Of a stretch of 36,510 bases of DNA, positions 1 to 36,510 are shown piece after piece (the first letter of the stretch is position 1; every line of letters starts with the position of its first letter). A model generated the notes under the pieces. The model was not told where the DNA came from, ran no database searches, and saw nothing but the letters and a program-made list of their open reading frames with translations. The DNA comes from a virus. Both the position numbers and the translations under genes were made by a program. Location: positions 1 through 36,510 of IMG/VR virus record IMGVR_UViG_3300037296_000140; one strand, given 5' to 3'.

Positions 1-124
1 GACGCCCAATCTCTTCAACACTAATTTCGTCGTTACGAAAGACCCGCACATCTGCGCCTAATTCACGAAAATACTGCACAAGGTTATACGTAAAAGAGTC
101 GTAATTATCGATCATCAGAAGCAT
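1..124 (-). CDS. trpG: Anthranilate/aminodeoxychorismate synthase glutamine amidotransferase, N-terminal part
   Basis: Host gene cut by the window edge: 41 codons are visible. The translation begins [19 protein letters not shown] and continues with [20 protein letters not shown], the conserved start of TrpG/PabA, the class-I glutamine amidotransferase subunit that supplies ammonia to anthranilate synthase (or to aminodeoxychorismate synthase). The catalytic Cys, His and Glu lie beyond the window. The ATG at 124-122 is inside the prophage attachment core, so the coding frame is intact in the lysogen, but everything upstream is now phage DNA. No clear Shine-Dalgarno sequence is seen on the phage side. 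The choice of TrpG over PabA rests on the Pseudomonas-like [14 protein letters not shown] start and is not certain. Confidence 0.85.
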
Positions 125-127
125 AAA
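104..127. other. attL core (24-bp direct repeat)
   Basis: A 24-bp sequence starting attatcgatcat and ending cagaagcataaa is repeated exactly at 36384-36407. Flanking bases diverge immediately (103 and 128 differ from 36383 and 36408). The repeat covers the first codons of trpG, including its ATG, and lies at the end of the prophage opposite the integrase. Identity in direct orientation at both ends of a complete phage genome makes it the attachment core. Confidence 0.92.
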
Positions 128-175
128 CAATGCAAACCATTGATTTTATTAATTAAATTATTTTTAATCACTATA

Positions 176-197
176 CGTTACCCCTAATATTACCCCT
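176..197. repeat. Integrase arm-type repeat, left end
   Basis: The 22 bases from 176 (cgttacccct, then aatattacccct) match 36246-36267 in the same orientation with a single difference (aat versus gat). Each copy holds two TTACCCCT units in tandem. Placement about 50 bp inside attL and about 120 bp inside attR, next to the integrase gene, fits arm-type binding sites of a P4-family integrase. The function is inferred. Confidence 0.7.
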
Positions 198-199
198 TT

Positions 200-574
200 A
201 CTCAAATTCAACAGAGAAAACAGCAGAGATAACTAAAAAAACAGTGCATGAATTCTATCAAACCTCTTACTTTTTCGCTCATTTTAATACGTACCGTTTT
301 TTCTTCAGTGTTTTTGACAGTAAAAACAGTGCAGCGCGGAAACCATAAGGCTTTCAGCGTTTTTGATGTCTATTATAAGGCGTTTTAAACTGCACTTTTT
401 TGCACCTTACTGCAATTACCTTTTTCCCTTAAACGCGCTATACGCGGGCTCTAAGGTATCTTAACTGCACTATTTTTATTGCAGTCTCGATTTTTTTCGT
501 AAAGCGCGCAGGCGTGGGGAGGAGTGCTTTTTAGGGGTCGGGAAAGTGATACGCTGACAGTCTGTGGGCATGAA
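200..574. other. Non-coding stretch with repeated TGCA-centred motifs
   Basis: No gene is visible between the left arm site and the late-operon terminator. The stretch carries ACAGTGCA at 241-248 and 326-333 (both inside a longer AAAAACAGTGCA), ACTGCA at 389-394, 409-414 and 464-469, and TGCAGT at 480-485. The last two form an inverted pair, ACTGCA...TGCAGT. A GC-poor background with such clustered short motifs may mark a protein-binding region. No function can be assigned. Confidence 0.5.
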
Positions 575-597
575 AAAGGGCGCTACGTGCGCCCTTT
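575..597 (-). terminator. Terminator of the late operon
   Basis: Perfect 9-bp arms AAAGGGCGC (575-583) and GCGCCCTTT (589-597) flank a 5-nt loop. Read on the minus strand the hairpin is followed by a T run and lies 22 bp after the stop of the spike gene, the last gene of the minus-strand structural operon. Confidence 0.85.
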
Positions 598-618
598 GTT
601 AGTTGTTTGGTGTGCTGG

Positions 619-1359
619 TTATTTGAGTAACGGTTGCAGCTTGCCCGCTTGTTCCGTGGCTTCCACGCTCTTTTGTGTGTAGCTGGATGTGTTCATTGGT
701 GGCGATGTGGTGCCCGCCCCACCTGGGTCTGTCCATGTATATGAGTGGTTGTGTGTTCCTGCAATTTTTGCGAGGTCTGCCACGGTGTTCATTAGGTCAT
801 GAAGTAGGCTGTAAATGTTTGTCGCATCGTCACCTACATGGTGCTTGGCTGCGATGATCTCGCCTAGCTGCCCTGCTTTAAATCTCAAGTCTTGTTCTAT
901 CTCTATGGTGCTGTTCTTACCTTTTGTTTCCCATTCGCTGTCTTTGTTTACCTGTATGTATCCGGTTTCTGACTGTTGCCAGCGCTGATCCGTCTCGGCC
1001 ATGTTAGGCAGTTTCAAACCGTGTGGCAGTATGGAACGAATAAACGGGTGTGCTGGTGATCCATAAGCAAAGGCCAATTCAACAATGGTGCCTTTACTTG
1101 GCTTTGACCAAAAGCCGCGCTGTTCTCCGCCAGCTGGAACAGGTAATAGAACGTCTTCCATTACTGGCACGTCACTGTCTTCTTCCCCATTGGCTTTTAG
1201 TAGTTGAACAGACACGGAATACACCGGCGTTTCTTCGGTGACTGTTTCGCCTGCCAATGGCGTAAGTGTGTCGGTGACTTTTGCCCACATGGGCAAGTGC
1301 CACCCACTCTTTAATTCTGGGTATTTACGCATAAGTACGCGTTCAATCATCGTTTCCAT
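619..1359 (-). CDS. Baseplate spike protein (gpV-like)
   Basis: 246 aa, last gene of the late operon. The N-terminal two-thirds is an OB-fold-like region containing GTIVELAFAYGSPAHPFI, typical of phage baseplate assembly protein V and Mu gp45 relatives. The C-terminal part has a beta-rich stretch ending in a GTHNHSYTWTDPGG segment. A histidine motif of this sort near the tip binds iron in P2 gpV-type spikes. The protein should form the trimeric membrane-piercing tip under the hub. The start ATG at 1359 overlaps the end of the hub gene by 13 bp, so the two are probably translationally coupled. An alternative in-frame ATG lies at 1350. Confidence 0.8.
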   Translation of the reverse strand: METMIERVLMRKYPELKSGWHLPMWAKVTDTLTPLAGETVTEETPVYSVSVQLLKANGEEDSDVPVMEDVLLPVPAGGEQRGFWSKPSKGTIVELAFAYGSPAHPFIRSILPHGLKLPNMAETDQRWQQSETGYIQVNKDSEWETKGKNSTIEIEQDLRFKAGQLGEIIAAKHHVGDDATNIYSLLHDLMNTVADLAKIAGTHNHSYTWTDPGGAGTTSPPMNTSSYTQKSVEATEQAGKLQPLLK

Positions 1360-2030
1360 GAAACCACCATTTTTGCACCGGTCATACGTACGCCAGTAAG
1401 ACGGTTATCGTTTAATAGATAGTTTGGCCGTAGACCTGGTATTGCCATAATCTCGGCGCTTTGGGTTGCAAGTTGTTTGTCTAACACGGCCGCTGGTATG
1501 TTTATTGGTGTATCAGGCCAATGGCCGTCCTTCCACGACCCGACATAGATTAAACCGTCTCGGCGTTGTTGCCACAAATAGCCACTTATGCCGAACACAT
1601 CGGCGATTGCTTTAATAAGATGAAAGCCATTCCCCGTGTTGATGAAGTGAGGCACTTTCTTAGCCGCATAATCTGCAGACGGTAGAGCAAAGCCAAGCCC
1701 CGTTATTTCCTTAACCTTGGTTAGCACTTCTTTTAATGTGACGTTGCGCAATGCCAATGGAACCGGCATTTCTAGCATGTTGGATTTTTCCCGACAAAAG
1801 ATGGTCTGGACCCCCTTGCCCGCTGGCGTTGATCGTTCTATGTATCCATAGAATTGCCCTTGTTGTTGACGGCCATCGACCCCAAACGAAAAAAACGCGG
1901 TTCCACTTAGTGAAACCGCGCTTTCTACAACAAAGGTTGCTCGACCTGGCATCATGGTATTTAGTGCTACATCATGCGAAACCAGCGCCGCCCTTTCGCC
2001 ATTAATTTTTAGCGCGTAATCATACTTCAT
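1347..2030 (-). CDS. Baseplate hub protein (gpD-like)
   Basis: 227 aa. Features recall the late-control protein D / gp27-like hub family: an early segment GQFYGYIERSTPAGKGVQTI, then a domain with LKEVLTKVKEITGLGF and FHLIKAIADVFGISGYLWQQ, the usual pattern of hub proteins in which a short domain precedes a barrel. It is shorter than P2 gpD (about 390 aa), so this is a compact version. It lies directly upstream of the spike and downstream of a second baseplate protein, with overlaps at both ends (2020-2030 and 1347-1359), as expected for stoichiometric baseplate components. The family call is from pattern and position. Confidence 0.7.
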   Translation of the reverse strand: MKYDYALKINGERAALVSHDVALNTMMPGRATFVVESAVSLSGTAFFSFGVDGRQQQGQFYGYIERSTPAGKGVQTIFCREKSNMLEMPVPLALRNVTLKEVLTKVKEITGLGFALPSADYAAKKVPHFINTGNGFHLIKAIADVFGISGYLWQQRRDGLIYVGSWKDGHWPDTPINIPAAVLDKQLATQSAEIMAIPGLRPNYLLNDNRLTGVRMTGAKMVVSWKR

Positions 2031-2577
2031 CGCCCTTTTTTTCCTCTTCTGCCAATTTTGAATCCATCCATGCCAAGCCTATTTCCAACCAACCAGCCGG
2101 CAGGCTTTCCGCCGCTGACACTTCGGATATTACTTTTTCATCAGCCGGCGCGGCTTTTGGTTCGTCCGTTTTGATTTTCTGTGTTTCGACTTTTTCAGCG
2201 ATTGATAAATGCTCAATAAGAGTAAACGACACAGACCACGCTTGTTCATCGTCTAGCTCTTGTGCACTCACTTCATCCGTGAAACGCACTTGACGAACAC
2301 CAAAGGCTTTGGCGGTTTGGTTTTCTATGTTGTAAACCTTACGCGTACCTTTGGTTTCGTCTTTCGCCATGCTTAGCAATTTGATGTTTTTCAGAAAGTC
2401 TGGCGTGTTATATGCGATCTTCAACGAGACACGTAACCGACATGCTTTGTCGCCCTCTTCCGCGCCTGCAGTAGACGAGCTTTTGCCGGACAAATCGGAT
2501 TCCGGCAAACTAAATCTACAATTTACCGTATGGCCGTAACCTTCAATTTTTGTGTCGTTTAGAACAAGGATGATCAT
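2020..2577 (-). CDS. Baseplate complex protein, putative
   Basis: 185 aa. The first 125 residues look like a folded domain; the last 60 are rich in Lys, Glu and Ala (for example VETQKIKTDEPKAAPADEK) and look like a flexible linker, ending in an acidic/basic tail. Similar proteins in this position in marine P2-like and VHML-like phages are annotated as baseplate complex proteins. The link to the hub is inferred from order: fibre assembly, this gene, hub, spike. The start ATG at 2577 overlaps the preceding stop in an ATGA arrangement (2574-2577). No catalytic motif is seen. Confidence 0.55.
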   Translation of the reverse strand: MIILVLNDTKIEGYGHTVNCRFSLPESDLSGKSSSTAGAEEGDKACRLRVSLKIAYNTPDFLKNIKLLSMAKDETKGTRKVYNIENQTAKAFGVRQVRFTDEVSAQELDDEQAWSVSFTLIEHLSIAEKVETQKIKTDEPKAAPADEKVISEVSAAESLPAGWLEIGLAWMDSKLAEEEKKGDEV

Positions 2578-3116
2578 TCGCTAGAATCTTCAAAAACAGG
2601 CCAATACTGGTCATCTATCACATCGATTTCTAACAAATCTTCACGCGCTAATAACGCAACCAACGCCGCGCGATTTGATGAAATCCACGCCGTACAATTC
2701 GCCGTGTCTAGTTCACCGTAAACGCCTAATGATGCGTTGATTTGCCCGATCTGGTTCCAGTGTGCGTTTATACGGCGAGTACATTCAGCGTTTGCGAGTT
2801 TTGTTTGCTCTGCCACCGTTGGCGGAATAACGGGCGCTTCTAGTAACGCGCCCTCTGGCACTTCTTCACCCAACTCTAAAATCGTGTGCCTTGTGCCATC
2901 TTCGTCCCAGTATTCAGTGCCACGATTATCAGCGTAGTATTTCCACTCACCAGTCACGAAGCCTTGAACAAAACCATCCTTTTCTGGAAGTAGCTCTTTA
3001 TCCGTCGCATAACGTAACGGCACCGACTCTTTACTAATCGGATCGATTTGTTGCTTCACTTCACCAGTAAATATCCAAAATTCTGTAGATCGATCAAACG
3101 CATTTAAAATTTTCAT
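2574..3116 (-). CDS. Tail fibre assembly protein, putative
   Basis: 180 aa, located directly after the tail fibre gene (10-bp gap). The N-terminal half has repeated short aromatic motifs (GEWKYYADNRGTEYWDEDGT), common in Tfa-like proteins that cap or chaperone fibre tips. The C-terminal half, starting about residue 100 (VAEQTKLANAECTRRINAHW), is helical and resembles the DUF4376-type tail found in many such proteins. The role would be trimerisation or protection of the fibre receptor-binding tip. Position carries much of the weight in this call. Confidence 0.65.
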   Translation of the reverse strand: MKILNAFDRSTEFWIFTGEVKQQIDPISKESVPLRYATDKELLPEKDGFVQGFVTGEWKYYADNRGTEYWDEDGTRHTILELGEEVPEGALLEAPVIPPTVAEQTKLANAECTRRINAHWNQIGQINASLGVYGELDTANCTAWISSNRAALVALLAREDLLEIDVIDDQYWPVFEDSSE

Positions 3117-3125
3117 ATCAATTCC

Positions 3126-4820
3126 TTAAACCAAAAATTCAGCGTCAACAGCGTAGTTCATGGGACGATTATCAGCTCCTGTTGGAACCGATCTGGAAGC
3201 CAAAACGCTTAAAACCTGTCCATTTCTATTCACCGACACCGTATCAAAAGACTGCGTATACACCCTACCAACTTCAACACCAAAAACACCAGGAGTAGTC
3301 ACTGCAGAATCAAATGGATCATAATCACCCCCACGAGCATTAATCTCACCACCAAAATCTCGTATCGCATCACCCTGCCAGCCACCTAGTTCACGCCCAA
3401 TATCTAACCCCCGCCCATTGTCCGCATAACGTAAAAATGCACCGTCATAAATAGGGCATGTGAATGTCGTTGAGCCATCGCCATCCCCCCATTTACCGCC
3501 GTACTCCTTCAAATCAGCATCTTTCAACGCCTGATCCACTAAACCTGTATTTTGAGCTTTGGCGAATAAAATAGGATGTGTCGAACGATTCAACTCACCC
3601 GCATTGAATCGCATCTTACAAGCGCCTGTTTGCGCGAATGATGTCGATAAAATTTCACCGATGAGAGCGACTGGATTACCTGTTTTGGGATTAATCTGCT
3701 CAGCAATATAAAACGCTCCGCTGATGTATCGAACTGTGAGTAATGCGGTTTCAAATATCTGTGTATCACTGCTAATGCCCAACAACGCAATTGCATCTAA
3801 ATCATCAATTTTTAACGTCACGCTGGACGATGAATTTGTGGCGGCAACAATGAATGAAAACTCGTCGTAGTCGTTTAACTCTGTGATCGGTGTTATGCCT
3901 TCTTTAGTCTTTAGAACAATATCGTTAGCATCACCAGACACCGTGAAAAGCCTTTTACCAGTGGCATTGTTGTCGACGATTTTCTTGATGTCTTTTAGGT
4001 AGGTAATGACTCGCTCATCATTCACGTCACCCGCCGCATCAATATCCGCGATTTTGGTTAGGTAGTGGGCAACTCCATTCCCATCAACATAATCCGGAAA
4101 TGGTCCCGTATCGATGACGAATTCCGCAACGGCGGTCATGTCTGAAATGTCGCCCTGCAGGCTGACGTTTAACCAAATTTCATTCGGGAATGTAGCGGTT
4201 GTGATTTCTTGTGGTGCGATGTTTTTAGCGCGAATACCGCCAACGTAACCAATGCCCGCCGCAACGCTATAAGTGCCAGCCGATCCGGTGACCTTCCAAC
4301 CATCGCCCAAGAAACCTTCATGGCCGTAAATATCAAAGTTGGCTAGTCGTTCGCGTTCGTCAATGCCGCTTAGTCGTGCACTAAAATCGATTTGCCATGT
4401 TTCAGCAGGAACCGTAATGGCGGTTGTTTGCTGAATACCCGTGTAAGCAAGCAAGAAATTACGCGTTATTGTGTTACCTGGTACACCGCCATCATTTTTC
4501 GTTTTCGGCGTTAACGGTATATAAGTTACGGCAATCAAAACGCCTTCATCATCAACTAGGCCGACCCAATTGAACGAGTAGTTACCAATATCCGACCCCA
4601 TCACAAGCGAATACACCACTTGATTGGTGTTTACATAGCCGGACTTGGTAACAACCAATTGATCAACAACGTTTTCGTTAGGAATACTTTCTATTCGTGT
4701 TGCTGGCTCGCTACCCAAATCAGGCACGTTCGCCAACACAAACGAAGCAATATTCAACGTGACATTGTCACCCTGTTTTTTTGCTATCTGGTTCTGACCC
4801 GCAATGGTAATAAACGCCAT
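3126..4820 (-). CDS. Tail fibre protein with collar domain
   Basis: 564 aa, receptor-binding fibre. The N-terminus (MAFITIAGQNQIAKKQGDNV) and following 150 residues match the phage tail-collar fibre type (DUF3751) that docks on the baseplate. The middle (about 170-370) is beta-rich. From about residue 390 the sequence GEILSTSFAQTGACKMRFNA, the segment DADLKEYGGKWGDGDGSTTF and the GAFLRYADNGRGLDIGRELG segment form a collar/tip domain like that of other short fibres. It lies between gpI and the fibre assembly gene as in P2 (I-H-G). The C-terminal half would determine host range. Confidence 0.85.
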   Translation of the reverse strand: MAFITIAGQNQIAKKQGDNVTLNIASFVLANVPDLGSEPATRIESIPNENVVDQLVVTKSGYVNTNQVVYSLVMGSDIGNYSFNWVGLVDDEGVLIAVTYIPLTPKTKNDGGVPGNTITRNFLLAYTGIQQTTAITVPAETWQIDFSARLSGIDERERLANFDIYGHEGFLGDGWKVTGSAGTYSVAAGIGYVGGIRAKNIAPQEITTATFPNEIWLNVSLQGDISDMTAVAEFVIDTGPFPDYVDGNGVAHYLTKIADIDAAGDVNDERVITYLKDIKKIVDNNATGKRLFTVSGDANDIVLKTKEGITPITELNDYDEFSFIVAATNSSSSVTLKIDDLDAIALLGISSDTQIFETALLTVRYISGAFYIAEQINPKTGNPVALIGEILSTSFAQTGACKMRFNAGELNRSTHPILFAKAQNTGLVDQALKDADLKEYGGKWGDGDGSTTFTCPIYDGAFLRYADNGRGLDIGRELGGWQGDAIRDFGGEINARGGDYDPFDSAVTTPGVFGVEVGRVYTQSFDTVSVNRNGQVLSVLASRSVPTGADNRPMNYAVDAEFLV

Positions 4821-4850
4821 ATTTTTTCTCTCTACTCTCGAATTTATTTA

Positions 4851-5462
4851 CTAGATGCTTGCCACATCTAACGACCACGAATGCCCAATTGCTGTATTTT
4901 GTATTGTTGTTTGCGCTTCCCATGGCTCAATGACTTGTTTTGCAACATCTAACGCCCATGAATGCCCAATCTCAAACACGCCCACCGTCATTTCAACGGG
5001 CGTTAATACCGTCAATTCATAACGTCGGCATGTACGCCCGTATTGCTGGATGATGTAACCTAATAAATCGATATTTCCAGCAACTTGGGAATCACTCAGG
5101 CGCAACGAAACCACGTCCCAATTCACTTCGTCTTCACGCTCCAATATTTCTAAATAGCCAATCCCTAGCCGCTCGAATATTTGGATAAAACCCGCTTTTG
5201 ATCCGGCGTCCATGGCGTTTTGTTCGGCGTATTTCACACGCTTTCTAAAAAGGTCTTCTGGTTCATCCGTGAAGCGAGTTACATCTTTCTGGTACGCGAG
5301 ATACTTCAATAAGGCGCCGCTGCAGGTTTCCGCATCCATTTGGTTAAGCGGTGTATTTATCCAGCCTTCAACTTTGTCCCACCAGTTACTAAAGGCGCTT
5401 TTTAAGCCTTTATTGTTAGGTCCTTCTTTTTCCCAAACAGGTAACGAATAACGTTCGCTCAT
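4851..5462 (-). CDS. Tail protein I (gpI-like baseplate wedge)
   Basis: 203 aa, P2 gpI family, a baseplate wedge component to which the fibres attach. It starts MSERYSLPVWEKEGPNNKGL and carries the family pattern of a domain with many Arg and Trp residues followed by a short C-terminal region. The last 45 residues contain an imperfect duplication: IGHSWALDVA followed 24 residues later by IGHSWSLDVA. The DNA at 4863-4890 and 4946-4973 is correspondingly similar. It lies 2 bp after the baseplate J stop and 30 bp before the fibre start. Confidence 0.8.
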   Translation of the reverse strand: MSERYSLPVWEKEGPNNKGLKSAFSNWWDKVEGWINTPLNQMDAETCSGALLKYLAYQKDVTRFTDEPEDLFRKRVKYAEQNAMDAGSKAGFIQIFERLGIGYLEILEREDEVNWDVVSLRLSDSQVAGNIDLLGYIIQQYGRTCRRYELTVLTPVEMTVGVFEIGHSWALDVAKQVIEPWEAQTTIQNTAIGHSWSLDVASI

Positions 5463-5464
5463 GG

Positions 5465-6616
5465 TTAGCCCTCCACGACACTTAACGAGGAAAGAACCGG
5501 AATCGACAATTCAGAAACAATGCTGTTTAAACTGAATTCAATGTCTTCTATTCCATCCACTAAGTCATAAAGTTCGCCAGCCAAATTGGTAAATGAGAAA
5601 CGAGAAAACGGCGCTGTCTTAGTCATTTCATAGGCTGCATTGCCACGAAACGCCGCATAAATAGCGTTGTAAACGGCGGCTTTTTTGATCTCTTTTTCTT
5701 CACTTAATAAAGCGTCTGAAAAATATAAGGTGGTGATTAAATCGTGTGTGGTTTCTGGCATGTTGTAAGCAATTACATCGTCACCATGGCCGTGATGACC
5801 TTCTGTCGAAATCTGTCTGTTGATAGTTTCAAGGTAACTTTGCGCCGGTGCATTTAGATCAAACAAAAGATAGGCGTTTGCTGTACCTGGCCCACGGGGT
5901 GCATCATGTTGAAACCATATTTTGTCCGCTTGCACACCGACCCAGCTTGAAATCAAAAACTTATAAACGCCATCCGTGTGATAGTGGCTTAGTGTGTTAA
6001 ACGCGTTACGAATTCGCGCGCGATAGGCCTCAATTTCCTCTACGTCAGCGCCCACTTGATCTATCCAATCGTTTGGATTGGTAACACTCACACCGTCTAA
6101 ATCGCATAGGCTAAAATAGCCCGCTTCTAAGTTGTAAGCGGTGGCGGCTTTTTCGGACGTCACCGAGACAATAAGCCCCGCTTCGCCATCTTGAAAAATT
6201 GCGTCAATATCGGTAATCACTTTGTATACGGTGTTGTTAATCAAATCCGTATACACAACGGTGCCCGCCGGTACTGTGAAAGCTCCCGCTGTATCGGTTC
6301 TTGTGAATACAACACGGCCTTTCAGAAACTGGCTTTGCTTACGTGGGCAGTTGTAACTATCGCCCCATAATTCAATAAAGCTTTCACCCACGGTTTTTAG
6401 GAAAAACTGTGGCATGACGTTTTTAATCAGTAATTGCACAAGCCACAAAAATGGCTTGGTAGCGATGGCCGAAATCAAACGCCAAAACGGCGAGTAATTA
6501 GAATTATTGGCAATGGTCGAACCAGACTCTGCCAAAACTGTGCGGAACTCGGCAGTTATTTCCGCTTCCGTGATTGGTACGCCGTTGTCTTTTAATACGT
6601 CTTCAAAATCGCTCAT
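5465..6616 (-). CDS. Baseplate assembly protein J
   Basis: 383 aa, baseplate J / Mu gp47 family, the wedge protein joining the inner baseplate to the fibre network. Recognisable segments are FTVPAGTVVYTDLINNTVYK (about 113-132), the EEIEAYRARIRNAF segment (about 194-207) in the normally conserved J region, and GTANAYLLFD. The start ATG at 6616 overlaps the preceding stop (ATGA at 6613-6616). The order W-J-I is that of P2 and Mu. Confidence 0.88.
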   Translation of the reverse strand: MSDFEDVLKDNGVPITEAEITAEFRTVLAESGSTIANNSNYSPFWRLISAIATKPFLWLVQLLIKNVMPQFFLKTVGESFIELWGDSYNCPRKQSQFLKGRVVFTRTDTAGAFTVPAGTVVYTDLINNTVYKVITDIDAIFQDGEAGLIVSVTSEKAATAYNLEAGYFSLCDLDGVSVTNPNDWIDQVGADVEEIEAYRARIRNAFNTLSHYHTDGVYKFLISSWVGVQADKIWFQHDAPRGPGTANAYLLFDLNAPAQSYLETINRQISTEGHHGHGDDVIAYNMPETTHDLITTLYFSDALLSEEKEIKKAAVYNAIYAAFRGNAAYEMTKTAPFSRFSFTNLAGELYDLVDGIEDIEFSLNSIVSELSIPVLSSLSVVEG

Positions 6617-6924
6617 ACCGTCACCACCAATCGTTCACCCTCTATCGTTTTCGCCTCACAAATCAGCTTTTCACCACTTAATGAAACACTGGCCGTACCT
6701 GGGTAAATGCGTTCGTCATTTTCCATTTCGATTTCAATTTTTGTGCATATTGCGGCAATAGTGGTTTGGTTACGTTCACCGATCATTCGCCACGCGTAGC
6801 CTTTTTCGATGATCATGTGGCGTATGTCTTGTGCGACACAGTTCACACCCTCAACTAGCAATGGTTCGCCGATGCTGGACAGTACGATGTCATCATTTTC
6901 AATGAGTAAATCAATACTTGGCAT
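6613..6924 (-). CDS. Baseplate protein W/gp25-like (DUF2590 type)
   Basis: 103 aa. In position it is the equivalent of P2 gpW (T4 gp25-like), the first wedge protein before baseplate J. The pattern LLIENDDIVLSSIGEPLLVE followed by GVNCVAQDIRHMIIEKGYAW is that of the gp25-like fold (a loop with reference values, then a helix with a conserved aromatic end), and the family is annotated DUF2590 in related phages. The start overlaps the tape-measure stop by one base (TAATG). Confidence 0.7.
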   Translation of the reverse strand: MPSIDLLIENDDIVLSSIGEPLLVEGVNCVAQDIRHMIIEKGYAWRMIGERNQTTIAAICTKIEIEMENDERIYPGTASVSLSGEKLICEAKTIEGERLVVTV

Positions 6925-8978
6925 TAGCCTGCTTCCATTTCGAGTTGATACATTAAGTCATCACCGCGCACGCCTTGGCCGTGGTTGTTCACTTCCATTT
7001 TCTCAACGTGGACGGACTTTTTAGACCCGCCAAACATGTTGCTAATAGTCTGGAATAATCCGCCCGATTCGCTGCCGCTTTGGCTTGATTCCGCACCGGG
7101 CAACACCACCGATTTATTAACCGTTTCGGCTTGGCTTTCGACCTTGCTGATTACTTCTTGTGTGCTGCTGGCGCTCATATCGATACCTGGCAACCAAGAC
7201 AGTTTATTCTTTAACCAATCGACCTTTTCACCAAGAAACGCGAATGGATCAAGAGCCGATAACCAGCCTTTAAAGTCTGTCCACCATTGTTTGATAGAGT
7301 CGAATGCTTCAAGGCTTAAATCCCACGTTGGCATGAGTGAAAGACCGCTAATCCACACTTGGAAGTCACCCCACCATTGTTTGATCGGCTCGAATAGAGA
7401 GACGTCAATAAAGCCGCCAATGCTTGAGAAAAATCGACTAACTGCCGCACTCACTTCATCCCAATAAACCACCAAGGCAACTAATGCGGCGATCAATGCG
7501 ACTACGCCAACCACAACCCAAGTTAGTGGGTTGGCAAGCAATGCGGCAGTAAATGCCCAGATAGCCGGCAAACTGGTTAAAAGTCCTGTTTTCATTGCAA
7601 GGAAAAATGCCGACACGGCAGGGCCATATAATACGAAGGCAAGCAAGGCGGTACGCATCAACCAAAGCGCGGCGGTGTAAGCCACCACAACCAATCGAGC
7701 CGCCCAAATAATTTGCCTAACGATGATAAAGCGCATGGTAAAACCGACCATAGCGAACCGTGCCATGCCGATGGCAATGTTCATCACGCCAGCAATGGCA
7801 ACAAACGCAATAAAGGCGGTAATTGCAAACCCCACCGCTTTAGTCAAATGTGGGTATTTGTCTGTCCATTTAATAATAGTGCTGGCCGCGTCGGTCATCA
7901 TGTTTATATATGGTTCGATAGATGGCAGGGCTTTTTGCCAAATCGCAATCGATACACCATCGGCAGCCTTACTAATCCTCGCAAACGGATCGATCATCTG
8001 CTTTGCCATCCATCCCGCTTTTTCCATGCCCGTTACGTCGCCCAGTTTATTAATGCTCTCCCCTAACCCATCAATATCAGTAGACATAGCCCTATAAAAA
8101 TCAGCCGCCAAGTCAGAACCGAAAGCATCAGTAATAAATTTACCTGTTGCCAAACCACCCATCCCGTCCGTTTGTGCCTTTAAAGTTCTCAATATTTCAA
8201 CTGTTGGCAAAAGCTTCCCTGACTGATCCTCAAAACTCACACCCAACTTTTCTTGGGCGTTGGCAAGACCAGCAATAAAAGCCGCATATGCAGTACCGGC
8301 TTCCGAGCCCCCCAAAGAAGATTGCAACTTACCCAACACCGCCATTTGCTCATTCATCCCTACGCCTAACTTGATATCCATCTGCCCCAAACTCGCGAAG
8401 GCTTCCGCCATTTTTGGCCCTGTTGTTTTAAACATTTGTACAGCGGTGGCAGTCTGCCCTGCGAGCATCTTTACCCAATCCCCTCTACCCATGTCGGTGG
8501 CTTCCTTTCTAAAAAAACCAAACATAGTTCCAAAATATGATGTGATATCAGCCACATTTGCTTTTGTGGCTTTCGCTAGCGTGCCCGCCGCCGTAGTAAA
8601 TTCTGGCAAATCATTACCAGACAAACCGTTTATAGCGGATTGAATGTCGTACGCGGAACGCACGTAATTGCTGGCAGATTCGCCGAATTGGATAGAGTAT
8701 TGAAGGCCAGCTTGATTTAGCCGTTTTAGCGTGTCGTCGGCGACGTCCATCGAACGCACCTCGCCCAACGCCATATTCATGTCGTTGGCAGGGTTTACCG
8801 TAGCGGCAAAGGTGGATGATGCGGCGATAAGCGCGGTAACGCCAGCGGCCATGTTCATGAAGGCTTTTCGAGATGTGGACGTCACTTGTTGAATGGTTTT
8901 CTGGATGCCTTTCATTGGCCCCGTAATTTTGTCCAACAGGCCGACGGTAAGCATTAATTTATCTAATGATGCAGACAT
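6924..8978 (-). CDS. Tail tape measure protein
   Basis: 684 aa, sets tail length and is probably ejected with the DNA. It begins MSASLDKLMLTVGLLDKITG, a usual start in P2/Mu-type tape measures, then a TMP core domain (about 60-340: SASNYVRSAYDIQSAINGL, LAKATKANVADITSYFGTMF) with regular helices. Four or five hydrophobic segments follow at about 375-510 (for example AVGFAITAFIAFVAIAGVMN and PLTWVVVGVVALIAALVALV). The end has repeated SIKQWWTDFKGWLSAL-like units. The tail is expected to be about the length of a P2-like tail, given a similar protein size (P2 gpT 815 aa, so somewhat shorter). Confidence 0.92.
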   Translation of the reverse strand: MSASLDKLMLTVGLLDKITGPMKGIQKTIQQVTSTSRKAFMNMAAGVTALIAASSTFAATVNPANDMNMALGEVRSMDVADDTLKRLNQAGLQYSIQFGESASNYVRSAYDIQSAINGLSGNDLPEFTTAAGTLAKATKANVADITSYFGTMFGFFRKEATDMGRGDWVKMLAGQTATAVQMFKTTGPKMAEAFASLGQMDIKLGVGMNEQMAVLGKLQSSLGGSEAGTAYAAFIAGLANAQEKLGVSFEDQSGKLLPTVEILRTLKAQTDGMGGLATGKFITDAFGSDLAADFYRAMSTDIDGLGESINKLGDVTGMEKAGWMAKQMIDPFARISKAADGVSIAIWQKALPSIEPYINMMTDAASTIIKWTDKYPHLTKAVGFAITAFIAFVAIAGVMNIAIGMARFAMVGFTMRFIIVRQIIWAARLVVVAYTAALWLMRTALLAFVLYGPAVSAFFLAMKTGLLTSLPAIWAFTAALLANPLTWVVVGVVALIAALVALVVYWDEVSAAVSRFFSSIGGFIDVSLFEPIKQWWGDFQVWISGLSLMPTWDLSLEAFDSIKQWWTDFKGWLSALDPFAFLGEKVDWLKNKLSWLPGIDMSASSTQEVISKVESQAETVNKSVVLPGAESSQSGSESGGLFQTISNMFGGSKKSVHVEKMEVNNHGQGVRGDDLMYQLEMEAG

Positions 8979-8996
8979 TTATCCTTACCCTCTTTT

Positions 8997-9125
8997 TTAT
9001 CCCGAAAAAGCCTTACTGATGCCGTTTGCCACAGCGGCGGTTTGTCTTTCTAACTCTCGACCTTCTAACCACAATGCACGCCCTAGATTTTCCGGCGTGT
9101 CATCTTCGTTTGGTAGGTGGCGCAT
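8997..9125 (-). CDS. Small tail assembly chaperone reading frame (-1 frame, E'-like)
   Basis: A 42-codon frame from ATG at 9125 to TAA at 8997, translated MRHLPNEDDTPENLGRALWL then EGRELERQTAAVANGISKAF. It lies between the chaperone gene and the tape measure, exactly where P2 has E'. The same frame is open upstream to 9206, and the extra residues (RGKDANEFCKFIERNGFEQL then VTLR) read like protein and lead into the ATG without a stop. This suggests the frame is mainly made as a -1 fusion to the upstream gene, not from its own ATG. See the entry covering 8997-9460. Confidence 0.75.
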   Translation of the reverse strand: MRHLPNEDDTPENLGRALWLEGRELERQTAAVANGISKAFSG

Positions 9126-9460
9126 TCTTAATGTTACGAGTTGCTCAAATCCATTTCTTTCGATGAACTTGCAGAACTCGTTTGCGTCTTTACCACGGTA
9201 GGTAAATCACTGGTAAATTCTTCTGTGATAACACCAACAACACCCATAACCAAAGTCGCCTTCGGCTGGTTTTCTTCGTTTGTCAGCAATCTTTTTAACT
9301 GTGCGTGCTGCTCATTTTCGACTGTTGAAGACAGTAAATTGTAAGCAGGCAACACGGCTTTTCCGCTCGAAATGCTATCCACAAATTTGTTGTAATCTTT
9401 ATCTGTTACGTTAAACGTAAAATCCACTGTTCCGACTGTTACTAAAATTAATTGAGCCAT
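8997..9460 (-). CDS. Tail assembly chaperone, predicted -1 frameshift fusion
   Basis: Predicted product of 154 aa: 91 residues from the 9460 start, then the -1 frame. The likely slip site is an A-AAG tetramer at 9191-9188 (codons GTA AAG), after which the -1 frame reads DANEFCKFIERNGFEQLVTL into the small frame. The -1 frame is open from 9206 to its stop at 8997, and the zero-frame gene runs another 18 codons past the slip to its stop at 9134. Two-form chaperones of this type (lambda G/GT, P2 E/E+E') are general in long-tailed phages just before the tape measure. The position of the slip is inferred. Confidence 0.65.
9134..9460 (-). CDS. Phage tail assembly chaperone (zero-frame product)
   Basis: 108 aa, begins MAQLILVTVGTVDFTFNVTD. 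Small protein upstream of the tape measure gene, in the place of P2 gpE, belonging by pattern to the putative tail assembly chaperone group seen in marine P2-like phages. The last 18 residues (after the proposed slip site) are Ser/Thr-rich and look non-conserved, which fits a zero-frame tail that is replaced in the frameshifted form. It would coat the tape measure and recruit tail tube protein. Confidence 0.75.
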   Translation of the reverse strand: MAQLILVTVGTVDFTFNVTDKDYNKFVDSISSGKAVLPAYNLLSSTVENEQHAQLKRLLTNEENQPKATLVMGVVGVITEEFTSDLPTVVKTQTSSASSSKEMDLSNS

Positions 9461-9470
9461 GTTTATTCCC

Positions 9471-9710
9471 CTATTTTCTATCGTAAAATTGCTTAAACAG
9501 GTCGTCCATTTTTCTTTCTAAACGCCCCGCTATCTCATTAATTTCATTTTTATGAGCGTACTTTTCTGCCGCATCTAGTTTGTGCTGCATCAAGTCACGC
9601 TCATTACTTGCCGTTCGCTGAAACAGAAATATAAGAAAAGCCACAAGCCCACTTGTAATCGCTGACAACACAAACATTGCAATAGTCAAAGCCGCTTGTG
9701 ACAGTTCCAT
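9471..9710 (-). CDS. Small membrane protein in the lysis region
   Basis: 79 aa. A single membrane segment (about residues 8-32, LTIAMFVLSAITSGLVAFLI) is followed by a charged helix with coiled-coil character (RDLMQHKLDAAEKYAHKNEI then NEIAGRLERKMDDL). It lies directly downstream of the holin. A short anchor with an extended coiled coil is the layout of an inner-membrane spanin (Rz) or of an XhlA-type lysis accessory protein, but no Rz1-like lipoprotein is visible inside or next to it. The function is therefore open; role in lysis is only suggested by place. Confidence 0.6.
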   Translation of the reverse strand: MELSQAALTIAMFVLSAITSGLVAFLIFLFQRTASNERDLMQHKLDAAEKYAHKNEINEIAGRLERKMDDLFKQFYDRK

Positions 9711-9721
9711 AAGTTGTCCTT

Positions 9722-10282
9722 TTATTTGCGTAAAAAACTCATCACGCCACCGACCACGTCAGCAATAGGCTGACCCGTTGCCGCTGCATACCTAGCCTGT
9801 TTCTCTTTGGTTCTCATACCAAAGTAAGCTCGCAATAGCGCGGTTGGTGTGCCCAACAGGACCAACATGAGTTCCCAACTTTCTTTCAGCTCCTTTAGCA
9901 TCTCTGTGTTTTTCATCACGACAGAAACAAACCAAATAATCATCATCCCTATAACAGCAATAACCACCGTCCACGCCATCATATAGGCTATTTTTGGCCG
10001 CATATTTGCCGTTGGTATTTCTGCTGAAACCATTGCTTGAAGCTTATCTACAGAGGCATGTATTTCTGCCATCTCCACTTCAAACTGCTTTTCAATTGCC
10101 ACTTGTTGGCTTTCACTTAAACCGTTGTAAGCATTCAGCACGTCTTGCCCTGTAGATGTTTTTAAATCTAGTTTTTTGTCATCAGGCAAAAGCGCGTTTA
10201 CTGTTTTTGCCGCCGCCGCCACACCTGGCACAAAAGCACCAACCACATCTAACGCGCCACTTAAAAAAGATTTAATGCTCAT
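9722..10282 (-). CDS. Holin, three-TM type
   Basis: 186 aa from the ATG at 10282; the preceding TTG at 10285 is an unlikely start. It shows the pattern of the 3TM holin family: helix FLSGALDVVGAFVPGVAAAA at the N-terminus, a soluble helical part with LSESQQVAIEKQFEVEMAEI, a strong membrane segment about 103-124 (MAWTVVIAVIGMMIIWFVSV) and a further hydrophobic helix about 137-155 (WELMLVLLGTPTALLRAYFG). The start overlaps the amidase stop by one base (TGATG). It would make the pore that lets the amidase reach the wall. Confidence 0.8.
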   Translation of the reverse strand: MSIKSFLSGALDVVGAFVPGVAAAAKTVNALLPDDKKLDLKTSTGQDVLNAYNGLSESQQVAIEKQFEVEMAEIHASVDKLQAMVSAEIPTANMRPKIAYMMAWTVVIAVIGMMIIWFVSVVMKNTEMLKELKESWELMLVLLGTPTALLRAYFGMRTKEKQARYAAATGQPIADVVGGVMSFLRK

Positions 10283-10683
10283 CAATCAATATTCCTTTTC
10301 AGCACTTCCGCCCACCACGCTTTCACGTCAAAATTTGGACAGGTTTTGTGTGTGTTCAAATCACAATGGCCGACTATTTGCGCGTCTGGATATTCCGCAT
10401 GCAAAGCTAAAAACAAGCCTTCTAATGAACGCATTTGTTCGTCAGTAAATTTGTCTTTACCGATCAAACAGACACCCAGTGATTCATGGTTATACGGATC
10501 AGCGTGCGCGCCCTGCCAATACATAGGGCGACCCGCTTCAATGTTTCCGTCCAGCTTAATAACAGCGTGGTATCCGATCCCATCCCAGCCGCGCTCTTGG
10601 TGCCAACGGTGAATATCCGCCGCCGTGGTTTCACGACCATTTGGCGAATCAGAACAATGAACCACTAGGTATTTAATGTTCAT
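10282..10683 (-). CDS. N-acetylmuramoyl-L-alanine amidase (endolysin, T7 lysozyme-like)
   Basis: 133 aa, amidase_2 family, cuts the amide between N-acetylmuramic acid and L-Ala in peptidoglycan. The zinc ligands by comparison with T7 lysozyme are His9 (VVHCSDSP), His106 (VGHCDLN) and Cys115 (HKTCPNF); Tyr38 (IGYHAVI) and Lys113 match the catalytic Tyr and Lys. The length fits a stand-alone catalytic domain without a cell-wall binding module. There is no signal peptide, so it depends on the holin next to it. It follows the tail tube gene with no intergenic space. Confidence 0.92.
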   Translation of the reverse strand: MNIKYLVVHCSDSPNGRETTAADIHRWHQERGWDGIGYHAVIKLDGNIEAGRPMYWQGAHADPYNHESLGVCLIGKDKFTDEQMRSLEGLFLALHAEYPDAQIVGHCDLNTHKTCPNFDVKAWWAEVLKRNID

Positions 10684-11142
10684 TTACAGCCCCAATGTCT
10701 CTAAATGATCTTGATCCAAGTACGGTACGCCGTTGATTTCGACGAAACGTGAATCTGTCACTTTGTACGGAATAGTATGTTCCAATTTGTCGCCGCCATC
10801 ACCTGCCGCATCAATCAATTTTGAAACGCTCAACTTGCAACCGTAAGCCGCTGTTTTCAGTTTCTGGTTTACTGTTTGACCCAAACTGATAATGTCGAAC
10901 GCTGGCAATTGCTGGTATGAGCCAACCTTGCGCGCTTCTTCAATGATTCGATTAAAGTTTTCTGTATCCACGGTGATTTCACCGCTTGCCCCTGTCACGC
11001 CATTAACAAACCCGTTCGCAACACCGCGCGTGGTGGTTTCTTTCATGCCGTCTTCAATGTTCAAAGTGAACTGTTTTACGTTGATCAATGCCGTGCCCAA
11101 AGACACGTTTACATCCATTCCCGAAATATGATGCGTGCTCAT
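10684..11142 (-). CDS. Tail tube protein (DUF2597-type)
   Basis: 152 aa. In the P2 FI-FII order it directly follows the sheath (3-bp gap). It begins MSTHHISGMDVNVSLGTALI and shows the alternating beta pattern of a tail tube protein, with TTTRGVANGFVNGVTGASGE and EITVDTENFNRIIEEARKVG. Related proteins are annotated DUF2597 in marine phages. It would stack in hexamers as the inner tube inside the sheath. Assignment is by family pattern and neighbours; it is not close to P2 gpFII. Confidence 0.75.
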   Translation of the reverse strand: MSTHHISGMDVNVSLGTALINVKQFTLNIEDGMKETTTRGVANGFVNGVTGASGEITVDTENFNRIIEEARKVGSYQQLPAFDIISLGQTVNQKLKTAAYGCKLSVSKLIDAAGDGGDKLEHTIPYKVTDSRFVEINGVPYLDQDHLETLGL

Positions 11143-11145
11143 GCT

Positions 11146-12255
11146 CTACACTCCGTTACTTAGTTCTAAGGCCACGGTCGCTTCAATCGCTTTCGGGCAG
11201 TTGTAAGGACGAATCAATAAAGACACGGCCACATTCGTTCGCGTTTTCCACGTAATAACGACGTCACCATCAAGTGGCTTTTTCACATCACCTGGCTTAG
11301 TAATTCTGTTAATGGTTGTGGTCTTGCTGCGATCAATCAGCGGGCGCATAAAGTAGGTTTCGTTCGCGGCAATAGATGCCGGCGTACTGTTAAGCTCACG
11401 ATCACCCACTTTTTTGATGGCTAAAATACGGATCTCACGCTTACACACGTTGACCACTCGGCAGTTTTCAATCACCGCAAAGTCACTGGCTTCTGGGGCG
11501 AGCGTCATACCGTCGCTGCAATAGATACCGGCGTAATCCGCATAGACTTGTGGCACTGTGCCGCGAGCATCGTTTAATGCTTTGGCATGGCTCATATTGA
11601 AAGTAATACCGCTTTTATCCACGGGTAATGTGGACAACCCGACGACGGCACCTGATGCGGTCCGCATGGGCGTATCGGCAATGGATTGGTCTTCATGGCA
11701 TAAACGGCCGCAATACGTACCCAGCCAACCGGCGAATACTTGCGGAACCAATGACAAATAAGGCGCCGCAACGCCGTCTTGTAACGTCTCAAACGCGGCA
11801 ATAAAATCCGCCCAGTCCTGTGTTACCGTATCAATAGCAGCGGTGACGGCGATCATGTGCAAATATCGCCCATATTCATTTTCGGCACTGGTAACAGCCA
11901 CGTTCATGGCGTCCAGTTCGGCTTGCACGGTGACCGCGTCGGTAATAACGACCATTTCACACACTAGGTTTTGCGCAATGGCAGTATCAAATGCGACCGA
12001 CCATGTGCCCGCTGCTGCTTGCGGCATGGCGATACAGGTCCAATTAGTTCCCGCGTTATTACGCGCCCACTCAATACAGGTTTTTAATTTGCTTGGTGGA
12101 ATGCCAAGCACTTCATCCAAGTTTGTGGTTTGGTCGATGTTTTGAACCGTTCCGGCGTTCTTACCCGCCGCCCCAATGAACAAGAATTGCTTTTCTACCG
12201 TGGTAAAATCGCCCTGCCCGCTGTCTGTGCTGCTAACGCTTACGCTGCCTAACAT
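11146..12255 (-). CDS. Tail sheath protein (DUF2586-type)
   Basis: 369 aa from the ATG at 12255 (MLGSVSVSSTDSGQGDFTTV), preceded by an AGGCAGG-like ribosome site. The frame is open for 21 further codons that read as basic sequence inside the upstream gene and are not likely translated. Pattern: N-terminal domain with QFLFIGAAGKNAGTVQNI, central variable part, and a C-terminal domain with VVNVCKREIRILAIKK and NETYFMRPLIDRS, as in contractile sheath proteins. It is shorter than P2 gpFI (396 aa) but fits the DUF2586 group. Confidence 0.82.
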   Translation of the reverse strand: MLGSVSVSSTDSGQGDFTTVEKQFLFIGAAGKNAGTVQNIDQTTNLDEVLGIPPSKLKTCIEWARNNAGTNWTCIAMPQAAAGTWSVAFDTAIAQNLVCEMVVITDAVTVQAELDAMNVAVTSAENEYGRYLHMIAVTAAIDTVTQDWADFIAAFETLQDGVAAPYLSLVPQVFAGWLGTYCGRLCHEDQSIADTPMRTASGAVVGLSTLPVDKSGITFNMSHAKALNDARGTVPQVYADYAGIYCSDGMTLAPEASDFAVIENCRVVNVCKREIRILAIKKVGDRELNSTPASIAANETYFMRPLIDRSKTTTINRITKPGDVKKPLDGDVVITWKTRTNVAVSLLIRPYNCPKAIEATVALELSNGV

Positions 12256-12260
12256 ATTAT

Positions 12261-12935
12261 TTACCTGCCTTTTCCTAATTCGTTTTTCACGACGTCGAAC
12301 GCCATTTGTTTGACCCATTTCGCGTCATTTGAGAAGAATTCACGCGCGGGCAGATTCACTTGCCAACTCTGCTTCCCTTTTCGCTTATTATTCAATTCGT
12401 ACAACATGCCAAGCGCTTGCAGCTTGGTTAAATTTTCCATGATGTATTGACGGCTTATTTTTTTTCGTTTGCCGTCGCGCCTTCTATATGTTCCCCAACC
12501 CAATCGCAAAATGGCGTTTGCCTGCGCTTGGGTTGCCGGTTCACTTCGCCAATTTTCCTTTTGCTGCGCGCTCATTTTTTTGGCTTTTATGGTTTGCGTT
12601 TGACCTTCTTGATGCACCCGCGCCATTTTGCCCATCATGTCGTTTTTAAAACCGACGGTGACAGATAAACCACGCGTTCTTTGGCGAATATTCGAACCCT
12701 TAACAAAGCCGCTTAACATTTGGCCTTTTCGAGTTCGCTCTTTTCTTCGCCCTTTGAAACCCTTACCGTTCACGCTTCTTTGCTGCTTTACGTTTTTACG
12801 GGATTGCTTTTTTATTTCTCTGCCCATTTGCCCAAGCGCACGTTTTCGTCTTTCCTTGGGTAATGTCATTAACTTTAATTCAGCACTAAATGCTGTTTCT
12901 CCAGACCAAAAGGCGCTTAACCCGCTCTTACTCAT
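12261..12935 (-). CDS. Virion morphogenesis protein (gpS-like)
   Basis: 224 aa, phage virion morphogenesis family, needed to complete and join the tail in P2. It is strongly basic, with RRKRALGQMGREIKKQSRKN at 30-50, a conserved GFKGRRKERTRKGQML stretch, and a HQEGQTQTIK motif. The C-terminus has AREFFSNDAKWVKQMAFDVV, a family signature. The order is L-R-S-sheath as in P2 (L-X-lysis-R-S, but here the lysis genes lie downstream of the tube). Its start lies 8 bp inside the preceding gene. Confidence 0.82.
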   Translation of the reverse strand: MSKSGLSAFWSGETAFSAELKLMTLPKERRKRALGQMGREIKKQSRKNVKQQRSVNGKGFKGRRKERTRKGQMLSGFVKGSNIRQRTRGLSVTVGFKNDMMGKMARVHQEGQTQTIKAKKMSAQQKENWRSEPATQAQANAILRLGWGTYRRRDGKRKKISRQYIMENLTKLQALGMLYELNNKRKGKQSWQVNLPAREFFSNDAKWVKQMAFDVVKNELGKGR

Positions 12936-13383
12936 TTTGGTTTTCTAGATCGAATGATTCCGCGATGTCATGATCTGGTGCGTCCAATCGCCACGTTTTT
13001 CCGAAGTACTCAATGTCGCCGTTTTCGTCTTCCGTGATGTAAACGTCTTCTTCAAAATTCAGTGCTATTTCAATGTCTGCGATCTCATAATCCATGAGGT
13101 CACAAGTAATTCTTGGCTCTCTGTCTTTCATGTCGCTGCGGTCATCGTTATCCGCTAACCACGTAATCAAACGCGCGTGCAATATCTCAAATGGGTATTT
13201 GCAAAAGGCGTAATCTTCAATCGAATACACCGCCCGATAAGTCATGGTGCAAAGCAATACGCGGTTGCCTTCCATTTTCCCCCGCAATACCTGTTCTATT
13301 TCTTCCGCCCATGCGTCTAATTTTTCCGAATGAAAGTAATCAGTACTCTCTAAAAACTTCCGTAGTGCAGCGATCTTTTTCAT
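12928..13383 (-). CDS. Tail completion protein (gpR-like)
   Basis: 151 aa. It begins MKKIAALRKFLESTDYFHSE and contains YPFEILHARLITWLADNDDR, close to the pattern of P2 gpR (VNALLARLMVWLNEHDPDR-type helix). The C-terminal part is acidic with many Asp and Glu. Position between gpL (ATGA overlap at 13380-13383) and gpS (8-bp overlap) supports the call. gpR-like proteins finish the head-proximal end of the tail. Confidence 0.8.
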   Translation of the reverse strand: MKKIAALRKFLESTDYFHSEKLDAWAEEIEQVLRGKMEGNRVLLCTMTYRAVYSIEDYAFCKYPFEILHARLITWLADNDDRSDMKDREPRITCDLMDYEIADIEIALNFEEDVYITEDENGDIEYFGKTWRLDAPDHDIAESFDLENQNE

Positions 13384-13889
13384 ATAATCGACGCTCTAAA
13401 ACCGTCAGCAAATTGGCGGCGTTTTTCTGGTAATGCGCCGTTATCCGTGGCCACTTTTAAGATGCGTTTGCTTAGCATGTCGATGCAGCTTTGCGCTTCG
13501 CCTTTCCATTCCGTCACAATCATTTCGTTACGTTCGCCCTGTATTTCTGCAGCCGCTTTGCGGTTGATGGTTTCGAAATACTTGATCAATCCAGACCGCG
13601 CCCAGTGCATGACAGCGGCTTTGTAAACGTCCACCAATTCCGCTTCGAACGCCTCTAGTGTTTCCGCGACGATCACGCTTTTCAGAATCAAAACGAAGTC
13701 AGTTAACTCTTCGTTTACATGGCGTATTGCACCCGTTAATTCGTAAACCAATGGCGCTTCGTTGTATTCACCTGGCAAGCGGTAATTGTCGATAAACGCT
13801 TGTAGTTCAATATCAGGGAAGAACGGGCGCGGGTTGGTAATCACCGTGGCCGTTGTCGTGCTGGCGGTTGTTTTACCGTTTAAACTCAC
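13380..13889 (-). CDS. Head completion protein (gpL-like)
   Basis: 169 aa with a GTG start at 13889 preceded by a clear AGGAG ribosome site 7 bp upstream. P2 gpL family: PRPFFPDIELQAFIDNYRLP at the N-terminus (P2 has a similar WPDIDLNDFRDRMRL-like stretch), LTGAIRHVNEELTDF in the middle and MLSKRILKVATDNGALPEKR near the C-terminus. gpL closes the portal after packaging so that the tail can join. Confidence 0.82.
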   Translation of the reverse strand: MSLNGKTTASTTTATVITNPRPFFPDIELQAFIDNYRLPGEYNEAPLVYELTGAIRHVNEELTDFVLILKSVIVAETLEAFEAELVDVYKAAVMHWARSGLIKYFETINRKAAAEIQGERNEMIVTEWKGEAQSCIDMLSKRILKVATDNGALPEKRRQFADGFRASII

Positions 13890-13996
13890 GTTTCTTACTC
13901 CTGATATTTGTTATGGAACACATCACAAGCGGCTTATGGTCATCGCCATAAAATGACTACGCCAAAGCCGTTGTGTGTGCCACCTGGGGGAGCCCG
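13890..13996. other. 107-bp gap between gpM-like and gpL-like genes
   Basis: No ORF of convincing length is found here on either strand. The only structure noted is a short palindromic stretch around 13935-13955 (cttatggtcatcgccataa). Unlike the other joints of this operon, which overlap or nearly touch, this one is open and may hold a processing or weak terminator signal. Nothing firmer can be said. Confidence 0.4.
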
Positions 13997-15091
13997 TTAA
14001 GATTCTTTTACTTTTTTAGCCACACTTGCCTGTAACTTTTCCATTTTCTTTTTTACGCCTGCCGCGCTATTCAATAACATGGCTTTTTCAAAGGCACTTA
14101 ATGCCGCCTCCTCTTCGCCTAGCACTTCCAAATGCTTGCCGTGCATGGCGTACATTTTCCCGTGGACAATGTCTGATAATTTCCATTTCTCCGACTCAAT
14201 CGTTTTAATTAAGTCATCCAAATACGGCCCCGCGCTTTTATTCGCTTCCAACTTAGCCTTTGCCCAGTCGTACATTTGGTCACAAATAAAGGTTTCTATG
14301 CTGGAGCTAAAACGCGTCGGCATGTTGTGAATTTTTTGCTTAGCAAGGTGCAATGCTAATGGCAACGCGCGGGGAATATCGCCCAAGTCAAACAACCAAA
14401 TCATGAACCACACCGCCACGATGTTTGGGTATTTCGCGGCGCTTTGTACGTAGCCATTTACAAACGCTTCTAGCTTTACAATGGCTTCTGCTTTGTAGGC
14501 TTTGCGGTCTTCGATGTCTTCGACGTTTAGCATTTCGTCAATGCTGGCCGCTAAAATCGCTTTGTTCGTTTCAAGCTCTGGATTGCCGATAAATTCGGAA
14601 TCGTCTTGCAACTTGTCTTTGATTTTTTGAACGCCGTTTTCGACCCAATCCATACGGTCGTCTAAGTCGCTAACGTTAATTTTTACGCTGCCTAGGTCGT
14701 CGCTTAATTCGTCAACCGTTCCGGCCAATTCGTCGGTTTTTTCACCTTGGCTTTCTACGTCGGCTTTCAAGTCATCAACGGAACTTTCCACGCCATCCAC
14801 TTGGTGCTCCAAGTCGTCTAGCTTTTCGCTTTCTGGATTTTTAGTCTCTGCTTTGGCCTTTTCGGCTTCTGCTTTTTCGGCTTCTGCCTTGGCTATCGCT
14901 TTTTCGGTTTCTGCTTTTTCCGCTTCTGCCTTGGCTTTGGCTTTTTCTGCCTTTTTACTCATTAGCTTTTGCTGCACTTTTGATAAAACAGGCGCCTCAT
15001 CCTTACCACTTTTATTGGCTGGCTTGGCCGCTTGATTCTGCGCGTTTATCAATGCTATTCGTTCCAATCGACGTTTTTTAATCAGGCTCAT
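13997..15091 (-). CDS. Terminase small subunit (gpM-like) with long coiled-coil insertion
   Basis: 364 aa from ATG at 15091. A GTG at 15127 in frame adds 12 residues (VSLIKPIQMDKS), and ATG 15103 also exists; the choice is not certain. The C-terminal half matches P2 gpM: VAVWFMIWLFDLGDIPRALP corresponds to its LWRLDTGDI region and AGVKKKMEKL to its C-terminal helix. P2 gpM is 247 aa. Here about 120 residues are inserted: an AEAEKAE/KAKAE low-complexity stretch (codons 57-95 of the longest frame) followed by a heptad-like LDDLEHQVDGVESSVDDLKA / TDELAGTVDELSDDL coiled coil to about 175. It binds the packaging site and regulates the ATPase at 17312. Confidence 0.85.
   Translation of the reverse strand: MSLIKKRRLERIALINAQNQAAKPANKSGKDEAPVLSKVQQKLMSKKAEKAKAKAEAEKAETEKAIAKAEAEKAEAEKAKAETKNPESEKLDDLEHQVDGVESSVDDLKADVESQGEKTDELAGTVDELSDDLGSVKINVSDLDDRMDWVENGVQKIKDKLQDDSEFIGNPELETNKAILAASIDEMLNVEDIEDRKAYKAEAIVKLEAFVNGYVQSAAKYPNIVAVWFMIWLFDLGDIPRALPLALHLAKQKIHNMPTRFSSSIETFICDQMYDWAKAKLEANKSAGPYLDDLIKTIESEKWKLSDIVHGKMYAMHGKHLEVLGEEEAALSAFEKAMLLNSAAGVKKKMEKLQASVAKKVKES
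14846..14952 (-). repeat. Imperfect short tandem repeat inside the small terminase gene
   Basis: A roughly 18-bp unit (gcttctgctttttcggctt) recurs with variations about five to six times, encoding AKAEAEKAE-type helix repeats. It accounts for the low-complexity part of the coiled-coil insertion and suggests growth by replication slippage. Confidence 0.7.
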
Positions 15092-15165
15092 GCTCTTGTC
15101 CATTTGTATGGGTTTAATCAATGACACTCATGTTCAAGCGAATGCCATTTGTTAAACCTATTGGT

Positions 15166-16197
15166 TTATACGGCTGGCGGCACGTAGGCCACCACGTTTG
15201 TTTCAACCGCAATCGCGCGATAATCTTCAACGATGTAATCTTCGCTGAACGAGTTAAAGTCTTCGATTTGGTCTTTTTTCGGGTTGTCGATGATAGTTCG
15301 ACGCCACGTACCTTCTTGGCGATAAATCGACAAGTTGGAATAAAACGTAATCATGATCGCGTTTTCAGGGAAGAAAGGCGGTGTTTCCGCTTGCAGACCA
15401 CCGTAGGTATCTAGCAAACGGCCACCATCTAAATGACGTTTTTCACTTGGCTTATCACCACCTGCAGCATAAAACTTGTTTTCTGCCAGACTGATCAAGT
15501 TGCTACCAATAAACACACGCAAGCGCGGATCATTACGAAACACTGGATCAATGCTGTCTTTCATTTCACGAACAACGGCATCTAGGTTTGCGTAATTACC
15601 ATCAACGCCAATAGTGATTTCATCGTCACTAATTTGCACCGGCGCTTCGTTGCGGATTTTCTGGAACCAACCAATGTTTACATCTTGACCTAGTGGGTTC
15701 GCTACTGGATCGGTTGTTGCCGCTGCGCTTGTGCCATACCAACCAATACGTAAACGGTCATTTGCAATTGCCATACGAATGGCCGACGCGTAAAGCTCGG
15801 CAAATTTACCGCCAGCGACGTGTTTCCACTGGTCAATGATGCTGTATTTCAATGCCACGTCAGCGTTAGTTTGTTTCAGCGAGTAGCCGAATTTTTCCAA
15901 CGAATGAAGGCTGCGCGCTGTTCGCTCTGCGCTTCCGCTGGTATCGGTACGACCCGCCACCAAGCCAGAAACAAACAGACCGATTTTCTCACCTACTTTT
16001 TCCGTAACTGCTACGTTTGCGTTGATTTTCCCTAAAAATGGAACGCCATCTTCAACGGCTTTTTCAAACAACTTTTGTACTTGTGCCGGCGTAACTGCGA
16101 ACTGTTCACCCGCCCCCACACCAACCTGTTTGTGGATTTTCTGGCTAAATCCTTTTAACTGGTCTCGACCTTGTGCTGATAATGCGTAATTGCCCAT
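15166..16197 (-). CDS. Major capsid protein (gpN-like)
   Basis: 343 aa from ATG at 16197, with an AAAGGAAAAA ribosome site 3 bp upstream of a spare GTG at 16200. P2 gpN family: the N-terminus is long and helical (QKIHKQVGVGAGEQFAVTPA), then PVFRNDPRLRVFIGSNLISL and NSFSEDYIVEDYRAIAVETN, the end of the family. P2 gpN is 357 aa, so the length fits. In P2 the first 31 residues are removed by the gpO protease; a comparable site is not evident by eye. Confidence 0.9.
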   Translation of the reverse strand: MGNYALSAQGRDQLKGFSQKIHKQVGVGAGEQFAVTPAQVQKLFEKAVEDGVPFLGKINANVAVTEKVGEKIGLFVSGLVAGRTDTSGSAERTARSLHSLEKFGYSLKQTNADVALKYSIIDQWKHVAGGKFAELYASAIRMAIANDRLRIGWYGTSAAATTDPVANPLGQDVNIGWFQKIRNEAPVQISDDEITIGVDGNYANLDAVVREMKDSIDPVFRNDPRLRVFIGSNLISLAENKFYAAGGDKPSEKRHLDGGRLLDTYGGLQAETPPFFPENAIMITFYSNLSIYRQEGTWRRTIIDNPKKDQIEDFNSFSEDYIVEDYRAIAVETNVVAYVPPAV

Positions 16198-16261
16198 CAC
16201 TTTTTCCTTTGCTGAATTCTGTTTTTAAGCGGCTCCCCAGACGCTTGACCATGTAGTACTG

Positions 16262-17137
16262 TTAGAAAATGTCGAAAGACTCTTCCGACTCACCTGTGCT
16301 TTTCGGTGGTACTTTCGTTTTGTCTTGTCTCGCTTCGTCCAAGTCATTTCTCAACTTTGTGAAGTCTTCATTTAATTTTCCGAGCGTTTCGGCTTGCGTT
16401 TTAAAAGCCTGCTTCTCACCTTCAAGCTCGGTGATTTTTTCATTCAGCGTCTTGATTTCCGCAGCGAATTCATTCGGCTTATCGCCTTCTGGCTCGCCTT
16501 TATTCGTCACTTCTTCAAGCTTGGTGCTAAATTCGTCTACTTTGGCTTGCAGCTTGTCGAACGCTGCTTTTTCTGCTTCTGTCATTGGGTCGTCTTCCTT
16601 TGGGGAGTTACTAAAGAATCGTTTGAAGAACGGGCGTTTTTTCACTTCGGCCATTAACTCTTCGTCTGTTTGGGGTGTTTCGAATTCCAGCTCTACGCTG
16701 CCTTCGTTAACAAAAATTTCGTCCTGCTTGCCTTTGTGGCTAAAGGAAAGTTTTTCCGTGCCAAGGCTGGCGGGCTCGTCGGTAATGGCTAAGTGCATCA
16801 AGTAGGCTTTTCCTGTCTTGGCAAAGTCCTCTATTACTCGAATACTGGTGTAAAGCTTTTGACCCGCTTTATTTAGTGCAATCAAAAGCTCGTTTGCTGC
16901 TAATCTCGCAAACAAACACACTCTACCTTTGGCGTCTTTTTCAGTTTTTAACTCGACCACGTCGCCGTAATTACCACTACCCGACCAGTGATCTTTAAAA
17001 ATATTGGCTGGATATTCTTTAGCGTCGTAGGTCTCAGCCATATCAATTAGCCACTGTTCTTTGATCTCTCGACCATCCACAGTTGGGCCAGCCGTTGCGA
17101 CTTTGAACCATTTCGACTCTTTCGTTTTATCCGCCAT
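16262..17137 (-). CDS. Capsid scaffold and maturation protease (gpO-like)
   Basis: 291 aa. It matches P2 gpO closely in the protease part: VDGREI with Asp21, FKDHWSG with His50 and LYTSIRVIEDFAKTGKAYL with Ser98, corresponding to the P2 catalytic triad Asp19, His48, Ser107. LAITDEPASLGTEKLSF is a further family signature. The C-terminal half is a helical scaffold (EEVTNKGEPEGDKPNEFAAE, KTLNEKITELEGEKQAFKTQ). It cleaves itself, the capsid protein and the portal while scaffolding the shell. It is the first gene of the late minus-strand operon, divergent from the terminase. Confidence 0.92.
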   Translation of the reverse strand: MADKTKESKWFKVATAGPTVDGREIKEQWLIDMAETYDAKEYPANIFKDHWSGSGNYGDVVELKTEKDAKGRVCLFARLAANELLIALNKAGQKLYTSIRVIEDFAKTGKAYLMHLAITDEPASLGTEKLSFSHKGKQDEIFVNEGSVELEFETPQTDEELMAEVKKRPFFKRFFSNSPKEDDPMTEAEKAAFDKLQAKVDEFSTKLEEVTNKGEPEGDKPNEFAAEIKTLNEKITELEGEKQAFKTQAETLGKLNEDFTKLRNDLDEARQDKTKVPPKSTGESEESFDIF

Positions 17138-17311
17138 TTTTTAAACCTTGCCGTTTTGCCAATCAGTTAAAACACTCTGTAAAGCAAAGATAAGCGTCAA
17201 ATAGCGGCGATTCCAGCGGGTAAAATCCACAGAATTGCGATAACGGCATAATCACAAGTCGTTGTATTTAATGACGTTATTAGTTGATTGCATGGCGGCT
17301 AATATGGCGGC
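17138..17311. promoter_or_regulatory. Divergent late promoter region (gpO and gpP)
   Basis: 174 bp without a gene separate the divergent gpO-like and gpP-like genes, the P2 arrangement in which the two late promoters lie back to back and are activated by Ogr. A search by eye for the P2 activator site (TGT, 12 bases, ACA) found no match, so the activator of this phage would use another sequence. The stretch is otherwise featureless apart from short inverted matches such as tgccgtt (17151) with aacggca (17244). Confidence 0.5.
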
Positions 17312-19129
17312 ATGGCACATTCCACAGATACGATTGATCATGCAAGACTGCTTTATATCCGCGCGCACAAACCAGCGGAGATAGCGACACGTCTAAACGT
17401 GAGTGAAAGGACGGTTTACGGTTGGATTGATAAATTCAATTGGAAAGAATTACTGGCTTACGACACGGCAGAAATAGAAGTCAGCCGACGCATTAGCACG
17501 CTAACGAACCGCGAGAATAAAACTAAAGAGGAAGTGCAAGAGCTTACTTCTCTGTGTCGTATTTTTGGCAGTTTAAGACAGGACCTAGCCAAAGCCGAAA
17601 AAATTGTGGCCGAGGCCAAAGCCATTGCCGATGGCAAACCGGAAGCCGTAGAAGGCGCTGTCAATCGCGGCAATCGTCGTGGCAATAGCAAAAGAAAAGC
17701 CAAGGCAAAAAATGACATCAGCGGTATTGATATTGGGCTCTTTGATACATGGGCTCATGAAAACCTTTTCGAATACCAAAAGCTTTGGCGAGCGGTGGCG
17801 CACGATCCCGACCTTTGCCGAAATCGCTTTATCTTAAAAAGCCGCCAAATCGGCGCCACCTATTATTTCGCATGGGAAGCCTTCGAGGACGCGGTTAAAA
17901 ACGGCGATAACCAAGTATTTCTATCCGCCTCGAAAGACCAAGCACGTATTTTCAAAGGCTATATTCAAGCCTTCGCCCGCGCTCAATTCGATATCGAATT
18001 AAAAGGCCAAGACAGCATAGAGCTTTATAAAGACGGCAAACTATGGGCAACTCTGTATTTCTTATCGACGAATTCCAGCACGGCGCAGGGCTACAACGGC
18101 CATCTATATGTAGATGAAGTATTTTGGATTCATGGCTACGCCAAATTACAAAAATTGGCGTCTGGTATGGCCTCACAGAAAAAGTGGCGTCGCACGTACT
18201 TTTCTACGCCGTCCAGTTTGCAACACCCCGCTTATGAGCATTGGAGCGGTGCGAAATTCAATAAGAACCGATCCCGTAAAGTGGATATTGATCTATCCGA
18301 AAAAGTGCTTAAACAGGGCGCGCTTGGTGGCGACAAAATATGGCGCCATCTTGTTACCGTGGAAGATGCAGAAAAAGCCGGTTGCACGCTGTTCGACATT
18401 GCAGAACTCAAAGCCGAATACAGCAAGGCGGATTATGAAAACCTATTTGGTTGTAAGTTTGTTGATGATAACGAAAGCGTATTCCCGTTCTCGACGTTGC
18501 AGAAATGTATGGTCGACGCGTTTAGTAAATGGACAGACGTGGATTTTGACAGTGACAATCCAAGCCGCAATAGACCAGTGGCGATTGGTTACGATCCGTC
18601 ACGGATTCGAGACAACGCCGCCTTGGTGGTGTTGGAAATCCCTATCAGCCACGCGCAAAAATGGCGCGTGATTGAAACTGTTCAATTTAAAGGCGAAACA
18701 TCAGAATACCAAGCCGCAAGAATCGCCGAATTTTACCAGCGTTATAACGTGAAATGGTGCGGCATTGATGTGACCGGCATAGGTTACGACACATTCGATT
18801 GCTGTAACGCTCTACGTCTAAAACACATCATCCCCATTCATTATTCCGTCGCCGAAAAAACCGACCTGGTAACACGCGCGAAACGATTAATAGACGGCGG
18901 GCGCTTTGAATATGACATGGGTAATAAAGACCTATCTCAATCTTTAATGATGATTCAACAAATCACCACACAAAACGGCTCTATTACTTATGGCGCGCCC
19001 CGCAGTGGTGAAACAGGCCACGCGGATTTAGCGTGGGCGTCATTTCACGCAATGCAAGCCGAACGACAATATAACAAATCGAAACAACCCGAGAAGAAAA
19101 CCAGCGGATCACGCGTTTCTATTGGATAA
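17312..19129 (+). CDS. Terminase large subunit, ATPase (gpP-like)
   Basis: 605 aa, packaging motor. N-terminal helix-turn-helix (residues 10-45: AEIATRLNVSERTVYGWIDK). ATPase domain from about 145: Walker A region FILKSRQIGATYYF with Lys176, Walker B LYVDEV with Asp268-Glu269, a coupling-motif region TYFSTPSS near 295. Nuclease domain from about 420, with VAIGYDPSRIRDNAALVV as the first acidic patch (Asp428) and GETGHADLAWASFHAM near the end. P2 gpP is 590 aa. First gene of the plus-strand block. It is followed after 17 bp by a shortened, altered copy of its ATPase domain. Confidence 0.93.
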   Translation: MAHSTDTIDHARLLYIRAHKPAEIATRLNVSERTVYGWIDKFNWKELLAYDTAEIEVSRRISTLTNRENKTKEEVQELTSLCRIFGSLRQDLAKAEKIVAEAKAIADGKPEAVEGAVNRGNRRGNSKRKAKAKNDISGIDIGLFDTWAHENLFEYQKLWRAVAHDPDLCRNRFILKSRQIGATYYFAWEAFEDAVKNGDNQVFLSASKDQARIFKGYIQAFARAQFDIELKGQDSIELYKDGKLWATLYFLSTNSSTAQGYNGHLYVDEVFWIHGYAKLQKLASGMASQKKWRRTYFSTPSSLQHPAYEHWSGAKFNKNRSRKVDIDLSEKVLKQGALGGDKIWRHLVTVEDAEKAGCTLFDIAELKAEYSKADYENLFGCKFVDDNESVFPFSTLQKCMVDAFSKWTDVDFDSDNPSRNRPVAIGYDPSRIRDNAALVVLEIPISHAQKWRVIETVQFKGETSEYQAARIAEFYQRYNVKWCGIDVTGIGYDTFDCCNALRLKHIIPIHYSVAEKTDLVTRAKRLIDGGRFEYDMGNKDLSQSLMMIQQITTQNGSITYGAPRSGETGHADLAWASFHAMQAERQYNKSKQPEKKTSGSRVSIG

Positions 19130-19146
19130 CCAAGGGGAAATTAATC

Positions 19147-19875
19147 ATGAAAAACAAGATAGACCATATCACCAGCGAATCATTAAACGAATGGGCAGAA
19201 AAGAACCTTTTCCTATACCAATTATTTTGGCGCCAAAAGCGCCAACACCACACGCGCTTTATCAACGCATCCAGAATGATTGGCACGACTCATCACTTTA
19301 TTACTGAAGCATTTGAAAACGCGGTAAACAGTGGTGTAAATCAATTCCTTTTCGCTCAGTCTTTTAGATTTTGCGAACACCTTTGCGAACTCATCACCCA
19401 ACATGCAAAGCGTGAATTTTCCGCCACTTTGGAATACACAATACCCGATAAAGATGCGCCTTTTGTCTTAACCCTCACAAAACACGGCCAACCATGGGCA
19501 AGCTTTTACTTCATTCACCCAGACGCTTTGCAACACCCGTCTTATGCTGCATTAAGCGGCGATTGTTATATTGATCAAGTGTGTTATATCGACAATTTCA
19601 CCACGATTCTAAACATTGCCAAGGTCATTTCTTGTCACACACGACACCGCCTAACGCTGGTTAAAACCGGTGATTGGCTTGATGGCCCCGCGCGGGATCT
19701 TTGGAACAAAAACAGCCTTTACACCTGGCACCACACGCTAACCGTGGAAGATGCCACTCACATGGGTTGCGACCTAATCGACATTCCCACACTCAAAGCC
19801 GAACTTACCGAAGCCGACTATAAGCGCCTCTTCCTCTGTGAATTTATCACTCAAGCACCGATTCAGGACAATTAA
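19147..19875 (+). CDS. Degenerate terminase ATPase-domain paralogue (pseudo-ATPase)
   Basis: 242 aa; AAGGGGA ribosome site 9 bp before the ATG. It aligns over most of its length with residues about 146-384 of the terminase just upstream: WAEKNLFLYQLFWR with WAHENLFEYQKLWR, ITEAFENAVNSGVNQFLFA with AWEAFEDAVKNGDNQVFLS, TLTVEDATHMGCDLIDIPTL with LVTVEDAEKAGCTLFDIAEL, EADYKRLFLCEF with KADYENLFGCKF. The catalytic residues are lost: Walker A Lys176 is Ala41 (FINASRMIG), and Walker B Glu269 is Gln144 (CYIDQV). There is no nuclease domain. The frame is intact, has its own start, and ends 2 bp before the portal start, so it is probably made. Possible roles: structural partner or regulator of the motor, or an interference factor. 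Function unknown. Confidence 0.85.
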   Translation: MKNKIDHITSESLNEWAEKNLFLYQLFWRQKRQHHTRFINASRMIGTTHHFITEAFENAVNSGVNQFLFAQSFRFCEHLCELITQHAKREFSATLEYTIPDKDAPFVLTLTKHGQPWASFYFIHPDALQHPSYAALSGDCYIDQVCYIDNFTTILNIAKVISCHTRHRLTLVKTGDWLDGPARDLWNKNSLYTWHHTLTVEDATHMGCDLIDIPTLKAELTEADYKRLFLCEFITQAPIQDN

Positions 19876-19877
19876 TC

Positions 19878-20969
19878 ATGACGACCATTGAAAAACCACG
19901 CCAACGATTAGACAGCTCATACACCAGCACGGCTTCCGGTGTACTCATGCCCGCCGATCCGAAAAAAGGCAACTCACATGTGTTCACCTTTGGCGATCCA
20001 GAACCCGTATTAGGTAGCAATATTGCCGATTATTTAGGCGTTTTTGCCGATTCGAACGGGTATTGGTATGTTCCGCCCGTTAGTCTGGTTGGTCTAGCAA
20101 AGACGATGAATGCGAACGGCACCCATGCCAGTGTGTTGGAATTCAAACAAAATCAGCTTTTAGCCAGTTTCAAAGACAACCCGATGATTTCACGATCTCA
20201 AATACGCCACGCGTTTAAAGATTTCGAGGTGTTCGACAACGCCTACCTCTTAACGATCCGTAACTTTTTAGGCGGCATTAATCGTTATGTGCACTTACCC
20301 GCTATTAATGTTCGCGTGGGCACGGAAAACAATTATTTTCTACTTCAATCAAACGGCTCTTTCACCGAATACGCCGCCGCCGACATCATCCACTTAAACG
20401 GCGGTGATATCCGTCAAAGCATGTATGGCGTTCCGACTTACTTTGCGGGAATTAACAGCATTATGCTTGGCGAATCGGCCACGCTATTCCGTCGTAAGTA
20501 TTACGATAATGGGGCGCATACTGGCTATATTCTATTAACCTTCGACCTAGAAGACGACAAAGCCGAAGACATAGAAAGCGCCATGAAACAATCAAAGGGC
20601 CCTGGCAACCATCAATCTATGTATATCAATATGCCCGCCAGCGTGAACGGCAAACCGGGCTTCATGAAAGACCGAGTTCAATTGATCCCCGTTGGTGACT
20701 TTGGCAACCGTGACGAATACGACAAGATCAAAGAAATCACGCAGCAAGACATTCTGAACATGCACCGAGTACCCGCAGGACTTGCCAGCATCATGGCAAA
20801 CAACGCCGCAGGGCATGGGGATTTAAAGAACGTTCGTGAGGTGTATTACGACTGTGAAACCATCCCCAAACAAGCAATCTGGCAGGAACTAAACGACCAA
20901 TTACTAACACGGGCTAAAATTGGCTTTAACGATCCGCGCTGGTTGGTCGATGTAAAGGCGAATAAATAA
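19878..20969 (+). CDS. Portal protein (gpQ-like)
   Basis: 363 aa, P2 gpQ family (344 aa). It forms the twelve-subunit ring at the capsid vertex through which DNA enters. Typical segments are PVSLVGLAKTMNANGTHASV, LASFKDNPMISRSQIRHAFK, FRRKYYDNGAHTGYILLTFD and IMANNAAGHGDLKNVREVYY, the last being the family end signature. The ATG follows the pseudo-terminase stop by 2 bp. In P2, gpQ is the partner of gpP and both are transcribed together, as here. Confidence 0.93.
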   Translation: MTTIEKPRQRLDSSYTSTASGVLMPADPKKGNSHVFTFGDPEPVLGSNIADYLGVFADSNGYWYVPPVSLVGLAKTMNANGTHASVLEFKQNQLLASFKDNPMISRSQIRHAFKDFEVFDNAYLLTIRNFLGGINRYVHLPAINVRVGTENNYFLLQSNGSFTEYAAADIIHLNGGDIRQSMYGVPTYFAGINSIMLGESATLFRRKYYDNGAHTGYILLTFDLEDDKAEDIESAMKQSKGPGNHQSMYINMPASVNGKPGFMKDRVQLIPVGDFGNRDEYDKIKEITQQDILNMHRVPAGLASIMANNAAGHGDLKNVREVYYDCETIPKQAIWQELNDQLLTRAKIGFNDPRWLVDVKANK

Positions 20970-20971
20970 CT

Positions 20972-21697
20972 ATGCTGAATTTCAACAAAGGTTTATTCAA
21001 TGTTTTTGGTTCTAGTAACGCATTTCAAAGTGCGACCATGAGCAAAGCCACGGCCACCAATGGCCAATGCGGCACACTACGAGCGCGGCTTGATAAATAC
21101 TTACCCGTTGAAGGTGAAACCATTGTTGATCCAACATTACCCAACGCCACCAAGGTGACGAATTGCCAAACCGCGTTAGACAATTACGGCACCGGTGCGA
21201 ACACGCTAAACGCCCATGTACAAACGCGACTTGATTCGTTGCTGGATGACATGCAAGTGGCGAGCGCCGTTAAGTCGGTAGACAGTTACATTAGCGATGT
21301 ACCCGAAAGCTGTTACAACATCAACACGATTGCGGGCACCGCCGCCGGTGCAACGGACGGTTTATTAGCCGCTTCCACGGACATACTAAACGAACTAGAC
21401 CAAGGCATTACCGCATTTGATGGCAGCACCATGGAACTGGAAGATTTTGAAGCTTTGTTAGATAGGGTTACCGCTGAACTTGCCAGTAACTTGGTGGCGA
21501 TTTTAGGGATGATCAGTAACGAGGCGAGCATGGTTCAAAACATGTATGACACCCACATGCGCATGGCGAAATCGTTTAAAGTTTCCGCCTTGATAGATGA
21601 CCCGTGTGTAAGGCCGTTTTTGGTAAGATTGGCAGGGCCAGAACTTAGCGCCGTGCTGGTTAGTGACTTTGGTGTGGATGATTTGGAAGGGCTTTAA
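20972..21697 (+). CDS. Unknown protein downstream of the portal
   Basis: 241 aa. It is 2 bp after the portal stop and co-directional. Predicted mostly helical from about 140 on (AASTDILNELDQGITAFDG, LEDFEALLDRVTAELASNLV). It has five cysteines (for example NGQCGTL, NCQTAL, ESCYNINT, DDPCVRP), a high number for a structural protein of this phage. No transmembrane segment and no known motif are seen. A virion or packaging-accessory role follows from operon position only. It ends just before the first copy of the 28-bp boundary repeat. Confidence 0.75.
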   Translation: MLNFNKGLFNVFGSSNAFQSATMSKATATNGQCGTLRARLDKYLPVEGETIVDPTLPNATKVTNCQTALDNYGTGANTLNAHVQTRLDSLLDDMQVASAVKSVDSYISDVPESCYNINTIAGTAAGATDGLLAASTDILNELDQGITAFDGSTMELEDFEALLDRVTAELASNLVAILGMISNEASMVQNMYDTHMRMAKSFKVSALIDDPCVRPFLVRLAGPELSAVLVSDFGVDDLEGL

Positions 21698-21703
21698 ACG
21701 GTC

Positions 21704-21731
21704 AATATTTAAAAACGTGACGTGTCACGCT
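21704..21731. repeat. 28-bp boundary repeat, copy 1
   Basis: AAT-ATTT-AAAAA-CGTGAC-GT-GTCACG-CT pattern; 27 of 28 positions match the other three copies at 22247, 24534 and 24830. The arms CGTGAC (21716-21721) and GTCACG (21724-21729) are inverted around GT. Here it lies between the convergent ends of the 20972 gene and the HNH nuclease gene and contains the nuclease stop codon. Read on the minus strand the arms are followed by five T. Confidence 0.9.
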
Positions 21732-22225
21732 TTTAATCCATATTTCACCAACACCCTTTTAAAGCGCGCTTTGTACTGCTCTATGTTTTTAGGTGGTAAC
21801 CATTCATCTAATCCCTTTGCGCCTTTCTGCCTGTTCAGTCTTACTTCGACGGCCACTAGGTTTATCGGATCATTGGCAAACTGTTTGCGCTTCTCTTTAC
21901 TCCACTCATTCGCCCCGTGATCCCATGCCCATTTCAATGGCACGATGTGGTCTATGTCTAGCTTGGCCGCATCAAATATCACTTCACCGGAATACATAGA
22001 AATCCAACGACCAAAAACGACGCGACATTGCTTGTCTGTATTGAATCGAACTGGCGCGGTAGACATTGAAATAAGAATCTCTTGGCGGGTGTTTTGGCAA
22101 TCGCGGTCAATATCCGCCCAGCCGCTACCAAATTCACTTCGCTTGTATTTCGTCACGCCTGCGAGCGCATTACCCGCTATCAATAACGACAATACAAGAC
22201 ACACCAAGACACGTGTTTTTTTCAT
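21725..22225 (-). CDS. Secreted HNH/DUF1524-type nuclease
   Basis: 166 aa. Signal peptide: MKKTRVLVCLVLSLLIAGNA with a probable cut after LAGNALA (about residue 22). The mature part has an HNH-like centre LDIDHIVPLKWAWDHGANEW (His at DH of IDHIVP), followed by NDPINLVAVEVRLNRQKGAK, where the Asn-rich part completes the beta-beta-alpha metal motif as in DUF1524/GmrSD-type and related endonucleases. Two Cys (DRDCQNT and KQCRVVF) could form a disulfide in the periplasm. The gene sits between two copies of the 28-bp repeat and is opposite to its plus-strand neighbours, as expected for a lysogenic-conversion gene. Role inferred: periplasmic DNA degradation, possibly against incoming phage DNA. Confidence 0.8.
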   Translation of the reverse strand: MKKTRVLVCLVLSLLIAGNALAGVTKYKRSEFGSGWADIDRDCQNTRQEILISMSTAPVRFNTDKQCRVVFGRWISMYSGEVIFDAAKLDIDHIVPLKWAWDHGANEWSKEKRKQFANDPINLVAVEVRLNRQKGAKGLDEWLPPKNIEQYKARFKRVLVKYGLKA

Positions 22226-22246
22226 TTTCTCTCTACTTATTAGGTG

Positions 22247-22274
22247 AATTTTTAAAAACGTGACGTGTCACGCT
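22247..22274. repeat. 28-bp boundary repeat, copy 2
   Basis: AATTTTTAAAAACG then TGACGTGTCACGCT; identical to copies 3 and 4. It lies 21 bp upstream of the HNH nuclease start, between that gene and the divergent zinc-ribbon membrane gene. Confidence 0.9.
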
Positions 22275-22327
22275 TTTGTAAATGTTTTATAGTGCGACTT
22301 TTATAAAACTAAATTAGGGAAGGAACC

Positions 22328-22960
22328 ATGGCGCTAAAACCGTGTAAGGAATGCAAACAAGAAGTCTCAACGAAGGCGAAATCTTGCCCCCACTGTGGTG
22401 CGAAAAATCCGACGGTATCAGGTAAAGACACCGCAAAAGGATGCCTTGCATTTATTGTCTTGTTTGCTGTTCTCACTGTCATTATCACGTCATGTAGCGA
22501 CGACACAGAACCAACACAACAAGATATCCAACCAATTCAACAAACCACCCAAGAAAAGCCAGATAACGCCAACACAATAAAGCTCTTAAAAATATCTAGC
22601 ACCACACTTCACAACAAACCAGCCAAAGCGATTGTGTATGGTGAAAACAATGAAAATAGCTGCTATATAAAGCTCTACACTACATCCATTCAACAAGGTT
22701 ACGAATACACATCCCAAAAAATCTACAGTAGTGATATTTCGGCAGACTGCTCCATCAACGGCGTATATTATTCAACATCATCAAAACACCCGACCACAGT
22801 AAGTATAAAAATAAACAGTTTAGACACCGAATCACAACAAGCTGTTTTAACCGTTTATCTGAAATTAGTTTCCGCCACATCCAAAGGTGACAGCTATTAC
22901 ACGATCCCAGAAACACAGCTAAAACTAAGCGGCGATCAATTTACCGCTTTCACCCAGTAA
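22328..22960 (+). CDS. Zinc-ribbon membrane protein
   Basis: 210 aa. N-terminal zinc ribbon with Cys6, Cys9, Cys20 and Cys23 (PCKECK and SCPHCG), a membrane segment at about 38-55 (KGCLAFIVLFAVLTVIITSC), a Gln/Pro-rich linker (PTQQDIQPIQQTTQ) and a beta-rich C-terminal domain from about 75. The ribbon should be cytoplasmic and the C-terminal domain periplasmic. An AAGGA ribosome site lies upstream. It is a single transcription unit between repeat copy 2 and a strong terminator, the pattern of a moron gene. A surface or superinfection-exclusion role is possible but not shown. Confidence 0.75.
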   Translation: MALKPCKECKQEVSTKAKSCPHCGAKNPTVSGKDTAKGCLAFIVLFAVLTVIITSCSDDTEPTQQDIQPIQQTTQEKPDNANTIKLLKISSTTLHNKPAKAIVYGENNENSCYIKLYTTSIQQGYEYTSQKIYSSDISADCSINGVYYSTSSKHPTTVSIKINSLDTESQQAVLTVYLKLVSATSKGDSYYTIPETQLKLSGDQFTAFTQ

Positions 22961-22990
22961 TAAAACGCCCCATCATTGGGGCGTTTTATT
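22959..22990. terminator. Bidirectional terminator
   Basis: Perfect 13-bp arms aataaaacgcccc (22959-22971) and ggggcgttttatt (22978-22990) around a 6-nt loop, with A/T runs on both flanks, between the convergent genes ending at 22960 and 22973. The stop codon of the minus-strand gene lies inside the stem. Confidence 0.93.
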
Positions 22991-23425
22991 ACTTATCACA
23001 TTTCTAATAAATGGCACGATTTCATCTTCTAGTGGTGATCCGTGCTTATCTAGATATTTATTAACGCCTTGGTCACTCACTAACACCTTAAATGCCCATC
23101 CATCAACAAAACACCTAAACTCCCTAAACACACCAAAATTTTCATTTTCACTATCTCGCGAACGGTTTTTTCCTGCCTTTTCCGGCGACTCAAACGGCGC
23201 TAAATATGGTTTTCTACTTGTTAACACAACACGACCATTATCCGCATTTACTTCTTTAAAATCTTGTATATGCCGGTTATGAAGATGACCATCAAATAAC
23301 CTAGGTATAAGGATATATTCGGTGCTTTCTAGTAAACCCTTTTCATGCCTGCATTTCATGCACTCTCTATTTCCATTAATACCCGGCTTAAAGTTGTGCT
23401 TTTTACATGTAATTTCTTCTTTCAT
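22973..23425 (-). CDS. Unknown protein with N-terminal zinc motif
   Basis: 150 aa. Four potential zinc ligands near the start (ITCKKHNF, then RECMKCRHE). The rest is hydrophilic with YLAPFESPEKAGKNRSRDSE in the middle and LDKHGSPLEDEIVPFIRNVI at the end. No homology is recognised. It ends in the terminator hairpin at 22959-22990 and its start has a GGGGTGG stretch upstream. Position at the end of the minus-strand early block suggests a small phage accessory protein. Confidence 0.65.
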   Translation of the reverse strand: MKEEITCKKHNFKPGINGNRECMKCRHEKGLLESTEYILIPRLFDGHLHNRHIQDFKEVNADNGRVVLTSRKPYLAPFESPEKAGKNRSRDSENENFGVFREFRCFVDGWAFKVLVSDQGVNKYLDKHGSPLEDEIVPFIRNVISNKTPQ

Positions 23426-23492
23426 AAACCACCCCGTTTTTTCGCTTTATTCATCATAAACTTTTTTCGTTACAGGTCTACATTACGCCCTG

Positions 23493-24026
23493 TCATGGTT
23501 TAATAACCACAGGCTGCCTTTTCACGTTAATGGGTTGTGTAAGCCAGTAACGATCAAACAGACAATGGTCGTCAAGCTGGCAATTTGGATCTAAACAATG
23601 ACGGCAACGGGGTTTAGTTACTGATTCCGCTTCAATATCTTCTATAGCCCGCTCATTCGCGTTCGCCGGAGGACGACTAAACTTACCTTCTAACCTTATT
23701 TTTGCAGCAGCTTTTCTTATTTCCTCAGAAGCCTTCTTGATTGCTTCCGCATCAAACCTAAAATCATGAAAGTAACGGTTTGTTGGTAATTCGATAGATT
23801 CCGCGACGCGTTCGCCTAGCAAGCGTTTGTTGTCGCATTCTATAACGGCCATTTTCAAAAGTAGGTCACCAATCAGGTGTTTTGGTATCACGTAGCTCTC
23901 CACGATGCCGTGTCTAACGATTTGCAGCGTATCGGCACAATTTACCGCCGTGGCTAGCGTTCCGTTGTCTACCTGCCCGAGGGTGATTTTTTGGGCGTGT
24001 TCTATGATGGTTTCTAGGTCTTTCAT
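23493..24026 (-). CDS. Unknown phage protein with Cys/His cluster
   Basis: 177 aa. Helical N-terminal part (ETIIEHAQKITLGQVDNGTL), a region EAIKKASEEIRKAAAKIRLE with helix character, and a C-terminal cluster CRHCLDPNCQLDDHCLFDRY with several possible zinc ligands. It follows the DUF3850-like gene with a 1-bp gap, so the two are co-transcribed. Family not recognised. Confidence 0.7.
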   Translation of the reverse strand: MKDLETIIEHAQKITLGQVDNGTLATAVNCADTLQIVRHGIVESYVIPKHLIGDLLLKMAVIECDNKRLLGERVAESIELPTNRYFHDFRFDAEAIKKASEEIRKAAAKIRLEGKFSRPPANANERAIEDIEAESVTKPRCRHCLDPNCQLDDHCLFDRYWLTQPINVKRQPVVIKP

Positions 24027-24027
24027 G

Positions 24028-24513
24028 CTATACCCCTTTCCCTTCCAACAGTTTAACCGCCTTTTCCGCCTTCTCTCTTGCCATATCCACGTAATGAATG
24101 GCGGTATCGTCTTCCGTGTGATTACTGACCATGCCGATACATTCCGCCGCTTGCTCTATTTCGTGTTTTGCCTCTTCAATGCGCTCAATCTTCTTTTGCA
24201 TTGCTGGCCATGCACATTGACACTGTGTCGAATCACCATGGCATTGATGGCAAACAGGCGCCATGCTCAACATGCAGTAACCAACAGGCAACCCCCAATC
24301 ACCACAATCAACAATGTGTGTAATGACTCGACGCACATTCTCTTTGAACATACTGCCACCCAGAACACTTCCCCCTTTTATCGAAAATGGGTAAAACTCT
24401 AAAATGTCGCCAACCTTGTAATCTCGGTCATTAATACGGATCTCGGCTTTTTTCTCACCAATTACCAAACTACCCCAGAACATTGGATCTATTTTCAATT
24501 CATGTACTTTCAT
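24028..24513 (-). CDS. ASCH/DUF3850-type domain protein
   Basis: 161 aa. Residues 1-85 match the DUF3850/ASCH pattern (KVHELKIDPMFWGSLVIGEK, then KAEIRINDRDYKVGDILEF), a PUA-like fold thought to bind RNA. The rest has Cys-rich PVCHQCHGDSTQCQCAWP (likely a metal site) and a helical coiled-coil-like end. The start is preceded by a GGGGAG site. Sits between repeat copy 3 and the 23493 gene. Target RNA unknown. Confidence 0.75.
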   Translation of the reverse strand: MKVHELKIDPMFWGSLVIGEKKAEIRINDRDYKVGDILEFYPFSIKGGSVLGGSMFKENVRRVITHIVDCGDWGLPVGYCMLSMAPVCHQCHGDSTQCQCAWPAMQKKIERIEEAKHEIEQAAECIGMVSNHTEDDTAIHYVDMAREKAEKAVKLLEGKGV

Positions 24514-24533
24514 TGCTATTACTCCCCAGTGTT

Positions 24534-24561
24534 AATTTTTAAAAACGTGACGTGTCACGCT
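24534..24561. repeat. 28-bp boundary repeat, copy 3
   Basis: AATTTTTAAAAACG then TGACGTGTCACGCT; identical to copies 2 and 4. It follows directly on the stop codon (TAG, 24560-24562) of the 24560 gene and lies 21 bp before the start of the DUF3850-like gene. Confidence 0.9.
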
Positions 24562-24808
24562 ATTCGGTTCTTGATCCGCCAATCATGGCGAGCAAACGCG
24601 GCTCTATTGGCTCGCGTTGTTGCTGTTCGATTGTCTCTTCCATGCTTTTCGCATACTCAAAAACACCATCATCAGAAACAAGAATCCCATCACTCGCGCC
24701 CGTTTTAGGGTTGCGGGTAACGGCCAGCCCTAGCGGGTGCAATACCTCTTGGTTGATTCGGGCCATCAAACCCAATTCTGCTAATTGGTTCCAATCTATT
24801 GATTTCAT
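24560..24808 (-). CDS. Small conserved phage protein
   Basis: 82 aa. MKSIDWNQLAELGLMARINQ is followed by EVLHPLGLAVTRNPKTGASD and GILVSDDGVFEYAKSMEETI. This pattern recurs in small early proteins of many phages (a D-W-N/K start and a Pro-Leu-Gly-Leu core), but no function is known. It is a one-gene cassette with a 28-bp repeat on each side. A GGGGGAA ribosome site precedes the start. Confidence 0.72.
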   Translation of the reverse strand: MKSIDWNQLAELGLMARINQEVLHPLGLAVTRNPKTGASDGILVSDDGVFEYAKSMEETIEQQQREPIEPRLLAMIGGSRTE

Positions 24809-24829
24809 AATGCGTTCCCCCGTTTGGTT

Positions 24830-24857
24830 AATTTTTAAAAACGTGACGTGTCACGCT
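24830..24857. repeat. 28-bp boundary repeat, copy 4
   Basis: AATTTTTAAAAACG then TGACGTGTCACGCT; identical to copies 2 and 3. It lies 6 bp after the stop of the 24864 gene and 21 bp before the start at 24808, the same spacing as copies 2 and 3. Confidence 0.9.
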
Positions 24858-24863
24858 ATGGTT

Positions 24864-25256
24864 TTACAATCTCAGTTTCTTTTCTTCCCGCGTGTACCAG
24901 CATTCAGCCACGCCTTTTAATTTCGGTATGCCTAGGCCATTTTTGCAGCCCATTGGTAATGGCTCGCCGCAAAAGTCGCATTGTCCTAAGTGCTTTTTCT
25001 CTTCATCCACCCGCTTCTTTTCACGACGGATCAAGGTAGAGATAAATTCTTCAGGACTGTAAGGCTCGGCCCCGCCGCGATAGGCGCATAGCTCGGCCAG
25101 TGTTTCGGACTCGGTTTGTGATAATGGAACTCGGTATTCATGAATACCGAGTTCAGATTTTTTTTCGGCATCCCGTTGGCGTTTAGCGCGCTGGCGCTCT
25201 TTGTCTTGCTGGCGCTTCTTATCAGCCTTGGCTTTGGTTTTGGCGTCCACACTCAC
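24864..25256 (-). CDS. Unknown protein with basic N-terminus and C-terminal zinc motif
   Basis: 130 aa from a GTG start at 25256 that overlaps the Ogr stop (GTGA), with an AAAGGGG site upstream. The first 35 residues are Lys/Arg/Gln-rich (KAKADKKRQQDKERQRAKRQ). A middle region (YRVPLSQTESETLAELCAYR, then EEFISTLIRREKKRVDEEKK) looks like a ribbon-helix-helix-type segment, and a C-terminal CDFCGEPLPMGCKNG motif looks like a metal site. Probably nucleic-acid-binding. Translationally coupled to ogr. Family not recognised. Confidence 0.7.
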   Translation of the reverse strand: MSVDAKTKAKADKKRQQDKERQRAKRQRDAEKKSELGIHEYRVPLSQTESETLAELCAYRGGAEPYSPEEFISTLIRREKKRVDEEKKHLGQCDFCGEPLPMGCKNGLGIPKLKGVAECWYTREEKKLRL

Positions 25257-25507
25257 ACCCCTTTGATGTTCAGTTGTTCTTGCTGCTCTAGAATCTTGCG
25301 CGCCATGCTAATCACGTCGCGTTGCGGTGGGTTTACGTAGTGCTTAAATTCCATACCAAAAACAGAACGCGCGCCGCATCCGTCCTTTGCCATGCACTGC
25401 ACGTAAAGTTCCTTATAAAACACGTCTGTTATCTCTTTTGCTAAATCGTTACTGTTGGTGATTACCGCTTTACCCTTACAGTGAGGACATTTAACCCGTA
25501 CTGACAT
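25253..25507 (-). CDS. ogr: Late transcription activator, Ogr/Delta family
   Basis: 84 aa from ATG at 25507, which has a clear GGAGG site 8 bp upstream. The longer frame to 25603 overlaps the replication gene in another frame and is unlikely to be translated. Zinc-finger pattern: VKCPHCKGKAVITNSND, then VQCMAKDGCGARSVFG, i.e. CxxC...C(x5)C as in P2 Ogr, ending with MEFKHYVNPP like the YIVKPG of Ogr. In P2 this protein binds upstream of late promoters and contacts RNA polymerase alpha. It should turn on the divergent late blocks around 17138-17311. It overlaps the end of the replication gene. Confidence 0.82.
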   Translation of the reverse strand: MSVRVKCPHCKGKAVITNSNDLAKEITDVFYKELYVQCMAKDGCGARSVFGMEFKHYVNPPQRDVISMARKILEQQEQLNIKGV

Positions 25508-27275
25508 TTGCGCCACCTCCACCACTTCCGGTTGGCTGATTTCTAAGGCCGAAACTCGGCCCCGTACACTTATTGACACGAGTCCAAGGGACGGCTTCGC
25601 CATCCTCTAAAGAAGAAGACCCTTTTTTACGTACAGTCCATTCGTGAAGTCGAGTAATCAGCACATTGATTTCATTCGCCACGCCTTTTACTGCCTTGAC
25701 CATTTCCCCATATTGATTTTCTACTTCATCGCTATAGTGAATTTTCAACGCTTGATCACGGCCAGCAAACACGCCGCCCATCAGCTTTACGAATCCGCTA
25801 TAGTCGGCACGGTTGGCCGCGTGATAAATGTCTTTAAAAAACTCAGGCGCATTGTCTTTGCCGAACTTGCGCAACTCGCGCCAAATCGTAACGGACGCAC
25901 CGCCAACAAACTGAAACTGACGAATACGATTCAAACGTGCCCACGCCACAATGCGATTGGCCGCATCACTACCGCTTCGACCTGTCTCGTGGTCGGTATC
26001 TACATGTTTACCGTGGATGTTTTTAGAAATGTATTTGACGATGTAACCCACTGCCGAACCTTTGGCCGGATCAATCTTTTCGACTTTAACGCGGTACTTT
26101 TTAGCACCCGCTTCATTGCCATCTTCTTGCAGGGCATAATGATGAAACGCGTCTAAAAATTCTTTTGCTCGGCTCGGTTGAACCCACAACATTAAATGCC
26201 AATGTGGGCACCCGTCATGATGCGGCTCTACCGTGCGTAAACCATAAAACGGAATGCCATGGCGCTCGCACCATGAACGGAATCGACACCAAACCCCGTT
26301 CAAATAGGTATGCGCTTCCCGCACATCTGGACACCCTGCACGCCAGTATTTTTTATTTCTCACACTGATATGCTTATCGTCTTTTTTGATTGATGTAATG
26401 GGATGGTACTTAGACGGAGCGGTTAGCGTGAGAAAGTAACCTTGGTGTCCTTGCTCTTCTGATATCTCTTCCAAGCCTTTGGCACGAACAACTAATTCTG
26501 AAAAACGGTTATCAGCATTGGACACACACTTTTCAGACAATTCAGCCAACGTGAAGGATTGGCCCAGTTCGTTGATTGCTTCCCAACCTTCTAAAAAGGC
26601 TTTGTTATTGGCTTTCTGTTTTTCCGCTTTGTTCAATGCCCAGTTAGACACATACGGCGATTTGTAACGCTCTACTTCGCCGCACTCCCTCAAGATATCT
26701 TCAACAATTACCCATTGCTTTTTCGCCTGTCGAGTCCACCATTCTGGCGTAATCATTCTCGCCATTAACCCCAACAACTTATCGTTGTCGTCCCAACCTT
26801 TAAAATTGACACCGACCTCAACAAGTTGGGATTGCATAAAGCCTTTTACCGCTTCAATGCCGTTTTGAACATAAATGCCCATCATCTCGACTTCAAAATA
26901 ATTACTGCGTTTTTCAGCCCATGACGCCAAATGTTCGCCGTCAAATTCCGTGATCATCTTGTCGCAAAAATGCAGACGTTTAACCACATGACGCAACCAC
27001 GCCATAGTCGTTCCTTTCCGCTCTTTGCCGCGCACTTCCAATTCATGCAAACGGTCACATTCTTTACCGATAGGCCCACGCATTACCGTGACTTTCGCCA
27101 ATAATTCAAAGCGCTCAATCACACCACGCAACCAATTGTTGGCCGCAACATAGCCCTTTTCTTGGTCTAACTCGTCAAGACGCTTTTGCAAAACAGTAGC
27201 GTCCTCACGACTTACACCGCTCAATAATTCCGCGCGCCAAACCAAACACTGTTCCGTTGGCATTGTGTTAATCAT
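25491..27275 (-). CDS. Replication initiation endonuclease (gpA-like, HUH)
   Basis: 594 aa from ATG at 27275, chosen because GGAGG lies 9 bp upstream; the longer frame to 27296 lies inside the preceding gene. P2 gpA-type rolling-circle initiator: HUH metal motif CPHWHLMLWV (His358 and His360), and a two-tyrosine motif YIVKYISKNI (Tyr411 and Tyr415). These tyrosines nick one strand and join the ends after a round. The conserved SGHxGYFLTLTAPSKYHP-like stretch (GYFLTLTAPSKYHPI) is a family signature. The nicking site is usually inside the gene itself. P2 gpA is 761 aa, so this version is smaller. Confidence 0.92.
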   Translation of the reverse strand: MINTMPTEQCLVWRAELLSGVSREDATVLQKRLDELDQEKGYVAANNWLRGVIERFELLAKVTVMRGPIGKECDRLHELEVRGKERKGTTMAWLRHVVKRLHFCDKMITEFDGEHLASWAEKRSNYFEVEMMGIYVQNGIEAVKGFMQSQLVEVGVNFKGWDDNDKLLGLMARMITPEWWTRQAKKQWVIVEDILRECGEVERYKSPYVSNWALNKAEKQKANNKAFLEGWEAINELGQSFTLAELSEKCVSNADNRFSELVVRAKGLEEISEEQGHQGYFLTLTAPSKYHPITSIKKDDKHISVRNKKYWRAGCPDVREAHTYLNGVWCRFRSWCERHGIPFYGLRTVEPHHDGCPHWHLMLWVQPSRAKEFLDAFHHYALQEDGNEAGAKKYRVKVEKIDPAKGSAVGYIVKYISKNIHGKHVDTDHETGRSGSDAANRIVAWARLNRIRQFQFVGGASVTIWRELRKFGKDNAPEFFKDIYHAANRADYSGFVKLMGGVFAGRDQALKIHYSDEVENQYGEMVKAVKGVANEINVLITRLHEWTVRKKGSSSLEDGEAVPWTRVNKCTGPSFGLRNQPTGSGGGGANVSTG

Positions 27276-27837
27276 GCTCAATCGCCTCCACACCATCTAA
27301 CGCACGAAAACTTTGTGCGATATCACGCATGACAATCTGGTAATCAGAATGACCTTCGAACATTCCCGCGACCCGCTCCAAAATAACCATCTTGTTTGCC
27401 AAGGCATGAGCCGCTGAATTCACCGTCCAAGACTGTGTAAAGTGCGGTCCAATAACATCGCGCATGGTGCCTTTTTCAAGCAGCAAGAATTTATCTAACT
27501 CTCCTTTTACCGCCGCATTCACCATTCGCATCATCATGTCTAATTCGAAGCAACAAAGCGGGTGCGCTGACTGCTCAAAAAAACCTTCGAACGAATACCG
27601 CCCCTTATCAACAGAACTGGAATTAAAAGACGGCTTATCACGCAACTTCATCAATGTGTATTCTGGTGACCAGATACTCATGAAGGTTTCACCCGCAATG
27701 CCGCCCTTGTCTATCTCATGACACACGAACATCTTTTGCCAATGGCTAGCGATAAGACGCAACACGTTTAATTCCGTTGTCGTGAACGAAAATAAAATCG
27801 ACTGAACTTTGTTTAATGGTTTTGGTTGCACTGTCAT
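27268..27837 (-). CDS. Unknown early protein upstream of replication gene
   Basis: 189 aa, AGAGG site upstream of the ATG at 27837. It overlaps the replication gene start by 8 bp, so translation is coupled. Mostly helical, with NVLRLIASHWQKMFVCHEID and FELDMMMRMVNAAVKGELDK; no known motif. Its first 92 bp also encode the end of the 27746 gene in another frame. A role in replication control is possible from its position in front of gpA. Confidence 0.72.
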   Translation of the reverse strand: MTVQPKPLNKVQSILFSFTTTELNVLRLIASHWQKMFVCHEIDKGGIAGETFMSIWSPEYTLMKLRDKPSFNSSSVDKGRYSFEGFFEQSAHPLCCFELDMMMRMVNAAVKGELDKFLLLEKGTMRDVIGPHFTQSWTVNSAAHALANKMVILERVAGMFEGHSDYQIVMRDIAQSFRALDGVEAIEHD

Positions 27838-27973
27838 TGCGTTGAACCTCTAATGCTTTCTTTTCTTCTTTCCACGAACGCCATATTTTCTGACGTACTT
27901 CTTGCGGCGGCATGATCCGCAACATGGCTTTTAGCTGTTCGTATGACAGCTCAAGGGGTGTGATAATTTGCAT
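27746..27973 (-). CDS. Small unknown protein with extensive overlap of next gene
   Basis: 75 aa from ATG at 27973 with a GCGAGGA site 7 bp upstream. First part MQIITPLELSYEQLKAMLRI reads like a real domain; the last 30 residues are encoded inside the start of the next gene in another frame (27746-27837). The frame further upstream (to 28039) overlaps the zinc-ribbon gene and is not needed. If both are translated, 92 bp are read in two frames. The start of the overlap could be a replacement tail. No function known. Confidence 0.6.
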   Translation of the reverse strand: MQIITPLELSYEQLKAMLRIMPPQEVRQKIWRSWKEEKKALEVQRNDSATKTIKQSSVDFIFVHDNGIKRVASYR

Positions 27974-28212
27974 GTGTCGTCCTCGCGGTTCATGGCGTCT
28001 AGTTCCTCGCCACTTACTAAGAATTCGGAATGGCCGCACTCAGGGCAGAACTTGGCACCACCCAATAAACCAAACCATCCACCTAAGTGGCTTTTGGTTC
28101 CTTTCCAACCGCAATCGATGCAGTCGTAAGTCTCGGCGCCGTCTTTTTGAATAGCTTCGAATTGCTGTATTTGCGCTTCACGCGCTTGATGATTTATCTT
28201 TGCTGACATCAT
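27931..28212 (-). CDS. Small zinc-ribbon protein
   Basis: 93 aa. A zinc ribbon with CIDCGWKG and FCPECGHSEF (two Cys pairs at about 36-39 and 76-79) separated by a Gly/Trp-rich loop (HLGGWFGLLGGAK). It could bind nucleic acid or act as a protein adaptor. The N-terminal 30 residues are helical. Start ATG at 28212 overlaps the stop of the upstream small gene. Not Ogr-like in spacing. Function unknown. Confidence 0.7.
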   Translation of the reverse strand: MMSAKINHQAREAQIQQFEAIQKDGAETYDCIDCGWKGTKSHLGGWFGLLGGAKFCPECGHSEFLVSGEELDAMNREDDTCKLSHPLSCHTNS

Positions 28213-28346
28213 AAAAAACCCACTTTGATAAACATCGAAAATTCCGCCACACTACCAACAACCAAAAATAAAGCAGACGCCGCGGCCAAGGCCATGCGGC
28301 GGTTATGTCTTTTTCTGGCTGTTTTTTCCGTGAAATCGAAATGCAT
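28209..28346 (-). CDS. Small single-TM protein (45 aa)
   Basis: 45 codons, MHFDFTEKTARKRHNRRMAL followed by AAASALFLVVGSVAEFSMFI. A positively charged cytoplasmic start is followed by one membrane segment (about 19-40). The ribosome site GGGGGTG is 5 bp upstream. The stop codon overlaps the start of the next gene in TTATGATG, so the two are coupled. It fits the many tiny membrane proteins of phage early regions; function unknown. Confidence 0.65.
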   Translation of the reverse strand: MHFDFTEKTARKRHNRRMALAAASALFLVVGSVAEFSMFIKVGFL

Positions 28347-28359
28347 ACATCACCCCCAA

Positions 28360-28785
28360 CTATCGCCCGTGAGCAATCACGGCCAGACGCGTTCTTTCTA
28401 ATGAGCCAATGGCTTCATCCACTTCTTTCAATACTTTGGAACGTTCGCGCTCGGTCAATCGATTGTCGGCCAAGGCTTCTTGCACCACGGCGAATACGTC
28501 GCCGCACTCTTTGCCTTGGTTGATCATGGCGTCAAGGATGGAACCGGGCGCGTCTTTCAATGTGCTTAACACCAGCTCGGCTTGCATGGCGCGCAACACG
28601 ACGCCGTTACCGGTTAGGATCGTGATGGCGAATAGCTCATGAACGGTTAATTTATTGAAGGCGTTTTCAGGGTTGACCTTGTTGGTCAATATTTTGCGGC
28701 TTATACCGAGCGTGTCGGCTATTTGCCCAGCGTCCATTTCAGACGTATGGACAAGGTCGTGCAGTGCTTTTTGAAAGTGATCCAT
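28360..28785 (-). CDS. Phage regulatory protein, CII-like (CP76 family)
   Basis: 141 aa from ATG at 28785 (MDHFQKALHDLVHTSEMDAG), placed 9 bp after a GGAG site in gtctggggagaga. The open frame continues upstream into cro but is not expected to be used. Helix-turn-helix DAGQIADTLGISRKILTNKV, then FNKLTVHELFAITILTGNGV. The pattern matches the phage regulatory CII family of P2-like and related phages, which controls repressor or early-gene transcription. Second gene of the minus-strand early operon after cro. Confidence 0.78.
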   Translation of the reverse strand: MDHFQKALHDLVHTSEMDAGQIADTLGISRKILTNKVNPENAFNKLTVHELFAITILTGNGVVLRAMQAELVLSTLKDAPGSILDAMINQGKECGDVFAVVQEALADNRLTERERSKVLKEVDEAIGSLERTRLAVIAHGR

Positions 28786-28822
28786 CTTCATTCTCTCCCC
28801 AGACAATGGCATGTTTTTAAAA

Positions 28823-29023
28823 CTAAGCGGTTTGTTTATGCTGACAGCTATACAAAGAAGCATCGTATTTAAGATCGCCTTCTGTAATTCGCTCTAGCTT
28901 CATGGCGTGAATCTCTGGGATTCGATCTGGCCAACAAGAAATCGCGGCACGAGAAAGATTTAGCGTTCTTGCAACCTCGGACTGATTTCCACCAAAGTGT
29001 TCAACAACAGTTTGTTTGAGCAT
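28823..29023 (-). CDS. cro: Cro-like repressor
   Basis: 66 aa from ATG at 29023, with an AAGGGG site upstream; a TTG at 29032 is less likely. Helix-turn-helix GGNQSEVARTLNLSRAAISC, then WPDRIPEIHAMKLERITEGD, the pattern of Cro/DicC-type small repressors, whose C-terminal tail contacts the second subunit. It is divergent from the CI gene. Promoter TTGACA-17-TAGTGT lies at 29084-29056 with a palindromic operator over its -10 and start site. Confidence 0.85.
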   Translation of the reverse strand: MLKQTVVEHFGGNQSEVARTLNLSRAAISCWPDRIPEIHAMKLERITEGDLKYDASLYSCQHKQTA

Positions 29024-29041
29024 TTTTACCAACCCCTTAAC

Positions 29042-29057
29042 GTTTAGTTAACCGAAC
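29042..29057. promoter_or_regulatory. Operator O1 at the cro promoter
   Basis: GTTTAGTTAACCGAAC; an almost perfect palindrome (its complement reads GTTCGGTTAACTAAAC). It overlaps the last bases of the -10 box of the cro promoter and the start site. The same sequence motif occurs at 29841-29856 over another promoter. A further half-palindrome (CTAATCGTTAG, 29059-29069) lies inside the promoter spacer and may be a second site. Confidence 0.75.
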
Positions 29058-29084
29058 ACTAATCGTTAGGCAAATGTATGTCAA
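29056..29084 (-). promoter_or_regulatory. Promoter of cro and the minus-strand early operon
   Basis: On the minus strand: TTGACA (29084-29079), 17-bp spacer, TAGTGT (29061-29056). The -35 is a perfect consensus. The operator O1 starts within the -10. It drives cro, the CII-like gene and the replication block. Confidence 0.78.
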
Positions 29085-29126
29085 GACGTTCTAACATAAT
29101 GTTTTGTTTAATTGACGGTTATTCAT

Positions 29127-29777
29127 ATGACTACAGGCCAAAGAATTTCGAAAAAGAGACAAGAACTAGGCATCTCGCTTAGAGCGCTTGGTCGATTAAT
29201 TAGCGCCGCACCCGCAACAGTTTCACTATGGGAGCACGACACAAACCAACCAAATAGTGAAAACCTACTCAAACTAGCCAAAGCCCTAAACACCACGCCC
29301 GAATGGTTAAGACATGGACACGGCGTAAAAGAAAGCAAAAATATTTACAATATTGAGCCGGCATCAAAACAACCAGCCACAAGAAAACTACCCGTAATTA
29401 GCCACGTTCACGCTGGAAACTGGGCAGAAGCAATAGACTACTATGCGGCTGGAGACGATGTAGAATGGGAAGATGCACCTTACTCAACCAGCACAAACGC
29501 TTTTTGGTTGCGCGTAGTCGGCGACAGCATGACGTCACCTGTTGGATTAAGCATCACAGAAGGAATGTTAATATTAGTTGATCCCGACATAGCGCCCGAA
29601 AATGGAAAGCTAGTGGTTGCAAAGCTAGACGGAACCGATGAAGTTACCTTTAAGAAACTGGTTATTGATGCTGGTCAAAAATACTTAAAACCTTTAAATC
29701 AATCCTACCGCCCGATTGATATTAACGGCAATTGCCAGATTGTCGGCGTCGTCACAGAGCTAAAGCTTAAACTCTAA
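29127..29777 (+). CDS. cI: CI-type repressor with LexA-like autoprotease
   Basis: 216 aa from ATG at 29127; a TTG at 29112 extends the frame but has no ribosome site. N-terminal helix-turn-helix (residues 5-55: LRALGRLISAAPATVSLWEH). C-terminal S24 domain: Ala96-Gly97 cleavage site (VHAGNW), Ser134 (VVGDSMTSP) and Lys166 (VVAKLDG), so the protein should cleave itself in response to RecA. It probably binds the palindromes at 29042-29057 and 29841-29856. It is divergent from cro. Confidence 0.9.
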   Translation: MTTGQRISKKRQELGISLRALGRLISAAPATVSLWEHDTNQPNSENLLKLAKALNTTPEWLRHGHGVKESKNIYNIEPASKQPATRKLPVISHVHAGNWAEAIDYYAAGDDVEWEDAPYSTSTNAFWLRVVGDSMTSPVGLSITEGMLILVDPDIAPENGKLVVAKLDGTDEVTFKKLVIDAGQKYLKPLNQSYRPIDINGNCQIVGVVTELKLKL

Positions 29778-29813
29778 ATCTCACCTCCCCCTAACAAAAA
29801 GTGTTTATGTTGC

Positions 29814-29842
29814 TTGACATAAAACACTTTCGTCTTTACTGT
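29814..29842 (+). promoter_or_regulatory. Second repressor-controlled promoter
   Basis: TTGACA (29814-29819), 17-bp spacer, TACTGT (29837-29842). The architecture is that of the cro promoter: same -35 sequence, same spacer length, operator beginning at the same place in the -10 box. It drives the plus-strand early operon from 29882. Confidence 0.78.
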
Positions 29843-29856
29843 TTGGCTAACTAAAC
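29841..29856. promoter_or_regulatory. Operator O2 at the 29882 operon
   Basis: GTTTGGCTAACTAAAC. Its complement GTTTAGTTAGCCAAAC matches O1 (GTTTAGTTAACCGAAC) at 14 of 16 positions. It covers the end of the -10 box and the expected start of transcription, so repressor binding would block the promoter. Confidence 0.7.
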
Positions 29857-29881
29857 ACCTATAGACAGCAGGGGACACACA

Positions 29882-30217
29882 ATGACAAACCAAGCCACCA
29901 TCATCAAAGCAATGGGCAATACCAACTTTCTAGACTTCGTTGAATCTCACGATAAAAGCGGTCGTTTAGAAAAAACGTGCGCTGAATTCTTCACGGATTA
30001 CCACGGCAACGACGCCGCCGCTCAATTAACCACTCTTAATGATCTTCACCTTTTTTCGTTATGGCGCTTCTTTGTTACCTATATGTTGGGCTTTGCACCA
30101 TACGGCTTTCAAATGGATATGGCATTCAACTCTGACTGCAAAACACCATGGGAAACAGAAGGCCTGAAAAAGCTAATCACCGAACAACACGAATACGCCA
30201 TTAGCCAATTTGCATAA
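29882..30217 (+). CDS. Unknown early protein
   Basis: 111 aa. MTNQATIIKAMGNTNFLDFV, then AQLTTLNDLHLFSLWRFFVT and YGFQMDMAFNSDCKTPWETE. Acidic, helical, no membrane segment or known motif. First gene after the CI-type operator/promoter, so presumably repressed in the lysogen and made on induction. The ribosome site is GGGGACAC. Function unknown. Confidence 0.7.
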   Translation: MTNQATIIKAMGNTNFLDFVESHDKSGRLEKTCAEFFTDYHGNDAAAQLTTLNDLHLFSLWRFFVTYMLGFAPYGFQMDMAFNSDCKTPWETEGLKKLITEQHEYAISQFA

Positions 30218-30227
30218 GGAGAACACC

Positions 30228-30479
30228 ATGACACAGCCAGTAAAAAGCGAACTCATCAAAATCAAAGACGTTATGAACATGACGACATTTAGCCGCAACA
30301 CGGTTTACAAACTGATTGGTAGTGGTGAGTTCCCACGCCAATTGAAAGTAGGTGCGGGCTCTTATTGGAGACGCAAAGAAGTGGAGCAATGGCTAGACGA
30401 TTTAATGCCAGCCACCGACGAGCAAGTGCAACTTGCCTCAGAACAGGCCGCTAACGCAGCCAGAAGAAAAACGCATTAA
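30228..30479 (+). CDS. AlpA-family transcriptional regulator
   Basis: 83 aa from ATG at 30228, preceded by AAGGAG at 7 bp; an upstream ATG in frame is within the preceding gene's end. AlpA-type helix-turn-helix: LIKIKDVMNMTTFSRNTVYK, then LIGSGEFPRQLKVGAGSYWR and KEVEQWLDDLM. AlpA proteins of P4-like elements activate integrase/excision genes, so this may promote prophage excision. It could act on the integrase at 35047. Confidence 0.85.
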   Translation: MTQPVKSELIKIKDVMNMTTFSRNTVYKLIGSGEFPRQLKVGAGSYWRRKEVEQWLDDLMPATDEQVQLASEQAANAARRKTH

Positions 30480-30484
30480 AAAAA

Positions 30485-30516
30485 AGGCCGGTAGGAAATG
30501 CAACTTCCCAACCGGC
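30485..30516. other. Hairpin, terminator-like on the minus strand
   Basis: Arms GGCCGGT...GGAA (30485-30496) and TTCC...ACCGGCC (30504-30516) around ATGCAAC. On the plus strand there is an A8 run before it and no T run after it, so it is not a normal terminator of the operon. On the minus strand it is followed by T8. It may stop antisense transcription or act as an mRNA structure between the AlpA-like gene and the small gene at 30551. Confidence 0.6.
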
Positions 30517-30550
30517 CGAGACAAAACCAACCATTACAAAGGAATCAATT

Positions 30551-30688
30551 ATGTCTAACGCAGATTATAACGTCATCCAACGCACCACGTTAAGCGGTTT
30601 TGTGAATCTCTCACCAGATTTGCAAAGCCGATACCTGGCAACGTGCCCTACATGTGTAAAAACCGCCCTTCTTAAACTGACTAAGTAA
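30551..30688 (+). CDS. Small unknown protein (45 aa)
   Basis: 45 codons, MSNADYNVIQRTTLSGFVNL then SPDLQSRYLATCPTCVKTAL. AAAGGA site 8 bp before the ATG. One CxxC (CPTC) suggests a metal site or disulfide. It is a member of the plus-strand early operon (12 bp before the next gene). No homology recognised. Confidence 0.6.
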   Translation: MSNADYNVIQRTTLSGFVNLSPDLQSRYLATCPTCVKTALLKLTK

Positions 30689-30700
30689 CAAGGAATCTTC

Positions 30701-31066
30701 ATGGCAACGAAATCACGTTTTTTATCCGCTGAAATCCATTTGGCCGATACATTCAAAACCGAAGTGACAAAGTGCCCAACATGTGGCGGCGACTCAGTCC
30801 AACGCGCTGGACACTTTGAAGCATGCGTACCCGATGCCGAAGCACTATCTATAAAAATGCACGCCGTAGAAAAAGCCATCAAAACTTTTTACCTTGCCCT
30901 AGATCGTGGTGAACACGCTTTGGTTTATCAAAGCAAAGCGTTTCGAAATATTGAAAGCGCACTAGGTATGCAATGGGAAAGCGGCGCCATGACCGAGCAT
31001 TTACGCAAGCACCCAAAGTTTAAAGAAATGTATGAACAACGACTTAAACGAATGAACAACAACTAA
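30701..31066 (+). CDS. Unknown early protein with CxxC motif
   Basis: 121 aa. FKTEVTKCPTCGGDSVQRAG (Cys24 and Cys27, with a further His38/Cys42 candidate in HFEACVP) suggests a small zinc site near the start; the rest is helical (SIKMHAVEKAIKTFYLALDR, then LRKHPKFKEMYEQRLKRMNN) and ends in a basic tail. AAGGAA upstream. Function unknown; possibly nucleic-acid-binding. Confidence 0.68.
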   Translation: MATKSRFLSAEIHLADTFKTEVTKCPTCGGDSVQRAGHFEACVPDAEALSIKMHAVEKAIKTFYLALDRGEHALVYQSKAFRNIESALGMQWESGAMTEHLRKHPKFKEMYEQRLKRMNNN

Positions 31067-31079
31067 AAAGGAAATAACC

Positions 31080-31445
31080 ATGTCTCAGCAACATCAACAA
31101 AACAACCAACCGTTAGCAAAAGGCCGCGTATGTTATGCAGCGGAATATTACCCAACAGGTCAGCGCGACGGGCAGAATAAACCCATCATGAAAGCGCGCT
31201 TTGCCAACTTGGGTAAAGCCACGCTTTGGCCGAGCGAACAACCGCACCTACCACCACAGGTAAGCATTGATCTTGATTCCATGCCAATTGGTTCAACGGG
31301 ATCAATAAAACTCACCATCTTTTGGGACGATCCAACCCAAAACCAACAAGCGCCCGCACCGCAACATCAACAAGCGCAAGCGCCACAACCACAAAGTTAC
31401 GGAAGCTGGGGCAACCCTCCACCACAACCAGCACCGCAGCGTTAA
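31080..31445 (+). CDS. Unknown protein with Gln/Pro-rich C-terminal tail
   Basis: 121 aa. A compact beta-rich N-terminal part (GRVCYAAEYYPTGQRDGQNK, SMPIGSTGSIKLTIFWDD) is followed by a low-complexity tail (QNQQAPAPQHQQAQAPQPQS, ending PPPQPAPQR). The general layout, a small beta domain with a disordered tail, resembles single-strand DNA-binding proteins, but no OB-fold motif can be confirmed here. Followed by a terminator hairpin. Confidence 0.6.
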   Translation: MSQQHQQNNQPLAKGRVCYAAEYYPTGQRDGQNKPIMKARFANLGKATLWPSEQPHLPPQVSIDLDSMPIGSTGSIKLTIFWDDPTQNQQAPAPQHQQAQAPQPQSYGSWGNPPPQPAPQR

Positions 31446-31449
31446 ACCT

Positions 31450-31465
31450 AAATTTCAGACACAAA
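31450..31465 (+). repeat. TTTCAGACA motif, copy 1 (before terminator)
   Basis: AAATTTCAGACACAAA directly after the stop of the 31080 gene and directly before a terminator hairpin. The same 16 bp are at 31910-31925, and a 14/16 version is at 33084-33099, always before a terminator. Confidence 0.75.
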
Positions 31466-31489
31466 AAAGCCGCCAATCACGGCGGCTTT
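31466..31489 (+). terminator. Terminator after the 31080 gene
   Basis: Arms AAAGCCGCC (31466-31474) and GGCGGCTTT (31481-31489), 6-nt loop, followed by CTTTTAT. 21 bp after the stop codon. Confidence 0.85.
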
Positions 31490-31513
31490 CTTTTATCAAC
31501 GGGAGTAAACACA

Positions 31514-31900
31514 ATGAAACAGCAACTCACAGCAATGAGTCCAGAATTCCGCGCGGCGATTGAAGAACAACAACAGGCTTATGATGCCGCCGCAACGAGA
31601 AGCCAAGCAGGTGAAGCCGAGTACAAAGACGCTATTTTGCGCTTATTGAAGTTGGCGCAAAGTGACAGCAGCGCGGGGGAAGTCGCCGCACAAATCTTGC
31701 TTTCTACTTACAACAGTTACAACTGGCACGCACCACTGGCGTGGTTTTGCCACCTCGACGCCCTCAACTTTGACGCAGCAATAACCGTCATCAAAGGCCG
31801 CTGGTCATTGCACGCCGAACCGCACAACGTCATCCAAAACGGCCACGCCCTTTTCAACGATCTCGAAAAGCGCTGGCCTAACTTACCAACGCAAGGTTAA
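31514..31900 (+). CDS. Small phage early protein (DUF7673-like)
   Basis: 128 aa from ATG at 31514 with a GGGAG site upstream; a longer frame overlaps the preceding gene. The segment ILRLLKLAQSDSSAGEVAAQ, then LLSTYNSYNWHAPLAWFCHL and DALNFDAAITVIKGRW resembles a small phage family with a conserved LLxxYN...D/L pattern (I associate it with DUF7673, not verified). Function unknown. Own terminator downstream, so it may be a separate cassette. Confidence 0.65.
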   Translation: MKQQLTAMSPEFRAAIEEQQQAYDAAATRSQAGEAEYKDAILRLLKLAQSDSSAGEVAAQILLSTYNSYNWHAPLAWFCHLDALNFDAAITVIKGRWSLHAEPHNVIQNGHALFNDLEKRWPNLPTQG

Positions 31901-31909
31901 TGAAACCTC

Positions 31910-31925
31910 AAATTTCAGACACAAA
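31910..31925 (+). repeat. TTTCAGACA motif, copy 2 (before terminator)
   Basis: AAATTTCAGACACAAA, exact repeat of 31450-31465. It overlaps the first bases of the following terminator stem. Confidence 0.75.
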
Positions 31926-31952
31926 GGAGGCCGCAATTGTGCGGCCTCCTTT
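31923..31952 (+). terminator. Strong terminator after the early plus operon
   Basis: Twelve-bp perfect arms AAAGGAGGCCGC (31923-31934) and GCGGCCTCCTTT (31941-31952), 6-nt loop, followed by GTTTGT. Ends the plus-strand early operon. The next bases to 32000 are a row of degenerate TTGTTTGTC units with no gene. Confidence 0.9.
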
Positions 31953-32087
31953 GTTTGTACTTGTCCTTGTTTGTCTCTGTTTGTCTTGTTTAGTCTGCGG
32001 TTTTTCTAGCCAAAATGATAAATCAAGTTTACAATGAATATTAATGTGACGGCACAGTCAAACATAAAGTGTCGCAAAGGAGGGGAA

Positions 32088-32282
32088 ATGAGCATTCTTG
32101 GCTTATTCAAAATATCTAAATCTGATAAGTACCTAGTCAGAAGACTTAAGCTAGCTGAACGCGACGGCTTATCTATCAAAGCAAGCCGTGATGGCATACT
32201 TTCGATATCTCCAGAAGATGTTGCTAGATCACATACGTATAAAAGAGATGCAGAAAAAGCCAAAACACTAGTTACTGGCTAA
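32088..32282 (+). CDS. Small unknown protein, first of a cargo pair
   Basis: 64 aa from ATG at 32088 with a strong AAAGGAGGGG site; the frame extends upstream to 32034 without a ribosome site. MSILGLFKISKSDKYLVRRL is followed by KLAERDGLSIKASRDGILSI. Basic, helical, no motif. It precedes the three-TM protein gene by 28 bp and probably forms a two-gene unit with it. Base use is AT-rich, unlike the phage core, as for recent cargo. Confidence 0.6.
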   Translation: MSILGLFKISKSDKYLVRRLKLAERDGLSIKASRDGILSISPEDVARSHTYKRDAEKAKTLVTG

Positions 32283-32310
32283 ACAACGATAGGATTGTGG
32301 CACAAACGGA

Positions 32311-33111
32311 ATGACATTATTCTTAATAGCACCACTAATTTTTAGTGGTTATATTTTTTGCCACTTACATAAATTTCAACACCTTAAGTTAGAAAAAAGG
32401 CATGGCCAGTACCTATACCTTACTTTCTTTACTTGGGGTTTGCTTTTCTTCTTTATCGCCTCAGTAATAGTACTCTCTTTCTATCACTTTCATTCAGGCA
32501 AGTTGTCTTTTTTCAGTAAAACGTATGAACTAATATTCTTTAAAATAACAGAAGAAAGCTTGTCACCATTTGAAAAAAAATCTGAATCGGTAACATCACT
32601 TGCACTTCTAATTTACATATCAATTGTCTCTTCATTACTATCAGTCATCTTTGCCGATCTGTACAACTACATACTAAGGTATCGATTCAAAGAAATTTCT
32701 GATCTAGTTCTAATAGGTAGGCTAATAGGTAGAGACGCTTCCAAAGTGATGTTATTTGATGCATTCATAGAAAGACGAAACCTTTTAATTACACTAGATA
32801 CTAAAAAGGTTTATGTCGGAAGGCTTCTTAGCTTCGAATTAAATAGTGCGGATTCCCCAGATTTCCATGAACATTTAATCATTATCCCTCTCATTAGTGG
32901 CCACAGAAAGGATTCGGACAATAGAGTTGAATTCACGACCAATTACAACCCAGATCCGAACAGCAATTTTTCGATTTCCATAAAAAAAGAAGCTATTGTT
33001 ACCATCAGCCACTTTGACATAGACACCTACCATACAATACAAAACTCAACACAAAGCCACATCGACGACGAACCGAGAAAAACTTATTTCAGACATAAAA
33101 AAACCGCTTAG
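32311..33111 (+). CDS. Three-TM membrane protein with cytoplasmic domain (cargo)
   Basis: 266 aa. Membrane segments at about 3-18, 38-60 and 96-120 (LFLIAPLIFSGYIFCHL, TFFTWGLLFFFIASVIVLSF, LALLIYISIVSSLLSVIFAD), then a soluble part of about 145 residues with KKVYVGRLLSFELNSADSPD and HLIIIPLISGHRKDSDNR, a beta pattern like a small barrel. No enzyme motif. It is AT-rich. It sits in the accessory slot between the early operon and the toxin-antitoxin genes and is flanked by terminators, suggesting expression from the prophage. A phage-defence or surface role is possible; not shown. Confidence 0.7.
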   Translation: MTLFLIAPLIFSGYIFCHLHKFQHLKLEKRHGQYLYLTFFTWGLLFFFIASVIVLSFYHFHSGKLSFFSKTYELIFFKITEESLSPFEKKSESVTSLALLIYISIVSSLLSVIFADLYNYILRYRFKEISDLVLIGRLIGRDASKVMLFDAFIERRNLLITLDTKKVYVGRLLSFELNSADSPDFHEHLIIIPLISGHRKDSDNRVEFTTNYNPDPNSNFSISIKKEAIVTISHFDIDTYHTIQNSTQSHIDDEPRKTYFRHKKTA

Positions 33112-33136
33112 AAAGCGGCTTCTTTATGCCTGAAAT
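33084..33136. terminator. Bidirectional terminator between convergent cargo genes
   Basis: Inner stem CCGCTT (33104-33109) with AAGCGG (33113-33118), 3-nt loop. Outer arms atttcagacataaa (33086-33099) and tttatgcctgaaat (33123-33136) pair with one mismatch. It contains the stop codons of the genes ending at 33111 and 33136. The left outer arm is the third copy of the TTTCAGACA motif (14/16 to 31450). Confidence 0.85.
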
Positions 33137-33429
33137 TAATTTTTACATGTAAGCTTTTTATTAATATTTCTAGCAACAAAATTCATACTTATTCCCTTAA
33201 AGAAAGGATGCCATGGATTTGGCGCTATAAAGTAAAATCGATTATCTGTTTCCCATACGAGACAAACTTCTCCCGCCAATCCAGCATCTCTTGCATACAA
33301 TTGAAGCGAATCTCTCAGTTCGTTTTGTTTTGTATTAGACATATTACTCAGAGAACTCGACACTGGGATTATAATCATATCCTGCCCCTGCTCTCTAATA
33401 TGTGCAACCTCATATGTAGTACTTGGCAT
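33136..33429 (-). CDS. Unknown cargo protein
   Basis: 97 aa. MPSTTYEVAHIREQGQDMII, then SNTKQNELRDSLQLYARDAG and GEVCLVWETDNRFYFIAPNP, with WHPFF near the end. The regular alternation of hydrophobic strands and one helix suggests a small alpha/beta fold. Located next to higBA on the same strand (104 bp downstream of higA). It has no obvious ribosome site except GGGAG at 7-8 bp upstream of the ATG. Function not recognised; could be a third gene of the accessory block. Confidence 0.6.
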   Translation of the reverse strand: MPSTTYEVAHIREQGQDMIIIPVSSSLSNMSNTKQNELRDSLQLYARDAGLAGEVCLVWETDNRFYFIAPNPWHPFFKGISMNFVARNINKKLTCKN

Positions 33430-33533
33430 AACTTAACTCCCTATAAATTATTTTTTATTAAAAAATCGCCCGACTCTCTTTTCACCATAACATGCACTTG
33501 AGCACTATTCTGTCACTAATAAGTAGTTCCGAT

Positions 33534-34616
33534 TCACTTCTCCCACTTATAACGAACTCTACAATGATGTTCTTGATATGTTAAATAACCCTTACGCTGG
33601 AGCCTTCCAGTTACTATTCCTGGATGAACCCCCTGCTTTTCAGCAAACTCTACAATATCATCTATACAAATAAGCCCTTTGGCTAAGAAAGAATCAAAAG
33701 CCACACTCGGCATTAATGTTTCTTGAGAAAATTCATCTGCTTCATCCTCTTGTTTTCTATATTCTTCGCTAACTCCACCTTCTAAAAAGGTAAGCCTTTT
33801 ATCATGCAAAAGAATATGGGCGATTTCATGAAACAAGCTAAACCAAAAAATATCAGCCCATCCGCCCCTCATTGACATCATTACCACTGGAGTCCTTTTG
33901 TCATGCCAAAAAGTTGCCCCCGTTATATATGTCTTTGGATAGTGAGGAATAGCTACAAATAACACTCCACACGAATTCAGATATTCTCTAATCTTTCTTA
34001 GTATTTCATTCGGATCACTCAAAAGGCTCAGGGCGCGAACATCTGGTATAACACTGAGCAATTCTGCTTTATTAAATCCCCCAACCTTTTGCTTTAATGC
34101 GATATCCGTTCCTGTTTTCAGCCATGCAGCTATCGCTTCTTGGCTAGCCGACTCCTTTTCTAATGCTCGAAAAGCTGGCTCATATTCCTTTACAGACTTT
34201 ATACTTAACAAAGAAGCAACACCGAAGAATTTTCTAAGGTTCTGAACTTTTTGTATAGCGCTTCTTGTTTTTTCAACTACTCCACGCTTACTCATCTCTA
34301 AGTACGGATAGCGCTCTAACAAACTAACTTCTTGCTCTATTTCCTTCTTTTCTTTTTGTTTTGCTAACGCGAGTCTATAAATCGACTCCATATTAGTCCA
34401 AAACTGGGCTGACACACCGAGCACTTTCTCAAGTTGAAGCGCGGTTTCCGGTGTAATAGCTTTATCACCTTTGATTATTTCGTTAATTGCCTGATATGGA
34501 CGCCCCATTCTATTAGCTAAATCAACCTGACTTATTTCCATATCTTCCAGCACTTCGCCCAGATAACTACCTGGTGGAACAGCCAAATCTGAATTGATTT
34601 TTTGTTCAGCCATCAT
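33534..34616 (-). CDS. higA: HigA-type antitoxin fused to ImmA/IrrE-type peptidase domain
   Basis: 360 aa. N-terminal HigA domain: VPPGSYLGEVLEDMEISQVD, then LANRMGRPYQAINEIIKGDK with AITPETALQLEKVLGVSAQF, residues 13-75. C-terminal ImmA/IrrE-type zinc peptidase domain with FSLFHEIAHILLHD (HExxH as His263-Glu264-Ile-Ala-His267) and QEDEADEFS providing the third ligand. A spare ATG at 34613 shortens it by one residue. It overlaps the toxin gene by 11 bp. The antitoxin part neutralises HigB and represses the operon; the peptidase part may respond to a stress signal. Long forms of this sort are known in HigA families. Confidence 0.88.
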   Translation of the reverse strand: MMAEQKINSDLAVPPGSYLGEVLEDMEISQVDLANRMGRPYQAINEIIKGDKAITPETALQLEKVLGVSAQFWTNMESIYRLALAKQKEKKEIEQEVSLLERYPYLEMSKRGVVEKTRSAIQKVQNLRKFFGVASLLSIKSVKEYEPAFRALEKESASQEAIAAWLKTGTDIALKQKVGGFNKAELLSVIPDVRALSLLSDPNEILRKIREYLNSCGVLFVAIPHYPKTYITGATFWHDKRTPVVMMSMRGGWADIFWFSLFHEIAHILLHDKRLTFLEGGVSEEYRKQEDEADEFSQETLMPSVAFDSFLAKGLICIDDIVEFAEKQGVHPGIVTGRLQRKGYLTYQEHHCRVRYKWEK

Positions 34617-34908
34617 AATGCTTACTCACTTCCTCAATATTAGCAATTTGCAATTCATCCCCATCAAGAGTAAATATAAGCCTCATATACCCTGTGAGAT
34701 TAATAGCGTATTGCCCTTCTCTATTTCCACTTAGTTCATGACACCTGATCACTGGCAGACGTTTCAATTCATCAATGCTACTTGTAGATTTGATAATATT
34801 GATTCTACTAATGTACTTCTCAGCTACAATGTCACCGAACTCTCTAACTCCCTTTGAGTGCGTTTCATAACACTTTTGAAGTTTATTTTTTTTAAATGTT
34901 ACTTCCAC
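34606..34908 (-). CDS. higB: HigB-type toxin, RelE superfamily
   Basis: 100 aa from a GTG at 34908, with AAGGAA 8 bp upstream. HigB pattern: KNKLQKCYETHSKGVREFGD, KRLPVIRCHELSGNREGQYA, INLTGYMRLIFTLDGDELQI. HigB cleaves mRNA on the ribosome. Toxin precedes antitoxin, as usual in higBA. It helps keep the prophage in the population and may stop growth on phage attack. Confidence 0.88.
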   Translation of the reverse strand: MEVTFKKNKLQKCYETHSKGVREFGDIVAEKYISRINIIKSTSSIDELKRLPVIRCHELSGNREGQYAINLTGYMRLIFTLDGDELQIANIEEVSKHYDG

Positions 34909-34933
34909 ACCGTTTCCTTAACGAATGGTGGCC

Positions 34934-34954
34934 TATTCACCTTATGGGTGAATA
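34934..34954. promoter_or_regulatory. Putative operator of higBA
   Basis: Inverted repeat TATTCACC (34934-34941) and GGTGAATA (34947-34954) with a 5-bp spacer, 26-46 bp upstream of the toxin start. The place fits self-regulation of the operon by the HigA helix-turn-helix. Confidence 0.65.
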
Positions 34955-35046
34955 CTAGTCACTTTGAATAAATTTGTCGATCACTATTTTGTGTATTTTT
35001 CCAGCATATAACAGCCAAAGCACCGAAAAAAATCAAACACTTTAGA

Positions 35047-36219
35047 CTAGCAAATAACTCCCACCCCAACCAAAAAATCAGACCAATCTTGCATCATTTT
35101 CCTACGCTCTGGCATGTATTCGGCGTGGTTATAGGCGCGGCGCTGACCTTTTCTTTCCATGTGCGAAAGCTGCCTTTCGATTATGTCTTCTCGATAGCCC
35201 ATTTCATTCAACATAGTGGATGCGGTACTTCTGAAACCGTGACCGCTAAAATCACCTTGATAACCTAACCTTTCAATAACTCTGTTTATCGTTGTGTTGC
35301 TCATTGGCCGCGAGGAATCGCGCGCATTTGGAAACATGAGCTCATGGCCACCGCTGTATTTTCTCAGTTCGTTTATTAATTCCAGAACTGCAGGCGATAG
35401 AGGCACAACATGCTTTGTAGACATTTTCATAATTTCAACAGGCAAAACAATCGTGTCGCCTTCGATATAAGACCACCTTAAAAACCTTAGCTCTTTCGTT
35501 CGGACGAACGTGTGCGCCATTATTTTGATGGCAATAACAGTTGTCGGAAAGCCTTTATACAAAGACAGTTTTTCAAAGAACTCTACAAGCTGTGGCTTTT
35601 CAAGCGGTGGATTATGACGAACTTTAGGACGTTTGATCACACCTGCTAAAAATATGGTTGGGTCGGCTTCAACCATTAGTCTAGCTCCTGCATATCTAAA
35701 TACCTGGCTAATAAAAAGCCGCGCCAGTATGGCTATGGTTGGAGCACCTCTGTTTTCTATAGATTCTAGTATTTTTAAAAGATAAGGTGCGGTTATTCGA
35801 GATATCGGCATATCACCAATGGCTGGGTAAACGTCCTTCTCCATAATCACTTCAAACTGTTTGGTGTAGTTGTCACTCAGGTCGTTTTTTTTCTTCAAAA
35901 AAAACTGCTCGCTAACTGCATAAAATGTACTTGAGTCTTCACGCTTTTGTCGCATTTCATCGGCTTTTTTTTCTATGTTTGGATCAAGCCCCATTGCCAC
36001 TTTCTCAGCTGCTTTGTCTCGTTCACGCCGCGCGTGGTAAAGACTTACCATCGGATATTCACCAATGGTAAAAAAGCTGTCTTTGCCTTTTAATTTATAC
36101 CGCATCCGCCAGAACTTTTTACCGCTCGCCATGACCTGCATGTATAAACGGTCACCATCCAAGATCTTATAAGGCTTTTCTTTTGGCTTTAACGCCCTGA
36201 TTTTCAAATCCGTCAGCAT
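35047..36219 (-). CDS. int: Tyrosine integrase, P4 type
   Basis: 390 aa. N-terminal DUF4102 arm-binding domain (MLTDLKIRALKPKEKPYKIL). Catalytic residues: Arg240 (FVRTKELRFLRW), His327 and Arg330 (GHGFRSTAS), His353 (RQLSHMERK) and Tyr363 (RAYNHAEY). It recombines the trpG site with the phage site. Beside attR. Arm-type repeats at 176-197 and 36246-36267 are its likely binding sites, and an inverted repeat GGGGTAACG/CGTTACCCC covers the region just before its start codon. Confidence 0.94.
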   Translation of the reverse strand: MLTDLKIRALKPKEKPYKILDGDRLYMQVMASGKKFWRMRYKLKGKDSFFTIGEYPMVSLYHARRERDKAAEKVAMGLDPNIEKKADEMRQKREDSSTFYAVSEQFFLKKKNDLSDNYTKQFEVIMEKDVYPAIGDMPISRITAPYLLKILESIENRGAPTIAILARLFISQVFRYAGARLMVEADPTIFLAGVIKRPKVRHNPPLEKPQLVEFFEKLSLYKGFPTTVIAIKIMAHTFVRTKELRFLRWSYIEGDTIVLPVEIMKMSTKHVVPLSPAVLELINELRKYSGGHELMFPNARDSSRPMSNTTINRVIERLGYQGDFSGHGFRSTASTMLNEMGYREDIIERQLSHMERKGQRRAYNHAEYMPERRKMMQDWSDFLVGVGVIC

Positions 36220-36222
36220 AAA

Positions 36223-36254
36223 GGGGTAACGCCTTTTTTGTATTTCGTTACCCC
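36223..36254. promoter_or_regulatory. Inverted arm-type sites over the integrase leader
   Basis: GGGGTAACG (36223-36231) and CGTTACCCC (36246-36254) are exact complements with a 14-bp spacer, ending 3 bp before the integrase ATG. No Shine-Dalgarno sequence is found closer to the start. Binding of integrase here, or pairing in the mRNA, could limit its own synthesis. Confidence 0.65.
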
Positions 36255-36267
36255 TGATATTACCCCT
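36246..36267. repeat. Integrase arm-type repeat, right end
   Basis: 22 bp (cgttacccct then gatattacccct), one mismatch from 176-197. Lies between int and attR. Function as an integrase-binding site is inferred. Confidence 0.7.
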
Positions 36268-36383
36268 ACCCCCTCACGCTTTCCACAAACAAAAGAAAAC
36301 AGGAAAAAACAACAAAAGGCTTATATATCAAAGAGTGACAAACAGAAAAGAACAGACGAGAACTAGAAAATATGGGGATGATT
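36268..36383. other. Non-coding stretch between integrase arm site and attR
   Basis: No gene. A/C-rich, without repeats apart from runs such as acaaacaaaagaaaac. It probably contains the integrase promoter on the minus strand, but no convincing -35/-10 pair could be picked. Confidence 0.4.
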
Positions 36384-36404
36384 ATTATCGATCATCAGAA
36401 GCAT
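36363..36404 (-). pseudogene. Truncated trpG start at attR (13 codons)
   Basis: From the ATG at 36404 the first six trpG codons are repeated by attR; the phage sequence then adds NNHPHIF and a stop at 36363. The native trpG leader (positions from 36408 on, read on the minus strand) now leads only into this short frame. It is a by-product of integration. Confidence 0.7.
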
Positions 36405-36407
36405 AAA
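36384..36407. other. attR core (24-bp direct repeat)
   Basis: Exact copy of 104-127. The sequence to its right is the native upstream of trpG; that to its left is phage DNA. Confidence 0.92.
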
Positions 36408-36510
36408 AAAGGGCGCGCCTATAAAGTAATATCAACCTACACAAAGGAGCTATTATCCGCAAAAAATCAACACCAAAAAACAGATGTATTCGCATAAAAT
36501 AAGAGTCAAG
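36408..36510 (-). other. Host DNA upstream of trpG
   Basis: 103 bp of host sequence. On the minus strand it leads into the trpG ATG at 36404 and must hold the native leader of trpG. No gene end is visible in it and no clear ribosome site is seen before the ATG. Confidence 0.5.

Follow-up and report, generated by a model that had tools for sequence, protein, structure and literature searches.

A probable pseudo-ATPase paralog of the large terminase subunit between the terminase and portal genes of a P2-like phage

Organisation of the terminase-portal locus

The stretch of DNA analysed here (36,510 bp, hereafter the window) is the record of a P2-like phage, in which the gpO scaffold, the gpN capsid protein, the gpM small terminase, tail genes, the gpA replication protein and an integrase were all recognised. 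Three genes are placed in a row and divergent from gpO: the gene encoding the large terminase subunit gpP (TerL), a gene encoding a paralog of its ATPase domain, and the gene encoding the portal protein gpQ. Any free-standing paralog of the TerL ATPase domain, in this phage or elsewhere, is called PAR in what follows.

The TerL gene (17312-19129, plus strand, as are all features of this locus) encodes a gpP-type large terminase of 605 amino acids with an N-terminal HTH, an ATPase and a nuclease domain (Terminase_5; Terminase_6N, E 2.9e-48; Terminase_6C, E 1.2e-24), and its AlphaFold model (pLDDT 83.9) matches terminases. The portal gene (19878-20969) encodes 363 amino acids and was recognised by Phage_portal (2.6e-12) and phrog_68 (2.1e-98). 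The PAR gene (19147-19875, 242 amino acids, ATG start) begins 17 nt past the TerL stop at 19129 and ends 2 nt before the portal ATG at 19878. The spacer and leader in front of it (19130-19146) carry a probable ribosome site, AGGGGAAATTAATC, before the ATG, which is similar to the leader of the portal gene, CAGGACAATTAATC. A 12-bp direct repeat, AATTAATCATGA, with only two copies in the window, spans the PAR start codon (19139-19150) and, 731 bp further, the portal start (19870-19881). The base composition by codon position is like that of the neighbouring genes. An earlier sequence-only reading of this DNA had described an intact frame that has a ribosome site and lies 2 nt before the portal gene, and this description held.

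Immediately after the portal gene lies a gene for a DUF7217 protein (5e-64; 20972-21697, plus strand), and also downstream, in the phage accessory region, a small ORF with a GmrSD_C/HNH-type endonuclease domain (3e-14; 21725-22225, minus strand). Near the integrase, a gene for an HTH and Peptidase_M78 protein (33534-34616, minus strand), which matches PADLOC PD-Lambda-2_B at 2.4e-40, is overlapped by an ORF of 100 amino acids (34606-34908, minus strand); the two are a possible phage-borne defence or toxin-antitoxin module.

Homology, domains and predicted fold

The window PAR starts at about TerL residue 133 and aligns with the TerL of its own phage over residues 133-384, with 32% identity (BLASTP, 119 bits, E 6e-35), which agrees with the earlier statement that the product matches the ATPase region along nearly its whole length. 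In the profile searches that the sequence-only reading had proposed, the protein matched Terminase_6N (E 5.6e-06, 26.6 bits, above the curated cut-off of 22) and phrog_3746, a terminase large subunit family (E 5e-36). Neither the RNaseH-like nuclease Terminase_6C nor the N-terminal HTH Terminase_5 was found in it by Pfam, although both are present in the window TerL; the nuclease domain is indeed missing. No match was obtained in PADLOC or, by sequence alone, in the PDB.

The structure was predicted with AlphaFold2 from an alignment of 54 rows made of PARs and TerL ATPase domains. The model (pLDDT 90.4, pTM 0.89) shows disorder only in the last five residues, and its best PDB matches in Foldseek are terminase ATPase domains, namely those of P74-26 (4znk, E 4.9e-8), D6E, T4 gp17, Sf6 and HK97, the same terminases that are matched by the model of the window TerL. 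The terminase fold anticipated for the protein was thus recovered. When it is set against solved ATPase domains (P74-26 4znk, D6E 5oea, T4 gp17 2o0h/3cpe, Sf6 4idh), the fold agrees (Foldseek E from 5e-8 to 1e-5) at 12-17% identity; the catalytic residues of these four terminases are intact, unlike those of the window PAR. With P2-type gpP (Terminase_5/6N/6C) it has the ATPase fold and core residues in common, but it lacks the HTH, the nuclease domain and an intact active site. T4 also makes shortened forms of its TerL, gp17, alongside the complete enzyme, by use of internal starts; these are, however, products of the same gene and not of a separate diverged gene. We are highly confident that 19147-19875 encodes a real pseudo-ATPase protein.

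Equivalent genes in other phages

The sequence-only reading knew of no described P2-type phage with such a gene, yet equivalent genes are present in the same slot in phiO18P and in two Yersinia phages. A tblastn search against named phages found two TerL-matching places in Aeromonas phage phiO18P, one of them phiO18_21 (ABG73173), a "truncated terminase ATPase subunit" of 257 amino acids between terL and the portal gene. In scans of IMG/VR, 10 of 57 close Aeromonas-type TerL loci carry an intact PAR, phiO18P included. Like the window PAR, phiO18_21 and its counterparts on the nine further contigs consist of the ATPase domain only, with the same boundaries and in the gpP-portal slot, and they show active-site and coupling-motif changes and a sporadic presence. 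Unlike it, phiO18_21 is 63% identical to the TerL of its own phage, belongs to a separate clade next to Aeromonas TerL and has lost Arg178.

The Yersinia phages vB_YenM_201.16 and vB_YenM_56.17 (UNA05963, UNA05908) carry in the gpP-gpQ gap a gene annotated as a further "terminase, ATPase subunit", again an ATPase-only TerL paralog, but one broken at other positions (Thr183 to Asp, and Asp268 to Ser, Gly or Pro). Relatives of this type are L277, L278 and L288-L292, and no match to its DNA was found in E. coli genomes. Among 395 genomes surveyed from the order to which genome G006 belongs, further intact PARs were seen in G796, G724 and G464, the last of Aeromonas type and with the same protein as contig L110; G796 led on to five virus contigs with a PAR and to the two Yersinia phages. 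Damaged or partial copies of the TerL ATPase domain were also seen in two sampled genomes (G677 and G704; L282, 1483-1962, and L283, 1258-1830), with IN and SE at Walker B, which suggests that PAR-type genes also decay.

The window, Aeromonas and Enterobacterales genes thus occupy the same slot, with near-identical start and stop context. The window PAR has the traits of the phiO18P and Yersinia kind, being an ATPase-only gene that abuts TerL and portal, with invariant residues lost and the frame intact. On another P2-like contig an ORF of about 200 amino acids (L029, 6692-7315) lies between TerL and portal and has a DPPWP motif, like DNA N6-adenine methyltransferases; accessory genes may therefore settle in the TerL-portal gap more generally.

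The paper on the Yersinia phages mentions "terminase subunits" and nothing more on the gene (PMC9224151), and none of the papers searched discusses a pseudo-ATPase paralog of terminase. The gene class appears to be unrecognised, although annotated members exist.

Loss of active-site residues

Both catalytic replacements that had been read from the sequence were confirmed in an alignment with 57 TerLs. The Walker A lysine Lys176, invariant in all 57, is replaced in the window PAR by Ala41 (codon 19267-19269), and the Walker B glutamate Glu269, equally invariant, by Gln144 (19576-19578). Gln179 is changed to Met and His305 to Gly, and the Ser-Thr-Pro-Ser coupling motif (TerL 298-301) has become Lys-Thr-Gly-Asp (19663-19674), with Ser298 replaced by Lys and Pro300 by Gly. 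Arg178, Gly181, Thr183, Asp268 and Thr299 are retained.

The other families are changed elsewhere. The Enterobacterales PARs have Thr183Asp (7/7) and Ser, Gly or Pro in place of Asp268 (7/7). All the Aeromonas PARs have Ser177Ala, Arg178His and Pro300Leu or Val, and most of them retain the Walker A lysine and the Walker B glutamate. One Aeromonas PAR (L115, 6818-7588) additionally has Lys176Gln and Glu269Gln, at the same two positions as in the window, while its relatives retain both residues; it looks like a case of active-site loss in progress. As judged from these alignments, the active site has been lost by a different route in each family, and every family lacks at least one TerL-invariant residue that, by analogy with the T4, P74-26 and D6E terminases, would be needed for hydrolysis.

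Seven conserved positions (210, 214, 253, 259, 305, 308 and 391) are changed in all three families, and the window and Aeromonas PARs have ten changed positions in common, which is above chance (P 0.0097). Changes are not enriched in the catalytic motifs relative to other conserved positions (Fisher p 0.77, 0.73 and 1.0), so that the pattern also fits a general loosening after duplication and is by itself no proof of selection for deadness.

Among the residues kept is Arg168 (codon 19648-19650), which corresponds to TerL Arg293, is located just before strand beta-4 according to the models and is retained in every compared PAR. The trans-arginine finger of the D6E terminase is also located just before beta-4 (PMC5727402), and with this arginine a PAR could, by analogy, sit in the ring and serve its neighbour. 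The retention is weak evidence, since 22 of the 65 conserved columns are retained in all PARs. A trans-finger at the position of P74-26 R139 was considered and rejected: by counting from Walker B, the conserved Gln259 of P2-type TerLs, which is changed in all PARs, would lie at about that place, and it was for this reason that Arg293, in the alpha-3/beta-4 loop as in D6E, was considered instead.

Origins

In the tree, the Aeromonas PARs form one clade beside the Aeromonas TerLs, and the Enterobacterales PARs another (support 100/100) among the TerLs of Enterobacterales and other proteobacteria. One common origin of all PARs was rejected, as a single clade of Aeromonas and Enterobacterales PARs is not compatible with the data (AU p 8e-6); these two families have independent origins. 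The branch of the window PAR, with about 3.5-4.4 changes per column, is too long to be placed: neither its grouping with the Aeromonas PARs (p 0.18) nor with the Marinomonas TerLs (p 0.49) was rejected. The window PAR probably represents a third origin.

The window PAR carries 10 of 29 residues specific to Marinomonas-type TerLs, such as WAxxNLFxYQ and an inserted KxGxxWAxxYF, against 0 to 5 for the other TerL clades, which makes derivation from the TerL of its own phage lineage the likelier story. At Ser205, His305 and Tyr308, which vary little or not at all among TerLs, the window and Aeromonas PARs have the same replacement (Ala, Gly and Arg, respectively), and these common changes may reflect convergence or hint at an older shared history. 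The earlier description of the gene as a tandem copy is accordingly plausible as regards its origin, but with 32% identity the copy is not a recent one, and close relatives of the phage are without it.

Presence, absence and exchange between phages

The nearest relative of the window phage (L006) lacks a PAR, although its TerL and portal are 96% identical as protein and 91.5-91.9% as DNA. The two flanks of the window gene overlap on the same 18 bp of this relative, and the difference is thus a clean 731-bp indel between the AATTAATCATGA repeats. It had been asked whether related phages keep the gene between P and Q; the 14 Marinomonas-type relatives that have both flanking genes do not (0/14), and the gap to the portal is at most 18 bp in all of them. 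Searches with back-translated patterns gave no close relative of the window PAR in viral or genome contigs, and in 49 Marinomonas-family genomes, searched in six frames, all that was found were full-length TerLs.

In Aeromonas phages the insertion point of the PAR gene is precisely the ATGA in which the stop codon of TerL and the following start codon overlap. One phage may have the gene and another lack it although their TerLs are 99% identical, and the Aeromonas TerL tree (57 loci, 10 carriers) requires at least six changes in presence. In the genus of G796 a short copy lies beside TerL in 3 of 25 genomes, while others with the same TerL type are without it. For many pairs of phages the dS of the PARs is far below that of the TerLs (0.018 against 0.25 for L071 and L087), which means that the gene is exchanged between phages. 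None of the TerL or portal alignment columns separates carriers of PAR cleanly from non-carriers, and the strongest associations come from a subgroup of carriers that are related to one another and from extensions of the frame ahead of the portal start.

Selection

The sequence-only reading held that the gene looks selected and not decaying, and proposed that dN/dS be computed. The median dN/dS of the Aeromonas PARs is 0.17 (0.125-0.33), whereas the ATPase domain of TerL in these phages gives 0.047, and the Enterobacterales PARs give 0.11-0.33 where dS is measurable; the PARs of both groups are thus under purifying selection. The statement can be upheld for these analogous genes, but the window copy, single and without a close relative, is shown as intact only. 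Selection on it would be in keeping with its predicted fold and with its frame, 242 stop-free codons having a chance of 5e-6 in random sequence of the same base composition.

Proposed role and alternatives

There is, in our judgement, about an even chance that PAR is an accessory, catalytically dead mimic of the TerL ATPase domain, in which the fold was kept and the catalytic residues were not. Since the genes abut, PAR would be co-translated with its two neighbours, TerL and portal, as part of the late operon. It would be incapable of ATP hydrolysis and would act as a mimic that takes up the binding partners of the TerL ATPase domain, in the first place other TerL subunits. The isolated ATPase domain of the D6E TerL is able to form pentamers (PMC5727402) and the T4 motor keeps running, although less efficiently, when one to three of its subunits are dead (PMC9958956), so that an inactive ATPase domain produced next to TerL could join TerL rings. 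That PAR acts through mimicry of the TerL interface we hold to be somewhat more probable than not.

Since sister lineages package their DNA without PAR, its job would be optional, and most likely one of interference, as a poison subunit or decoy against a competitor, a satellite or a terminase-sensing defence; fine-tuning of the phage's own motor would be less likely. Possible targets include the use of TerL by a co-infecting phage or satellite, and the receptors Avs1-4, which sense TerL and portal. If mimicry is granted, we lean towards such a role in conflict. That the gene is optional, exchanged and faster-evolving, and that no TerL or portal residues co-adapted to it were found, is more in keeping with an accessory gene used in conflict than with a fixed part of the motor, and the data on presence, absence and exchange favour the accessory role. 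Against the mimic reading it counts that a mimic which joined the phage's own motor would slow it, so that a partner specificity must be assumed.

The alternative in which PAR serves the phage's own motor as a specialised subunit without catalytic activity, standing in the TerL ring, offering its arginine in trans and tuning speed or processivity, is in our view unlikely. The alpha subunits of F1-ATPase, which are non-catalytic, would be its model; the retention of Arg293 in all PARs, placed before beta-4 like the finger of D6E, while the cis residues were lost by different routes, and the co-translation expected of adjacent genes agree with it. But the gene is absent beside a 96% identical TerL in relatives of the window phage and a 99% identical one in Aeromonas phages, no co-adapted TerL or portal residue was found, and PARs are without the nuclease domain, which grips the DNA. 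Somewhat less probable still is a decoy against terminase-sensing immunity, that is, a dead, nuclease-less ATPase domain that occupies receptors of the Avs1-3 type without triggering them. PAR sits between exactly the two genes whose products, TerL and portal, are recognised by Avs1-Avs4 (PMC12931631), its model is similar to the PhiV-1 terminase in the structure with Avs3 (8dgc, Foldseek E 1.3e-3), and its sporadic presence, its exchange and an evolution faster than that of TerL are what one would expect of a gene directed against defences; the likeness to 8dgc, however, is that of the fold common to terminases, and each of the three PAR genes could have some other purpose.

We also give little credit to a decaying duplicate without function. 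The higher dN/dS of PARs, the many TerL-invariant residues missing from the window copy and the damaged or partial copies in sampled genomes (L282, L283) would be expected of it, but the window frame is intact after about 3.5-4 substitutions per site, its predicted fold is confident and complete, and in two other lineages there is purifying selection, with exchange between phages. That the window gene is an assembly chimera of its virus record, as its single copy without close relatives in viral or genome collections might suggest, is very improbable indeed: both flanks are collinear with the nearest relative at 91.5-91.9% around a clean repeat-bounded indel, the composition at the three codon positions agrees with that of the adjacent genes, and the same gene is found in the same slot in unrelated phages.

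Implications

TerL is among the most conserved proteins of tailed phages, and bacterial immune receptors are directed at it. A dead form of its ATPase domain that has arisen at least twice, and probably three times, in the same slot, and that is selected and mobile, points to a function hidden under the annotation "terminase". We put forward only tentatively the broader idea that P2-like phages have repeatedly and independently made a dead mimic of their packaging ATPase, carried in an exchangeable terminase-portal cassette as a weapon or shield and forming a recurrent, unrecognised class of pseudo-enzymes. PAR would provide either a natural means of probing how packaging rings cope with inactive subunits or a new strategy against satellites or defences. 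Short genes annotated as "terminase" in phage genomes may, moreover, encode something else.

What the first reader, a model, noticed from the sequence alone, without database searches (positions are those of the whole stretch)
21704..24857. Four near-identical 28-bp palindromic repeats at gene boundaries
Copies lie at 21704, 22247, 24534 and 24830 (three identical, one with a single change), with CGTGAC-GT-GTCACG at the centre. They flank the HNH gene and the 24560 gene on both sides. In copies 2, 3 and 4 the distance to the next minus-strand start is the same (21 bp). Possible roles: intrinsic terminators for the minus strand (arms followed by T5), sites for a regulator of these genes, or boundary sequences that let single-gene cassettes move by homologous recombination as in lambdoid phages.
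Basis: partly seen in the sequence, partly recalled or inferred. Interest (0 to 1): 0.75.

Follow-up and report, generated by a model that had tools for sequence, protein, structure and literature searches.

The report
Overlooked phage regulator's DNA binding sites

Summary
The four copies are real, at the stated places, far above chance. They are not a host repeat and not mainly terminators. Their conserved core is a 12-bp palindrome, GTGAC-N2-GTCAC, that follows one gene: the 130-aa regulator at 24864-25256 (minus), PHROG 536, whose stop codon lies beside copy 4. Phages fetched only because they encode a PHROG 536 protein carry the exact palindrome: 12 of 13 named phages and 50 of 53 viral contigs of one homology search (19 of 45 in a second, A051-like set). 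It is absent from 8 of 8 named phages without the gene and 75 of 75 P2-Rep-related contigs. The 2-bp gap is specific (88 copies against 0-6 for each other gap), sites persist beyond 1 kb from the gene, and the regulator is the only family found in all 11 compared site-bearing phages. Epsilon15's annotated CI operators differ. In Marinomonas phages one copy supplies the -35 box of a cargo-gene promoter at fixed spacing (7 of 7). Best reading: operators of a ribbon-helix-helix/zinc-knuckle regulator that silences promoters and probably blocks elongation at gene boundaries (stoperator-like). Binding and mode of action are inferred, not shown.

The parts
21704..21731 (+). copy 1 of the 28-bp repeat (palindrome 21717-21728), one mismatch, between converging genes
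22247..22274 (+). copy 2 (palindrome 22260-22271), divergent region between HNH gene and Zn-ribbon cargo gene; right half is the -35 box of a + strand promoter
24534..24561 (+). copy 3 (palindrome 24547-24558), between DUF7415 gene stop and DUF3850 gene start
24830..24857 (+). copy 4 (palindrome 24843-24854), directly after the stop codon of the regulator gene
24864..25256 (-). 130-aa regulator, PHROG 536; predicted basic helix, ribbon-helix-helix, C-terminal four-Cys knuckle; proposed binder of the repeats
   Evidence: phrog_536, E 1.9e-25; model; co-occurrence
22265..22293 (+). promoter-like GTGTCA-17-TATAGT, -35 box inside copy 2
   Evidence: same spacing in 7 of 7 related phages
22328..22960 (+). 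cargo (moron-like) gene, Zn-ribbon plus membrane segment, downstream of copy 2
22955..22995 (+). strong intrinsic terminator closing the cargo gene
   Evidence: -27.3 kcal/mol
21725..22225 (-). HNH/GmrSD_C-domain protein gene flanked by copies 1 and 2
24560..24808 (-). DUF7415 gene flanked by copies 3 and 4
24028..24513 (-). DUF3850 gene, starts 20 nt after copy 3
25253..25603 (-). Ogr/Delta-like zinc-finger gene upstream of the regulator in the early operon

Best explanation
The repeats are DNA operators of the phage's own PHROG 536 regulator, encoded next to copy 4. The protein is predicted to be a ribbon-helix-helix dimer with a C-terminal four-cysteine (probably zinc) knuckle, and each subunit would read one GTGAC half of GTGAC-N2-GTCAC. 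The regulator gene lies in the early lytic operon, so it should accumulate after induction. At copy 2 it would sit on the -35 box and shut off the cargo-gene promoter; at copies 1, 3 and 4, which lie in transcribed gene boundaries, it would act as a roadblock that shuts off or insulates the downstream genes, in the manner of mycobacteriophage stoperators. Shown by computation: the repeat, the protein-site co-occurrence, its spacing specificity, and the promoter overlap. Inferred: binding itself, the sign of regulation (repression), and the roadblock. I put about 0.85 on 'cognate site of this protein' and about 0.45 on 'repressor and roadblock'.
For: Co-occurrence: 9 phages chosen only for a PHROG 536 homologue hold 18 exact gap-2 palindromes, in 8 of 9, against 0, 1, 2, 0 for gaps 0, 1, 3, 4; 53 contigs found by homology: 50 of 53, counts for gaps 0-6 = 1, 6, 88, 5, 0, 0, 3 in 753 kb, about 0.7 expected per gap; named phages 12 of 13 with the gene, 0 of 8 without (Fisher 4e-5). 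Not linkage alone: beyond 1 kb from the gene, 18 sites in 11 of 13 named phages, 0.44 expected. Negatives: 75 P2-Rep-related loci, 940 kb, none with the gene, 0 gap-2 sites. The regulator is the only family found in all 11 compared site-bearing phages; next is an integrase, in 7 of 10 others. Centre dinucleotide agrees within genomes: 38 of 57 pairs, shuffle mean 13.3, 0 of 10,000. In 37 of 116 regulator-positive loci the TGA of G-TGA-C is the regulator's own stop codon, and 49 of 116 have a site within 40 nt of it. Epsilon15 CI operators are ATTACC..GGTAAT, not this motif. Marinomonas: 5 of 48 genomes encode the regulator; the 4 with close homologues have exact copies in prophages and the fifth (38% identity) has AT-centred variants. 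Promoter overlap with fixed 17-nt spacing in 7 of 7. RHH-like model: best match PutA RHH domain, Z 5.3, rmsd 1.4, 45 of 45 residues.
Against: No binding data. One named carrier (C4_PE001) has no exact site. In the A051-like set only 19 of 45 loci have an exact gap-2 site and a gap-3 form (GTGACCGCGTCAC, GTGACACCGTCAC) is as common, 25 against 22. One Marinomonas Rep-positive prophage without the gene has one site (L166), G022 has one exact copy without the gene or Rep, and three viral contigs found by the pattern (L007, L011, L017) show no regulator gene in their 6-10 kb. The RHH fold rests on a model of pLDDT 78.8 with Z near 5, which the tool itself calls middling, and no Pfam RHH match. Repression is only one sign: a weak -35 could equally mean activation. 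Loci within the sets are related to each other, so counts overstate independent events.
Confidence: 0.7

Rival explanations
1. The sites and the regulator work positively: the protein, bound just before terminators or promoters, lets RNA polymerase start or read through into late genes, so it is a late-gene activator or antiterminator.
For: In many carriers the gene lies between early and lysis/packaging genes (annotations). In epsilon15 the order is regulator stop, site 39612, annotated terminator 39646-39672, then terS. Intergenic sites have a terminator just downstream in 13 of 51 cases against 80 of 693 ordinary gene ends. The profile of the family weakly matches TraR and YbiI, which are C4 zinc proteins (E 0.012 and 0.036).
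Against: N15 and phiKO2 have both this gene and a separately annotated late activator/Q. In the window the late genes would use the Ogr-like protein (inference from P2). Several sites lie about 19-20 nt before a start codon, with no -10 box placed for activation. The terminator excess is weak and the control was crude.
Confidence: 0.25
2. The repeats are compact intrinsic terminators of the minus-strand operon, and the palindrome is kept for its RNA hairpin.
For: Minus-strand RNA folds to -9.1, -9.2, -6.7, -6.7 kcal/mol and is followed by U5; T5 is kept in nearly all Marinomonas copies.
Against: The simple terminator scan reports three copies on the plus strand and none on the minus strand. 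The L151 cargo-promoter copy and one L159 copy lose the outer pair while keeping GTGAC..GTCAC. Phages outside Marinomonas keep the palindrome without the T run. Hairpin function does not predict co-occurrence with one protein family.
Confidence: 0.1
3. The repeats are recombination joints that let single-gene cassettes come and go; any protein link is incidental.
For: Different genes occupy the slot after the regulator between two copies: DUF7415 in the window and L157, a 66-aa membrane protein in L152; other relatives have one copy and no cassette.
Against: Does not explain the 12-bp core kept across phages without shared flanks, nor the -35 spacing. Most sites elsewhere flank no exchangeable gene that I could see. 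May be true as a side effect.
Confidence: 0.05
4. A host or other phage protein (CI, CII, Ogr, MatP) is the binder.
For: matS has the same GTGAC half-sites.
Against: matS needs a 3-bp centre, the repeats have 2. Epsilon15 CI operators differ. P2 (ogr), and VP882, PY54, VHML, K139 (annotated CII-like) have no site. No chromosomal enrichment in Marinomonas.
Confidence: 0.05

Closest known systems
Mycobacteriophage L5-type stoperators and repressor (cluster A)
   Same: Many copies of one short site, in promoters and in short intergenic spaces of one phage genome; proposed to stop initiation and elongation (PMC9283540, passages seen).
   Different: L5 sites are asymmetric 13-mers bound by the immunity repressor as a monomer; here a symmetric 12-bp palindrome, mostly 1-4 exact copies, linked to an RHH-like protein that is not the immunity repressor.
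Start-associated sequences (SAS/ESAS) of cluster K mycobacteriophages
   Same: Repeated sites next to start codons, mostly in one orientation, some with inverted repeats, conserved across relatives (PMC3203893, passages seen).
   Different: SAS is asymmetric GGGATAGGAGCCC; no regulator is tied to it in the passages seen.
MatP/matS
   Same: GTGAC half-sites; MatP has an RHH domain (recalled) and the MatP-matS complex appears low in the first fold search.
   Different: matS is 13 bp with a 3-bp centre and is a chromosome-organising system (PMC3116907, passages seen).
PHROG 536 ('transcriptional regulator'); N15 gp46, epsilon15 gp49, phiKO2 Gp45
   Same: The window protein is a member by profile.
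   Different: No binding site or role was found for the family in the searches run.
P22 Arc/Mnt RHH repressors
   Same: Phage repressors on operators in the phage genome (operators annotated; the RHH class of Arc and Mnt is recalled).
   Different: Arc/Mnt act in one immunity region and lack a four-Cys knuckle (recalled).

Membership tests
PHROG 536 | profile match over most of the protein | tested here: met
   residues 15-130 to profile 3-113 of 115, E 1.9e-25
ribbon-helix-helix proteins | strand-helix-helix core | tested here: inconclusive
   Predicted H47-61 and H68-90 after an extended segment; top three VIA rows are RHH proteins (PutA Z 5.3, ParD2 5.2, AtaR 5.0), but Z is middling and Pfam gives no RHH match
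ribbon-helix-helix proteins | dimer binds palindromic DNA through the paired strands | not testable with these tools
   needs binding or a complex structure
TraR/DksA-type C4 zinc proteins | C4 finger joined to an RNA-polymerase-binding helix | tested here: inconclusive
   Family profile matches TraR at E 0.012 with three Cys aligned; NCBIfam TIGR02419 E 0.15, below its cut-off
stoperators | several copies in short intergenic spaces and promoters of one phage | tested here: met
   window copies and relatives; only 32 of 83 non-Marinomonas sites lie inside ORFs against 86% of random positions
stoperators | asymmetric site, orientation follows transcription | tested here: not met
   core is a palindrome; only the Marinomonas T5 flank is oriented
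stoperators | bound by the immunity repressor | tested here: not met
   epsilon15 CI sites differ; by the record's annotation only
stoperators | halts elongation | not testable with these tools
   needs a transcription assay
matS | 13 bp, GTGAC-RNY-GTCAC | tested here: not met
   2-bp centre in all four copies
intrinsic terminator | stable G+C-rich hairpin then U run | tested here: inconclusive
   weak hairpins with U5 in Marinomonas; the simple scan does not list them on the minus strand
host dispersed repeat | many copies across host chromosomes | tested here: not met
   exact 16-mer in 5 of 48 Marinomonas genomes, 4 of them in regulator-bearing prophages
Rfam families | covariance-model match | tested here: not met
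   no match at a gathering score in 17000-29200

The most novel reading that the evidence does not exclude
PHROG 536 proteins are DNA-anchored elongation factors: the RHH part parks the protein on GTGAC-N2-GTCAC sites at gene boundaries, and the TraR-like C4 knuckle engages the RNA polymerase that arrives there, so that each site becomes a protein-dependent pause, stop or read-through point. Such a system would be shared by P2-like, N15-like, epsilon15-like and marine siphophages as a common late-switch layer, distinct from N/Q antitermination and from stoperators.
Probability: 0.12. Interest if true: 0.85.

Novelty: new variant of a known kind. Interest (0 to 1): 0.68.

Why it matters
It gives a testable DNA target to a regulator family that is widespread in tailed phages, annotated only as 'transcriptional regulator', and present in well-studied phages (N15 gp46, epsilon15 gp49, phiKO2 Gp45). 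If the pairing holds, it exposes a regulatory layer of these phages that sits on gene boundaries and, in Marinomonas phages, on cargo-gene promoters, and it allows the regulon of a carrier phage to be read from sequence.

Tried and rejected
Host-repeat explanation: rejected. In that scan the counts at two mismatches are close to the reversed-pattern control.

Intrinsic terminator as the main role: weak. Terminator adjacency of sites in other phages: 13 of 51 intergenic sites against 80 of 693 gene ends, suggestive only.

CI, CII and Ogr as binder: see rivals. MatP: spacing wrong.

A general promoter role: the -10 at fixed distance holds for 7 of 7 divergent Marinomonas copies, and no other Marinomonas copy shows it. 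In N15 and phiKO2 a TATAGT lies one base nearer at one site, with no plus-strand gene annotated there for N15. Not pursued.

The first structure model (10 sequences, pLDDT 69.5) and its fold search were weak; the second was better. Sequence search of solved structures with the single protein found nothing.

Literature: the palindrome strings (one unrelated hit), PHROG 536 and the three gene names (none), telomere-phage and late-promoter terms (passages of PMC10612081 hold no such site), YbfE and RHH terms, Marinomonas prophage terms. Only open PMC papers were searched, so the original genome papers of N15, phiKO2 and epsilon15 were not seen.

The Providencia burhodogranariea hit is a separate chromosomal repeat.

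Rows dropped: the 99-site list removes near-identical flanks; the 83-site location count also removes the Marinomonas loci. L161 2646 is in the integrase coding region and is probably chance. phiKO2 and VPHZ6 were read in part only.
Full report
Observation. The palindrome occurs in the window only there. Copies 1, 3 and 4 overlap or directly follow stop codons of minus-strand genes; copies 2, 3 and 4 lie 21, 20 and 21 nt before minus-strand starts.

Where it is. The window is a 36.5-kb virus record, a P2-like temperate phage: Rep, Ogr/Delta, CII, S24 repressor and integrase. Its relatives lie in Marinomonas. The 28-mer's core was found in 12 stretches of viral contigs; nine of these (L008-L010, L012-L016, L018) belong to this phage group, with L012 and L016 from one contig, and 8 of the 9 show the regulator gene within the fetched stretch. 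The other three (L007, L011, L017) are of higher G+C, share one flanking sequence, and show no regulator gene in their 6-10 kb. In the species-genome collection a looser pattern hit only two Marinomonas species and one Providencia species. In 48 Marinomonas genomes an exact 16-mer occurs in 5. Four of those (G001, G002, G032, G043) encode a close homologue of the window's regulator; another genome with a 38% homologue, G021, carries the AT-centred form twice. Fourteen of 48 genomes have a Rep relative; nine Rep-positive prophage stretches without the regulator hold one palindrome in all.

The pairing. Gene maps showed a copy directly after the stop codon of the gene at 24864-25256 in nearly every relative (L018 is an exception, with a small membrane-protein frame in between). 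That gene belongs to PHROG 536. I therefore fetched phages only because they encode such a protein. Nine named phages with 31-46% identical homologues hold 18 exact GTGAC-N2-GTCAC in 8 of 9, against 0, 1, 2 and 0 with gaps 0, 1, 3 and 4. Fifty-three contigs found by homology hold 88, in 50 of 53, against 0-6 for each other gap. Forty-five contigs of an A051-like set and P12026 hold 22 in 19 of 45, and 25 with gap 3: this set is weaker, with one-mismatch forms common. N15 gp46, epsilon15 gp49, phiKO2 Gp45 and a TL-2011b protein are homologues, and all four phages have two or three exact sites. In all, 12 of 13 named carriers have sites and 0 of 8 non-carriers (lambda, P22, P2, PY54, VHML, phiHAP-1, K139, VP882; Fisher p = 4e-5). 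VHML shows a borderline protein hit (E 0.007). Seventy-five P2-Rep-related loci without the gene have no gap-2 site.

Three controls bear on this. First, sites more than 1 kb from the gene remain: 18 in 11 of 13 named phages where 0.44 is expected, and 40 in 31 of 53 contigs where 0.61 is expected. Second, the regulator is the only family detected in all 11 compared site-bearing phages; the next best is an integrase, found in 7 of 10 others. Third, the free centre dinucleotide agrees within genomes in 38 of 57 pairs, shuffle mean 13.3, as expected if each regulator has its own preference, though copying of sites within a genome would do the same. In 37 of 116 regulator-positive loci the site's TGA is the regulator's own stop codon. 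These loci are related, so counts are not independent events.

The protein. Predicted: a basic N-terminal helix, an extended segment, helices 47-61 and 68-90, and a tail with four conserved cysteines. The closest folds are RHH proteins: PutA (Z 5.3, rmsd 1.4, 45 of 45), ParD2 and AtaR. This is suggestive, not proof. The family profile weakly matches TraR and YbiI over the knuckle (E 0.012 and 0.036). A chromosomal protein (the name YbfE, a LexA-regulated protein, is recalled) matches the N-terminal part of the family profile in most Marinomonas genomes.

How it may work. In seven of seven divergent Marinomonas copies the right half of the palindrome is the -35 box of a promoter with a 17-nt spacer and a 5-of-6 TATAAT match, in front of different cargo genes, while the spacer sequences differ; no other Marinomonas copy shows this. 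In L152 and L160 a strong terminator-like hairpin precedes the site, and the window's cargo gene ends in one. That fits a repressor of cargo genes. Elsewhere sites lie after stop codons, or about 20 nt before starts (for example K303 terS), places where a bound protein would meet elongating polymerase. I therefore favour repression plus roadblock. Activation or antitermination remains possible: in epsilon15 the order regulator, site, terminator, terS invites it.

Secondary features. The oriented T5/A5 flank is a Marinomonas feature. It makes the minus-strand RNA a weak terminator-like hairpin and makes the upstream side of the copy-2 promoter A/T-rich. Between two copies after the regulator there is DUF7415 (window, L157) or a 66-aa membrane protein (L152), so gene exchange at the repeats is plausible.

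Known or new. Stoperators are the nearest functional analogue and SAS the nearest positional one; both differ in site symmetry and binder. No paper found in open PMC names this site or gives the family a role; older genome papers were not available to me.

Noticed in passing
window 31450-31477, 31910-31937, 33084-33111: A second boundary repeat, about TTTCAGACA(C/T)AAA, three copies on the plus strand; two stand directly before intrinsic terminators in the CI-side operon, and the third lies at the end of gene 32311-33111.
   Followed up: partly
window 19147-19875: A 242-aa protein behind the large terminase is a truncated paralogue of it (32% identity over 262 columns, E 6e-35).
   Followed up: partly
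L098, L101-L120 (Providencia burhodogranariea, G003): 36 chromosomal copies of CGTGACATGTCACGTTTT at up to one mismatch, often between converging genes; 14 in one other species, two or fewer in the other 22 of 24 genomes. The same palindrome plus T run as in Marinomonas phages; relation unknown.
   Followed up: partly
L219-L263 (A051-like phages): Gap-3 palindromes GTGACCGCGTCAC (14) and GTGACACCGTCAC (10) are as common as the gap-2 form; the second fits the matS consensus.
   Followed up: no
window 4759-4771: GTGACATTGTCAC, a match to the matS consensus, inside a tail gene.
   Followed up: no
window 104-130 and 36384-36410: 27-bp direct repeat, 96% identical, at the two ends with the integrase gene beside one: likely attachment sites.
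   Followed up: no
window 33534-34908: A pair resembling a HigA-like antitoxin with a metallopeptidase-type domain and a small partner, a possible toxin-antitoxin module (for the first; partner judged by eye).
   Followed up: no
window 21725-22225: The HNH/GmrSD_C protein begins with a signal-peptide-like segment, unusual for a nuclease acting inside the cell.
   Followed up: no
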